A stretch of 64,000 nt of DNA from Liolophura sinensis (taxonomy: Eukaryota > Mollusca > Polyplacophora > Chitonida > Chitonidae). A program made the translations under genes and the position numbers. Below are positions 1-64,000 of the stretch, in pieces. Positions within the stretch are counted from its first letter, which is position 1, and every line of letters starts with the position of its first letter. The DNA is taken from assembly GCF_032854445.1 (NCBI RefSeq), contig NC_088304.1, positions 27,599,732 through 27,663,731 on the forward strand, read 5' to 3'. The notes beneath the pieces were generated by a model, which made no database searches, was not told the origin of the DNA, and saw only the letters and a list, made by a program, of their open reading frames with translations.

Positions 1-548
1 TTGTGAATGGTGTACACGACGGGGTCAAGTTTGTGAGAGGACAAAACCATTGAACTTCGACAAATGTGTGACAAGCCTGACAGAAAACCACGGCCGTATC
101 ATCGACAACTGGATTTGAAACTGTGATCGATTTAGGCTCAGGCCCATTTGATGAGATCATCTTAGCAGTCACAATCAGTTATATCTGATCAATGCGCGGC
201 CAAGCTTCCTAGCTCTCGGTTTCAAACCGACGCAAGGCTTGCTCTGATTTGGTGATCATCTTGGTCCGAATTTTACAATCGTCTTTGATCACAAATTCAA
301 GAAACAACTTAATGTTACTTTGTTTTCGTATGACTGCAATATACGATGATCAAAAAGCAGAGCGACAAGTTTTTGAACATAATATTCAAATTGAAATTAT
401 GTATCAACTGTCATGAGTCTTAACGGGAACTCATATGATGGCCATATGGACAACGTAAAGGCCTCTGCATAACACTATATCAGTTTTTACACCACAAATA
501 AGATAAGAAAGGAGAAACTGTATAAAGATTCTTAAGCTTATTAATTAA
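1..548. other. Upstream flank, nothing recognised
   Basis: AT-rich DNA without a convincing exon, repeat or RNA gene. Confidence 0.5.
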
Positions 549-937
549 ATAAGCATTAACCATGCTACACAATCTTTGCATTCAGCATAAGGCGTCAAAG
601 GACACGAGTAGCCAAGGTACCCACGATGAATAAACTATAGCCATGCTACACAATCTTCGCATTCAGCATAAGGCGTCAAAGGACACGCTTTTCCAAGGTC
701 CTCACGATGAATAAATTTTAACCATGTTACACAATCTTCGCATTCCGAATAAGGCATCAATGGACACGCTTAGCCAAGGTCCTCACGATGAATAAACTAT
801 AGCCATGCTACACAATCTTCGCATTCCGAATAAGGCATCAAAGGACACGCGTAGCCAAGGTCCTCACAATGAAAAGCTTTTAACCATGCTACACAATCTT
901 CGCATTCAACATAACGCGTCAAAGGACACGCGTGGCC
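549..937. repeat. Tandem array, 81-bp unit, about 4.8 copies
   Basis: The motif CCATGCTACACAATCTT recurs at 560, 641, 722, 803 and 884, exactly 81 bases apart. Units differ at a few positions (for example CAGCAT versus CCGAAT). Each of the first three units carries a 23-codon ATG-to-TAA frame, but the stops recur with the repeat. Confidence 0.93.
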
Positions 938-2238
938 AAACTAGAATTTCAAGATAGGAGACCTCAAGAATATCAGCCATGCAAGTCAACAGGCTCAAGT
1001 TCTGAAACCGAGCGTATCAAAATACAAGACGTGCTTGTACTTATTTGATTTTGTTGACAGTTATTCAGTGAAATCTAAAGATGGTAAAACACATTTCCAA
1101 AGAGCATACAAATTAACCAAGGACATAATAATATTATTATTCATTATGAATGCCTAGCTGGTTCCTGAATCTTTACATTACAATAAATAATATAATACGT
1201 CTTACTCATTTAAACAAAACTATATTTTAATTTATCCACCACTAAAGTTTTGTTATCGCACTTCATGGTGGTATAATCCTCTGCGAATGTATCCACTGGA
1301 CTTGAATTACAGTAGTCATATTTTGATCCCTATCTGGAAACCATAAGAGCTTTTTTTGTATCTGCGACATGTCGCCTCCCCCCCCCCCCCCCCACTAATA
1401 TTGAAAGCGTCTAGACTGGCTTTTAAAGAAAAGTACATGCATATGTGGATTCGCAGGCGATATGTTGATGTCCTGGAACCTGACGCGGTGTTTGGAATAT
1501 CTGAAGTGACGTCCCGGGCAGGGCTACCACATTCAACGGCGCCTTCTAAAGAATATTCTCTGTGTTTTGAAAATACTCCTAAGATGCCCTGACATTTGTT
1601 TTATTTTAACCTCCACTGGGGTCTTCAAAGTTAACGCCTACTTGGTGTCACGCAAAGACTTTGTTGTCAGTAGTTTACGGAGGTATTTTAAAAACCAGAC
1701 GGCTTTCTATTTTCCCATTGCACTCTGCCATAAGGTTTGCTTAACGGCCGGACAAACCTCGGCCAGTTTTACAAGATTGTTCCTGACGCGAGTCTGCTAA
1801 ACATAGACTTCGGTCAGTCTGACGTCACCGCAAATGATACGCTTGTTTATCTATTGGCACGACCTGTGGGTTCAACGGGTTTTCTGTTTCACCGTGTAAC
1901 TGTTGTTAACCAGAGAAGCAGCCTATCTCTGCCGAAATCTCTGACCGGACACAGGTGCCCTTTCGCAACCCGTGTACCCACTGGCCAGAGAGAAGACAGA
2001 GAAAGCGGAGAAAGTTCACCGCTGATATCGTAGCACGCGCGCCACATGTGCAAATATAATACGAGCCGTGTCCAAAATGCCTTTAGTGCTAGTTCTGTAC
2101 CACGTGCGGTACGTACAGTAGACCTACTACCCGTCCATTCATAACTAGAGCGCTGCGACTAATATGTCTCCATTTCAGCCTTGTTAATATACAGCCAGAG
2201 GCAACCTGTTCTTCAACCAAGCTGCCATCGAGGGGACT
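938..2238. other. Upstream flank of the receptor gene, nothing recognised
   Basis: Apart from the poly(C) run, only short overlapping frames are present (for example 1356-1592 and 1737-2033). They lack coding character and splice context. Confidence 0.5.
1378..1393 (+). repeat. Poly(C) run
   Basis: Sixteen consecutive C bases, with CCC-rich flanks. Length is likely to be variable or miscalled. Confidence 0.9.
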
Positions 2239-2665
2239 TATAAACTGAATTTAGCGGAGAAGGGTAATTTGTCTGGAGGGAGAGCAGGAAAACAACAGCG
2301 GGAAGCCGGCCTTTATTCCTGCCTTCTTAATATACAGTCTTGATGTCTATTAAGCGGGCGCTGTTCCCTTCCTAACGGCCGTATATGTGCGCGATTTGTG
2401 GGTGTTGAAAACAAGACAGGGGATGTGGAATTTTTTTTCTGTCTGACGTACGCATATAGCTTGTCAGATTTGTTCGACTTGACCAGTGTTGTTGCAGTTT
2501 GCTGGAAACACCTGGAGGTACAGCGCTGTACCTTGGTCAAAGATACATATATATCCACACTAAAAATACGTCCTGCCATATGTTAGTCAGGTAAGAGTAG
2601 CCATCAGTAGAGGCCGCTCTTGGGATCTTACCATTATTACCCACTTGTGTTTACCGGCCAAAACG
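2239..2665 (+). promoter_or_regulatory. Possible promoter/5' leader of the receptor gene
   Basis: A TATA-like TATAAA lies at 2239-2244 in ACTTATAAACTG, about 420 bases before the start codon. A CAG|GTAAGA donor-like site at 2588-2596 lies between it and the ATG, so the leader could be spliced in some transcripts. The transcription start cannot be placed from sequence alone. Confidence 0.25.
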
Positions 2666-2744
2666 ATGAAATTGGATAAAGGATTTGTTAATATACTGTT
2701 GGTGTTACCTGTTTATCTACTTCTGAAGATCGACACAGCGAAAG
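2666..2744 (+). CDS. Receptor gene exon 1: start codon and signal peptide
   Basis: The ATG in AAAACGATGA opens a 26-codon segment: a lysine-containing N-region (MKLDKG), a hydrophobic core (residues 7-20, FVNILLVLPVYLLL) and a small-residue site near TAK. This is a classic secretory signal peptide. The exon ends AAAG|GTAAGA in phase 1, and the split glycine codon is completed by the first two bases of exon 2. The frame upstream is closed. The matching phase and the signal-peptide character tie this exon to the domain exons 8.7 kb downstream, but no direct splice evidence is available. Confidence 0.75.
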
Positions 2745-5700
2745 GTAAGATTATATAATCTTCCTTGTATGATTTCTGGATTCTTTTAAATATCAAGATT
2801 GGCAAGAATTTATTGCATTAGCTGATACAAACGTTCAGGGCATTGAACGCATATGTAAAAAGTAATTTCATTGTTCAGACCCTTACCTCGTGGATTTTTG
2901 AAGATATATGTACTAATTTATCCAGTAACATCTCTGTTTAATGTACCCTTCAGCCGGCCTAGAAATCTCATGTAACCTGTCTTGCATAGATTTAAATATT
3001 TTGACACTGCAGGACTAGCTCAATACCAGTCTGAACAGCCATATAATAACGGTGAAGGCACAGGTATATTATCTCATGGAACTAGCAATTCCATATTTGG
3101 CAAGGCCGTTCTGTGACATTTGTCTTCAAACCGTATCTCAGCCAAGATGTAGAAATCTTCCAGCAGTAATATCTGACCAGGAGAAAATGGTAAGGACGGA
3201 TAGTTGAAGTATTGTGTGAAATATTCCTCAAGATGCATGTACGATTTTATTGAACAAGTTCAAAGGTCGGCTGAAAACTTTTTGTCAAACTTATGAATAC
3301 CTGCATGTAGTAAGCACTATTTTGTTGAAAAAGTACATCACAACTACAATACCCTGGTCCATACACTCAAAGTTGTTCAGTGTCAGCTATTGCCATATCA
3401 CAACTCCTTTGGTTTAACCCGGGTCACCTTACATTTGCCTGCATGTGTTTGTCGGTTATCTCTTCATTACATATCATCTATAAGAACATGTAGTATTTAT
3501 AGCTTTTCCTGCAGGTTTTCATATATGTTATTACAGATAAGATAAAATGCATCAGAGAATGTTGAATTATTTAGTATAAATGCAAAGCGAGGTTCTAAAA
3601 ACAACATCCGTTTTTTATAAGGCGCTTGGTGCTTTTGATAACTCACGAAATGTAGGGAAGCTTTCGCTCATGAAAGAAGCTTATTTTCTAGGGAGGGGGC
3701 AGGAGAACGTGTGGGGGTGGGACAGGATAAGGAGGTTAAATTAGGAGCTAATGTTTTGTATGAGTGAGCCCAGCAGTGGCTCCATTACATGAAGCAAAAG
3801 CTATAATGCAATACGTTGTTTTCAGTAAACACCTTGTCTACTGTTTGTTTCGGCGGAAGCTCACGTTCTTATACACAATCAGGTTAGCCTCAATAACCGC
3901 TACCAAGTCATCACTTACATGTGAACCTGTTAGAGTTACTAACCTGTCATCGCTAATACTTTTAGAGAAAAAACACAAGTGCTTTCTGGTACAGATTTCT
4001 TCTCTTCCTCATCACTCACTCTCTACTGCAGCTTCAGCACTCATCAGAAAATGCCTTCAACTCTTCACGCCACTACCCCCACCCCTCTCTGGCATTCTTC
4101 CCGCTGGGACAGTATATTAACCAGACGCCGTGTGTACTGATTACGTGATGAAATTGAGAGTTACCCAATGCTGATTATTTCAACGACGTCATAGCAGTTA
4201 CTAGAGTTAACCAGCTAGACTTCATTTACCTGTCTGTCTAAGCTTCACCTGGAATCGCCCCACACTTATTCAATATTCTCTACCAGCAAAGGGGGTGAAG
4301 ATGCATGGCGTGACGCAGAAAATAAACAAGTGCTGTTAACATCTTGTGATTTTATAAAAGACAGGACGTTTGTAATCTGGTTATGTAGCAACGCTTGCCT
4401 CAGTTAAAATGCGGAGAATATACCCATTCTCAGGCTGTTCGGAGAATGGATTTATAGCTCCGTGGAAATGCCCCAGATGTCTGAGTTACTGTCAGTTATA
4501 TTTAACACTTTTATAATGGTTTTGAAATGAAATATAGTATTACGTTTCGAGACTCAGATACTGAACGAGAGCAGTGTACTCACAGGCGCAATATGTAAGA
4601 ATAAAAACAGTTCTGACCTGCAAAGGTTGGAGCCGTTGGATACACCAAGTATGTTTAACTCACTTATTAACCCACCGATAGTACTCGCATCTGTTGCGAT
4701 AAGATACGCGTCCACATCTATATATTCTGTCTTCAGTCCACAGGAAGTTTCTTATACATAAAAAATCCATAATGTTGAAAAGTGCATGCTGCGCGTAGGC
4801 TCATTTTCTCAAAACCACGCAAATAATAGTTTGTAACATTCCTCATAAATCCAGTCCTCGTTTGGCGTTACAACCTAATAAACTTCTCCAAGAAAATGGT
4901 TTTTCAAAGCTTTGTCATGTTCACTCGTTCTCTTTATTTATCACCAGGTGCACACTTTGTTGTAACATATCTGTGAGACTCCATTCCATATTTTACATAG
5001 TTCAGTCTATGAGTCGCAGCGAGATTTTCGTATACCAGCCGTCAACTAATATGGACGTTCCAGGCCAATAACCATAAGACCATTTCCCAAAATGACGTAT
5101 AACACAAACCACCCAAGAACTAAGAATGTATGTAAAGTACGAAAATATAGGACGGAACCATGCAAAGAGAATCGCTCAACAGTTTCCAGTGATGCTAGAA
5201 AGACGCACTTTATGGTCAAGGCGACTGAGTGAAACCAGTAACCAAACCGTGTACCATGCTAGTATATAAGTATTGATTTCAATTGTTCGTACATCCATTG
5301 TGGCGATCTAATTTTCATCACGATGAATATACACACCCCGGCCCTAGTTAGTGGTAAAGCGTAATTTCACATATGACTCAAGAGAGTACTGTATATAAGT
5401 GAGAAAGTGCAAATCAGGAGGCCGTGAGAAAGAAAATAGACACTGTACAATATCAATCTCATGCGTAGTAATATGTACACTTATTTTCTGTGTACACTTC
5501 TTTGGTATATCCGCTTATTGTACATTGAACCGGAACCGGAAATAGATAATTCATTCAACACCTAATGAGGGGATTCAAAATACTACCATTATAATTGGAA
5601 CACTTGCAAAACCTGAATTGGGCCCTCAGGAAATGGTTGATGTTTTGATAAATCTTGTTTTCACTCAGCTAAACTCACATACATCCGGAAACCGCATAGT

Positions 5701-8700
5701 TACGAATCGGAAATGCCACAGTAGGTTTGTTCAGTGGACATTGAGGGACTATATCACATTAACCACAATGACAGGTGGTTATATGAGTGACAAACGAGCT
5801 ACCCCTGCTGCTAACGGGTTTATACGGGTATCTATACAATCCGCGATTCCTGGATAAAAATCGCACTCTCCATTAAACACTGACCGTGGTCTGCCTGCAT
5901 GCCAGAGGCACAATATTCTGTCTACACACAAATTATTTGATGAATGACGAACATGTGTGTTTTGTCAGACACTTTCATATGTTGGTATGTGGGTATCTTG
6001 TACAGCTATCCGTTGTGGATATATACCTAAATGTCCATATAGTCTTAATGCTACAGACCACGGTTCTTGATAGTTGGCAAATGGTCACACGTAACCGGTG
6101 AAGTACGGCCTCTTGTCAATTTACATCAGTTAGGATTTTATTCTAACTGTTCATGTAAATGCATAAATAAGAACAATTTACACGCCCCCTAGCACCATGG
6201 CTTAAGCAGCATTACGTAAATAAATGCATTGATGATAATGGCAATTTATTAGACGTCACTGGTCTAAAGTCACTCAAAATGCTGTGCTGTCATCACATTT
6301 AACATAAAATAATATAAAAGCCGGCACCAATGAAATAATGCTTAAGGTTTAAGGGCATAAACATAAGGCAAAGCCGTAAAATGCCAGGGCTGTATAAGTA
6401 TCGATCAGTATATTATTTGCAGTTATTTTACGACTTAAAAAATCTAATGTGTTTTTGACACTGACAAGTATAACTGAAATGCGAATTTTGAGAATTTGGA
6501 TTTCTGACCGGAAATATTCGCACTTGTGTCCTGATACCATTGAAATCAGTACAATAGTCAAATGTATATGGCGTCAACATGTGAATATGTAAGTGTGAAT
6601 ATGTAAGTGTGAATATATATGTGTGAACTCTACCGCTTGGTTATGGCAGGAGTTAGTTGTGAGGCGTTCGTCTTTGGTCGACGGGTGGTATATAAATGGA
6701 GGATTAGATCTCCCTGTACAACCGTGCACACTGTACAGTTTATAGGACTGTGACAACGATGGGAATGTAAATCATCAGTTAAGCAGGCGTTAATGGGTGA
6801 TGCGGGCAAAACCTTTTAGCAAGGGGTATGAAGACCGGATTGAAATGCAACGATCCGCTGCAGACACACCTTACAGCCTTAACTTGTAATCAGGTCCAGA
6901 TGATGGACGCTATGATATACATCGTCTGCGCCAGTCTTAGATCTCGTGAGATCCTGATATCCTATCAGTGCAGACATACGTTTATGATGATTAAATCGAC
7001 CTGTTCACGTTGAGATTAACACTCATGCAACCCGTCAACGTTTCACCCTTTTATTTATATATTTAAAGTTAACAAAAAAAGTTTTAATACGACAGAAGCC
7101 TTCTATAGTTTTCAGACAAGGTGATAACACCGTTTTACTGTTTTGCTTAAAATTAAGCCCTGAGGTAAATTGACCAACGGCTGTATTTAACCGGTTAGGT
7201 GTGACCATTTTTCCAGCTATCGCAATATACTCGCTGCTGTGCTTTTACTCTTTATTTTGTAGTATTTTATGATTGTTATTTATACTTACAATATATACTT
7301 ACAATTTTCCAGTACGGTGTCCTTCTTTTAAAATAATTTAAGCTGATAGGTAATATGGTACATATATACACTTAGATTCTATATTCGGATTGTAAATGGA
7401 TTTCATGACATTAAAGTAATCTAATTTGTGTATCCAGTAATCCATGCGATCATGTACCCAATGTATTATATACGTTCCACAAGGCAGAGATAAGACAGAG
7501 CTTCATTAATGAAACCAATCTTTTATCCACGTACATCCAACAATTCAAAGTGTCAGGGGTTAGTATGAACATTTCACTTACTTGATGGAGTAAACCAACG
7601 CCCTTCTGTATGAACCCGACAAATCCCCTGACTTAAAGCCGCATATAAAGCAGCAAGCGTTGGATTTGAACTTTATTTGTCAAAAGCCTGATTCTGCCTT
7701 TGATCATATGAACCAGCGAGTAGCAGCACAGTTTTAGAGTACATGGTGGGGATGTTGTTACCGTCATACTTGAGAGTTTTTCGCCTACACGACAGCGGCC
7801 TGGATATTATGGCTTTTGAGATGTTATACTCGCGGACAGTTTCATGTGTGACTTATGTCTCATTGGTGGAAGGTAAACGGTCTGGAATGAATTTTATGTA
7901 GGACTGTGCCACAGAACACAGTCGACAGCTTATTAATACCTAGACATCGAGAATGGTAGCTTGTAGGGGAATCTTGGAAAATCCTTGTTGGAGAAAAACA
8001 TGTGTCGTGTGAACAAGTGATTGCAGAGCAAACCCTCACCCGCTCGGCCTTGTCAAAGCTATACTAGTCGTATTACCGACACTTTTGTATGAAAGGCTAC
8101 GTGAAAAAGTTTCATGTTGAATAAGGTTTTGGTATCGTTCATTTGGCATAACTAGGTTTGCGGTAAGAACGATTCTACTTATAGTTTGTATGTTAACAGT
8201 TGCCACATATTCAATCAAAGCCAGTCGACATGCTGTCAAAGGGGTCTTCTATTTGTTTATGGTATCCCGAAAGTTTATGAAACCTTTAGATATCTCGACA
8301 GCTATATAAACCGAATTATCGGATATAAACCGGACGTATTTCTTGTTCGCGTATCTGTAAATGATCCTGAAATAAAGCCAAGGTTTATGATTAGTTGAGG
8401 AATAAGTCGGCGTATGTCTAGCTGTTCGCATCTATCTGTGAAATAACACCTGGATAATCCCGTGGGGCGGTTACATTTGACCCAAACATAATATACAACT
8501 TCTGTGGATGTGCCTGTTACGTCATGCAGGATGAAGGATGAAAGACTTTGGAATAATCGGAGTAAACTTCCACAACCAAACAAATACACTAGCACTCTGC
8601 GGAAAGTCACCAGTTCTCTTCCTGGGAAAACATTTATAAATAAACCCAACTGTGTCGAATGGAGAGTGCTTCTGGCTTCAAAGGCTGTAGACCAGAAGTG

Positions 8701-11700
8701 TGTGTCCAGATAAAAGCTCCGGATAAATATATAAAGCTGTTTCCAATCTGAGGATCCCGCTGTTCAATGAGCGCGTGCGTCAACTCCGCCATGGATGAAT
8801 CCAGTCCGCCATACGTCACGGCGGATATACCCGATACGATCAAGGGCGGTAAATCTTACTCATATTTCACCTCTCGTCAAAATCTGATCATCAACAGTCT
8901 ACCCCTGCGCGCCTCCCCTTTTTTTTTATCTTAACCTCTTACACCGACTGGCCAGTATGGTGATAATTGGGATGCGTCACGCAAGTCGTCCGATAGTACC
9001 GACAGAGACAGAAAGCTTTTTGAGATTAAACGCGTATAAATTAAACCCATTTGTCTGATAGATGCATGTATGTTTGTTTTGCGTTAGCCATATACGTATT
9101 TAAGAGGAATATCTCGTACAAATCTTAGGAGTGCCGTAGGACAGAATGGGTGGGTTCAGCAAAACAACTCTCTACGAGGATGATTTTACTGTTAAATGAA
9201 TCATCCTCAAAGTCAGTATTATACCACCAGCACATGGCAACTTTCTTGTAATATGTGTCGAGTTTCCCGACAGATACCTGCGGAAATTCCATGTTTATAT
9301 GGCACATCCAAGGGTAGTTTTAAGGAAGTGTTTTTGTTTGTTTTACATACATTGATCCTTTGCGCGGTCACACGACATGTATGCACAGCTGCAATTTGGA
9401 ACTTTCACTCTTTATATGAAGGCTGTTGTGACAAATTCCTACTTCACGAAAAGCTTGAATGGTGCTGGGCAAAACATACACCATGATACTTTATTTCACA
9501 CAGCTGTAGGCCCATACTACGGAGCTGTAAAAGTGAAATGGTGGAAATAAAAAAAAATTTATGAAGAAAGAAAAAAATGACGTGGTGCAAAAAAATTGGG
9601 GAAAGAGAAAATCTTTTTTCTAGCCCCTGAGTTATTTAGTCGTGGCCTCGACTAAATTGGCCAATCACAGGTCGTTTGCCATCAAACAGCCAGTATGACA
9701 GCCACTGATGAGCATCTGTCACTGATAACTACAACTTTTGACCAGGGCTTTATCATGAGATAAATAACTTGTGTTTTAAATGAAAACAACCATTATAATG
9801 GACATGATCGCCGACACAGGCCAATTCCAATCTGTTTAAAATGTTCTCAAATGCCACTCTGCAGTGCTTGTGCACTTCATGTACATGTACGACTTTGCTT
9901 GACCGTTACGACTTGGTCTGCGCAGAAACAGTGACGTGCTGAAAGAATAACGGAGTACACCGCTTTAAACCAACTTGGTTTAGGCGGGAAATGCATTTCC
10001 CTCTATCAACGATGCACCTTATTAAAAAAACACATTTGAAAGAGACAATATATGGACTAAATAAAAATAAAGTACAAAATACAGCGTGCAGCAACGCACT
10101 TATATAGCCTAATCGAGTTCTTTCAATCTCAGTTGTAATAGCGATATGTGAGAGATTATTCGAATACATGTACTTGATCCAGCCAGGGTGGAACGTAGGC
10201 AAGCTATATATACGTTAGGACCAAAGGCTTTAACTCTCTTTTTACCTACATGTCTGAGGACGGCTGTGGTAAGTTTTAAACTTATCGTATTATTTGGTTG
10301 AGTTTTTGCTTTTTTAATAATAATCCCAGACTGTTGGAGGTTACACCATGAATCTTGTTGGCGTTGAACATTTTGGGACTGAGAAAATATAATTTGCAAG
10401 TGGAAAAAGTTAATTTGTAAAAGTATAATGGCACTGACGATCAGGCTGTGGGCCCCTGTATATATAGATGAGATTATAGCGTAACCCTTAATTATGATTG
10501 GCCAATTATGTCGGGGCCCGACTTTCAAACTCTAGGCCCCGACTTGTAAACGCCCGACTGTTAAAGTCGAGGGTTAAAAAAAAATTTTTTTTCACCATCT
10601 TCTTTTTTTTTCTCTCTTCCAAAATTTTTATTTTCACCATGTTCTTTTTTTATGCTCTCTTCCAAAAAAATTTTTTTCAGTATGTTCTTTTTTTTTTCTC
10701 TCTTCCAAAAATGTTTATTTTCACCATGTTCTTTTTTATGCTCTCTTCCAAAAAAATTTTTTTCACTATGTTCTTTTTTTATGCTCTCTTCCAAAAATGT
10801 TTATTTTCACCATGTTCTTTTTTTATGCTCTCTTCCAAAAAAAATTTTTTCACTATGTTCTTTTTTTTTTCTCTCTTCCAAAAATTTTTGTCACCATGCC
10901 ACTTTTATGGATCCATGCCACACCGTATGACTCCACGGAAGAAATTTCACAATCTAACAGCGTGTAGTTCGAAAATGCAGATAACAATAAGGTCAAATGC
11001 TACCACATATAATGAGCGTTGATTTCATTTCCTGTATTAGAAAGTTGATCTCTTTTAAGAGAATGAATGGAACTTCAAGGATTCTTTCCTTGCATGGAAC
11101 CGTTACTCCTAGGAGGATGTATCGAACCTTCAATGTTCCCCTTCAAGGAAGATGTGTGGAACCTTCAGTGTTTCCATCCTAGCAACAGGTATGGGACTTT
11201 CAATGTGTCTCTCCTATCCTAGTAGGGTGTATGGAGCCTTCAAGGTTTTCCTCCTAGCAGAGTGTATGGAACATCCATGGTTTCCTCTCTAGCGGCATGT
11301 ATTGAACCTTTACCTTTTAGATTATAACAACATTGTATTTTAAGGCATAAATGATCAATTCAGTATTAAAATCCTGGCCAATCATACTCTTATTTCTGTA
11401 TTTTCATGTTGTTGTTTTTTTGCAGGTCTCAGCGGTAATTATGCCTGTGACGTGAATCTCTGTGACGACGATGCACCCCAACTTCTGTGTCAAGCCGGAA
11501 GTGTAATTCTCATACAGGAAGTAATGTGCAGAGATGGGACGAAAAACTGTGACGAAGTTGCTTTCCGGGAAGTGACGAGAATTTGTTCGGGAAGGCAGTA
11601 CTGTCAGCCGTCAGATCTGTGGTACATCCGGGGACAGTTCTGTCCGAACGGAGTGCAGAGCGATGATGACGTGAAGGCCATTTCATTGGTGTTCGTCAGT

Positions 11701-14700
11701 TACGTGTGTATCTCTGGTAAGTCATAAGGCATGGCGTAGGTTACACGAAAGCGCCATTTACACATAGCTGTCTTGACGACATAATGCATACAACGAAGTT
11801 TAAAACAGTACAGAGCGGCCAACAAACCAGAGCAGCGACCAGTGTGGAAGATGATGAAAGGTCACATATTACATGTATAACCACTGAATTCAGGCCTCTT
11901 GTCAGATGACCTCAATATGTTTTTTTTTTAATGTTCACACTTAAATAGTAGCAACTTAAATCATCCCTACAAATCATCCCTTTCTCAAATGTTGTATTGT
12001 TATCAAATTTAATAACCATTTACTTGAAAACAATGCACGAGAAATGCACTCGTGCAGAGGCCCTTTTCACAAATCCGTCCTGATGCTGCGTGAACCAACA
12101 TGTAACATGGTACTCTCAGTTCCTGTAATTCTGGTAGGCCTATTTATTTATTTGATTGATGTTTGCGCCGTACTCAAGAATATTTCTCTTATACGACGAG
12201 GACGACCAGCATTATGGTGGGAAGAAACCAGGCAAAGCCCGGTAAAAAAAAAAAAACCGCGCACATCCGCAGCTTGTTGGAAGAGCTTCCTAGGTCCAGA
12301 GGAAGCCAGCATGAGTTGGATTTGAACTCACAGCGACAACATTGGTGAGAGACTCCTGGGTCATTGCGCTGCGATGACATGCTAACCACCAGGTCCCCTC
12401 TTTTTTCGCTAAGGTAAGGCCTATAAGATTGCCATAGACTGATAGTTAGATGAATGTGTGAAACGGATCTTATTACAATTTTGGTGACCGAGTTGTGTGA
12501 CCGGATTCTCAAACCATTCGTATTGAGTTTTTTGTACGTACTACCATATTTATGTGACAAGGTAACACCGATAAGCCTTATCGGTATCATACACACCAAC
12601 ACAACGTAATGTGTAAAGTTCTTTGGACAAAGTCTGCTTAGTTTTGCGTTCATGTAACAACCATGACGTCGACTGGTTAGAGGTTGCCATGAAGCACGTA
12701 ACGACACAAGCGCAATACTAGCTTTCGTGAAAATATCACTAAGAAAGTGCAGAGCTCATAAAGCATCCTGGCTTATCATGAATGATCTGTTTTGACTTAT
12801 CCCAGGCCTGGCGATGGAAAGTAACTGTAGCCGACGAGGAGTGGCTGTCTCTTCGGACCAGAGATACGTATCCAGCCCCGGATATCCAGCACTCGTCATA
12901 GGCAGCTCAGTCTGCGCATGGCGAATACATCCACCAGCCGGATATGACGTAGATGTTTACGTTAGAGAATACCTGCACGTGGACAAATCAGATAAGCTGT
13001 TTGTAAGGATACGAGAGATGCTAAAAAATAAAGTTGGCAAGAAGCTGGAACGGACTTCTGAAAGGGGTCTAAAGTTCACGTTAAAAGGGGACATCGAGAT
13101 TTTAATGTTTACCCACGGGGCAGTAGGGGGCCATCGAGTCTGGATCGAGTACAGATGTGAGTTCACCTGATATACTTGCATTTCAGTGTATAAATGTTGG
13201 AACGAATGAATGAATGAAAGAATGAATAAATGAACATGGTTTTACGCAGCAGTATCAAGATTTGACACGCACTATAGTCATTGATAATACGACACTTTTG
13301 AAAAAGCATAAGGCAGTTAAAGCTTTTTAATAGTGTATTCTGTGGAGACCTGCTTCATTAATTTCTTTTTAGGTTATCAGAAGATATATAATTATACATT
13401 CAGTTCATTACCAAGAAAATTTCTTTGTGGATCTGTAGTTTCCGGATATCAACAAATGCAAAGCCATACTTAATGAATAGCAGATTTTATTAATACTTAC
13501 GTTTTGATTGTTCTATTGCACATGCGTATCTTGAACGTTTCAGTTGTGCGTGACACTACTTTGGATCACCTAAGACCTTTCAGCATGCCTAATCGGACAG
13601 ATTGTGGGACAGCCACTGGCAATTCCTCATTAAATACAGGTGAGTGTGCACACGCGCGATGACCTTGGCCCTTTTTCAGAGTTATCTCCCTGGTGCGCCA
13701 GGTGGCTATTAACCAATTACAAATAAAAACTGACGCTGCCTTAATTAGCTTTCAGCGTCGTTGGCGTATACACATGGCTATCAAAAACATTTCTGTGCGA
13801 GCAATTTGTTTTTTTTTAACTTTTCACTCTAAACCGTTGGCAAAATTCCACCAGTGCCCATCGGAATCTTTCAACATACTCTTTGATGTTTATAGTTACA
13901 TCACTGACAACGCGGGATAACAGAATACAGCGATTTCATAAGACTTCTGCAGAAACGTCGACGATGGCTGGCTTTTGGTCGACAGCTCCTTCAACCAACA
14001 CGTACGATGCAGAAGAGCAAGGTCAGTATGTTCAACAGTGTACATTTCTTTCTTCATTTTGTCTGTTCTTGTGCCAGTGGTGGTAGAACATCCCAGACAC
14101 TTACTGTTTCATTATTTCGGTGGCCTTGTGTTTAGAGGGTCCTACTCGAAGTCGGGAGACTCGGGATCAAACCCAGGTCGAGGTCCTACCATAGACGTTA
14201 AAAATGGCTCTTGTTGCCGCTGAGAGGTAAGGAAACCTGACCAAATGGCCGGGATTCACTGTAATGTGACTGGGTGGGGTGTCATGGCTGATCAGCATGG
14301 CGGCAGCACTTTAGCAGCATGGGCACAGTATATGTACACCCGCTTAATGACACCTAGTCGTCGTATGACTGAAAAACTGTTATGTATGACAATAAAACCT
14401 CATGTACATACCTACCCATTGGCATTTCGTTATTCTGGATATACCAGTGACTTTTACAGAAAACTGCATGTGCACATTCTGTGTTCATGCACATTCGACT
14501 GCCTTGGTCTTCGAATATATAGGTTTCGATAAAGTAGTTTTGCATGGATTTTAGTTTAACTGAGTTTTCTATTCGTGTTAACCACTTCTTCAGAAACATG
14601 TTCCTTGCTCGACAACAATTGGAAACAAATCCTAACCTATATAAAAATGTTGACTTTATCAACGCTTGAAGGAAATCTCGAAATAAACACTTTAGCCACA

Positions 14701-17700
14701 TGACAAATCCCAAGTAAAACAGTCCACAGAACATAGGACACCAGCACCCTCTGTGCTATTTTGTAGACTAAATTTTCTTCTGTGAAGGAGAAACGAGAAT
14801 TATATATTGAAAAGGTAAAATATATGCATTGTTAATTGGTCATGACACAAATATATCACTTTGTCACCCTTGAGACTTACACATGAATCCTTACCTGTGT
14901 ATTTTAGCGGTTGCTAAGTCGAACAAAGAGCTGTGCGCTCGGAAGCCTATGATCAATGAATAAAGCGTCACACGTCCAAATCCCCCTTCTGCTGGTTCGC
15001 CTGTACCCGAAAGTAGGGAGCTTTGTCGGGTAGCTGTAGGCCTAACACCGATAAGCTTAAACACCGTATCATATACGTAAAACGTTGCTATGTAAGGCAT
15101 AACACACCGGTACTGTAGTATATCTGAATGGAATTAAGTACTGTGTCCGCTTGCAAACGATTGGGAAACCAAAAATTGATTTCACAAATAATTACAAAAA
15201 AAATTACGCCGCTTCCACACTGGAATTATAAGGTGATTGTAACTTTTCGGAGTTATTATCGAAATCGGACGATAAATATAAATCGTACATAATGGTAATC
15301 TGTATTGATGCAAAACGTGTCAGTCGATGATTTTTTCTTGCCGTCATTTTCAAAAGAGTTGAACATCACAATGATTCAGCTGCTAACAACAACAGCATGT
15401 AGCATCGTTTTGAGACAATTAAGTTGCACATCTTTGCGAGCCGAGCCCAAAACTACGAACGAACAGTCTACATAAGGCTAGTATTTATATTTTATTGTGA
15501 TTTGTGGGCGATGCTAAATATTTAACACTAGTTCGACCCAATTATAATTTCTGGTTATAATTTACAACTAGCGTAGCTTACAATCCCTTCGAGAAGGAGG
15601 GTATCGATTGTAATGCTACGATCGTGATCATCTTAGGATCAAGAAACTGTCTCAGACAGAAGTTAGACTTAGTCTCTTTATCTTCAAAACCGTTTACCGC
15701 TCTAAAATTGTTTCTTATCTTAGAAACGTTTATTTTGATACTTAGAATTGGCCAAAAATTGAAATGAGACAACTGAAAATTATCGCTTAAGTTAAAAAAA
15801 AAATCTCAGTAATCACACCACAAGTTAAGATTATATCTGACTTAAGTCTGAGACTGCTTCGCGATCCCGGATCCTATATCCTCTTCTGTAATAACACGAC
15901 ATAAACCACAAGTTAAATGCTTTTTTATGTGTATGTCGTTAATTTCTTCTGACAGATGGAAACTCTAGTATTTGGAGAGCGGATATCCACATCGCTGATG
16001 GTAAAACGGACTTGAATGATACAATCGTACAGCGACAGTATGAAGCAGTTTCCGGTAAGTCACGTGACCAACCAATAACGCTGTACCATATATTTTTATT
16101 TTACATTCTGGTCTTATTTTAAAACCATGATCACATGACAGAGTCATGGTAGCCGCTACGAAAATTTTTTTACTTATTGCAAAGATAAAATGTGCAACTT
16201 GTAACAACGAGGCGCCTGGGGAGAATGCCCTCGTGAAGTATCTTACTAGATACTACAAGCTAACATTGGTATGGACTGTGTTAAGAGTTTCTTACTTTTC
16301 ATTATTGTGTGAAAGATGGGCGACAAATACAAGCGAATGAACTTAATAATTAATGATATTCAGCTGATTGCACTGTGTGAGGCAGCTAGAGTTACTTCCC
16401 CTTAACAAAAGACAATTTACTTGTTTCAAGCTTTTCACTAATCCATGTTATTATCAATTTTCTAGAATTTATTTTCGGTCTGGCTAGAGTCAAATGTGAA
16501 ATATATTTGACAATGCAATACTTTTTATCCGAAATCATTGGAAAGGTTTTTTCTGTTCAGACAGAAAGAAACAAATCTTTTGTAGAGTACATTTTTTTGG
16601 CTCTTGGCCACTTTCATCATTCACATATTTTTACTTTTGTTTCCAAAAAAAAACAGAATACTCATTTATATTTGATTTCGCAAACATATATCAAATACCA
16701 ATACATGCGTTACTCTCGCCTCCACTTTGCTCGTGGCGTTCGTGTTGAATACAATCGCCACGTTTGAAATACTCGTATAAACAGTATACCAACCAAATAC
16801 GCAACTGAGATATATACTTGGTTAATAACAACTTTCAAACGGAATCAATTCACAATCAATTAAAACGAAAAATGACCCATTTGTCAAGTTCAAAACATTC
16901 CTACAGTTTTCCAGAGCCATCAACAACTTTTGATTGCTTCTCCTGATAGGCTTCTGTCCTAATTGCTTATACTTTATACATTTTCTTCGATCTGTGTTGG
17001 TTTCTAGTGAACGTTGCTTTGGAATTTCTTTTCCATGTGTTGGTTGGCTTTATTCTGATGGTGATACTTGTAAACTTGAAGCATATCCCAGCAACGTTAG
17101 TTTACATTCACAATTGTCTTCATTTTCACCTACATGTTTGTGACAAATCCTTGTTCTAAAGTGCTGTGGATAGAACAGCCAGTTTACAGCTGGAGATTCA
17201 CGCTTTGCTTGTATACGTGATTTATTTGGTTGGTGTTTTACACTGTGCTTACATACGTTTACAATATTATTCATCATTTTAGCCGATTTAATTTTACCTT
17301 CAAAAAGTGCATTATGTGAAAAAAAAAATGTCTCTGCAAACTGCGTAAAAGTGTTTCACAAGCAGAGAATGTATGGATGACATCTCCTAATACAAAGGGA
17401 TATTATTCGCTTTTTTGCTTTAGAAATTAGATTTGATATTTATTTATTTATTTATTTGATTGATGTTTTACGCCGCACTCAGGAATATTTCACTAAAACG
17501 GCGGCAGCCAGCATTATGGTGAGAGGAAGCCCGGCACATTTGACGTCACACAAATGCGACGGCCAATCCTTCGTTTATTGACCAGGGACGCCTCTCATAG
17601 TTGGCATATACCAATGTTTGTAATATGTCACCTACATTGTATTCCATCAATAATTGATGCAAGGGAAATTTTGTTAATTGGTTTCCAAAAAGGGCTGTTT

Positions 17701-20700
17701 ATTTCCGGTTTCCGGTTTCCCCAACCTGTAAATCTGACCACCGGCATTTAAACACATTTCAATAAACATATACCGATATGCATTCTATCCCTAATAAACA
17801 ACGGCACACCAGCAAATAAAAAATGCATTTATTATTTTTATCTTTGAAGTTTGACTGTGTTTTGTTCACACGCAGACAAGTGCGCAGTCCTTACATATAC
17901 AGCTGATTACAATCAAGTACAAACAAATCTCGAACCTACAATGATCCATTTTTAGCAAGACAGCATTTAAGTAGTTTTGAATATTTTACATCATTATTTT
18001 TTATAGCTTTGCTCAGTAAAAGAAATGTTGCTTTGTGCAAGCAGTTGACCCCATTACATCAGCGGCCCAATTGTTACTCCCATATTGATGACGTGAGGGG
18101 ATGCTTTTCCAGCCTCGGATTAAATAATATCGTAACCAATACTATTTTTATTTTTTGCTTAAAGTCAGGTTACACTAAGTTCTAGTAACATGGTTCTTTG
18201 TGGTCATTTTTACGTTCTTGGCCAATTAGTTTCCCCAAGGCCAGATGCGCCTGTATATAGAAGACAAAGCACCGAGTTTCTCCGATTGAATATTGTGATG
18301 AAATGCGTTATAGAAGGGAGACAACCCTGGTGGTAATAACTGATTAGACCGCCAGAAGAAAACTCTCCCTCGTACCACTTTGCCATCAGTGATCATTTCA
18401 GGTGGAACTACGAAGTCGATTTTAGCCATTGGTTAAAAAACAAAAAAACAAGACACTCTAAATTAGCGCGGTATAATGCGGCAAAAATTATAATTCTTGC
18501 AAAGAATTATTGGCTAAAAACAACGAAAATGACATGTTTTTATTTTCAAAAGTTAATACTATGCGAAAGTTAATTTCACATAGTATTAAAGCATGTATTA
18601 CGTTTATGAAAGCAGTTTCGTTTGCATACGATTTGTTGCTTGTATAATGTGTAGCTGATTGGGAAGAACAACAGTTGTTAAAGATAAAAGTTGATAACTG
18701 CACTACATATTTTGCTATATGGATTCCGATTGGTGAAAATGAGATGGAGAAATGATAGGCTTCCATTTACTGAACCTCTTCGCGCTGTTTTATTTTTCAG
18801 ATCTGCCAATAATAATCGCCAGCTGTGTTGTCGGATTAGTGTTTACCGTTACGTTGATATGCATCGTAAAGAAATGCAAGTAAGTTGGGTTAAATATAAT
18901 TAAAGACGTACAGCATAGAATGTAAGATCAGGGCAGCGAGAAAAGTTCCCACCTAACCGGTGAAATACACCCTCTTGTCAATTCACCTCATTTAAGGTTT
19001 TATTTTAAATGTTCATGTAGATAATAAACGTTGACAAATTACACTCCCCCTATCACCATGGCTAAAGCAGAATTACGTAAGAAGAAAATGCAGTAATGTT
19101 AGTTGCAATTTATTACACGTCACTGGTCTAGAAATACTCAAAGGCCTGTGTTGTCATCACATTTAACATACAACCACATTAAAACAATGCGAATGGACCA
19201 GGCTGCGGGGAAGCTTAGTTCATCAGCAGAGTCCTGATTTATGCATAAATACACTATAATTAAAAACACTATAGGATTACAGCTTAACGTACAGTGAGAC
19301 CAGAGCAGCGAAAACAGTGTGATAGTTGGCAAATTGCCATATTAAAAACAAAAAATGACAGCATTAGGTTAAATCGAAAGACCGGTATATCATGAAATCA
19401 GGGAAATACGAGTCTTTAAGTTAAATATGGAGACTCCAAAATCGGCAGCATGGAGAGTGAAACTAGGGCTGACAAATGGTCACGTGTATACTGGTAAAAT
19501 CCGATCTATTTCATAACATTCATGAAATCATGTGTGAATCAGAAAGTTAAATTTAATAGGTAGATTCATTAGATCATGACAACAACAATTATTTTATGAT
19601 TCAGTTATGTTAAATATCGAAAGTACTTTCATAAAATCATGAAAACAACAGTTACTGGTAAATATCAAGAGAACATTCATGAAGTCATGAGCAAATTCTT
19701 ACTGGATGTCTGTATCAGTAATTGAAATATCACGAGTATTTTCATGATATCCTGAAAATCACAATACCTACTGTGTTAATCATTAAAATCATGAGCATGA
19801 TGTGTCAAATAGAAAGAGAGAAATCGTGAAAACAATGGCTTTTATGTGAACTTACTAGACATGATATTATGGTGAGCGGGGGCCTACGGGGCCGAGGTGG
19901 TTAGAGTGAAAGCGCAGCACAATGACTTCTGACCAATACGGTCAGTGTGGGTTGCCCACGCTGTCTTCCTCTCCGGTCGTACGTGGAATGGTCTCTCAGC
20001 AACTTCCGGATGGTCGTGAGTTTCCTCCCTGTTCGGTTTCCTCCCACCATATTGCTGGGTGCTATTCCATAGGTGAAATATTCTTGATAACGGCGTAAAA
20101 CACTAATCCGATAAATAAAAAATAAATAAATAAATAAATATTAGAGCATGCGCACGGTGTTGTACAAGCTCTGCTGTTACCGAATGAATCAAACCGTTGC
20201 AAAATTGCAGTAATGGAAATCTTGAGTGGATATAATCTGAGTGCATCTATCAAGCGGGGCCTCACCGACCCCTATTGGGATAATTGTGTATTCCCAGAAT
20301 TATGTTGTATCATCTGGGCGCACATTTAACATGAAAGGGTCTGTGTGAAATGGTTTTACTTGAGATTGCAATCATTACACCAAGCATAGCTTGAAACTAA
20401 AAAAAAAAGCAGAGGTGGATTTGTTTTTTCCAAACATCGCATATTTCTTTTAATAGAGATTTTCTTTTTTTTTAATGAATTATGTTGTTTTTGTCTAAGG
20501 TGTTTCTCAGTAATTACTACTTCATTCTCTCTTCGTTTGCAGAAGAAGAAAAAAGCCGTGTCAGCGCCCAGGCCCGGATACCGTCAGTGTTGCATCAGAG
20601 AGAGGCTTACTGGCGTGCACTCCAACACAGCGACGCTGTCATTTTGTCATAAACTCTGCCAACGTTGGCACCAGTGCAGATCCATCCGCGAGCACGGGAC

Positions 20701-20891
20701 ACAACGTAGTGCTGTCTGAAAATATTGATATGATGCAAGAACCATGTAATCCCGATAAAAGAGGCATCTCAGTCCTCGAGCGTCATTCATATCAACAGGA
20801 ATTGGATTTAAATCCGATCGACTTCACGAAATATATCATATCAAACCAACAAAATATGGCGGACAGTCAGTACAGCGAGCATGGCGTGTAG
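2666..20891 (+). CDS. SUEL-lectin/CUB single-pass membrane receptor-like protein, 8 coding exons
   Basis: Spliced model: 2666-2744, 11426-11716, 12806-13156, 13544-13639, 13953-14021, 15956-16054, 18801-18879, 20543-20891. These add to 1413 nt, or 470 codons plus a TAG. Every intron has AG and GT borders with GTAAG/GTGAG/GTCAG donors, and phases match throughout (1,1,1,1,1,1,2). Predicted order by residue: signal peptide 1-26, SUEL-type lectin domain about 32-122, CUB domain about 129-240, Ser/Thr-rich stalk 241-329, membrane span about 331-351, cytoplasmic tail to 470. SUEL domains bind sugars in many invertebrate lectins and adhesion GPCRs, and CUB domains are extracellular binding modules. 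The protein therefore probably sits in the plasma membrane and binds a glycan or protein ligand, but this is inferred. I recognise no named orthologue. The model was built by eye; an extra small cassette exon could be missing, especially in the 16055-18800 intron. Confidence 0.85.
5015..5096 (+). repeat. R2 interspersed repeat fragment
   Basis: Shares ATTTTCGTATACCAGCCGTC and a following ...AAGACCATTTCCCAAAATGA stretch with 28921-28996 (about 80% similar by eye). Family unknown. Confidence 0.5.
6055..6345 (+). repeat. R1 interspersed repeat, long copy
   Basis: Carries the R1 signature GGCAAATGGTCACACGTAAC, then a CGGCCTCTTGTCAATTTAC block, a TTCTAACTGTTCATGTAAAT block and a GTCATCACATTTAACATA block near the end. 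The same order is found at 18912-19215 and 48070-48420. No coding frame and no clear terminal repeats; class unknown. Confidence 0.8.
7130..7255 (-). repeat. R1 fragment, diverged
   Basis: The reverse complement shows the R1 blocks for the AACCGGTTAAATACAGCC region and the flanking GCAGCGAG/GATAGCTGG head. Old, partial copy. Confidence 0.5.
10570..10895 (+). repeat. Tandem array, 43-bp T-rich unit, about 7 copies
   Basis: CTCTCTTCC recurs at 10612, 10655, 10698, 10741, 10784, 10828 and 10871 (43, once 44, bases apart). Two subtypes mostly alternate, one with ATTTTCACCATG and one with TTTTTTCACTATG, so there is an 86-bp higher-order unit. Long poly-Phe and poly-Lys reading frames across it are artefacts. 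Confidence 0.92.
11080..11318 (+). repeat. Tandem array, 35-bp unit, degenerate, about 6-7 copies
   Basis: GTGTATGGAACCTTCAATG-like motifs start at 11117, 11152, 11187, 11227, 11262 and 11297, spaced 35 bases apart except for one 40-base step. The array ends about 110 bases before receptor exon 2. Confidence 0.85.
11426..11716 (+). CDS. Receptor gene exon 2: SUEL-type (rhamnose-binding-lectin-like) domain
   Basis: A pyrimidine tract (GTTGTTTTTTTGCAG) precedes the exon, which ends TCTG|GTAAGT, phase 1 at both ends. It encodes 97 residues with nine cysteines in SUEL-like order: a leading cysteine pair, LLCQAGSVILIQEVMC, a central NC, then VTRICSGRQYC, a late FC and a closing VSYVC. The pattern hydrophobic-x-C-x-x-G-x-I-x-I followed by V-x-x-x-C-x-G-x-x-C is the family hallmark. 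The sugar-contact motifs of classical rhamnose-binding lectins (YGR after the first strand, and DPC before the last) are absent: VMCRD and QFCPNG stand in their place. The fold is likely kept, while rhamnose or galactose binding is doubtful. A single copy of the domain occurs here, whereas soluble fish lectins often have two or three. Confidence 0.88.
11808..11990 (+). repeat. R1 fragment
   Basis: Shows the CCAGAGCAGCGACCAGTGTG head, an AGGCCTCTTGTCA block and an ATGTTCACACTTAAATAGTAGCAA block in R1 order, with small deletions. Confidence 0.6.
12140..12403 (-). mobile_element. SINE, near full length, minus orientation
   Basis: From left to right: the (AAATA)n-side tail as TATTTATTTATTTGATTGAT, the conserved core GCCGTACTCAAGAATATTTC, a CAGCATTATGGTGGGAAGAAA block, and the tRNA-like head with its B-box complement (TTGGATTTGAACTCACAG). 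Lies in the intron between receptor exons 2 and 3. Confidence 0.85.
12806..13156 (+). CDS. Receptor gene exon 3: CUB domain
   Basis: Acceptor TTATCCCAG, donor AGAT|GTGAGT, phase 1 at both ends, 117 residues. The segment begins with a cysteine (NCSRRG), runs into SSPGYP, the typical CUB turn, then VCAWRIHPPAGYDVDVYV, with the Cys-x-Trp-x-Ile pattern of the second CUB strand. It ends with LKFTLKGDIEILMFTH and a GGHRVWIEYR strand equivalent to the usual G-F-x-A-x-Y end. The length fits a CUB domain (about 110 residues). Only the first disulphide pair is visible; the second pair usual in CUB domains is missing, as in some two-cysteine CUBs. A lysine/arginine-rich stretch in the middle (about residues 195-210 of the protein) is unusual. 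Reading through the donor would give a Cys and then a stop codon 11 bases past the exon end. Confidence 0.88.
13544..13639 (+). CDS. Receptor gene exon 4: stalk segment with two N-glycosylation sites
   Basis: Acceptor AACGTTTCAG, donor ACAG|GTGAGT, phase 1 at both ends, 32 residues. The peptide is polar and low in hydrophobic residues and carries two N-glycosylation sequons (NRT and NSS) and several Ser/Thr, as expected for an extracellular linker. No domain is recognised. Perfect phase match with exons 3 and 5 and consensus borders support it. It follows the CUB exon after a 387-bp intron. Confidence 0.72.
13953..14021 (+). CDS. Receptor gene exon 5: short Ser/Thr-rich stalk segment
   Basis: Acceptor AGACTTCTGCAG, donor CAAG|GTCAGT, phase 1 at both ends, 23 residues rich in Thr/Ser/Ala (ETSTMAGFWSTAPSTNTYDA). 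It looks like an O-glycosylated mucin-type linker. The acceptor tract is weak and the donor is GTCAGT rather than GTAAGT, so the exon may be alternatively used or wrong. Leaving it out keeps the reading frame. Confidence 0.55.
14105..14350 (+). mobile_element. tRNA-derived SINE of a second family
   Basis: A tRNA-like head (GGTGGCCTTGTGTTTAGAGG as A-box region, GGGATCAAACCCAGG as B-box) is followed by a body (ATAGACGTTAAAAATGGCTC) unlike the main SINE. Boundaries are approximate. Confidence 0.55.
15956..16054 (+). CDS. Receptor gene exon 6: membrane-proximal stalk segment
   Basis: Acceptor AATTTCTTCTGACAG, donor TCCG|GTAAGT (a full consensus donor), phase 1 at both ends, 33 residues. It contains an NSS glycosylation sequon near its start and an acidic/polar composition (ADIHIADGKTDLNDT). 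No cysteines and no recognised domain. It directly precedes the membrane-span exon in the model, so it would form the juxtamembrane stalk. Confidence 0.72.
17437..17545 (-). mobile_element. SINE, 3' half only
   Basis: TTTATTTATTTATTTGATTG tail, TTTTACGCCGCACTCAGGAA core and CAGCATTATGGTGAGAGGAA block; head missing. Confidence 0.85.
17705..17775 (+). mobile_element. SINE fragment, diverged
   Basis: CGGTTTCCCCAACCTGTAAATC followed by a decayed core resembles the CGGTTTCCTCCACC-to-core region of other copies here. Confidence 0.4.
18801..18879 (+). CDS. Receptor gene exon 7: transmembrane segment
   Basis: A strong pyrimidine-rich acceptor (GCTGTTTTATTTTTCAG) opens the exon in phase 1, and it ends TGCAA|GTAAGT in phase 2. 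It encodes about 20 hydrophobic residues (LPIIIASCVVGLVFTVTLIC) followed at once by IVKKC, then continued by KRRKK from exon 8. This is a classic type I membrane span with a basic stop-transfer anchor on the cytoplasmic side. The glycine and small residues could allow helix packing. Confidence 0.85.
18912..19215 (+). repeat. R1 interspersed repeat, long copy
   Basis: TAACCGGTGAAATACACCCT, CTCTTGTCAATTCACCTC, TGTTCATGTAG and TTGTCATCACATTTAACATA blocks in the same order as at 6055-6345. Extra R1-head fragments follow at 19291-19345 and 19455-19503. Lies in the last receptor intron. Confidence 0.8.
19380..19845. repeat. Degenerate tandem repeat, about 45-65 bp spacing
   Basis: TTCATNAAATCATGANAACAAC-like motifs recur near 19514, 19566, 19628, 19675, 19739, 19783 and 19818 with AATATCGA-type spacers. 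The copies are old and of variable length. Confidence 0.6.
19880..20140 (+). mobile_element. SINE, full length
   Basis: Head GGGGCCGAGGTGGTTAGAGT, GGTCGTACGTGGAATGGTCT, core GTGAAATATTCTTGATAACG, and an (AATA)n tail ending near 20140. Lies in the last intron of the receptor gene. Confidence 0.88.
20543..20891 (+). CDS. Receptor gene exon 8: cytoplasmic tail and stop codon
   Basis: Acceptor CTTCGTTTGCAG, entered in phase 2; 348 nt of open frame run to TAG at 20889-20891. The segment starts with the basic KRRKK anchor and continues as a ~110-residue polar tail without a recognised domain. It has three tyrosines near the C-terminus, in the contexts HSYQQE, TKYIIS and SQYSEH, and a leucine pair after an acidic residue (SERGLL). 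None is a perfect ITIM, ITAM or YxxPhi motif, so a signalling or endocytic role is only possible. Two other frames also stay open over part of the exon (20537-20719 is one such shadow) but do not match the phase of exon 7. Confidence 0.82.
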
Positions 20892-21446
20892 CCCCAGGCT
20901 TTGGTCCAACACAAAGCTGATTGTCTTTGTAAAGTCTGATACAAGTTCATTGATCAGTTCTCATGTTCATCATCACACAGAATCACACGAAGTTAACGTT
21001 TTGTAAATATGTCCAGAAGCCGGCCAGCGCCATTGTTAGTACAACATTTTCAAAAGAATTGCTATTAAGAGAAACCGTCTTGCAAGGGCGAATCGAGACC
21101 AAGCTAAACTGACCTTGGTTCTTCGGACCATCTTGTTCACAAATCGTCTCTCCTAAAGGCATCGATGAATAGTAAACTGCGCAGCTTAGGCCTGAATCAC
21201 TGAAGGCATTGCGGAATATTTGAGGGAAATGTTTTGACCATGGCTCTGGCCGGTTTCCATAGATATGTCCTTTGAAGTAGACATAATATATTGTTTCATC
21301 GAGAGTATTTGCGAAAAAGTGAATAGGTGTATATATTTCTTTCTAACTAATATATTAGTTTTGTATATATTTTTCCATAATTTTTTTGTTTTATTCACAG
21401 GGTAGATGCGAACTAACAAATTCCATGGCTGTGTTTGAAAAATAAA
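20892..21446 (+). other. Probable 3' UTR of the receptor gene, poly(A) signal AATAAA at 21441
   Basis: The 550 bases after the stop codon hold no coding exon. The first canonical AATAAA is at 21441-21446, which would give a 3' UTR of roughly 570 bases. A full-length SINE begins about 110 bases further on. Placement of the transcript end is inferred. Confidence 0.4.
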
Positions 21447-21559
21447 TATAATCAATATATCCAGAATTCAGTTCGTTGATCAGTTTGAACTTTTTTCGCT
21501 TACCTTATATCAGTTTTGGGGTTAAATTTTCGAATACAGGTCAAATTCTAAAGCAACTC

Positions 21560-21812
21560 GGGGCCTCCGTGGATCAGTTGGTTGGCGCGCTAGCCTAATG
21601 CCCAAGAGCCTCCTACCACTGCGGTCGCTGTGAGTGCAAGTCCAGCTGATGCTGGCTTTCTCTCCGGCCGTACGTGGGAAGGTCTGCCAGCGGATGATCG
21701 TGGGTTTCCCCCGGGGTGTGCCGGGTTTCCTCTTACCATAATGCTGGCCACTGTCCTATGAGTGAAATATGCGTGAGTACGGCGTAAAACAACAATGAAA
21801 TAAATAAATAAA
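21560..21812 (+). mobile_element. SINE, full length
   Basis: GGGGCCTCCGTGGATCAGTT head, GTGAGTGCAAGTCCAGC B-box, CCGGCCGTACGTGGGAAGG, TGAGTACGGCGTAAAACAAC core and AATAAATAAATAAA tail. It begins about 110 bases after the putative poly(A) signal of the receptor gene. Confidence 0.92.
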
Positions 21813-21952
21813 ACTAAAGCAAGTTTCCTGATGTTTTGGAAACAGTTAGATATATAGGTGTGTGTGTAGTCAGGTGTATCTTGAGGTGACGACGAATACC
21901 ATACAATTTTACTTCCAGAGTGGTGGCAAATCTACCCTCTTCTTTGCGCTCC

Positions 21953-21987
21953 ACCATCCCCACCCCCCTCCCCCACTCCCAACCCCA
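21953..21987 (+). repeat. C-rich tract, G-quadruplex-capable on the minus strand
   Basis: Several runs of four to six C separated by one to three bases (CACCCCCCTCCCCCACTCCC). Confidence 0.75.
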
Positions 21988-22399
21988 GAAAACATATTAA
22001 TTTAGAAAATACATATCCGACAGACCCGTAACACTGTATCGAGAAATTAAGTTGAGTGACAATTGTATGTACATGGAGTATCTATCAGTGTATATTTAAT
22101 GAAATTTTACGCTTTAAAGGCATCGCGTGATGTATATTTTACTTTTGAGCTCTTCCAAAATACAGGATCGAACATAACAGTGTTGGTAACATCTCTAACA
22201 AAGCGGCATCTGGTAAATAGGAGAGAGGTGCACCTTCCATATGAAAGTCAGAGGTTAGTGGTCAGTTATGTCACAGAATCTCTGAAATGTACACCGAGTG
22301 ATGCAAGGCATGTTAAAACGAGTGTAAGAATGTAAAGTTAGCATTTCGTCGATATAAAACTAGCTCCATTTTATACTTGTAAACGGAAATTTGTAATTT

Positions 22400-22672
22400 T
22401 AAATTTATTTGCTTATTTGATCGGTGTTTTAACGCCGCATTCAAGAATATTTCACTTATACGACGGCAGCTAGCTTTATGGTGGGAGCAAACCGGGCAGA
22501 CCCCGGAGGAAACACACGACCATCCGAAAGTTGCTGACTTATCTTCTTCTTCGTTCTTTGAATTTTCGGGCCGGAGAGGAAGCCAGCATGAGCTGGACTT
22601 GAACTCACAGCCGACGCATTGTTGGGAGGATCTTGGGTCAATGCGCCGGGCTGATGTGCTATCTCCCTCGGA
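22400..22672 (-). mobile_element. SINE, near full length, minus orientation
   Basis: Tail and core (AACGCCGCATTCAAGAATAT), the GTGGGAGCAAACCGGGCAGA block and the head complement (GGACTTGAACTCACAGCCG). A CTTCTTCTTCG insertion lies in the middle. Confidence 0.88.
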
Positions 22673-22775
22673 CACGGAGACCATTATAGTTCAAAGGAAT
22701 TCAGTCAGAATACCACATTCTCAAAAGATATGTGATTTCGTCAATAAGCCGCTTAAGGTCTGTATTATTTCCTAC

Positions 22776-22880
22776 ACTTTGGTTCCCTCCACCCGTAAAA
22801 CCGACCCCCATTGTACAAACGATAAAATTCTTGAGTATGTCGTAAACCACCAATCAATCTGATCAATCAACAAATCAACC
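22776..22880 (+). mobile_element. SINE 3' fragment, diverged
   Basis: TCCCTCCACCCGTAAAACCG leads to ATTCTTGAGTATGTCGTAAA and ACCACCAATCAATC, matching the core and tail of other copies. Confidence 0.65.
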
Positions 22881-23589
22881 AAAAGGGGTGTGTAAAAAAA
22901 ATTCAATTGTGGTGTTGTCGAAAGAGGTTTTATAACGCACAAACAATTTTTACTATGCCAATACTACTCCGCATGATTAGACATCGCTGACGCTGATTGT
23001 TAATTTGACAGCTCTTAATAGTCTGTCTCTTGAGAAGAATTCATTGCGGTACGATTTTGGTAGTTTGTTTGTTCTTTGACTGATAGTTACTGCATCTTAA
23101 GACCACCTGACCTTCGAGTTATTTTGTTCAGGGTAAATAAATAGTAAATGAATGCCAATATTTGAAATGCATGTTATTTTGGCTTTTTCAACAAATTTTA
23201 TGGGACCGTTCGACTTTATTCACAGCCTAAGTGACCGCTTTAGCAGCTATGTTTTCGTAACCTTTAGCAGACAATAGGCCCGGGTTATGTAACAAACTAG
23301 CGGTCAAGGTTAAGACGTCCTGCGATCAATACCTTATCGGTGGTTGAAGTGCCCTAGGGCACATTTAACCTCACTTAAGCTCATCGGTTTACCACGTGGG
23401 ACTGTAAGCTCTCATCTGTAGCTGAGTTTAATCCGGATTGTGTAAACACGAGAGAAGCTCGCGGGTAACAAGAATTTACTACACACCTTATCCTCTAACC
23501 CACTACAAAGGCCTGCGGAGATAAGGCTAAACTGAATATGCCTCAGTTTTTGGTCGATTGTTCAGTGTATAAGATCTTAAGGATATCTC

Positions 23590-24085
23590 AAATTGTGCTG
23601 ATTAAATTGCACAAATATTTACAGTGTAAGCCGGGTGTATTGGCTAATGGATAAACTGGCCTGGTTAAAGTGAGTACTTGCCGAAATGACCGACCCGTCA
23701 CAAGCACGCACGGACATCAAACAAATTGTAATTTAATTGAGCGCGGGTGGAACAGACCCCAGACTGCCACATGGCTTTGGGCACGGATTTCATTGTGCCC
23801 TTATGGCAACTTCATTACTTGTCCGTGTGCCAAAGGTCTTTGAACACTCCCTCACAGGGCTTATGGCCCGCACCCCAGGGCCCTGGTGTATGTTGATTCT
23901 ATAAACAGAGCCGGGATCATGTCTTCGTAATGAAAGGTGGTGGCATGCTGACCTCTTGACCATCAAGCAGTCTGCTCTCGCTTTAGAGGAAAGTAACTAA
24001 GGTGTAATTGAGTGTCATTTTGTCCATGCTGCTCTTTGGCAAATGGTTGCCGCCTGGCTTGTCCAGCAAAACCCCTTACTGATCG
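23590..24085. promoter_or_regulatory. Repeat-free, motif-dense stretch, candidate regulatory element
   Basis: About 500 bases of balanced composition without SINE, R1 or tandem repeats, and closed in all frames. It contains a 22-base hairpin (GGGCAC...GTGCCC, 23779-23800), a TTGTAATTTAATTG homeodomain-like site and a CCAAAGGTCTTTGAAC nuclear-receptor-like site. It reads like a conserved noncoding element, but conservation cannot be tested here. Confidence 0.25.
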
Positions 24086-24417
24086 GCATTCACTTTCGTT
24101 TAACAGACGTTATAAACCGGAATGGCTAAAAAGGTTCTAATATGAAAACCAAAAGCCAAAGAATTCAACTCTCAACTTGATTTCTCAGATGCCCTCCGGT
24201 TTTCCAATGTAAGCATGCTTAGGTCCGGAAAAAAGTCTGTCAGAATTCACTTACCTCATATATATAGTTTTGGAAACTTGATTGTTGACCGTGACTTTTT
24301 AACGGTTTTGCTATATACCAGACTGTCCACTGCACGCCATATGACGTGGAACAGATCCGGATTCTACATCATTACCGGCAATGCTGCTTCCTATATTGTC
24401 CGTATACCTGTCGAATC

Positions 24418-24537
24418 ATGGCTTCCTACGTCAGAGACGCTACGCTGCGCTGTAATGACGTCAGTGTCCACCAGGTGCTGGATGGTCTGTCTACACGTTA
24501 CCCGGCAGACTTAGACGAAATCAACACATCTAATTAG
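24418..24537 (+). CDS. Possible small ORF, 39 residues
   Basis: ATCATGGCTTCC has a fair start context. The frame MASYVRDATLRCNDVSVHQV... runs to TAG and is hydrophilic, with six Asp and one Glu in 39 residues. It could be a small peptide or a terminal exon, or chance. No signal peptide and no family recognised. Confidence 0.15.
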   Translation: MASYVRDATLRCNDVSVHQVLDGLSTRYPADLDEINTSN

Positions 24538-26170
24538 AAGCACTGGCTCGTAAAGTGACCGGTTTATTCAACAGGATATGTTTATGTGACCAAATATTGT
24601 TTTTGTCATGTTGGAAAGTTCAGACCTTCTTAACAAACACGCTAGCAATCCAGGCTAACGGGACTATTTCTGACCACACGCAAAATTCCGTGCCTAAGAG
24701 CAATTGTCTGTTAATGTTTTATAATTATTTATCATAGTTTATTCTCCTTCATTATTCCCAGATGTATTCACAAGTCTTTGTCCAACACGAATGTTGTGAC
24801 TGTGGACGACACCTAGATTACCCAAAATGGACGAGACATGCTTTACATATCTTGTATCTCGTAAAATATCAAACTACCTTACAAACCGCGTTACCCACGT
24901 GCAAGATAATCTCGTCACGGTCGTTCCAAATAAGATGTGACAATCCCAAATCATGTTTTGCCACAAAGCCAAGTTCAAGTTTTGAACTTCCTTCGGTGAA
25001 CATTTGCCTTGGGCTAATTCCATAAATGCCAGGAATATAACATGACAAAAACTGCGCCACGAACTTAATCTATCACATTATTTATTTTTCATGAGATGAT
25101 TAAAAAATGCAAGAATTGACTTAGATCCATTCCGTAATTTTGCTGAATCTGAACTTAATCTTGGATGAAATGTTGTCAGTAATTTCTATGACCTCATGGC
25201 AGGAAGCTTGACAACTGCTGACAACTTCTCTGTGTAAAGTGAAGTTGACTCACTTTTAACGAATAGCTGTATATTGTTTTATACAAGATGTTTTGAAAGG
25301 CTGTATATTCGCTGTGTTGAATTAGGTCGCCACATTGGATATATGAACAGTTGCAATCAAAGCTCATCTGGGATACATATTTTATGATCGACAACTTATA
25401 TACTAGCATGTGGTACACGTTTGGAATACTGATTTGACTCATTCGCCAAAAGCATCTATGTACCATGTGCTTTTCCAACTTCAATGAAAACTGTCTACTG
25501 CTTCTTTTTGTTCTTTAGTGGTTTGTGTAGACGACGTTCAGGGGGTAGCTAGCGATTATTGACCATATTGGATGACGACTGATACACCAATGTCTGTTTC
25601 GCCGCTGAGATAGATATTAACCACTCTATGCGTTGATCATAGTAGGGATTGAAATCGAACTGTTACTCTTGAATTTATTTATTTATCTAACAGATTGGGT
25701 TTAAGTCTACCAGATACATGCATGACCGGAGTAAACAACAGGCTTGTGGTGGGTAACTGCCGAAGTTTGCCACATTTGTCTCGCAAGCTCACTCCTTGTT
25801 CCAAACTCAACATGCATGTTAAATTGGTGGAGGACAAGTCGCCTTATAATATCTCCATGTAAGGCCACACATACGACGTTTCGAGTCCTGTCCACTATTT
25901 CCATCACGGGCTATGATGAACGACATCTCGTGGAATCGCGCTCCAAACACGAGATTGCACCAATACCTCGCCTGTACAAACGACTACATTGTTTTACAAC
26001 TCATTGGAACGTTATCAACTCTTCGATGAACATGCCCATGAATAAGTTTGATGTGGTCTGTCCTTCAAAGGCCAACTAGTGGTATTAAATATAAATTGAG
26101 GCGACGGTACACAAGGGCATTCATTTGCTTGTCGGTAATCACCCGTGAATTATAGCTTAATATAATCAGA

Positions 26171-26446
26171 ATGTCTGATATGAGCAATTCTGTTAATTGG
26201 TCTGAGGTGCGTTATGAGTATCTGGCAGAGACTATTAGCGTTATGAATACACTATTAGGAGAGTTTACATGGGCAGCACATTTTCTACTAATGGAGTTTG
26301 CCTGTGTGAACCTCCACCAGAGGGAGTCGTTAACGTCTCGCGAGAGTTTGGCGACATTTCGGAGTTTGGCTGATGCACGTCTCTTTCACATTGAGAAAAG
26401 AGTGCGTTTACAATATCAATGCGTTATAAGTGTTAACGTGGTATAG
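26171..26446 (+). CDS. Unassigned 91-codon ORF
   Basis: ATG-initiated frame with fairly protein-like composition (MSDMSNSVNWSEVRYEYLAE at the start, ending VISVNVV). It has no recognisable domain, no splice context and no neighbours. It lies immediately before an R1 copy. It may be chance or part of an unknown mobile element. Confidence 0.12.
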   Translation: MSDMSNSVNWSEVRYEYLAETISVMNTLLGEFTWAAHFLLMEFACVNLHQRESLTSRESLATFRSLADARLFHIEKRVRLQYQCVISVNVV

Positions 26447-26479
26447 GTTATGTTGCCAAATGATTATAAAGATAATATA

Positions 26480-26715
26480 AGACAGTACGGAGAGTAAAGC
26501 CAGAGCAGCAACGATAGAGTGATAATTGGCAAATGGTCATGCGTATACAAGTAACCGGTGAATACGGGGGAGTTTACCTCAGTTCGGGTTTTGTTCCAAC
26601 TGTTCGTGTTAACGCTTAAATGGTAGCAAATTACACCTTCCCCACCACCAGAACCATGGCCTGAGCAGAATTAGTAAAAAATGCAACGATGTTATTTGCA
26701 GTTTATAAGGCCATT
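26480..26715 (+). repeat. R1 interspersed repeat, partial copy
   Basis: CCAGAGCAGCAACGATAGAG head, TTGGCAAATGGTCATGCG, GTAACCGGTGAATACGG and the later ACCATGGCCTGAGCAGAATT block. Confidence 0.75.
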
Positions 26716-27740
26716 GCATGATCTTGTTAATGAATCAACCAATCACTCATTATTTTTTCAAACAATTTTAACGAACTCTAAAATCTGTATGCATGCAACG
26801 GGTTGCCTTCAGTTAACTGATTTCATGAAACGCGCTTTGCTTCTGCAACAAAAAAAATAAAGACAGGTATAATTTCTTAACGTCAGGCGGGTGGATTTTT
26901 CTCACAAGGTTTACGACCTAGCACTGGTGAGTGCATAGTCTCAGTTAATATATGTGTTACATAGTCAAAATCTTAAGGTGAGTTAAGCTTATAACTTTTA
27001 ACTAAATAAAGGCAACATACACCGAAATTGTACCCTCTATACCACGAGACATTCTCTTTCTGCATGTAAAATAAAGAACTAGATTGTTCATAAAACCCCG
27101 GACACAAGCATGCGCAAAAATGTTACAGAACTCTGTGAGGGACACATTCCTTACTGCCGTCTGTGTACAACTTGGTCCTCTGTTCCAAAATTCCTGCGAT
27201 TACGTTACGGTTTTATGTTTACATCACTCACTGAATCTTGGCGAGCGCCTACAGATTACCACTGCCTTTGTTTACAATATCCGTCGAGGTAGATAAGGAA
27301 TCTCAAGAAAACAATGTGCGGTGTTAATTTTAGACGGCCCGCGAGTGTGTATAAAAGCACTTCAACAACACTGATAACTCATGTATGAGTTGAACACAAG
27401 TATAGCCATCAGAAAAAAAAAATACGAATATACCACCTCAGACATACACACTCGCACACCCCCTGTTATTTCATGTTGTGTGGGTATTTATTTTATACGT
27501 TTAGGTTGCGGTTTGGAGATAGGATAATTACCACCCGGCATGACTTATTAACATCCTGGCCAGGTATCGGCCTGTTGGTGTCTACACGCCTGACAATTAC
27601 TGGCCTGGAGAAAGAAATGTCAGCAGCACTCGATAGCCCGGGTATACATTTATTTCACGCAATCATCCTGCATAATGTATTGGCTTCTATTTCGAGGCAC
27701 TTTCTTGTGGGGTTAACGTGATGGCTTATGTAATTACACG

Positions 27741-27768
27741 TGGTGGGGGGAGGGGGGGAGGGGGAGTC
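27741..27768 (+). repeat. G-rich tract, G-quadruplex-capable
   Basis: GGTGGGGGGAGGGGGGGAGG and further G runs: four runs of at least four G within 25 bases. Confidence 0.8.
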
Positions 27769-28230
27769 AGTATTGCTGCAGCCGGTGCGTGTTCTTTGGC
27801 GCAGGCGGCCATCTGCCTTCCATGGTGCCTTATACAGTTAGAATCCAATAGGTATTATGCAGATTGTGATAATTGCCTCGAATGAGAAAGCAGCGGTATG
27901 TATTTGTGTGTATGTATACCACGATTCCTGTAACCAGGTGGCACACGCGGAGAGGGTTCAATCCCGTCCTTGGATAGGAATTTGTCTTCCCCGCCCTCAC
28001 TTTACATAATCACCTTGTTTACAATAAAGGGTTGATGGCTTTCGTGATGCTGTTTGTTTACTCTTACGTTCACTGAAGAACGTGCTACCCCTTATGTATT
28101 AGAAGTAGAAAAGCTTTGAAAGGCACCGACTTGTCGCCAAAATATGGAAAAAAACTCTTCCAGCAATCAAAATGTCGGTTCGACATTTGGGTTCCATACA
28201 GTTTGAATTATACGTTAGAATGTTCAATTT

Positions 28231-28250
28231 GAGATATATATATATATATC
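28231..28250. repeat. (TA)n microsatellite, short
   Basis: Nine TA units after GAGA. Confidence 0.85.
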
Positions 28251-28920
28251 TTTTTGTTAGCACAATCAAACTTGCAAAGAATCGCAATATCTTGGAACGA
28301 TTGGTTATTTGGCTTCTAGGTTTGATTGTGTTAGCAAAAACTTACCCGCGCAATGGGCAATCTGATGGGAATAAGATGTGCGCGAAGCGTGATCTCTAAG
28401 TTAGGGCAGGGAGTCGAAATATTGGCGGCTGGACGCTTCCTGTCCAGAATCACAGAGATATTCACAGGTTTTCTTAATACATTTACATATACATATATTG
28501 TATGAGATTGTATACGACATGTGGGCAGTGGTGATCAAATTCGAGCGGGATACCATATCACACCATCAATTTCTGTCAAAAAGGTTTACTACGAGAATAA
28601 AAAGGCCCGAACTTCTGTCCGGAACTGGTCCCTCTAAATTGCTGGTAAGAATTCAAGGCCGAGCTTTCGTCAGACCACGTGTCCTTAAAAATGGCCTATC
28701 GTCACGCTTTACTCAAACCATTAGCTTCTGTCAGCGTGGACACTAAAATAACCAACAACGTCTTAACCAGGAACCTTCTACAGAGTGGCAAATGCATCGT
28801 GTATATATGTACAACGGGTTAACATAGATGTAAAACCCGCCACATTAGAACCTCGACGTGGAGAAACCTATAAATTGGTATGCGAGGGAGGTAGGTTGTG
28901 TGGGGTGATTCAAGTGTCGA

Positions 28921-28996
28921 AACAAACATTCGTATACCAGTCGTCAATAATGACCATCCAGCTCAACAATTGCAAGACCAATTCCCCAAAACGACG
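28921..28996 (+). repeat. R2 interspersed repeat fragment
   Basis: CATTCGTATACCAGTCGTCA and AAGACCAATTCCCCAAAACG match the 5015-5096 copy. A SINE abuts its right end. Confidence 0.5.
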
Positions 28997-29253
28997 TTTT
29001 TTGGTGTTTTACGCCGTACTTAAGAATATTTCACTTATACGACGGCGGCCACCATTATGGTGTGTGGAAACCGGACAGAGCCCGGGAGAACCCCACGACC
29101 ATCCGCAGGTTGCTGGGAGATCTTCCCACGTGCAGTCGGAGAGGAAGACAGCATGAGCTGGACTTGATCTCACAGCGATCCCTCATTGGTGAGAGGCTCC
29201 TGGGTCATTAGCGCTAGCGCACTGACCAACTGGCGCACTGGAGGCCCCCGGGG
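28997..29253 (-). mobile_element. SINE, full length, minus orientation
   Basis: GTTTTACGCCGTACTTAAGA core, GACCATCCGCAGGTTGCTGG, CTGGACTTGATCTCACAGCG B-box complement, and ACTGGAGGCCCCC head end. Confidence 0.92.
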
Positions 29254-30304
29254 TACATTTTATTTAAACACCGTTATTGCACACCGTTCCAACCCCGGAG
29301 AAATTTCGTTCAAGAACAGTTATCTCATGTTAAAGTCGAAACTACATTGTCGTGTGTGATGAACAAGATTATGGGTATGTGTTACGGCGTACTGAAACTG
29401 AAGAATGTTTGATGTATTTGGGGGCGGACAGCTTATGACGTGAATGCCGAATTGTGGGATCCACACTCAGCCAACATATGCTTAACAACAGTTGGATTCG
29501 AACACGCCACAATCCCAAAAGCGGTTTTCGACATTTTGAACCTGCTTTCAATGTTCTCATTATACCTTGGTTGTAATAAATGAACGACGATGTAGTCTTC
29601 TGTGATCTTGGACGAAGTTTAAGCCACTTTTCTTCTTCCACCAGTAAATCGCCAATGGTCGGTGGTTTTACTCCCGTATCCTCCACCAATGTCAGGCAGT
29701 TTTATAAACCTCTTTTCTTTTGAATATATGCCATAATGCGGCGTTGACCTTTGTCCCGAAATTGAAGTCAGTGTATTCATAAAGCCAGCTGTATTGTCAT
29801 CTATAAAATAATACAAGCATCTGTATACCCATCTGTCTCTGTTTTCCTTCTCCTTGCTTATACCATATACCGCCTGACTCATTACTTAAGAGTTCCTGTA
29901 AGTATCCAGTTTCTTCTATAAAGCATCTGACATCGTGTACGGTATATACCTACAGATAAGTCCTATCTACCCTGTCAGACACGTAATTCCAACGAAATCA
30001 GACAAGATGATATTACGCATGCGGGATGATACAAAGATATAGTCAAGTGTCCAGATAAGAATATTATGTTGCTTTTTGTTACCATAGTTACTTAATAATT
30101 TCTCTAGATGTAATAAAAAGCAGAGATGAGCTTTTCTTCGGTAGAAACAATATTTTGATAAAGTAGGTTTCATGTGGAAATGTTTTCTCCACATTCTTAC
30201 GATCGCTGAAATGCCAATATCAAAGTTAATGAGATTATAAAACAGACAGGGTTTGACTTCTTACGTATATAAAGAATAACAACAAGTTATCTCACATCGA
30301 AGGA

Positions 30305-30515
30305 TTCTGGCTGGCCAGCTAGTCTAACGAGTGGAGATGAAGGACGAAAGGAGCCTTAATTTACAAGGTCGTGAGTTGGAATCCAGTTGGCGTTAGTTCG
30401 AGTGAGATGTTGTGTTTAAAAGATTCTGTTTCTTAAGCAATAAACCTGATACCGTCATGTCAGTGAGATATTCTTGAATACGGCATGAAACATTAATCAT
30501 TTGCATAAATACATA
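30305..30515 (+). mobile_element. SINE, strongly diverged
   Basis: A head remnant (GGCTGGCCAGCTAGTCTAAC, GTGAGTTGGAATCCAG) and a core remnant (GAGATATTCTTGAATACGGC, then ATGAAACATTAATCA) in the normal order. Confidence 0.7.
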
Positions 30516-30837
30516 GGAAAAATAAAAATGAAGTAAATGTGTAGTTGTTACAGGCACTTGTCAGTGTGAAGTATTTGTCTTACGGAATGTTGCCACGATA
30601 TGGCTGAAATATTGCCGATGTGGCCTAAAGCCATAGTCATTGTTACGAAATTTTCCCATTTTCATTCTATGTAATTTCATGCCTGGTACCAGTGCCAAGC
30701 CAACCCGACAAACTCGAACCGTAGCCACACCCATGGTCCTGAAAAATATTTGTGACTGTAAATGCTGTTTTGTACAACTGGGGCTTAATATCTAAAGCGA
30801 TCTGGTGTGAATATTACATGTACTACAAATGACATTG

Positions 30838-30868
30838 AATATATATGTATATATATATATATATATAC
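30838..30868. repeat. (TA)n microsatellite
   Basis: About 15 TA units with one interruption. Confidence 0.9.
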
Positions 30869-31428
30869 TTTGCTGTAAGTCCAGCTATATAGTATACATA
30901 CACTACAAGTCATCTGTTATCTGAGGGGCGTGCAATTTTCCCCGGGGTTTTGTCTGTGTATATCACGCCTCTGGCCTTTACCTCTTCCCAGTGTGAATCA
31001 TGTTGTCCGGTATCAGCTTGATTAACTTCGGAATGTAGATAACTCCAGACAGGAACTATCCGTCTTCTCATGGGATACAGAGGTGCATGATATATACCAG
31101 TGGAGTATACAAGCGGCGGGTGGATGAAAGAGAGCGATCATATCGGAATACAGACATGGTTAAGAATGTTAACATTTTCACGTCTACTAATGCGGATATA
31201 CAGTGATAAGAAAATGATACGGCGGATTATGTATTGTGAAAGAGATAGGTAATCACGCATGCAGATATACATGTAATATACTAATGTCCTTCAACGAGGC
31301 TATTTAAGCGACAGGGTTTATTATCAAAATCTTCTTAACGATTCTGCTGTTACCATAAATATATATATTTGTATACCTATATGTGTGTATTTGTTTTATT
31401 TACGTATTTAGGGCTATGTGTTCGTGTA

Positions 31429-31500
31429 TTATTTGGTCGTTGTTTAACGCGATACTCAAGAACGTTTCAAAATACAACGCTAGTAAGATTTATGGGCGCA
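31429..31500 (-). mobile_element. SINE 3' fragment, diverged
   Basis: TTGTTTAACGCGATACTCAA and GAACGTTTCAAAATACAACG resemble the core complement of the SINE family. Confidence 0.5.
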
Positions 31501-31569
31501 CTCGTATATAGCACTATATTTCCTTAAGGTGTTGTTATGTACATTACAAGCAAGATCGAATCCAGTAGT

Positions 31570-31735
31570 GACAATTTTGACAGTGGGTTTAAGTCAGGAA
31601 GTTTGTGAGGAAACTGGCGAGATACGGCATTTACTCCGGTTTCCTCCGCCCATAAACCTGATGACCTTTGCCGTTTAAGCGAGAAATTGTTAAGACAGCG
31701 CGTTTATAAACCCCATTAAAATAAATACATGCATT
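31570..31735 (+). mobile_element. SINE fragment, diverged
   Basis: CCGGTTTCCTCCGCCCATAA followed by a decayed core and ATTAAAATAAATA tail, in forward order. Confidence 0.45.
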
Positions 31736-32511
31736 AATTTTAAGGAGCATATATAGTTCACAGCAAGATAATTTTTTTCTGATCTGCCTGCAGGTTAAAC
31801 GTCCTTGAACTACCGCCACTGTCGTCCGGGTTTTATTTCCAGCTGGCAGACACCAGCCAGCTCATTAGAATGAGATAACTGGAGAGTAAACTGTGCTTAA
31901 CGAATCCTCGGATATATTGGATAGAGCAGACTGCGTTCAGTTCTGCTGGAACGGAAGTCGTATTAGTCTTACCAAAGGGAGGTGTCACTTTTTTTACTAG
32001 CCAATCTCGAGTTTTTAACACATGTGGCCGGAATTAAGTCCTACAAAACGAAGTTCCCTCTTCTGTTGATGAGCGAATGAACGGCAAGTGGAACAGTTGC
32101 TGACACCAACGATTTAAAAAAAGATCTCCGAAATAGATAAGGAAATAAGTTTTGAAAGATGAAACCGTGATCATGTGGATCGGTGAGGGAATGTATGTCT
32201 GTGCGACTTTAATTGACTTGTGTTTTGGGGGAAATATAATTAGAACGAAATACTACTTCTTGACTATGTATATAATCCTTGGGACGTTTGAAACTTACCT
32301 TTGAAGTTGGGAAAACACATTAGCATCGTATCATTGACAACTTTTTACACAATAATGTGGTAAGAGGTATACATATGTTTACAAGCGGGTCCTGCGAAAT
32401 AAGATGAATTTCTTGAAATGTTTTAAACTTGGTACTTGTTTAAAATCTCAGGTAATAAAATAGGATTTTAGTCCGGAATATTGATTACCAATATGAATTA
32501 TTTATTGACGT

Positions 32512-32607
32512 TTTTGATTTGTGTTTTACGCCGTACTCAAGAATATTTCACTTATACAAAGGCAACCACCATTATGGCGGAGGGAAACCGGGAAGAACCA
32601 GGGGCAA
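32512..32607 (-). mobile_element. SINE 3' half
   Basis: GTTTTACGCCGTACTCAAGA, TTTCACTTATACAAAGGC and CCATTATGGCGGAGGGAAAC; head missing. Confidence 0.88.
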
Positions 32608-33598
32608 TCAGTATGAATTAATTTACATTTGAGGACCTGTGCAAATTAAGTGTGTGGGGAATTATTTTTTATTCTTTTATTTTTTTATTTTTTTTTTTTT
32701 CACACTATGGTTTGTCTGACCTGAAAGGCTGAAACGTCGGAATGGTGATAGCCTATACCTAGTATGCATTTGGTTCTAGATTATATTCGTTAGCGAAACT
32801 CATAATCTTCAATGAGATTATCAGTGAGGCTTAACGGCAAAATATTATTGTCCGTTAGAATAATCATGTGCAAGAAAAGGAGAATGGAAAATAATCATGG
32901 GCAAAAACAATTATGCAGACGAACTCACCTCGAAATCGATTTATGGTACCTCTGTGTGGCAGCTCAGACGAGTAAATCATTTAAATGAGTTTGGATAATG
33001 AACTCGTGGAATATCGTAATATAGAACCAACACGAGCTAATTTAGAACTAGTTCTTATCAGAATAAACGAGAAACTAATTGGATATTATCTCCGCTAGAT
33101 GCATATTGAGCTGGGTCCGTTATTGTTTTGTTTATAGACCTTCGAATATATTGACAAGGAATGTATGGTTATCGCCCCTCCTAATACATGGTTGTGTCTA
33201 ATGTATGCATTGATTCTCGCAATAATATTTCCGTGTACCATGTACAGACACTGGAGTATACGCTACATAGATATCCGTGCATGCCACACATGATAGATAC
33301 AGTCCACACATATAAATATGCACACCGTGCATTCTCACCTCACTGTGTTCGTGAATCGTTACAAGTTTGTGCATATAAACTAAACACAGCGGTAATCTAA
33401 CGGTATTTTGATATTATGCAATCCAAATACAGAAATAAAAGAAACAGAAATATATTGAGAAAGAAAACGAATATGTATTGATTCAGTGCCGTTTGTTGGT
33501 GTTCATTTAGATGCGTGATATATAAAAGTCAAGTGCTTAACATGTTGGAGTTCGCCGTGCTGGTTTTATGTATAAAGCGTGACATATTGTTTATGCAT

Positions 33599-33660
33599 AT
33601 GCGGTGTTTTCCACCGCACTCAAGAATATTTCACCGACCAGCATCACGGCAGAAGGACAT
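33599..33660 (-). mobile_element. SINE 3' fragment
   Basis: GTTTTCCACCGCACTCAAGA and ATATTTCACCGACCAGCATC; an internal deletion removes the TTATACGACGG part. Confidence 0.7.
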
Positions 33661-35156
33661 AATGCGTACTAAGACACTATTTACAGGATTAAATTTAGTT
33701 AATCATTTATTCACTTTTGACGTGTGATCCCCACAAAATGAAGTATCCATCAGAAAAAAACAACAATTTTAGTTTTGTCCACTTTAAGCACTTTGCTGTG
33801 TACAGATATCACACCATTATCACAGGATGCGGTGTACAAGCATAGCGGATACTTTACGTTTGGCCGGCTGTTTTTCCGCCCCCTTAGGAACTCCCATGGG
33901 CTAGCCTGATGGTTTTATCTCGTGTAAACCCATGCTCGACTAGCGGCTATCAAAGTATGGCGATGCCAGGTCGCCTTGGCTGTAAATTTCTTTCTCAGTA
34001 ACCGAAGAAATTTTACTGCAAACACATGTTCCATTATCGAGATAACGGTTTCTGTCCGAGAGCCTAAAAAAGCAGACGTTGTCTATACTATAAACCATTC
34101 GAGAAAGCCTTGGGCAGTTTATTGGCGACGTTTACAACTGACCTGGCGGACAATCTGGGCAACAAAACAACAGCTGAGACGGATGCTGAACAAAAAAACA
34201 GGGCTATACACTATGGATATCACATACTGTTATCGAAGACATTTCAAAGATTGCCCAAACGTATACTCTATCCAAAACTATTTCTTGTGTAGAGGAAACA
34301 AACTTCTACCATGCAGGCTGAAACTATTGTATGTCCTTCGACTCGAACAGCAACAACAAGGTTACACAATTGAAAACGCTTCCCTCTTTCGTGTTTATGG
34401 GTACCTTAATATTCGGACTAAAAGACTTCCTTGTTAATCGTCCAACGGCATACAGGATTTCCCTCATCTGACCTTTAGATATAAGGTTAAACTACCCCCT
34501 TACTAATTTATGTATGTTAATTGGCCGAATATACAGAAAAATTTGAGGAGAGTTTGAAATTTCAATGTTTCATTTTAGTTTCAGAAAAACCGTCAATGTG
34601 ACATACATTTGTCGTCATATTAAATGAATGATATGCACGGAAGAACCTTTTATATACTATCCCTTGGTACAGTAGATACACCGTTCAGTTCTGATTCTAA
34701 ACATGATACAGTGTATGTAATAACTAGACTATCGACGGAAGAATCCTTGATGATGTTATATAATAGCCATACTGTTACAGCACTCAGTCTAACACACATG
34801 CCGGTGCAAAACCATCTGATGCTCATTCTAAAGGGTCACAGAACAGAGGATCCTTGTCTAGTTCTAGGATAGTGACATCTAATACGTTGTCAGTATATCT
34901 AATATGATGGTAACATATTTTTGTACCATATGTCGAGAGCGTGTAATTTGTTGTTATCTAAGCATTTTACATCAAGAGTTAGAATAATACTCTATAAGTG
35001 CATGGTAAACTGACAAGTGGCTTTGACCATTTTCCAACTTTCACTGTCGTCAATCCTTTGGTCTTGCCGTCTATGCTGTCAGTTTTTCTTATTAAATAGT
35101 ATACATAAATCGTTGCTAAACATCTCGCATCTGCTCTGAACTAGATACAATTAATA

Positions 35157-35189
35157 CCCCCCCACTCCCACCCCCACCCCCAACCCCCG
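35157..35189 (+). repeat. C-rich tract, G-quadruplex-capable on the minus strand
   Basis: CCCCCCCACTCCCACCCCCA and two further five-C runs. Confidence 0.8.
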
Positions 35190-36959
35190 TCAAAAAATGA
35201 TAAATTAAACGTCGGCCAAAACTATAGGCATATAACTCTCAGCCAAATACGTATACAGGCGATGCTATGTTTGCGTTGTAACCGTCCAAACTGGACTCTG
35301 TTGACGACACACTGCTTGCTAAGCAGAAGGGCATGATCTATCCGTCCCACGACACGCAAAACCCTTCTGCTTGCATAACGCCCCATTGTGAAAAGATCAG
35401 TTCGGATAAAGACAAAGGTCGACATAGGTCTTCAAACAAAATGTCAGAAAAGATCAAGGTAGATATATTTACCGTATCACTTCAATGGTGCGCGGCGAGG
35501 AAAACATATATACAGAAATATGATAAATCCGGCGGCCCCGGGACTGTTTATGCTTGTTTAGATAGCTAGGGGAAGAGACCAGGTTTTACACACAAACAGG
35601 GCGCCGGGTGACGACGGAGCGACCTCAACTTTATAAACTGTTCCCCCTCTGACACCAGGCTCTCTTATCGGTGGATAAAGGGGTGAGAGACGAACATCCG
35701 TAGCTGTCGTCGGTCAAGGAACTGTGTCCCGGGAACAGCAGTCCGGGTGAGAAGCAGAGTCGTGCTAGAGACACAATAAAACTCCCAAACAGTGGCTTCC
35801 AAACTACATACAGATGTTTTTTAGGTTAGGAAATGAGCCACAGTGTCAGTCTTGTTTATTTCATGCATAGGTCCCAGCAAAGAAGCCCCGTTAACAACCT
35901 TTCTGTGAGATAAGACGTTAAAGACGTGCTCTTATATAAAATACAGCTTATAATTTCCTGTTGTGTCAAGCTGCGCATTACGTGTTCGTTCAGACACATA
36001 TACCCAATTAAGCAGAAGTACATGTACATGGTTTTCAGACTGGGAGTTTCTGAATCTCTGATCTGTTCTTTAAAAGACAACTAAATGTCCACTTAAATTA
36101 CAGCTTTTAATCTGCTCTAATGTTCCATACATTTGCTTTCCACCATATCCCATACTGATAGTGTGTGTTAATGGCATAAGCCAATATGTCAAAACTACGA
36201 TGTTGAAGACAGTTTGGTCTGTTTTCATCCCCTCTCACAACATGATTTAAAGACCTATAGAATGAGGGCCAAGTTGATGACCGGCGGTTTATCAGGTCGC
36301 TGAATACAAACATTTGTTACCACCGATAAAACCGTGAGAATACCAAACAGAAGTGCCTTCAGGGTCACCTTTTAAGATCCATCTATGTATTGGGGTCACC
36401 AAATCTTCCACTTAACCGCTGTAATCTCGATTGGTTGTTGGTTGCAAACACGTGTAATCTGCCAACTATCAAATTAAATCCAACGACAATAACAGCTCGA
36501 ACAGTTCTCGACCGATTCCTCAATTGAGGATTCGCTCTTGACCTTGTGGATGAATGGATCCATCTGATGAAGGGTCATGCATTCTGGCAGAGTGGCTGTG
36601 GAACATGGATCTACTTCAGGGTTAAGGGCTTTCGAATAATGATTTAGCCGAAGACAATTCCACTTCTTTTCACATCAACAAGTTCCACCAGGAAATGAAG
36701 AATACCGAGTTGTACGAGTTAATTGGTTTCATAAGACGAGTGATCTTTGTTCAGTCTTTAATGCCTGCATTAACTGGGGTTCTGTTGATACACACTGATT
36801 GGGCGGCCCCGAGGCTTGGTCCCTTTGCATTGAACTTATGCTATTGTTTGTTAAATGTGAAGACAACGCCCCTTTTGGGTAATTCTACTCTAGGTTTAAC
36901 ATCTATAACAATTAACACCAAGCGCACATATAAGTTGCTATATATACTACGCAGATAGA

Positions 36960-37045
36960 ACAAAGCGCGGTAACTGAGGTAAAGAGAAAAAGAGGCTGTA
37001 TTTTGTTGGTTAGATGTGAGGGTATGCATGTCAACTATCACACTT
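36960..37045 (-). repeat. R1 fragment
   Basis: The reverse complement contains the CTCTTT..CTTTACCTCAGTTA and GATAGTTGACATGC regions of R1. Confidence 0.5.
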
Positions 37046-38639
37046 ACATGTCACTGGATATGCTCTGGAATCTTTCAGATTAAAAAAAACTCCCCTTACA
37101 CACTGGCATTAAACGTGCATTATGGCTTGGCAACTTTTCCACATGCAGTTATCGCTACGATTTGTTATTGCACAACCATGACCTTAAACTAAATGCGATT
37201 AAGGGAAGCTAATTGATCACTCGCGCCTTCACTTCGTATAACATCTCCATCCACTATTTACGCGGCATCGATAGAAAAAGCCGTGACTTTCATATATGAT
37301 TGAAAAGCTGTATATATAATTAACCCTATACCCCCATAGGCATACATATTTGTCTTAATTTCTGTCAAAAGGATTTTAGGGAAACATTTATCTAGAACAG
37401 AGGGTCCTGAGCGTGAATATTTTTTTCATATTATGTTTCCAAACAACATTTGTGCATCATAACTAATAGCGCGGAAATTGCATGTTACGCAATATTCAGC
37501 TAGATCTGCCAACGGTTTGAAGCCAATTTCACAAAGTCATTTCTGGCTTAAGTCAAAATTTAAAGCCTGACCACAGCGCTTAGTTCAGCTGCAAGTTGAT
37601 ATCTTGACTAATTTGTTTTGAGATAATTCGATGATATAAGTTTTTGTATTTCACATGCTGACTTAAAGGTTGAAAAGATGAAATGTTTGACTTTTATTTC
37701 TTAATATGGAGTATATATGACTTTACCTAACATACAGAAGTACAAAAATGTTTCCAGGCTTTCTTTTCTTGTGGTGTAAAAATGGTTTTAAACAACGGCC
37801 CAATCGGTTAAGGCCCAATCAGTCAGCCCAAAAATAACTAGCGTGCAGTGGTGAGAGCAACGGCTATAGTTATTAAAACAACATGTCTGGGAGAGTCCGA
37901 GTTGGGGAAAGCTGGTCTCGCTTTTCAAGAATGTTGATCGATGACGTTATTTCCGAATATTTTCGCCCACTGGCGGAAAATTTGCATAAAACTGGGGGCT
38001 TATTAAGAAATATGGCTCAAAAATGAAATTTTGTTTCTTATGTTTGGCATATATTTCTTGAATTTCCTTAGCCATACTCTTCGCTTTGTGGTACATTATC
38101 ATGTATCCTTACACTCAGAAATGGCTTCATGGAATGGTGTCTCGTACTTTAACGTTCCCTGTATGAAACATTCAAATAATGACATTTTAACGCATTGAGC
38201 CATACCATTAATTCCTGCTGTGTTCTATCGTTAGCAATTAAACAGAACATCATACCTTAAATTTGGATAAAAAGCAGGAATAAAGCTTCATTCACTATTT
38301 TTCCAACGTATCATTGTCACAGGGAACAACGGAACACCAGGCATGCTCGCACCTGAGCATTACACGCGTTATCTTTGACATAATTTGCATTAATAATAAA
38401 CGTGAACAATGTCATTGTATTCTTTCCACCATTCCCCATTTGGGTGGAATTGTGACAGTATCGTGTTACAGGACCTGCTATGTCAATATCAGGTCAAATA
38501 TCTAACTACCGTGCTGAATATGTTCTGGGCTATCACTTTGTATACTATGCGGTGACACGCCGGTAAAACTTCGGAGGGAGCAAAGAACAACGGACAAAAC
38601 CTTGTTCGTTATAATTAACTGTTTACTATGCAGACCTAA

Positions 38640-38972
38640 TTCCAGGGCGAAAATGAACACGAAGACACGGCGCTTGGGAGGTTTTTTTCACCGAAGCCAA
38701 GAAAAAACAACTTTGATGCTTGTTGTAGCAGCTGTCGTAGAATCCGTGAACAATTCGTTGGCCTGAAGGAGGTGCAATCCTACCCACACGTTGTGAGAGA
38801 TACGGCGTATGGATGGTACGGCATCCCCAGATACATGTCATCCGGCACACGCAACCAAGCTACCGTCCCCGGGGATTTGACATCGCGTGTACGTAGTGTA
38901 GGGTTATTTACACAGACCGTGCTTTTAGTCAGCACCGGAAAGGAGGTAGAGGTGGAAACAGGGTGGGAATGA
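38640..38972 (+). other. Open frame of 110 codons without a clear start
   Basis: The frame is open from after a TAA at 38637 to TGA at 38970-38972. It has a cysteine/arginine patch (DACCSSCRRIREQF) and a polar C-terminal half. The first in-frame ATG is late (about 38835). No family recognised and no strong splice borders; the opposite strand is also open over most of it. It could be an orphan exon or chance. Confidence 0.12.
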
Positions 38973-39459
38973 AAATGAGAGTCCACGATACACTTCCAAT
39001 GCCACTATTGATTTCGGTGTTTATTGCTGCCGTGGATTCAGTGTGAATGTTTCGACTTGGGATGTTTCCAATCGCCTCAGTCTTGGCAAGGGGAAACAGT
39101 CGAAGAAAATCTCATAAAGTATACATATTTGCATACCGCAGATTTGTATGCTCATCATTATCTGCGAGTGCTATGGACAAGATTTCGGAAGTGATAACTT
39201 AAAATCCGGTTTATTCACTTCTATCGAACTGTAATGAAAAGAAAACAAGATAACTGAATTGTTAACACGCAGAGGCAATCTAGTGGGATGTATAAATAAT
39301 TATTACACGTATTATAACCGAGTGTAATTCCGCTTCCCTACACATACCGCAATATATTGGAATTATTGCACAGAAATGTTTAAAATTGTCTCGACATGTG
39401 AGCTAACAAAGACTGAATAGAAAAAAAAGGATTGAAGCCTGTTTGCAGTTGAATGTTAA

Positions 39460-39640
39460 TTATCCACGGTAGGCGTGTCCGAATGGTTATGAAGTTTTTT
39501 CTTTTGATAGCTAGGAGACGTGAGGTTTGGTTCAATCCCAGTTTTAGGTAGAGAATCTTCCAAATGCCCCCGGGTTCATTTGCTCTTGTGGCCTTGGTGG
39601 CAATAGTCGTTCTACAATGTTGGGAGAGACTTTTATTTAG
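39460..39640 (+). mobile_element. tRNA-derived SINE-like element
   Basis: GGTAGGCGTGTCCGAATGGT (A-box region), a long variable stretch, and GAGGTTTGGTTCAATCCCAG (B-box) resemble a degenerate tRNA head. The body (AGAATCTTCCAAATGCCC) differs from the main SINE. Not a functional tRNA: the arms do not pair well. Confidence 0.45.
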
Positions 39641-40107
39641 TCTTACATAAGGTTCACTGGTGACGACATAACTTTTTCACATTCACCTTGCTGTTCGGTT
39701 CAATCAATGGGGCACGCGTTGAAAACTGCGCCAGTTACTTATACCAAAGGCGGGTAACTTACCCCACAAAACATAGCTTTATAGCATCAATAAAAAGAAA
39801 GTGAACACGGCATTAGATCTGACTTAAATAAAAAAACAAATAAGCAAAAATTAATACTGAGGAGTGTGTTTAATCGAGGTTAATCTCACTTCCTAAATCA
39901 TAATTGCATTGATTTCAGGCTGGTAGATAATTTTAGTAGGTGAGAAAAACCATTTACTTCAGTGCAGGTGTATCACTTGCTTCTGTGCAGGTATAGCTAT
40001 TGGCCTCAGTGTCATGAAACTGTTTTTAATAGAGATATAAGTTCATCAGCAGCAGCTATTTCAGTGCACATGACATGCGTAGCCCATATTTACTCATTTG
40101 GTTGATG

Positions 40108-40350
40108 CCATTTAGTCTGTAGTCTTTTATATGTAACATCGAACTCAAGTTTTCACTTATAACGGTGATCATATAGCTTTAGGGGTGGACGAATACATGG
40201 TATCAAAAATACAAAAAGACACCTTTGGCCCAGCAAAACCTGACAAATCTCCTAATATAAACTCGCAGCCAAAGTGGCAAGAGCCGGAATCGAACACGCG
40301 ATCTCATGGGTCAATGGCCTGGGTCTCATAACGCACAAGGGCTTTGGTCG
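40108..40350 (-). mobile_element. SINE, strongly diverged, minus orientation
   Basis: ATCGAACTCAAGTTTTCACT and TATAACGGTGATCATATAGC match the core side, and GAGCCGGAATCGAACACGCG is a B-box complement near the right end. Confidence 0.55.
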
Positions 40351-41136
40351 TCTGAACGAGAACTGTTCACATGCAGTGACCCTGTACCATTAAGTTTTCA
40401 TCGATTTCTTTCTATACGCCTCCAGTTCCTTTCAGAAATATAATATATCCCATATCAAAATCCCGCCCATTCACACTTAGCACATCCAGTCTGACCATTA
40501 TCCCAGATAATGTATCAATTAGATGTTTGACAAGCAGAGACTCGGATTTGGCTTATAAAGTGAACATTTATTATTCAAGGTAAAGACTAGCCGACAAACC
40601 AATGCCAAACAGAATGCTACTTTGCATTAGGAAAGTCAAATAATGTATGTAGTTCGCCCTAGCTGCATCTGTTTGTCTGTTTTAAACATTGAGACAAAAA
40701 GCTGCTGTTCATTTTGGAATGCCCCGTTTATAGGATCGCATGCGCAGCCTGTTGTGCTTTAGTATGCATCTGTTCATTTTACCAGACAGGGTCCTAACCC
40801 TTGCGAGTCATTAGGGACTTGTACACACATTATGCTTAATGTGTTATACAAATGGTCTTAAAGCCGCCGTTTATCATTGTCCATCAGAGAGCAGAGGTAT
40901 CTGTTGTACGGGGGATTCTTGTACTAACTTCACCCATCACATTGTTTGAAGTTACAGTGACAAATACTAATGAGGCTGCCATGTATAATCCCAACCCGTA
41001 AACAGAGAAAGATGCCAAAGCAGGCAAGAAAAGAAAGCAAAAAAAAGTAAGACGTGGACGAAACCTTTTTGCCATAGGCTACAACTTCTCGGGAACTTTC
41101 ACTACAATCACGCCTGCGAAGCGAAGTAATAAATTT

Positions 41137-41149
41137 GGGGGGGGGGGGG
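41137..41149 (+). repeat. Poly(G) run
   Basis: Thirteen consecutive G bases. Confidence 0.9.
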
Positions 41150-42289
41150 CTATTCTTCAACGAACCATCGTTGGTCCTTGTGTTTATGGATTTGGTGAAA
41201 CAGATATCAGAATGCAGGGGGTGCGCCAGCAAGCCCACCCAGTCGTGTTTCTCGGGCCATTCATTTCCACTAGTTTGTCCTCTGGCAATCTTGTGATTCT
41301 AGCCCGCCGTAATTAAGTGGGGGCCATTTGTCCGGTGTGAGTGGAGAGTTGATCCTGGCCACTCATCCTCCCCCTGCGTTCTCATGTCAGACAGGAGAGA
41401 ACCTACAGACATCTTCACTTCCTGAGCTTCATAAAAGCTTCAATAAGTGTTCGGCTCGGCTCTGTTCTCACCGGCCTCTCAAGAGGTTAACTCTGCTCCA
41501 GATTGATTGCCAGCAATGTGCATGAGCAGAACGCCGACATATATACGTCTGCAGTCTTCCATACTTAAACTGCTCACTCTGCTGGCTTGTCACGAGTAGT
41601 GTTCCCGCTAACAAGGGGTCCGGATGATTTCGCGCAGTCTCCAACTACAATTGACCCTAATCTGAAGGGAACCTTGGCTGCTTGAGACACCCTCAGGTGT
41701 CCTCGTATAACATTGTCCCCTGGTGAGGTCCAGAAGTGTACGGAGCAGGCACTGAGTACTAACGGTGCGTAAAGCAGGAGATTCACTCACACTCCGAACA
41801 GGGATCTTACTGATTTGCCTACAGTAAAGGACTAGTGGAATTCTCTTCACTGGCTCATGGTCGTTCTCAGGTAGGCATAACCTATACACCCCTCGGTGCA
41901 CCATAATTCCTCTGAACTTTATTTGGTATAAATCTAAATGTGTTTTTGTTTCTTCACAATAAAGTAAAAATTTGCATTCTCATGTAAACTACACATCTTC
42001 TCCATGTCACAGGTGGCATGTCAAGATGAATAGGGCAAATACATGTTTTTCTCTAATTTATGAATCGCTGGCTTCAAACACTATTTTACAGAGCCGCATT
42101 TTACAATATTTAATAACCGAAAAGATATCTCTTCTGTGACAAGCACACCTATAAGAAATGACGTGCTCTTGAATTCTGTGTGGTTATTGGGAGAAAAGTG
42201 TAGAAACAATATGCATTGTTGGGAATTGTACTTGTCGGCTCGACTTACTTTACCCATGATCTATAAGGCATTTGTAATATGAAAGATTA

Positions 42290-42410
42290 CAGATCATGCT
42301 GTCTAAACGACTATGATGTTGATTACAATATATGAGACTTTACTAGTCTAAAACTGTTTAAAATGATGTGTTGTTATCACATTTAGTATACAAACACTTC
42401 AAACCATTCC
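42290..42410 (+). repeat. R1 3' fragment
   Basis: TTACTAGTCTAAAACTGTTT and GTTGTTATCACATTTAGTAT match the end region of the long R1 copies. Confidence 0.5.
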
Positions 42411-43682
42411 AGCGGGTTAGATTTTTGCATGAGACAAACTGACTGATTTAATACTTCTCGCAATATCGGTAACCTGGGCTTTCTTATGTCGTCATCCTCA
42501 GATTATTTGACAGAAAAACCCACTTTTCTCAAGAGGCAAAGAGACCATTTTCCAGCGATTTACACCGCTGGTCGCACAATTTACAGGAAATAATGCAACA
42601 ATGCAGGCTATCTAATTTCTAGGTCAGTGCAATTTAAACAATAACGCAGAGTCAAAATGGCCCAAAGGCTGTTGTAGCGACTTGTAAAGAACCTTTTGTT
42701 TATGCTGGCAGGTGTTGTTAGCATGAATGGAGCGCTATATTACAATATTTACTTAAGGCAATGAGCCGTGCCATGTCGTCGATTGTCTTTGAATCTGAGC
42801 TAATTAATTTCGATTCGCCTAGTTACTTTAGTTGCTGGCATTTCTTTTGTGGCTTGACGGACTGCAGATAAGCACGTCATGATCAATATAAACATCTGGC
42901 TGTGACGATTTAGCTTTGTTATGGACTGAGTGATCGATAGGTGTATGAACTTATTAGCAAGTGTATTGATTGGCTGGTATTTTCGACCAATGAGTCGTCA
43001 GATGGATGGAACAAAGGGTTACATGGTGATCTGAAAGGACAAATCTCTGACACTTTGGCACGTTGTATATGGTACTCTTTGTCAAGTATTGATCACATCT
43101 TCATGTGGATATTAATGTTTCATTTTCGGCAAAGTGTTGGAGCTAAGTTCACCGGAAAAAGTCATTTTCTGTAGTTATTAAGCATATTATAAGTTTAAGA
43201 AATATTACACTTGACTGATTGGAATGAACTCATCCACCTAGCTTGCATGCATTTCTTGTTCTTGTACTGGAGCACTTGGCTCCGTCCAGCTTTGGCCTAC
43301 TTTCAGAAGCTCTCAGCATTAATCAGGTATCAGGTGGTTTGTTTCTGTCATTTGGCAAGATACGAAGGAAAGCCAGGCGATATCCAATAACCATTACGAC
43401 TCGGCTTATCGGTAAAACTGTCTGTCAGACATGTAGATGTGGGCTATGTTTCACCACTGTCGGTAAAATGCCATTTATAAATACGTGTACCCCAGTCTCG
43501 ATCTGCGTATACCCAGGGGATACAGCCCCTTCACGGAGAGCAGGAGACCCTCGTTCCAGACCGAGTCCTCTCGATCCTAAGCTTAAGCCAATTCTGGCCG
43601 TCCCTCTTCGACATCATGAGCATAGGCAGAAGATGGGAAGTTCTGGTGGGTCCGCTGTCCCACAGAGGGAAGGCATCTAAAA

Positions 43683-43800
43683 CAAGACCCTAACTGAGGT
43701 AAAGTGACAAGAGGCTATATTTCACCAATTACGTGAAACCGTTTGTCAATTATCACTCGTCTTGGCCACTCTGGTTTTACGATCCATGTATAATCTTTCA
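43683..43800 (-). repeat. R1 fragment
   Basis: CCCTAACTGAGGTAAAGTGA and CAAGAGGCTATATTTCACCA are the complement of the R1 middle part, followed by the complement of the GGCAAATGGTC head. Confidence 0.7.
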
Positions 43801-43947
43801 TTCTAGTAAATTGCGACAGCGTAGTACGTGGTCATGACTGGTGTTACGGTTACAAAGAAGCAACAATATATATTTGTCGATATTGGGATTGTCCCGCTAC
43901 GAGGGGGGTTGCTTGTATATGACTTTCCCAAATGATAGAATTTATTT

Positions 43948-44070
43948 ATTTTATAAATTTATTTGATTTTAACGTCATATTCAAGAGGACCGCGATAACG
44001 GTTTTGTGTATGGAGGAAACGGGAGTGTTTGGAATAAACCACCGACCTTTGGCAAGTTACTGTAGAATTA
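43948..44070 (-). mobile_element. SINE-related fragment
   Basis: TTTATTTGATTTTAACGTCA, TATTCAAGAGG, GGAGGAAACGGGAG and AAACCACCGACCTTTGGCAA: the SINE tail/core complement with a variant body, also seen at 60790-60950. Confidence 0.5.
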
Positions 44071-44354
44071 TAGCATGGGAAACTCATGGACACAAGAAAA
44101 AAAAACATTAGTTTAGAACGGCTAGAGTTGATGGGAAAATCAGGTACATTAAAGTAGACATAGTCAATAATGCAGAAATGAATTAATCGACACCATACTA
44201 CAACTTGCCTATTTTGGCATAATGAGCGGTGTCTCTAACGAGCAATCTAGGCCTATGATAATAACATAATAAATTGCTATTAACATTAATGCACTTTTCA
44301 CCTAACTGTTCTTAAACCGTCTTGCAATGGGCTGAGGGTGTCAGTCGCAAGTAT

Positions 44355-44490
44355 TTAAGCATTTACAAATGTATGAAGTCGAAATAAAACACATATTGTT
44401 GAAATGAAAAGAGGCCGTATTTCACCGGTCGTGTGACCATTTGCCAATCAGCACAATGTCGTCGCTGCTCTAGTTTTAGTCTGGATGCTG
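44355..44490 (-). repeat. R1 fragment
   Basis: AAGAGGCCGTATTTCACCGG and TGTGACCATTTGCCAATCAG are the complement of the R1 head and middle. Confidence 0.75.
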
Positions 44491-46861
44491 TAGCATGTTA
44501 TATCAATTGCTTGAATTTTTCGACAGACTTTGTACGACAATAATGACTGATTTACGGAAGAAATGCCCAACTGCTATAAGCACGTTATAAAACCTGTGTT
44601 TTTTTTCTCTATTTTCGCCAAATGTCCATGGTTTGTGAACACTCTACTGTTTGTTTTATGTCCACAAAACAAAAAAAATGCGAAGTAAAAAGCGGCGGGA
44701 GTGTACCACCGACCGGGGCATTTGGCAGATTCGCGAGAACGCTGTTTCCAAGACGAGTTCCTAATGATGAACCGGTGTTTATACAGACAGGGTCGAGACG
44801 GCTATCTTCAGCGCTCAGATCTATTCAGTTGAGAAAACACACAAGGCCATTTTATCTGTGCTTATCACAGATGTGTTAATCCTAAATTACCCCCCTGTTT
44901 GCTCTTCTGCCATACATCAGCCAGATTATGCGCTTAGTGGTGTTGTTGTAATATGGTCTTATACTAAAAAACGAATTGTTGTTTCTTTTCCTTTACGTTT
45001 TGGTACGATATAGCTATGCCATCAAAATCTCGCCAGGCCGTGAAGTTCTAGAAATTACCACAGAGCTAAAACTGTGCATGTTTCCGCATTGGTTTGGACA
45101 AGAGTGCTAATAGGTTGACGATTTACAAGGTTGTTAAGGGACGGCGTATTGGCTAGGGCCCCATGGGAAATCTACAGGAATCTATCCGGCCCGTGCTATT
45201 GCCATTCTATCGAGCGACACCTCTACAAGCCTGATGCCGTAACAATCTCACACGCCGACGACTTGAAGCCGGGCGGCTCGCGATGAAGTAACCAAGCCGG
45301 GGTATCGAGATCCATGGGTAAGCCAGTCTGCTTCCTGTCCTATTATACCCGATAGAATGCTGTTACGTGCTGCATGTCCGCTTCATAGTTACGAGAAGAC
45401 CGGAATATGGGCTTAATTTCCTCACACATATCGGGTGATTCTCATAGATGAGCCGACCAGGCCACTTAACCCAATCTGCCGACCGCTACACAGCGTTCAG
45501 AAGTATACGCCACGCCTCGCTAGTCAAAGAGGTTTATATACCAAATACACATATCACGGCTGACTGAACGTGAATAACCATTAGCAGGTGTTAGCCAGAA
45601 TAACAATATCGCTGTTAACAACTATTTTGGGTAAAAAACTTTAAAAAAGAATGAAATGGTGTAACAAAAATCTCAAGTTTTAACAGGAATTCGCTAAGCC
45701 GCAGTTGCAGCACCACTCGATTGCATTGGCCTGGTTTTATCGCCGGTAATGAACAGTAATACTCGATAGTAACGACTAACGATGAAAGCATCGATTTAAC
45801 AATCAGGCTAAGTTATCCGATACTGTATCGTACGCAGCATAGCTATGATTAAGATATTCAACTAAGCGCATTCTGAAGCAATGTTTGTTTTTAACCATGG
45901 TTAAGCAGACGCAATAATAAATTCAATATATTTGCACGAGATAATAGATTCATGTTTTAAGCCTTTGGACGCCCTATTTTTACATACAGTTACAATATTA
46001 ACCATGGGACCTGTTTTATGGCACATTCAATACTTTTCCAGAATGCATTTTTAAGCAGAAAAGAAATTTTTGATTATTTTAAAATTTCTTTTGAAATTTG
46101 GTTGTCTGCACCATAATACGGAGTCATCGAACTTCAACGGTATATGATAACCATTGTTATGTATAGATGAACTTGGGCTGTTTCAGTGACTGAAGTACAT
46201 GTAATTAGAGACAGCACCATTTCCGTTGTTAAACTGAAGGGAGACGTCTATAAAATTTAGTTGCTAAATTAATAGGCTATTCGAATGCAAAGTATAACCT
46301 ATTAACCACCCAAGGTGTATTCAAATGATATCGAATTTGGGTCTTGATACGTGATCACTTATTTAGCTGGTGCATCATGGGAACGTCATCGACATCTCGT
46401 TAGAGCCATTGTTTTATTTTGTCTGCCGAAGACAATGTTTACAATGTTGCTGTCAAAATCTCTTTCATCGTTATGGTCACTTTTCTATACATTACTGAAA
46501 ACAAGATGTTTACATTTGTAACTTTGCTATACTTGCATAGTTTTTCCGTATGGGTGTTTTAACATCTGAGTTCTCTGTTATGTAAACACCAGTCTGTACG
46601 ATGAGTAGAGCCCGCCGCACTGTAAAAAAACTCTGGCTTCAGTTCACAGTTTTTTATTGGAGCTCTCTACACTGGCTAAGCTCCGGTTTTAATTGATCGT
46701 GTCATTTCAATTCATAAACCACTTTCCGGTGTAAGTTAATGAGATACCCCTTGTGGAGCGATCGACATGTGTGGTATGCCCAGCAAGCAATGCTGCTCAG
46801 TTTGCTGTCGCATGACACTGACGTGCTGGGGCATCGGCGAAGTTGATCAGTGGCTGTTTTG

Positions 46862-46981
<120 letters not shown>

Positions 46982-48069
46982 TCAAGATATTTATATGCTA
47001 AGTGAATCTATAACAGTGCACATGCAATTTAAGAAGACAAATTTAAAACGTGTGCCATTTCCTGCAGCAAATCCCAGTGAAATTGACTGAACCTGGTTTT
47101 GATCTTTTGACATCGAGGCTTGCTATAGTTATGCGTTGTACACGTGTGTTTTGGACTACCATCACAAAACTTAAACTACCAGACTGTGAGTGTTAGATAC
47201 ATGTTATAATCACAAAGCAGTGGGTTGCAGGGTATAACATTCGCGGTGTAGTTAACGCACACGTGTCCTCAATCAGTGGAAAGCCACGCGATCCGCTATG
47301 GTTCACGCTCTCGACCACACTCGTCCATTGTTGAGAAATTGTTACTCTCTGTGTCTTTGTAGATTTAGTGCAGTTAAGTGCATGTTCGAGGTTTAATTGA
47401 ATCCGTTCTTTCCCTTCATCGTTGCAACGCGTATCAGTAGCAAACCAACACCATTTCCGGGCAAAAAGGTCGTATAACAAATGTCCTATCGTCAAAAAAA
47501 GTCAAGGAGAATTTATCTCTGTGAAGATATGTTTTTGTCTGTCTGGCACTACGTCGTTTCGTATTTAAGAAAATACGTCACTTGAGTAACAACTGCTAAT
47601 CAAAAGAGACGTCCTGGGACACGGACTGAGTCCAACGCTGTCTGGTCGTTCGCCATTGTTGTCCGCTTTGTGAGAGACTCACATACGGCGAGGGTGCATC
47701 TGGCATAATAATCAATATGGAATAATATCTGTTTTGCCGTTTAAAGAGAAAGTGTCATACCATCCATTTCGTAGTGAATTAGGTGCGTCTAGGAAGAGCA
47801 TGTGTTAGGCCATAGCTGAAGATAACATCGTTATAAAGCTAGGGCTAGACGACCTCTATATAAACACCCATTGTAAGAGATGACGATTGCAGGAAATGAT
47901 GGCTGCACAGGGATGGCATACACTCTATTGCAGTGTCTAACCAACTCCCATGCAGTCAGGAATGATTCAGTTACACGCACGACTAGTGGAATCACATACA
48001 GTTGAGGACAGCCACTGAAGATGGGTTAAAACGTATGCAATGAAATATAACAGACTTACAGAATCGAGT

Positions 48070-48420
48070 GTGAAACCAGATTTGCGACGACAGTATATGA
48101 TACTTGGCAAATGGTCACACGTAACCGGTAAAAAAGGCCTCTTGTCAATTTAGCTCAGTCAGGGTTTTGTTCTAACTATTTATTTATTTATTTGATTGGT
48201 GTATTACGTCGTACTCTTTATTCTAACTGTTCATGTAAATATGTAAATAGCAGCAGCTTAATCCCCCTCCCCCAGTATTTTAACGTTAGGAGAATTACGA
48301 ACGAAATGATGCAGTCATGTTAATAGCAATATATATTAAATGTCACTGATCTAGAACAACTCAAATTCTGTGTAGTCATCACATCTGATAATGCCTTTAA
48401 CATGGCCACAATACAAAGGA
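48070..48420 (+). repeat. R1 interspersed repeat, long copy split by a SINE fragment
   Basis: GGCAAATGGTCACACGTAAC, AGGCCTCTTGTCAATTTAGC, TTCATGTAAATATGTAAAT, then GTCACTGATCTAG and CATCACATCTGATAATG near the end. It is interrupted at 48178-48220. Confidence 0.85.
48178..48220 (-). mobile_element. Very short SINE 3' end inserted in R1, flanked by a target duplication
   Basis: ATTTATTTATTTATTTGATT and TGTATTACGTCGTACTC are the extreme 3' end of the SINE. TTCTAACT stands on both sides (48170-48177 and 48221-48228). Other R1 copies have this octamer once, so it is a target-site duplication. Confidence 0.85.
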
Positions 48421-48522
48421 CCCAAGATTACAAAGTCTTTTAATTTTGGTTTGACGCGGCCTGAGATCAAACCCTGATATTCCGAATATTTCAGCCAGAC
48501 GTGAGAATCACAATCCTATAGC

Positions 48523-48666
48523 GTACATGGGAAGGTTTGCCATCAACCTGCGGATGGTCGTGGGTTTCACCTGGGCTCTGCCCGGTTTTCTCCCACCGTA
48601 ATGCTGGCCGCCGTCGTATAAGTGAAATATTCTTGAGTACGGCGTAAAGCACCAATCAAATAAATA
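48523..48666 (+). mobile_element. SINE, 5'-truncated
   Basis: CGTACATGGGAAGGTTTGCC, CTGCGGATGGTCGTGGGTTT, AGTGAAATATTCTTGAGTAC, core and AATAAATAG tail; tRNA head missing. Confidence 0.92.
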
Positions 48667-49197
48667 GGCATACCAGAATTACAGGAACTGAGAGTACCAT
48701 GTTACATGTTGGTTCACGCAGCATCAGGACGGATTTAGCCTATATTTGTATAGGCTAACATGCTTTTCGCGCGTATACAGATGCTGATTGTTGTGCGAGT
48801 CTGGAGACAAGTATACAATGCTTCACAAAATATTTTGAACATTTATGTCCTTTGTGATAATATAATTCACCAGTCATTTGCTATCTTACCAAACAAAGGT
48901 CATCTACCCTATATATTAAAATGAGTTTTGATACCAGCGTTGTGATAAAACCTACTGTAAAATATCAAAAGGTACGCAACACCCATCAGTTTATTTGTTA
49001 TAACGGGTTTTGTCATGCAGAATTTAGAGAATCATTTAATAGGTTACATTGATGAGCTTGTCAAGGACTATTGCGCATTATTAATTTGACGGTGTATATG
49101 GTATTCTCAAATAGAATCATCGTGGTCTATCATACATTACAGATTACTAGAGAAAGGCCGCGCTGGACAAGCTGTACCAGTACTGGCCAATTTAACT

Positions 49198-49303
49198 GAA
49201 AGTCGCATTGGCTGAGATGAAAGTCGTATTGGCTGAGATAAAAAGTCGTATTGGCCGAGTTGAAAGTCGTATTGGCCGAGTTGAAAGTCGTATAGGCCGA
49301 GTT
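49198..49303. repeat. Tandem array, 21-bp unit, 5 copies
   Basis: GAAAGTCGTATTGGCCGAG(TT) repeats five times with few changes. A TCAGTCAGT-rich stretch follows (49320-49550). Confidence 0.92.
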
Positions 49304-49564
49304 TGAATTCTTACTGGCCGGATCAGTTTGTCAGTGAGATAGACACTGGGCCAATCGATCAGCTGGAGAATTAGAAAGTTCTTCAGCCTGTCAACCAAAT
49401 AGTTGGTGAAATAATTATAGTGAGTCATAATCAGTGAGCTCGTCAGTGAGTTTGTTATTCAGTTAGTCATTGTTGATAGTCAGCTTGTTAGTCTTCTAGT
49501 CAGTCAGCTAAGCAGCCAAACCAGTCAGCAAATCCACCCGTCAGTCAGTCATGCAGTTTCTATG

Positions 49565-49720
49565 ATGTGATGCCTATTTAAGCATTTACATGAATAGTTA
49601 AAGTGAAACCCTAATGTAAGGTGACAAGAGGCCGTATTTCAGCGTTTGCCAAATATCACCTGTCTAGGCTCCTTTGGTTTTTACTCTCTTTGGTGTAAGT
49701 GAATAGATTTGACAGCTATC
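49565..49720 (-). repeat. R1 fragment
   Basis: AAGCATTTACATGAATAGTT, GGTGACAAGAGGCCGTATTT and CGTTTGCCAAATATCACC are the complements of successive R1 blocks. Confidence 0.75.
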
Positions 49721-51826
49721 ATACTGCCTTCACTACTACTTCAAATATGTAAAACAGATTATAAGACCATTACCATAAGTAATAATGCGTTATTAAGGTT
49801 TAACTGAAAGAAAAAGCCGATTTACTTTCAACTCTACACCCATGGGTGTGCGGATTGGTATTGATAAGAGACTGAGTTAATTGATTTTATGATTCACCTT
49901 AGATGCATAGCCATTTCCCACTATTCACTTAAGGGCAGCTCTAAATCGTTTTCCGATAAATTCCCGAAGCCACGATCGCCGTAGCGTCCCCTCTTAGACG
50001 GCACTCAAGCTGCAACGTTGCCCTCACAATAAGCTTCGTCTATTTCGATCAATATTAAACCGTGGCCTGACAGAGTTGGATTTATATATGTACGTATAAT
50101 TTGTAAAACGCCCATGTGTACTACGTATCCAATTTATCACGCTGGTGTCACCGGTGGAACTGTCCTGACTAACGCTTTAATGAAACTCGACAAGCCGGTC
50201 AGTGGTATACCTGCTGAGGCTATTAATGTCTCTGAAGTCCCACTGTAAAGCTGTCCGTTACAGAAAACAGGAGCGGTTAAGTTGTTCTGCATGGGGACAA
50301 CGTTCAACGCTCAACACGCAAAGCTATATCATGCCAAATGACTTATAGTTATTATAAATATATTAATGCTTAGGGCAATTAACCAAGCTACATTTGTCGC
50401 GAAAATTAATAAACTCGACATGTGCTTTTAATAAATATGTCATCGCCGTTTTCGGCGGCCGTTGTCGACGTATGTAACCAGCCTTGGATGAAATGGATCT
50501 GACATGGGACGTTAGTTGAAGCAGCCAGTGTGTACATGTACCGTGCGCACAGCCTGGTCCTTGTCAATGAAGAGCATATAAGCTACTTCTAAACCCCAAA
50601 AGCCTCTCGAGTTTCATACGTTCAGGAGTTTGTTCTGGTAACAATGGGATTCCATATTATAGCACATTCAGCTGAGAACGCTTACGATAATGTGCTTTTT
50701 CTTACTTTCGAATTGGGTTACACAATCGACAGATGTTCATCACATGCTTTATTTTATAGTATTTTGCTATATGTATCAAGGTTAAATATCATCTGTAATG
50801 ACTATAGTGCAGGCTGTAAACTTCCTCAATAGTTATTACATATTGCCTATTACATATAATATTACACATTCTCACCGAGTAAGGACTATTTTACGCGGGC
50901 AATTTAACTGCAATATATTCTCTATGTACCAATTCGCTGTCTGTTTTTGGTGACATTTGAGACAACTGCTGTTGGCTGGTAGCAAATACCTTAAAGGCCT
51001 ATCCAACATCCAACAATTCATAACAGGCTTCATTGATATACCGTTGTATGCCGCACGCTAGAATATTGCACTTCTATGAGAGCGGTTAGGTTTGAACAGA
51101 AAGCTATGAAGAATAGCCAAATCCGTTACTGCAAAACAAACACCCGATTACGAAAAGAAAAAAGAAAGGGTAAGCTTAAGATTGGTTTCAAATCCAGCAT
51201 AAGTAATGCCACTCAGCATGCGAGACGATATACAAGTCACGTATGTGACACAGCCACAATTTATTACAGAGTCACATACTGCTCTGCCAGCGTAATCCGC
51301 CGACCAGAATTCCATCTCGCTCACGTTCGGAGTGTCGTGTGTCGACAGGGTCTAGAAAAGCACACGTGTACCGATAATCATAACGTCTTACTTATCCCCA
51401 ACAAACACGCACGGTGATTTACGTGTGTTGTACTGGGCGGGCAGACAGCGCTTTACGCCCAGCCACCGATTGGTTCCCCGGCTTATCGAGGGGCCGCCTT
51501 ACCGAGCGTCCTGTGCGCGAGCTTAACGGTAAAAGACTGACGAAGAGCGTAACAAAAGTGGTATTGTGTGAAGTAGTGGTGTCAGGCCACATGGGCCGGG
51601 GATGTGTTAAGTGTCTGCTGGTGTGAGTGGCTGTTTAACCGCACCCCCGATATCCGCGCTATCTTAACGACGACACACGCTTAGTTGGGTCTTCGCTCTA
51701 CCATAGCGATATTTTCCCTGAGAGTCGTCAGACCGACTTCTCTGTGTCCCGTTACCCACCCTGTCTCGTGGACTGTAATAACGATCCTCTCTCTCTATCC
51801 TATGATTCATTCGTTTGTTTCCTCAG
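49721..51826. other. Upstream flank of the second gene
   Basis: No repeat recognised. From about 51250 the GC content rises; a CCAAT-type motif on the minus strand (CCGATTGGTTCC) lies near 51466, consistent with a promoter region but not proof. Confidence 0.35.
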
Positions 51827-51881
51827 CCCTGTGCCGTGGTGATGACGCTCATCCCCTGACTCCAATCCCAGTGTCTGCGCA

Positions 51882-51896
51882 ATGATGGGTACATGA
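51882..51896 (+). promoter_or_regulatory. Four-codon upstream ORF ending on the start codon
   Basis: ATGATGGGTACATGA reads Met-Met-Gly-Thr-stop. Its TGA (51894-51896) overlaps the first candidate ATG (51893-51895) of the signal-peptide exon in an ATGA arrangement. If this is in the leader, it could lower translation or use reinitiation. It depends on the start assignment being right. Confidence 0.35.
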
Positions 51897-51965
51897 TGGA
51901 CATACTTTACCTTTTGACAGCACCCATCTTGCTCTGCATTCTTCAGGCACTGTCCTTTGTCTCAG
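51893..51965 (+). CDS. First coding exon of a second secreted or membrane protein (signal peptide), rest not found
   Basis: ATG ATG GAC... encodes a 24-residue segment with a long hydrophobic core (ILYLLTAPILLCILQALSFV), a clear signal peptide, and ends TCAG|GTAAGT in phase 1. This is the same design as the first exon of the receptor gene 49 kb upstream. The second ATG (51896) has the better start context (A at -3, G at +4), so the protein may begin there. The frame upstream is closed by stops. A pyrimidine-rich acceptor-like site (TTGTTTCCTCAG) at 51815-51826 suggests the exon may begin at 51827 with a spliced leader. No downstream exon with matching phase and a recognisable domain was found up to 64000, so family and function are unknown. 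Confidence 0.5.
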
Positions 51966-54900
51966 GTAAGTCAATTTACTACTTGTAATTTGCATCCCGG
52001 GTAATTAACTGATTGTAGCCTGAGGACGAATATGGCAATGCAGCACTGACCAATCACTCCCTCGTCCCCTCTGAGAATACAGAAAAGCATTTCATTTGCT
52101 GACATATATTTTTATTATTGCCAACGATGTAGTGGCTAACGGTTTGTGTTGCAATGGTTTGCATGTGGTTTATTTCTTACATTAATCAGTGTTATACGCC
52201 GGTGGTTGTGTTACTATGTATTGGAAAACAGGTAGATCCCGGGTAAAAAACACTGGATTGACGTTTTATAACGGTTAACAGTTACATGATGTAAAGTTTA
52301 CATCGATGATGCAGGAAAGAGAGAACAAGCTTCCTCAGTAAGAAAACCAGCACTGTGCAGCCAGACAGTGAGTGGAAGCCAATTACCCCAAAGGACGACG
52401 AAGATTGGGGCATTTATCTGACAATTGAAAACCCCAGCTGCTTTCGTATTGTTTGAGCAAAATGATTCTGAAAATAGACGCAACCCAAAATGATAAGGGT
52501 TGTATTGCGAAAAAAAGAGCTGATGGAAGCTGATTCAGTAGCTGTGAGAAGAATCCAGAGAAATGTCGGACTCTCATGCACAGTGGCTGTCAACAAGCGC
52601 TGCATCAGTTTTGCTAGGAATTTAATTACGTCTCTGGGTGCACTTCAAATCCAATTATGCAAAGTAAGTAAATGAGCCCAGCCGAAAGCTGGTCACGGTG
52701 GTAAGAATGGATCTATACAGGTCTCCTTGAACTGGTCCATTCTCAGGAGGAAGAAAAACGCGTCAAACGTGACCAAGAGCTAGCAGCTGTGGGCCATAGC
52801 TGACCCGTGCTGTGCGGAACGGTATGCTGGCGATAATTGGCTGAATTCAAAACTAATCCGATCTCAGGAGATCTCAGGAAAGGTATTCGCGTGGGGAAGG
52901 GAGAATGATCGGTCTTTTCCCCACTGATCAGTGGAATTCCAATCAGTTCCAGTCGGGGTGCCCAATCGTACCTCTACGGAGCCGAACTACTAACTCTCAC
53001 TCATATTAAAACAGAGCACTGGAGCTATAGGGTCACTGGAAGCAGACAATCTGTCTTCATTTACCCTACCCTTTCAGCTTGTAATAGAAGGCAACGTGTT
53101 TGATCAATGTTTCTGCTGGTTTGCGAAATGTAGGTTCTTCACTTGTAGCCGCCACTTAAACTTGCTAAAATTTCCGTAACGGCTCTTTCTCTGTCACTCA
53201 TTTTAACCGAACCTATTTCCTCGACGTTGTTTTTGTAAAAGCGCATACCTTAGCATGTGAAAGTCATTTGGTCTAAATTATTTGCTTGTGTATAACGTCT
53301 CTTTGTAGTCCGCAAACAGCCACTCATGGAAACCCGACTCGACTAATTCTCTCCCCATAGTTCCAGCCTTTGCTCTCCCGCAATTTTGTTTACAACACAA
53401 GAGTCACAATTATAGTCTCTAAAATGACGCGTACCAGACTTGATTGTTTCTCTTCCTTTTGAGGAGCAGACAGCGTCTGGTAACGATGGCGACATGTGTT
53501 GTAATCCAGCAAAATCGGCCGTCACAAATCAACTGATTTGTGGTTGTGTAAACAGGCGGTGCTCGCGGTCGTCGCTACGAAACAAGGGCTTGTATTCTTT
53601 CCAACTCACGTTTCTTACTTTCTGGTCAAAGAACTTGTGTATGTTGGTTTGTTTTAATCAGGCACTGAGCAAATCTTGATGGTTGGTGTTCCACAAGTAA
53701 AAGAGGTCCTGTCAAAACAAATGCTTGCAGAGAGCTCTGTTGCTATAGGCGTTACCTAGAACGCAAACATTCTTCGGTAAAAGAAGAGAGATAGAGTTCA
53801 CTGTACCACCATTGCCTTATTGCCGTGCGGTGCTAATGTCCTATTCCAACCAGAACAAGTGAAATACACAGGTCATAAACATGCAGTTTTTAACTCAGCG
53901 GAAATAGAAAGATTTAAACTATTAGATTTTAATATATACCACGTAAGTGTTGTTAAAAAGTTCGGTTAGATTTGGTTCTAAACTTCATCAAGTTTCCATT
54001 ATTATGTTAGGGCTATACGATATCAAGTGGCATTTTTTTCAGCCCACAAGATTTATTCTGCTTTTGACAAGCACTATAGCCTTTATCCCCTGGAACTGGT
54101 TCTTTTAAGAGTGTGTAATAAATTGAGTCATACTTATATTGCAGTACCAGACGCATCTTATTACACAGAAAATGTGAGTTTAGCCCCCGCAGACTTAGTT
54201 AAAACTGCCCACAAATCTGAATGCTATTCTCCCTTTAGAATCCTCGCCAGCTACTTTTAAGTTTGTTTACTGCTCGGTCAATAGAGTTTCCGTTTTCATC
54301 CATTTGGGGCATAATTTACTCTTTTAAGAAGTCTATAATATACACATGTTTTGTTTCACGTCTATGTAGGTTTTATTGATTCAAGGCGAGGATCACTTTA
54401 ATAGCAAATATAGCTAAAATACATATACATTGCCCTCATACCCCCGCACCTCACCCCTCTCCTCCTCTTCTTTGACATCAACAATTCTTGAGTATGGTGG
54501 CCAAGTGATACGGGCATACAGGACATGATATTTAGTTACTTGATAAAGCAAATATTTGGTATCCAAAGAGCTTAAGCTATTTGACTTGTGTCAACAGATT
54601 AAAATGTTGTGTGTTAGACGTGAATATAGTTAAGTAATATCCGTGGATTTGTATTACCTTACTAGTGTTCAAGTTAAGTCCTCATACTGCTGTTGTAACG
54701 CAAACCACATGCCTTGTATATAGGATTAAAAAATAACACACGTCTGTAATAGATCTTGAGGAAAAAGTAACGCGAGATTTACCCGTTCGCGCTCCAATCT
54801 GCAATTGACAGAATAATGGCAAATGAAATCCCCCCTTTATTTGCGCGGGATGTGCATTTTATTCCATTGGAAAACATCCATAGCAAAGGTTTCTTCAGTT

Positions 54901-56293
54901 TTATTGGTGTGTAATTAGACTGGCACAGACCTCCATTTAATCTGAGTGCTATTTTTGGACCAGACCACTGTCTGGCATGACGCCATAGCGTTTTCAAAAG
55001 AACAAAAAGTCTCGCGAGACTCAGATCGTTGTTGAGCGTTTGTGTAGAACTCTCAAGATCTGCGGTGAACATCTTCTTAACCCAATCATCTGACAGTGGG
55101 GTTGCCATTGGTGAGATGGGGTAGTCGTGGTAGTGAGGTTACTTTGCATATCTCCTCTGTCACTGCTGCCGTTATGTCAGGGACCTGTGAGTGTTTTATC
55201 AATGTAATTATCACGGCTAGCTGGTGATGTGTGAGAAAGATCATCGCCGAGGGGTGGGGGAGAGGGGCTAAGGCTGCTCTAACCTTACTCGATTACCCCA
55301 TCCTTTATCCACGGATAACGGCTTCTGCTGAAGAAACGTTATCATTCAACACAATCAAAGCAAGACCCGATTGAAAAAAGAGGCAATGGTGTTAGATTTT
55401 TGGACAGACCGCCTGTGCGGAAAATCGATTTTTTGTTCATCCCCGCTCCCTCCAGTTTTATTTTCTCAGAAGTAAAAGCCAGCTCAGGGTCAAGATCTCA
55501 TTTTGTTTCCCCACATCTCTTCACTCCGCCATCAGCCCGTCTATCAAGTACTTCAATGGTTCCACTTTTGTTTGGCGGCAACAATGCATTGTCTAAACAA
55601 ATTGATATTTCTTGTCGGCAAACTCAATATTTCATCCGTCGACGTGAATAGGCGAGTTGACAGTATACGATATTGGGGTCAAGTTTGGACAGTGTGACCA
55701 GCGGTGTAGCACCCGAGTCCCAATACAATTACACCGTAAAAATCCATATAGGTGTTTATGTAGCAGTGAAGAGCACTTCGCTACAAGGTGTGAGTTTACG
55801 GAAATAGCTATCTCGCTTCAATTCAGAGTGATTCATACTATAGCTGAACCTCCTCACACCACTACTAACACCAGGGGAGAATTCTATGGGGCACTTAGCG
55901 TGCTGGAGCAAATTTACCTGCCCTAGTGTAAATATGGCTAGCACGGTAGTGCCAATCTTCGGCTACATAGGTAATTTGTCCGGAATGGTTTCCGGTGGGA
56001 ATCTGACTCACCCTTTTTATTCTAGCTGTAAAAAACCTGATTATATAAAACTGCATGGCGTCTGGACGTCCCTGGGAGCCATATACCGGTGTGATCCCAA
56101 GAGGCTATACCGGAGGTTGTTTGCCAAAAGTACACAAGAGCAAATTCCATCAAATGTTTGTCATTATTTTATAGTAGCCCAAGTAATTACCTTCACAAAT
56201 TATCATGCTCGTCTGCCAACGAGTTACCGTTCAAAGCTGGAAATAATATTTTTTAAATTTATAAAGCGGGTCGCATTAATAACTTTGTAAGAC
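51966..56293 (+). other. Likely first intron of the second gene, nothing identified
   Basis: Begins with GTAAGT. Holds a 61-codon frame ending at a GTAAGT donor (52490-52675), which starts in no matching phase, and a G-rich patch near 55250-55268. No domain-bearing exon seen. Confidence 0.35.
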
Positions 56294-56680
56294 TTTACAC
56301 TCAAACAGTTAGTGTGTTAAATTTAACAGAAAGTGTGTTGTCTGAGTGATGCCGTAATGTGTTCTGTTATTATAACACAGTGTTGTGTCACATTCATTTA
56401 TAACACAGTGTTGTGTCACATTCATTTATAACACAGTGTTGTGTCACATTCATTTATAACACAGTGTTGTGTCACATTCATTTATAACACAGTGTCGTGT
56501 CACATTCAGCATAATATCCTGTTAGTCTAATAGAATGGTTATCATGAATTAATACAATATGTGTGGTATATAAATATAGCAGGATAATCGGCTGCAATAA
56601 CAGAATGCACTCTAGCGTCACTCAGATAACAGACTTTCTGTTAAATTTAACAGATGAATGTTTAGTTATTGAGTGTAAAA
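56294..56680. mobile_element. MITE-like element with long terminal inverted repeats
   Basis: The left end (TTTACACTCAA, GTTAAATTTAACAGAAAGTG, then GTCTGAGTGATGCCG) and the reverse complement of the right end (TTTACACTCAATAAC, TGTTAAATTTAACAGAAAGT, then ATCTGAGTGACGCTA) match over about 75 bases with small gaps. There is no coding frame. The centre holds a 28-bp tandem array. The target duplication was not identified with confidence. Confidence 0.75.
56370..56510. repeat. Tandem array, 28-bp unit, 5 copies, inside the MITE
   Basis: CAGTG recurs at 56378, 56406, 56434, 56462 and 56490, exactly 28 bases apart. Each unit contains the imperfect palindrome AACACAGTGTTGTGT. Units are identical except one T-to-C change in the last. 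Confidence 0.95.
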
Positions 56681-57636
56681 TCACTTTAACAGTATAAATA
56701 TCACAGGGTGCAAGCCTAATATTTACTGGGCGGATTGTTTGCCAAAAACAACCTCTAGTTTTATGCAAGAGATAGCCAATTTCTTGGCCGTGAAAATATC
56801 ATTGGAACGAATTTGATGTCAAATATTTGCATGTCTGCGTGGAAGCTATGGTTTAAGAGGTATATACATGGTTGAAAAGGTATATGGGTATGTTTTAGGC
56901 AATCTGGGGAATATTGTACACGCGGAATATTTTTTAATTGTAATGGACGCGCTTCCCTGCACGTACATGTACTTTGTTAAATACCTAAACTATCTCACGT
57001 TGCTAAGAAACCTCGAACTGAATTTCTACACAATGAGGCTATTTGACAGAAGAAAATACAGAAAACACTTAATTTGAACATTTCATCTGACTACGATTCT
57101 TTTGGACTCCACAAAGGATATAGAGTTATTCGGTTATGTGCCAGTTATGTTGCCCACCCCCACAGGCGTTGTTTTCTCCACCTGTCCCCGGGTTTTTATC
57201 TCAGCCTTTTCACCTTCACACCTGTTCCCTTTTTATGTTGTTTGCTTTGACCTAGAATGTCGCGCCCTTCGCGGGCCCGAGAGTCTATAGGCGTGATGTC
57301 TATCAGCTGTGAATCTCATACCAGGGCGAGAATCCACGAGATCGATCAGACCAACGCAGGAGAATGGATAATGAAATCAAAATGACAGCGGTCAAAAGTA
57401 TCTGGGAATACATGAAGACAACATTAAGACTCAACATGTAGTAGCCATATGGCGCAGCCCTGCCGACTGAGGTCTCTTCCAAATTTCTTAGCAAAGGGGC
57501 TGTTGTTAGATACTATATAATGAATGATATAAGTGAATAATAAGTGAATGTACTCAGCATTTTGAATGATATCAGTGGTATAAGAATGATAATTTGTATA
57601 CACCGTTCAGGTGAACAAAATTTATTTTATTGTGGG

Positions 57637-57890
57637 TCTTCGTGGCCTAGGGGGTTACTACGCCAACGCGGGGCAATGACTCACCAGCCTCCCACCAATG
57701 CGGTCGCTCTGAGTTCAAGTCCATGCTGGCTCCTTCAATCGTACGTGGGAAGGTCTTCTAGCAACCTACGGATGGTCGTGGATGTCTCCTGGGCTCAGCC
57801 CAGTTTACCCCTCCCCCCACCATAACGCTATATTTCGTATAAGTGAAATATTCTTGAGTACGGCGTAAAACACCGGTGAAATAAATTAAT
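57637..57890 (+). mobile_element. SINE, full length
   Basis: GTCTTCGTGGCCTAGGGGGT head, CTGAGTTCAAGTCC B-box, GTACGTGGGAAGGTCTTCTA, TTCTTGAGTACGGCGTAAAA core and AATAAATTAATT tail. Confidence 0.9.
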
Positions 57891-58338
57891 TATATAGTGA
57901 ATCTGAATTTTTTGCTGAGAAGAATTTGTGTCCGATTGTTGGTGTATAAGAAGCTGTATAAATCGATTTGCTGGTCTGTCAGATTGTTCACATCCATCTT
58001 GTATGCCTTTTAACATAGGCCCTTTACTTAACAAGCGGCGTGCATGCAAGACGACATTACCTTAGAGGACGTTATAGCCATTGTGAAATGGGGCTATTTA
58101 CCAACTGCGACGAACAGCTTTCTGTCTGTCCGTGGTTTGCCCAATTTTTGACGTATTATCTTTAAACATAGCCCTGCTGGTCAAATTTTTTACGTCCTAT
58201 TTTTTTTATGAAGATGAGGGGTATCAATTCAAGATGAGATGGCCGAATATTGAAGTTGTAGCGAATTTCCGTTTGTTTTGATATTGGTATGTTTTCCTAT
58301 ATACTAATGCAGGTAACACATGTATTGTCGTAGGGTGT

Positions 58339-58590
58339 TGGGGCCTCCGTGGCCGACGAGGTCAGCACGGCAGCGCGACGCAATGACCCAGAAGCCTCTC
58401 ATCATTGCGGTATTTGTGAGTTCAAGACTAGCTCACGCCGGCTTCCTACCCGACTGCACGTGATGGTCGTAGGTTTACCCCGGGCTCCTCCCGGTTTTCC
58501 CCCATCATAATGATGGCCACTGTCCTACATGTGAATTACTCTTGGGAAAGGCGTAAAATACCAAGAAAATATATAAATAAATAATATGGT
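58339..58590 (+). mobile_element. SINE, full length
   Basis: GGGGCCTCCGTGGCCGACGA head, GTGAGTTCAAGACTAG B-box, GGTCGTAGGTTTACCCCGGG, a decayed core (TTGGGAAAGGCGTAAAATAC) and an ATAAATAAATAAT tail. Confidence 0.9.
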
Positions 58591-59765
58591 GTGGCAAATC
58601 AGTCATTGTTGCGATGTTACGGTTGTGTTACGATCTGTATTCATCAGCCAGGGAGTTATGGTGATTATTTCTAAGTTATACAGGATTGCCATGATGCAGA
58701 TATCTTGGTAGATCGTCTTGTCAATTTCACACCTAGTTAACTGGTAGTTTATCATAACGTACACGTTCACCTGCATGGGGAAAGAATCCTTTTTTAATTG
58801 CACTCGTGTATATGATACACATCTCTGTCTTTGACTTGTGAACAAATGAGGAACTGTATTTCAGCACGTCGTTTATATACTGTTTTAACTAGAGAGCAGC
58901 TGACGTTGAGAGAAACAAAGATGTCTTTGTTTTAAGGCTAGAATACAAATTAGTCAGTCTCTGATGACCCTTTAGGGCAACTGACTTATCTCGTTAAATC
59001 TCGTGTTTATAGTTCAAAAACTCCAGTGATGATTAATGTTTTCTCTGCAATAAGGTTTAACTGAACATCATGTATTAAGTTGACATGCCGAAACTTACCA
59101 GACAAGAAATAACACACCAGTTCAGGTTAAGTAACTAGAAATCTCCGAGACAGCTGACTTGAGTTTCTTGCTTCTTGACCGCTATAACACTTCTTGCAAC
59201 ACTTCAAAGGTAAGTATTATCAGATTTACTGAGACTACTTTCACACAAATGTGAAAAGTACACATTGCTTCACGTTATGACAACGTATGGACTTTGTGAT
59301 TGTAGACACAAAAATGAATTTTTTTCAACAAGAACCCCAACTATTTTGAAAGTAAACTTATTTCAGTCAGGAAATACACTTATTACAAATTACTTGAATT
59401 GGAAGCTTCATTTATGTGATTCTTATAGGTTTGTTTATGCGAGACTTAAGATGTTGCATGTACATGTTTTGGGTGACACTAAGCCTTAGCAATTGCATCA
59501 ACCGATTGTGGGCCAAGTAGGGAAACAAAACATCTGATTGGCTGGAGAAAGGTAACGGTAGCCACATGCAAGAGAAGCATGCAGCGGTATACAAGATAGA
59601 ATCATGCGCTAGTTGCCAAACTTACAACTACTGATTCCTTAAGTCATAACATTCACTCAAGTGGAGAAGTCAATGCCAGATGCAGAAGTTTCCCGTGATA
59701 ACAGATACCGGCGTTAAACAGAAGTGGGTTACGGTGCAGTAAATGCACAAGTAATTATTCTATGA

Positions 59766-60221
59766 GGGCTGAAGACAGATCTGGAGGAGATAGACGTGTT
59801 TGGTCGAGCCAAACTCAGCGGTCCGATAGTCACTGTTGGGATGCCCAAATGGATGAAACAGCGCGCGGCGGCAGGCACGGTCTGTCTGGTGTAAGTAACA
59901 CATGGCATGCTGGTGCCAGTGAAGATGTCAAATCACACCTCAGCTGGAAGGAATAAAAATGTGTGGAATTTGGAACACCACAACATGTGTATCAACAATG
60001 GGGAGCTTTGTTAGCAACCCTTCGACCCCTTGCCTGGAAACAGAGACGCAGAGACACAAGAGAGCATCGATAAAAGTGCCTCCAAAATATTTTTGAACAT
60101 CCTGAGTGCATATGAGGAAGTCACAGTATGCAATATCACAGCTGAATGTCGATCGTCACTGCACATGCTGGGGATGTTCGAAATTCCCTCCCATGAATCT
60201 CCAATTTTCAGCGTCGCTTAG
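59766..60221 (+). pseudogene. Long frame broken by two stops, possible pseudogene or exon pair
   Basis: One frame reads for about 150 codons with only a TAA (59892-59894) and a TAG (60009-60011). It is protein-like in places (DLEEIDVFGRAKLSGPIVTV early, NILSAYEEVTVCNITAE late). A GTAAGT donor lies at the first stop (from about 59891), so the first part could be an exon. No family recognised. It lies downstream of the second gene's first exon, but phase and distance do not prove a link. Confidence 0.18.
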
Positions 60222-60789
60222 CAATTTCTTAGCAACATAAAATTTGTCCGCATATCACCAAGCGCTGTAAAAGTGACAACACATGCGCAAGTGTATCATT
60301 TCTTTGTTAACAGGCTTGTTTGCCGATCCGGGCTTCCATATTTCGCAGTGTTTATTGTTGTGCAAAGTAATGAAAGCTGACTGGTGGTTTACACTAAAGG
60401 GTGACATGTAAACTGTGACTCAGTGGCGTGTAACACCTTCTCGAATCTGTCAACCATCTCAAAAAACCATGGCCATTACCGTGAGAGTTTCCAGATGGCT
60501 TTGATTCACATTAGCTAGATTTATCGCGAAACTGTTTCCATCCGGAAATGCATTATAGCCCGCCGTATATAGGAACGCCCTTATTGTCATGGTCATGATT
60601 CAATTTAGATGTAATTTACATGTGCGCTTGGAAGTGTACCTCTGCAGAAGGACTTGGGGAAATGTTCCCTTATTAGTATATAAGCACGGTAGTTAATTTG
60701 CGGAGAATTGCAAAAGAAACTGTTTTACAAGCAGACTTCAGCAGAGGGTATTTAGCTACATATAGCCTACCTCGGGTGCTGTTTATTTA

Positions 60790-60950
60790 CCTAATTTAAT
60801 TGGCGTTTAAGGCCTTAATCAAGTCGGGTACAAGAGAGAGGAAACTGGTGTGTCGAGAGGAAACCACCGACCTTCACCTGGTGCATGACAAGCATCCTGA
60901 TTAAAGTCGCAGTAAAACCAGCGAAACCTGCGTTAAGACTCGACAATTAG
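60790..60950 (-). mobile_element. SINE-related fragment
   Basis: TTAATTGGCGTTTAAGGCCT, CTTAATCAAGTC and GAGGAAACCACCGACCTTCA match the variant body also seen at 43948-44070. Confidence 0.45.
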
Positions 60951-63900
60951 CGCTCTTAGGGCGATACTGTACATGTTTCACATAGCTATACTTTGTACTA
61001 TTCGCATAATCTGAAAGTTATTTCATTGATTGATCCATGTAGTTCCTGGGACAGGTTGAGCTTAGGGTGACAATCTAGGTTTCCAGGCTTTTTTGCTCGG
61101 ATATTAAAACTGTCATATCGCTGGTTGTCAGGAAAACTCACTTTTTTTACGAAACTACATGTAATTTTTTATATTATCTGGATTTCAGAGATCGATTTCC
61201 AGATATTCAAACTGATACTACTGGTTGACAGAAATGCAGGGCTGTGTGAGACCATTTGATTTTGTATATCAAACATCCTCACTGTCAGATGTCTCTCATT
61301 CTTATGGATATTGAGATTTCATCTTTTTTCACACTTTTCTTTTTTCAATGGTTATTTCGTAAGCGAAATCATAATCCATGGAGTGAATATACTCTTTCTG
61401 TAACAAACGATATCAAACTGCATGTATTTCTCTTGGCATGGTTTTACACATCCCAACAACAGGGAAAGGAGAAAGTATATTTGGCCCTTTTATCTTTCAT
61501 CCCTAACTCCAGTAATTGAAGTATTTGCCTACTTGAAAAAATCAGACCTTTGACCTAACGCAAGTGATCCTTTTAGACTGCTCCAGTCAGGGAGATCATT
61601 TGAAACCCAAAATCCCCTCACAATATGTACCTCAGCCAAGCCTTTTACTCAGGCCCACTTATAAACGCCTTTATTGTTTTCTGTGGCGATGTCCAACTTT
61701 TATACAGGACGACAGCAAAAACCGGAACTGTATTATTGCTGATTTCCTCTTTCGCTCCCAAATGGTTATATCTTAACCTGGTGACCCTTTAAACAGTCCA
61801 GCTTTAAAAACATGCCAATGATGCAAATTAAGGCGTGAAACTTATCCTTATATGGTTATATAATGAGGAGTGTACTTAGACTCCAATTCTGACAACAGAA
61901 GCCTATTACCATCCCCTGAACACTAAACGCTGTACCTAAACGTGCATGACCTCTTGAAGCTTTCTGTAACTGATTATGCTATTTTTTGAGAAGTAAGACA
62001 TAAGTGCAGTGGTTGGAGACATCTTATTTTGTCTTCATTATAATGAAACGGTATCCGAAAGCATTAAATAAGTATATAGACAGGCTGGACTTGAGCCTCG
62101 TGGGTTGTTTTTTCCTGATTTGTAAATTGCATCGTTTGAATTTCTTTTCTGACTGTATAGATGACGGATGAGGCCTCTTGAACCGTCATCTGTTACATTC
62201 ACATTGTTGCAGTAATAGGCCGGCCCATGGCTGATTATTACGTGTCGACGGGTTGACTGGAGAGCCCTTATGCTTTGTACTGCCTCCAAAAAGCACAACT
62301 CAAATTGGTGTTCCCCAAGGCAATGACCTATTGAGTAAATGTCAATGTTGAAATTGGACACAAACCGGGCATAACTTTTTTTGATGGGGCGTTGTTGACA
62401 GGGGTTTGTGACAGACGTATCCCTTTAGTCCGCGAAACAGAGGTAATTAGACCAGGGCTAATTAACACCCTAATTAACCCGTCGTCTGCCTGCTGTATAT
62501 TCGTCACAGCTCAGGCCATACGCAGACACCCCGCGGGACACTTTGACACCACGAGATAACCTTTTTAATTAAATGATCATTGACTTGCAGTGAAATTAAT
62601 GTCAATTGAAAAACGTCCGTAGTCGTTTTGGGCAACGTGGAGCATACGTATACTTAAATATACCATATATAGTATGAACAACTGAAATGAAATCAGTTTG
62701 AAAGAAGTGTTACGTGTATAATGATTTGATGTTCCAGGTGATAATTACTTAAGTAAACAAGGCATTTGTATGCCGAAAGTAAATCAGTGCCACGTGAATA
62801 ATATTAATGTAGGATAATTGGCCTACAGATTAAAAAAAACCTTGCTCGTGCTTTCTGCTTTGTAGAGCTAAGCTCTAAGGCAATAATAGGTGGAACTCTT
62901 ACGGGGCGAATATGGCGAAAACAAACGGAGATTAACCTTTGTTTATTATGTGGCACAAAACAATAATGTACATCTGTATTGTATTCATCCAGTGTTACAT
63001 TTGTTAACGCCTAGATTCTGTCCCTGTAGGAAAAATACGATCCGAAGACGTTGATATTGTGTTTTTGTTTGTTCCATTTCGCGATCAACAGGAATGCGGA
63101 TGTTGGAATTATGAATTGAACAGCGAACTCTTGTGTCAGTTAAAGATAGCGTATGTCTGTTATAGTTAAGTTGTACAGATGGGGAATCTAAACAAGTTCT
63201 ACCTGCCAGTTTGTTTTTTACCACCCGATGCGCACAGAAATGTTTCAGAAAATGCCATATTGAAAGATTGCTTTTTTTCCAGTGGCACGCGAAATCAAGT
63301 GATTTACAAGGCTTCTTATGTAAACTGAGACCAGTTCGAGTCACTTAGCTATTTGTTTCTGTATGTCTTTCTTGACACGCTCTTCTGTTCCCCTTGCCCA
63401 GTTGTAAGGTTGAACACATCCGTCTTTCCTTTTTGCTTTAAATAAAGACGTAGATGACAAAGCTTGCCTTCTTGGCTCTCTGACAATGCCTACCGCCTTG
63501 GTGGCTTCTAGTCACAAACACAGTGGCCCAGAGATGGCCTCCGCTCAGCGCTAATGTAGATCTATAACCCATCCGTTGTCCAATACACACTAATAATTTG
63601 ATAATTCTGCCTCGTAAGGATGGGAGCCAATCTTTATCCCTCATCAAACTGTCTGTTTGTGTGTCCATCTCAGGCCTTTGAGGCTTAATACTCATTAAAC
63701 GCTGATCGTCTATCATGGCCCCAAGAACCTGTTTGTATGGAAATGCGATCAGGGCTAGTTTCTTGTTGATTTTTAGGGCTTTCTCACAGCGCACCAAATT
63801 CATTCCACGTTTTAACAAAGTCCGTGAGATGTGAAAGACTATTGCACGCAAAATTACATGTTCCCACACATTTTTTCCTACGATAGTATACGTATGTGTT

Positions 63901-64000
63901 TCCAGTTATTCCCAAGAATATCCCTACCCAGCAGTGAACAATGAATGTTGTTTTGCCAAGAGTGTAGTAGGTAACGACTTACAGATGTCCGCGGTTACGT
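60951..64000. other. Window end, no supported gene
   Basis: Short frames on both strands (for example 62985-63344 and 63438-63869, minus) without domains or splice context. The TAATTA cluster is the only distinctive signal. Confidence 0.4.
62440..62615. promoter_or_regulatory. Cluster of TAATTA homeodomain-type sites, candidate enhancer
   Basis: TAATTA occurs at 62444, 62459, 62471 and 62566 within about 130 bases, around a GC-rich centre (CACCCCGCGGGACACTTTGA). No repeat family is seen. TAATTA is the core site of many homeodomain factors; the enhancer role is inferred. Confidence 0.25.

Follow-up and report, generated by a model that had tools for sequence, protein, structure and literature searches.

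The window, a stretch of 64,000 nucleotides from the chiton Liolophura sinensis, contains at positions 2666-20891 a gene of eight GT-AG-bounded exons, all on the + strand, whose in-frame splicing gives a product of 470 amino acids with one membrane span. All seven introns are GT-AG, with phases 1,1,1,1,1,1,2, and the joined exons contain no internal stop. Exon 1 (2666..2744) supplies the ATG and a hydrophobic leader (MKLDKGFVNILLVLPVYLLLKIDTAK), a probable signal peptide as judged from splice site and hydropathy. Exon 2 (11426..11716) encodes a divergent SUEL-like domain with nine cysteines and exon 3 (12806..13156) a predicted CUB domain with one cysteine pair; both are supported by identity to sister genes and by selection, exon 2 additionally by a profile-profile match without a Pfam match and exon 3 by profile matches. 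Exon 4 (13544..13639), present again in both sister genes, encodes a linker that has two N-glycosylation sequons and whose single conserved cysteine lies in NRTDCG. The stalk is encoded by exon 5 (13953..14021) and exon 6 (15956..16054), the latter with two sequons, which are placed by splice sites and frame only. Exon 7 (18801..18879) carries the membrane span (PIIIASCVVGLVFTVTLICIV; residues about 331-352 by hydropathy), and its phases, 1 in and 2 out, match those of the relatives' span exons. Exon 8 (20543..20891) encodes a cytoplasmic tail of 116 residues from span to stop codon with a conserved PIDFTKYIIS motif common to the sister tails.

The original prediction described the stalk as mucin-like. 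In the window copy its 90 residues contain 24% Ser+Thr, three Pro and four of the protein's five N-glycosylation sequons; because of this composition we dropped the term as a firm label here, while it suits some of the relatives' stalk exons. A phmmer search of the whole window protein against the PDB gave nothing useful (best matches sodium-channel beta-2 with E 0.09 and neuropilin-2 with E 0.45), and Rfam had no match over the window at gathering scores.

Two sister genes, one of them assembled twice, lie 5-60 kb outside the window on the same contig (C10). Exons 2, 3 and 4 are present in the same order and phase in both, and exons 2 and 3 of the window gene are 53-57% identical to those of the sisters. 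Also common to the three genes are the phases of the introns, the linker with its one cysteine and, in the tail, a motif around KY(I/L)I. In all six comparisons (three gene pairs, two exons) dS was saturated and dN was 0.32-0.41; exons 2 and 3 are under purifying selection among the C10 genes. A wrong gene model, in which exons of two genes were joined or a decayed copy was read as intact, could be suspected from the length of intron 1 (8.7 kb), from exons 5 and 6, which lack homology support, and from the broken state of some relatives. Suspicion also comes from exon 1, for which no candidate emerged when the 25 kb preceding the sister genes were scanned for an ATG, a hydrophobic core and a phase-1 GTRAG donor; in the window gene it was the sole such candidate within the 11.4 kb upstream of exon 2, so that it is supported locally and not via homology. 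However, the exon order and phases recur in sisters and relatives, the spliced frame stays open, and selection has acted on exons 2 and 3. We therefore regard a wrong model as very improbable. Read from the sequence, the window locus holds a genuine gene that encodes a type I single-span receptor. The originally predicted single receptor gene, with the order leader, SUEL-like domain, CUB, stalk, span and tail and phase-consistent exons, is borne out by splicing, topology and the sister genes.

Weaker relatives were found on contigs C11 and C1. They show the same exon order, with matching phases where these were read, and have candidate spans and tyrosine-bearing tails. A reverse search with a C11 exon recovered all three C10 genes, with E=2.2e-4, 1.9e-3 and 0.011, and a weaker match was seen at C7:58414540-58414680 with E 0.099. 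As judged from profiles, the CUB evidence is uneven across these distant relatives: the C10 CUB profile matched L043 and L045 at E=0.038, L046 at E=2.4 and L044 at E=8.5. The CUB exon of L046 had no match in Pfam or the PDB, and the reading frame of L044 runs into a stop. Since exon order and phases recur in the sisters and, where read, in the C11 and C1 relatives, the SUEL-CUB pairing appears to represent a conserved receptor family and not a chance join.

The assignment of exon 2 as a SUEL domain had been made dependent on a profile hit. With Pfam it failed, as the SUEL model (PF02140) gave no match to exon 2 in any of the three C10 genes at E up to 10, but by profile-profile comparison it stood. 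In the genome, PF02140 had five matches at E<=1e-3, none of them on C10; among the distant relatives it reached L043 at E 0.58 and L044 at E 0.061 and had no match to L046. Searched as a profile against the PDB, exon 2 returned a chance match only. Using hhalign, six exon-2-like sequences aligned with nine known SUEL sequences at a probability of 95.9 and a score of 49.4, or 44.0 without the bridging sequence L005. This score of 49.4 was reached in none of 150 shuffles that left the cysteine columns in place (top 21.9) and in none of 150 full shuffles (top 18.8). The three C10 exon-2 sequences alone gave a probability of 25 and a score of 24.0, the best of 150 full shuffles being 23.8. With so weak a match of the C10 exons alone, the case for SUEL draws mainly on the more distant relatives. 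Exon 2 matches known SUEL domains as a putative homologue that is visible by profile-profile comparison only. One of 100 sequences in an earlier shuffle set scored 131.6, an edge artefact of three columns.

SUEL domains contain eight cysteines with the bonds 1-3, 2-8, 4-7 and 5-6, as described in PMC2430599. Of the nine cysteines in exon 2, the odd one is residue 8 of the exon, and one stands at the position of Tyr63 of latrophilin-1. Three of the seven cysteine spacings of latrophilin-1 (9, 6 and 13) are exact in all three C10 genes, and loop1 is shorter than in latrophilin-1.

Exon 3 is, by profile homology, a CUB domain, as originally predicted. At the Pfam cut-off of 21.4 bits (PF00431), sister C (29.9) and L043 from C11 (21.8) passed, and the window exon and sister B scored 19.5 and 20.7. 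A profile of the three C10 sequences found solved CUB domains in MASP-3 (1.6e-4), PCPE-1 (2.6e-4) and MASP-1 (3e-4), as well as cubilin at E=9.8e-5, which is the sum over four CUB domains of which none passed alone. The calcium site of cbCUB domains consists of Glu, Asp and Asp. At the place of the C-x-Y-D segment, located by eye, the C10 CUB exons have KLFVRI, QQYLRI and KLFVKI, without Asp.

The SUEL family is best known for lectins, and one alternative is a sugar-binding pattern-recognition receptor that signals through its tail and uses the SUEL-like domain to bind glycans of the galactose or rhamnose type on microbes or cells. A bivalve SUEL-type lectin was reported to agglutinate Gram-negative bacteria (PMC8878817), and the clustered sister genes would suit an immune family. 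According to PMC2430599, rhamnose is hydrogen-bonded in latrophilin-1 by the side chains of Glu42, Tyr63 and Lys120, and each of the exchanges E42D, E42Q and K120R sharply reduced or abolished binding. None of the three residues is kept in any of the C10 genes. In the window gene, sister B and sister C, respectively, the Glu42 site is occupied by D, D and N, the Lys120 site, counted back from the last cysteine, by S in each, and the Tyr63 site by C in each according to the count from the second cysteine and the hhalign alignment, or by M in each in an alternative register with MCR set on YGR. The DPC motif of loop2 is absent from the C10 exon-2 sequences, and sister B has no lysine between its last two cysteines. 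The known SUEL mode of sugar binding has probably been lost, and glycan recognition, one of the two functions originally proposed, is not supported by these residues. We consider a sugar-binding receptor unlikely, although a novel mode of binding sugar is conceivable. Because the sugar-holding side chains of latrophilin are missing, we read exon 2 as a protein-recognition module; their absence is no proof that the ligand is a protein.

The tails of the C10 genes contain no YxN, Y(D/E)xP or Yxx(I/L/V/M) patterns. ITIM or ITSM motifs were dropped as candidates because Ser/Thr occupies position +3 relative to the tyrosine, and a PDZ ligand in the shared final E-x-x-V was dropped because position -2 is H, R or N. 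Tails of the distant members carry YxN, YDEP/YEDP and Yxx(I/V) sites, short motifs that were counted without a chance control, which suggests SH2-type signalling in the wider family.

We favor, as the rather probable explanation, a type I single-span receptor of an old family, in which a head of SUEL-like and CUB domains binds a protein and a tail segment serves for docking. The family skeleton would consist of a SUEL-like exon, a CUB exon, a one-cysteine linker exon, a stalk, a span exon and a tail. The SUEL-like and CUB domains may act as a joint head for a surface or matrix protein, a role that would parallel the earlier suggestion for the SUEL domains of the receptors latrophilin and EVA-1. 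We propose that the ninth cysteine of the SUEL-like domain and the lone cysteine of the linker are bonded, either in the same chain or from one chain to another. Binding or clustering would then act via the conserved stretch of the tail around KY(I/L)I, which probably serves for docking.

We speculate, much more tentatively, that these genes belong to an undescribed invertebrate cell-recognition family with a SUEL-like fold devoid of sugar binding, a ninth cysteine, a CUB domain and one exon skeleton in all copies seen, and with tails that diverged, a short KYII motif standing at one end and long forms for SH2/SH3 docking at the other. If so, the genes could form a duplicated receptor set for the recognition of self, partner or microbe. 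The family would offer a natural test of the role of SUEL domains after loss of the sugar site; should its members bind proteins, this would strengthen the view that the SUEL domains of receptors serve to bind proteins.

The original prediction could not name a receptor of this kind, and among the matches listed from the open-licence literature we likewise found no protein recognisable as SUEL, CUB and one span; automatic annotations of that order may exist. CUB receptors and proteases such as cubilin, MASPs and neuropilins share the CUB fold by profile with the window protein, whose CUB domain has one cysteine pair. CDCP1, to which the sister genes show sub-threshold Pfam matches, likewise has a single span and a tail with tyrosine. 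We know of no CUB receptor or protease with a SUEL domain. PKD1-like SUEL proteins are large and multi-span, and to our knowledge none is paired with CUB. They resemble the window gene as membrane proteins with SUEL (PMC2430599), and bdelloid rotifer multidomain SUEL proteins resemble it in being lophotrochozoan and membrane-associated; the latter are described as large, without a domain list in that description (PMC8878817). In 2008 a structural study named three kinds of metazoan membrane SUEL proteins, namely latrophilins, PKD1-like proteins and EVA-1 (PMC2430599); large membrane-associated proteins were added, with no further detail, by the rotifer survey (PMC8878817). Single-span receptors with SUEL and CUB would form one kind more.

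EVA-1 (EVA1C, C21orf63) is, like the window protein, short and single-span with SUEL outside and substituted sugar residues (PMC2430599), and the gene could be a derived co-receptor of this type, acting in Slit guidance, with the second SUEL domain swapped for CUB. However, EVA-1 carries a pair of SUEL domains and lacks CUB, whereas the window protein has a single SUEL-like domain, which contains a ninth cysteine, a CUB domain in place of the second, and a stalk. Pfam, which includes an EVA1/FAM176-type model, gave no match of this type to its tail at E values up to 10. We give this derivation little credence. Latrophilins (ADGRL; SUEL/RBL domain 2JX9) share with it a membrane-tethered SUEL domain with equal cysteine spacings 1-2, 5-6 and 6-7; they are seven-span adhesion GPCRs, whereas the window protein, without YGR, DPC loop2 or Lys120, crosses the membrane once as predicted by hydropathy.

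The original prediction of eight phase-consistent exons at 2666–20891 was borne out when the first 23.5 kb were read, the frames of both strands listed and the exons spliced. All seven introns of this forward-strand gene (gene A) are GT...AG with phases 1,1,1,1,1,1,2, and the product of 470 residues consists of a hydrophobic leader, an exon-2 domain, an exon-3 domain, a stalk, a single membrane span and a tail. Exon 1 (2666–2744) encodes the leader, exon 2 (11426–11716) the SUEL-like domain, exon 3 (12806–13156) the CUB domain and exon 4 (13544–13639) a linker with a single cysteine that recurs in sister genes; exons 5 (13953–14021), 6 (15956–16054), 7 (18801–18879) and 8 (20543–20891) complete the gene. 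The stalk of 90 residues contains 24% Ser+Thr, three Pro and four of the five N-glycosylation sequons of the protein. In the frame listing, exon 1 starts at the first ATG after a stop in its frame, and it is the sole combination of ATG, hydrophobic core and phase-1 GTRAG donor over the 11.4 kb that precede exon 2, which supports exon 1 of gene A as predicted. The same scan over 25 kb upstream of two sister genes found no such combination and did not locate their first exon. An AATAAA at 21441–21446, 550 bases past the stop codon, is a possible polyadenylation signal.

No second gene was recognised by eye in the window among frames of at least 95 residues, and Rfam found no RNA. One dispersed repeat family, perhaps SINE-like, occurs in both orientations at 12141–12384, 17431–17538, 19932–20130, 21560–21818, 22389–22682, 28993–29248, 32498–32610, 48522–48736, 57635–57890 and 58340–58581, in pieces of about 110–290 bases that are 68–88% alike. 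A second family (71–86% alike) lies at 6068–6309, 18941–19173, 26520–26709, 43678–43780, 44267–44447, 48070–48384 and 49575–49647. Short tandem arrays, two in all, lie at 548–939 and 10579–10898, their repeat units measuring about 81 and 85 bases; the latter array stops 0.5 kb short of exon 2.

A search of the genome (609 Mb, 632 contigs), inside which all whole-gene comparisons were made, with the gene A protein revealed three further exon-2 and three further exon-3 places on the same contig, C10, outside the window, which spans C10 27599732–27663731. Gene B begins at C10 27668473 on the forward strand, a near-identical copy B' lies 12 kb beyond it, and gene C runs on the reverse strand from C10 27723465 down to about 27716790. 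B and B' are 98.7% identical across 8.2 kb and 99.2% across 3.2 kb, flanking a 200-N gap. The doubled stretch of ~12 kb with gene B, at about 99% identity (C10, about 27663170–27686910), extends into the last 560 bases or so of the window. At this identity B and B' may be a single gene that entered the assembly two times or a recent duplicate, and the doubled stretch an unpurged haplotype or a recent duplication; we count three genes (A, B and C) and not B' separately. The sister genes share 53–55% identity with gene A in exon 2 and 55–57% in exon 3; across the two exons and the three gene pairs, each of the six comparisons shows saturation at synonymous sites (pS 0.77–0.89) and a dN of 0.32–0.41. 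Exon 4 with its single cysteine is found again (PNRTDCG, PNKTECG and PNRTTCG in the set of A, B and C). From exon 2 through the tail, the phases of gene C (1,1,1,1,1,2) match those of gene A, and the span exon of B' is entered in phase 1 and left in phase 2, one B' stalk exon not being defined. The C10 tails have in common the blocks DTx(S/T)-, SE- and (I/L)D(F/L)xKY(I/L)I(S/T)(D/N), and terminate in E-x-x-V.

The predicted CUB assignment of exon 3 falls short in Pfam for gene A (19.5 bits against a cut-off of 21.4; B 20.7, C 29.9) but holds at the profile level, where the three C10 exon-3 sequences match solved structures of MASP-3, PCPE-1, MASP-1, ADGRG6 and cubilin at <1e-3, cubilin counting only as the sum across its domains. 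Judged by these comparisons, exon 3 encodes a CUB domain that has a single pair of cysteines.

Pfam SUEL (PF02140) matched none of the three C10 exon-2 sequences, and its five genome matches at E<=1e-3 include none on C10. Aligned by hhalign, however, six exon-2-like sequences matched nine known SUEL sequences, of which seven are PDB domains and two come from the same genome (a two-exon piece and the Pfam-positive domain L005), with a score of 49.4 and a probability of 95.9; without the bridging L005 the score was 44.0, and the same six scored 10.9 against the C10 CUB profile. No shuffle reached 49.4, neither among 150 with cysteine columns kept nor among 150 full shuffles; in an earlier set (100 per kind) one cysteine-kept shuffle gave 131.6, from three columns aligned at the edge. 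The three C10 exons alone scored 24.0 (probability 25), compared with shuffle bests of 23.8 (150 full) and 22.4 (150 cysteine-kept). The relation to SUEL is further supported by the latrophilin-1 cysteine spacings 1-2, 5-6 and 6-7 (9, 6 and 13 residues), which are exact in all three C10 exons. In the latrophilin-1 register exon 2 has an extra cysteine, its first, and a further one occupies the place of Tyr63.

Distant relatives were sought in stretches of contigs C11 and C1, chosen from weak genome matches to the gene A protein and gene C exon 2. The exon-2 profile found four places, L043 (E 8.6e-9), L044 (4.3e-7) and L045 (5e-5) on C11 and L046 (4e-5) on C1, L045 being a near-copy of L043. 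Each has a CUB-like stretch downstream on the same strand, so that the SUEL-like and CUB-like pairing occurs in all eight places (A, B, B', C and these four), with uneven CUB strength: the C10 CUB profile gave E 0.038 for L043 and L045, 2.4 for L046 and 8.5 for L044. The L043 CUB lies above the Pfam cut-off (21.8 versus 21.4 bits); that of L046, which matched nothing in Pfam or PDB, was assigned by its C-SP-P-C-W-G pattern. In a single control, the ordinary SUEL domain L005, no such CUB was present on its strand in the 9 kb downstream. Two members are broken, the CUB-like frame of L044 (L044 6567–6929) by a stop and the SUEL exon of L045 (C11:2255466–2255737) by division between two frames. 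A search with the L043 exon recovers the C10 genes (E 2.2e-4, 1.9e-3 and 0.011); one with the L046 exon returned only L046 itself and gene A exon 2 at E 0.55. A possible further SUEL-like exon lies at C7:58414540–58414680 (37% over L043 query residues 15–61, E 0.099).

L043, L044 and L046 each have, farther 3', a candidate membrane-spanning segment and a tail frame that stays open over a long distance. Exon ends settable by eye in L043 and L046, leaving out the L043 linker acceptor and the L046 tail acceptor, put the SUEL, CUB and linker boundaries in phase 1 and those of the span in phases 1 (in) and 2 (out); the L046 linker donor, GTTATT, is poor. Each of the two linker frames has one cysteine. 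The tails of L043, L044 and L046 contain 12 tyrosines in 240 residues, 13 in 243 and 7 in 252, respectively, and carry YDEP, YEDP, YDNV, YVNK and YVNS, with Yxx(I/V) sites in L043 and L044 and proline runs in L043, all of them short motifs that may arise by chance. These tails look like SH2-docking tails more plainly than the C10 tails, in which the conserved segment at KY(I/L)I might serve as a docking site.

The gene had been proposed as a glycan- or protein-recognition receptor. In latrophilin-1 the sugar is held by Glu42, Tyr63 and Lys120, and the substitutions E42D, E42Q and K120R strongly lower or abolish binding (PMC2430599). At the Glu42 site A, B and C have D, D and N. The Tyr63 site is Cys in all three by ungapped count and by hhalign (Met if MCR is aligned to YGR), and the Lys120 site, counted back from the last cysteine, is Ser in all three. 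The gapped hhalign alignment places Asp of gene A in the Lys120 column; the corresponding loop of gene B is without lysine, and no loop lysine is common to A, B and C. Because all three sites are substituted, sugar binding in the known mode appears unlikely, and the glycan half of the proposal loses ground; that the SUEL-CUB head recognises a protein is the more probable reading. The authors of PMC2430599 suggest that protein binding may have evolved in receptor SUEL domains. Since A, B and C each combine an odd SUEL cysteine count with the single linker cysteine, the spare SUEL cysteine could bond with that of the linker, within or between chains. Filing gene A as a SUEL lectin was rejected because exon 2 stays below the Pfam cut-off and lacks the sugar site.

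Among the matches listed in the open-licence full-text literature, we recognised no single-span receptor of SUEL plus CUB. Bdelloid rotifers have large membrane-associated SUEL proteins, whose domain order is not given in the part of PMC8878817 that describes them. PMC2430599 names latrophilins, PKD1-like proteins and EVA-1 as membrane SUEL proteins; the gene A receptor is none of these, and probably functions in the manner of a short receptor whose head has a lectin fold.
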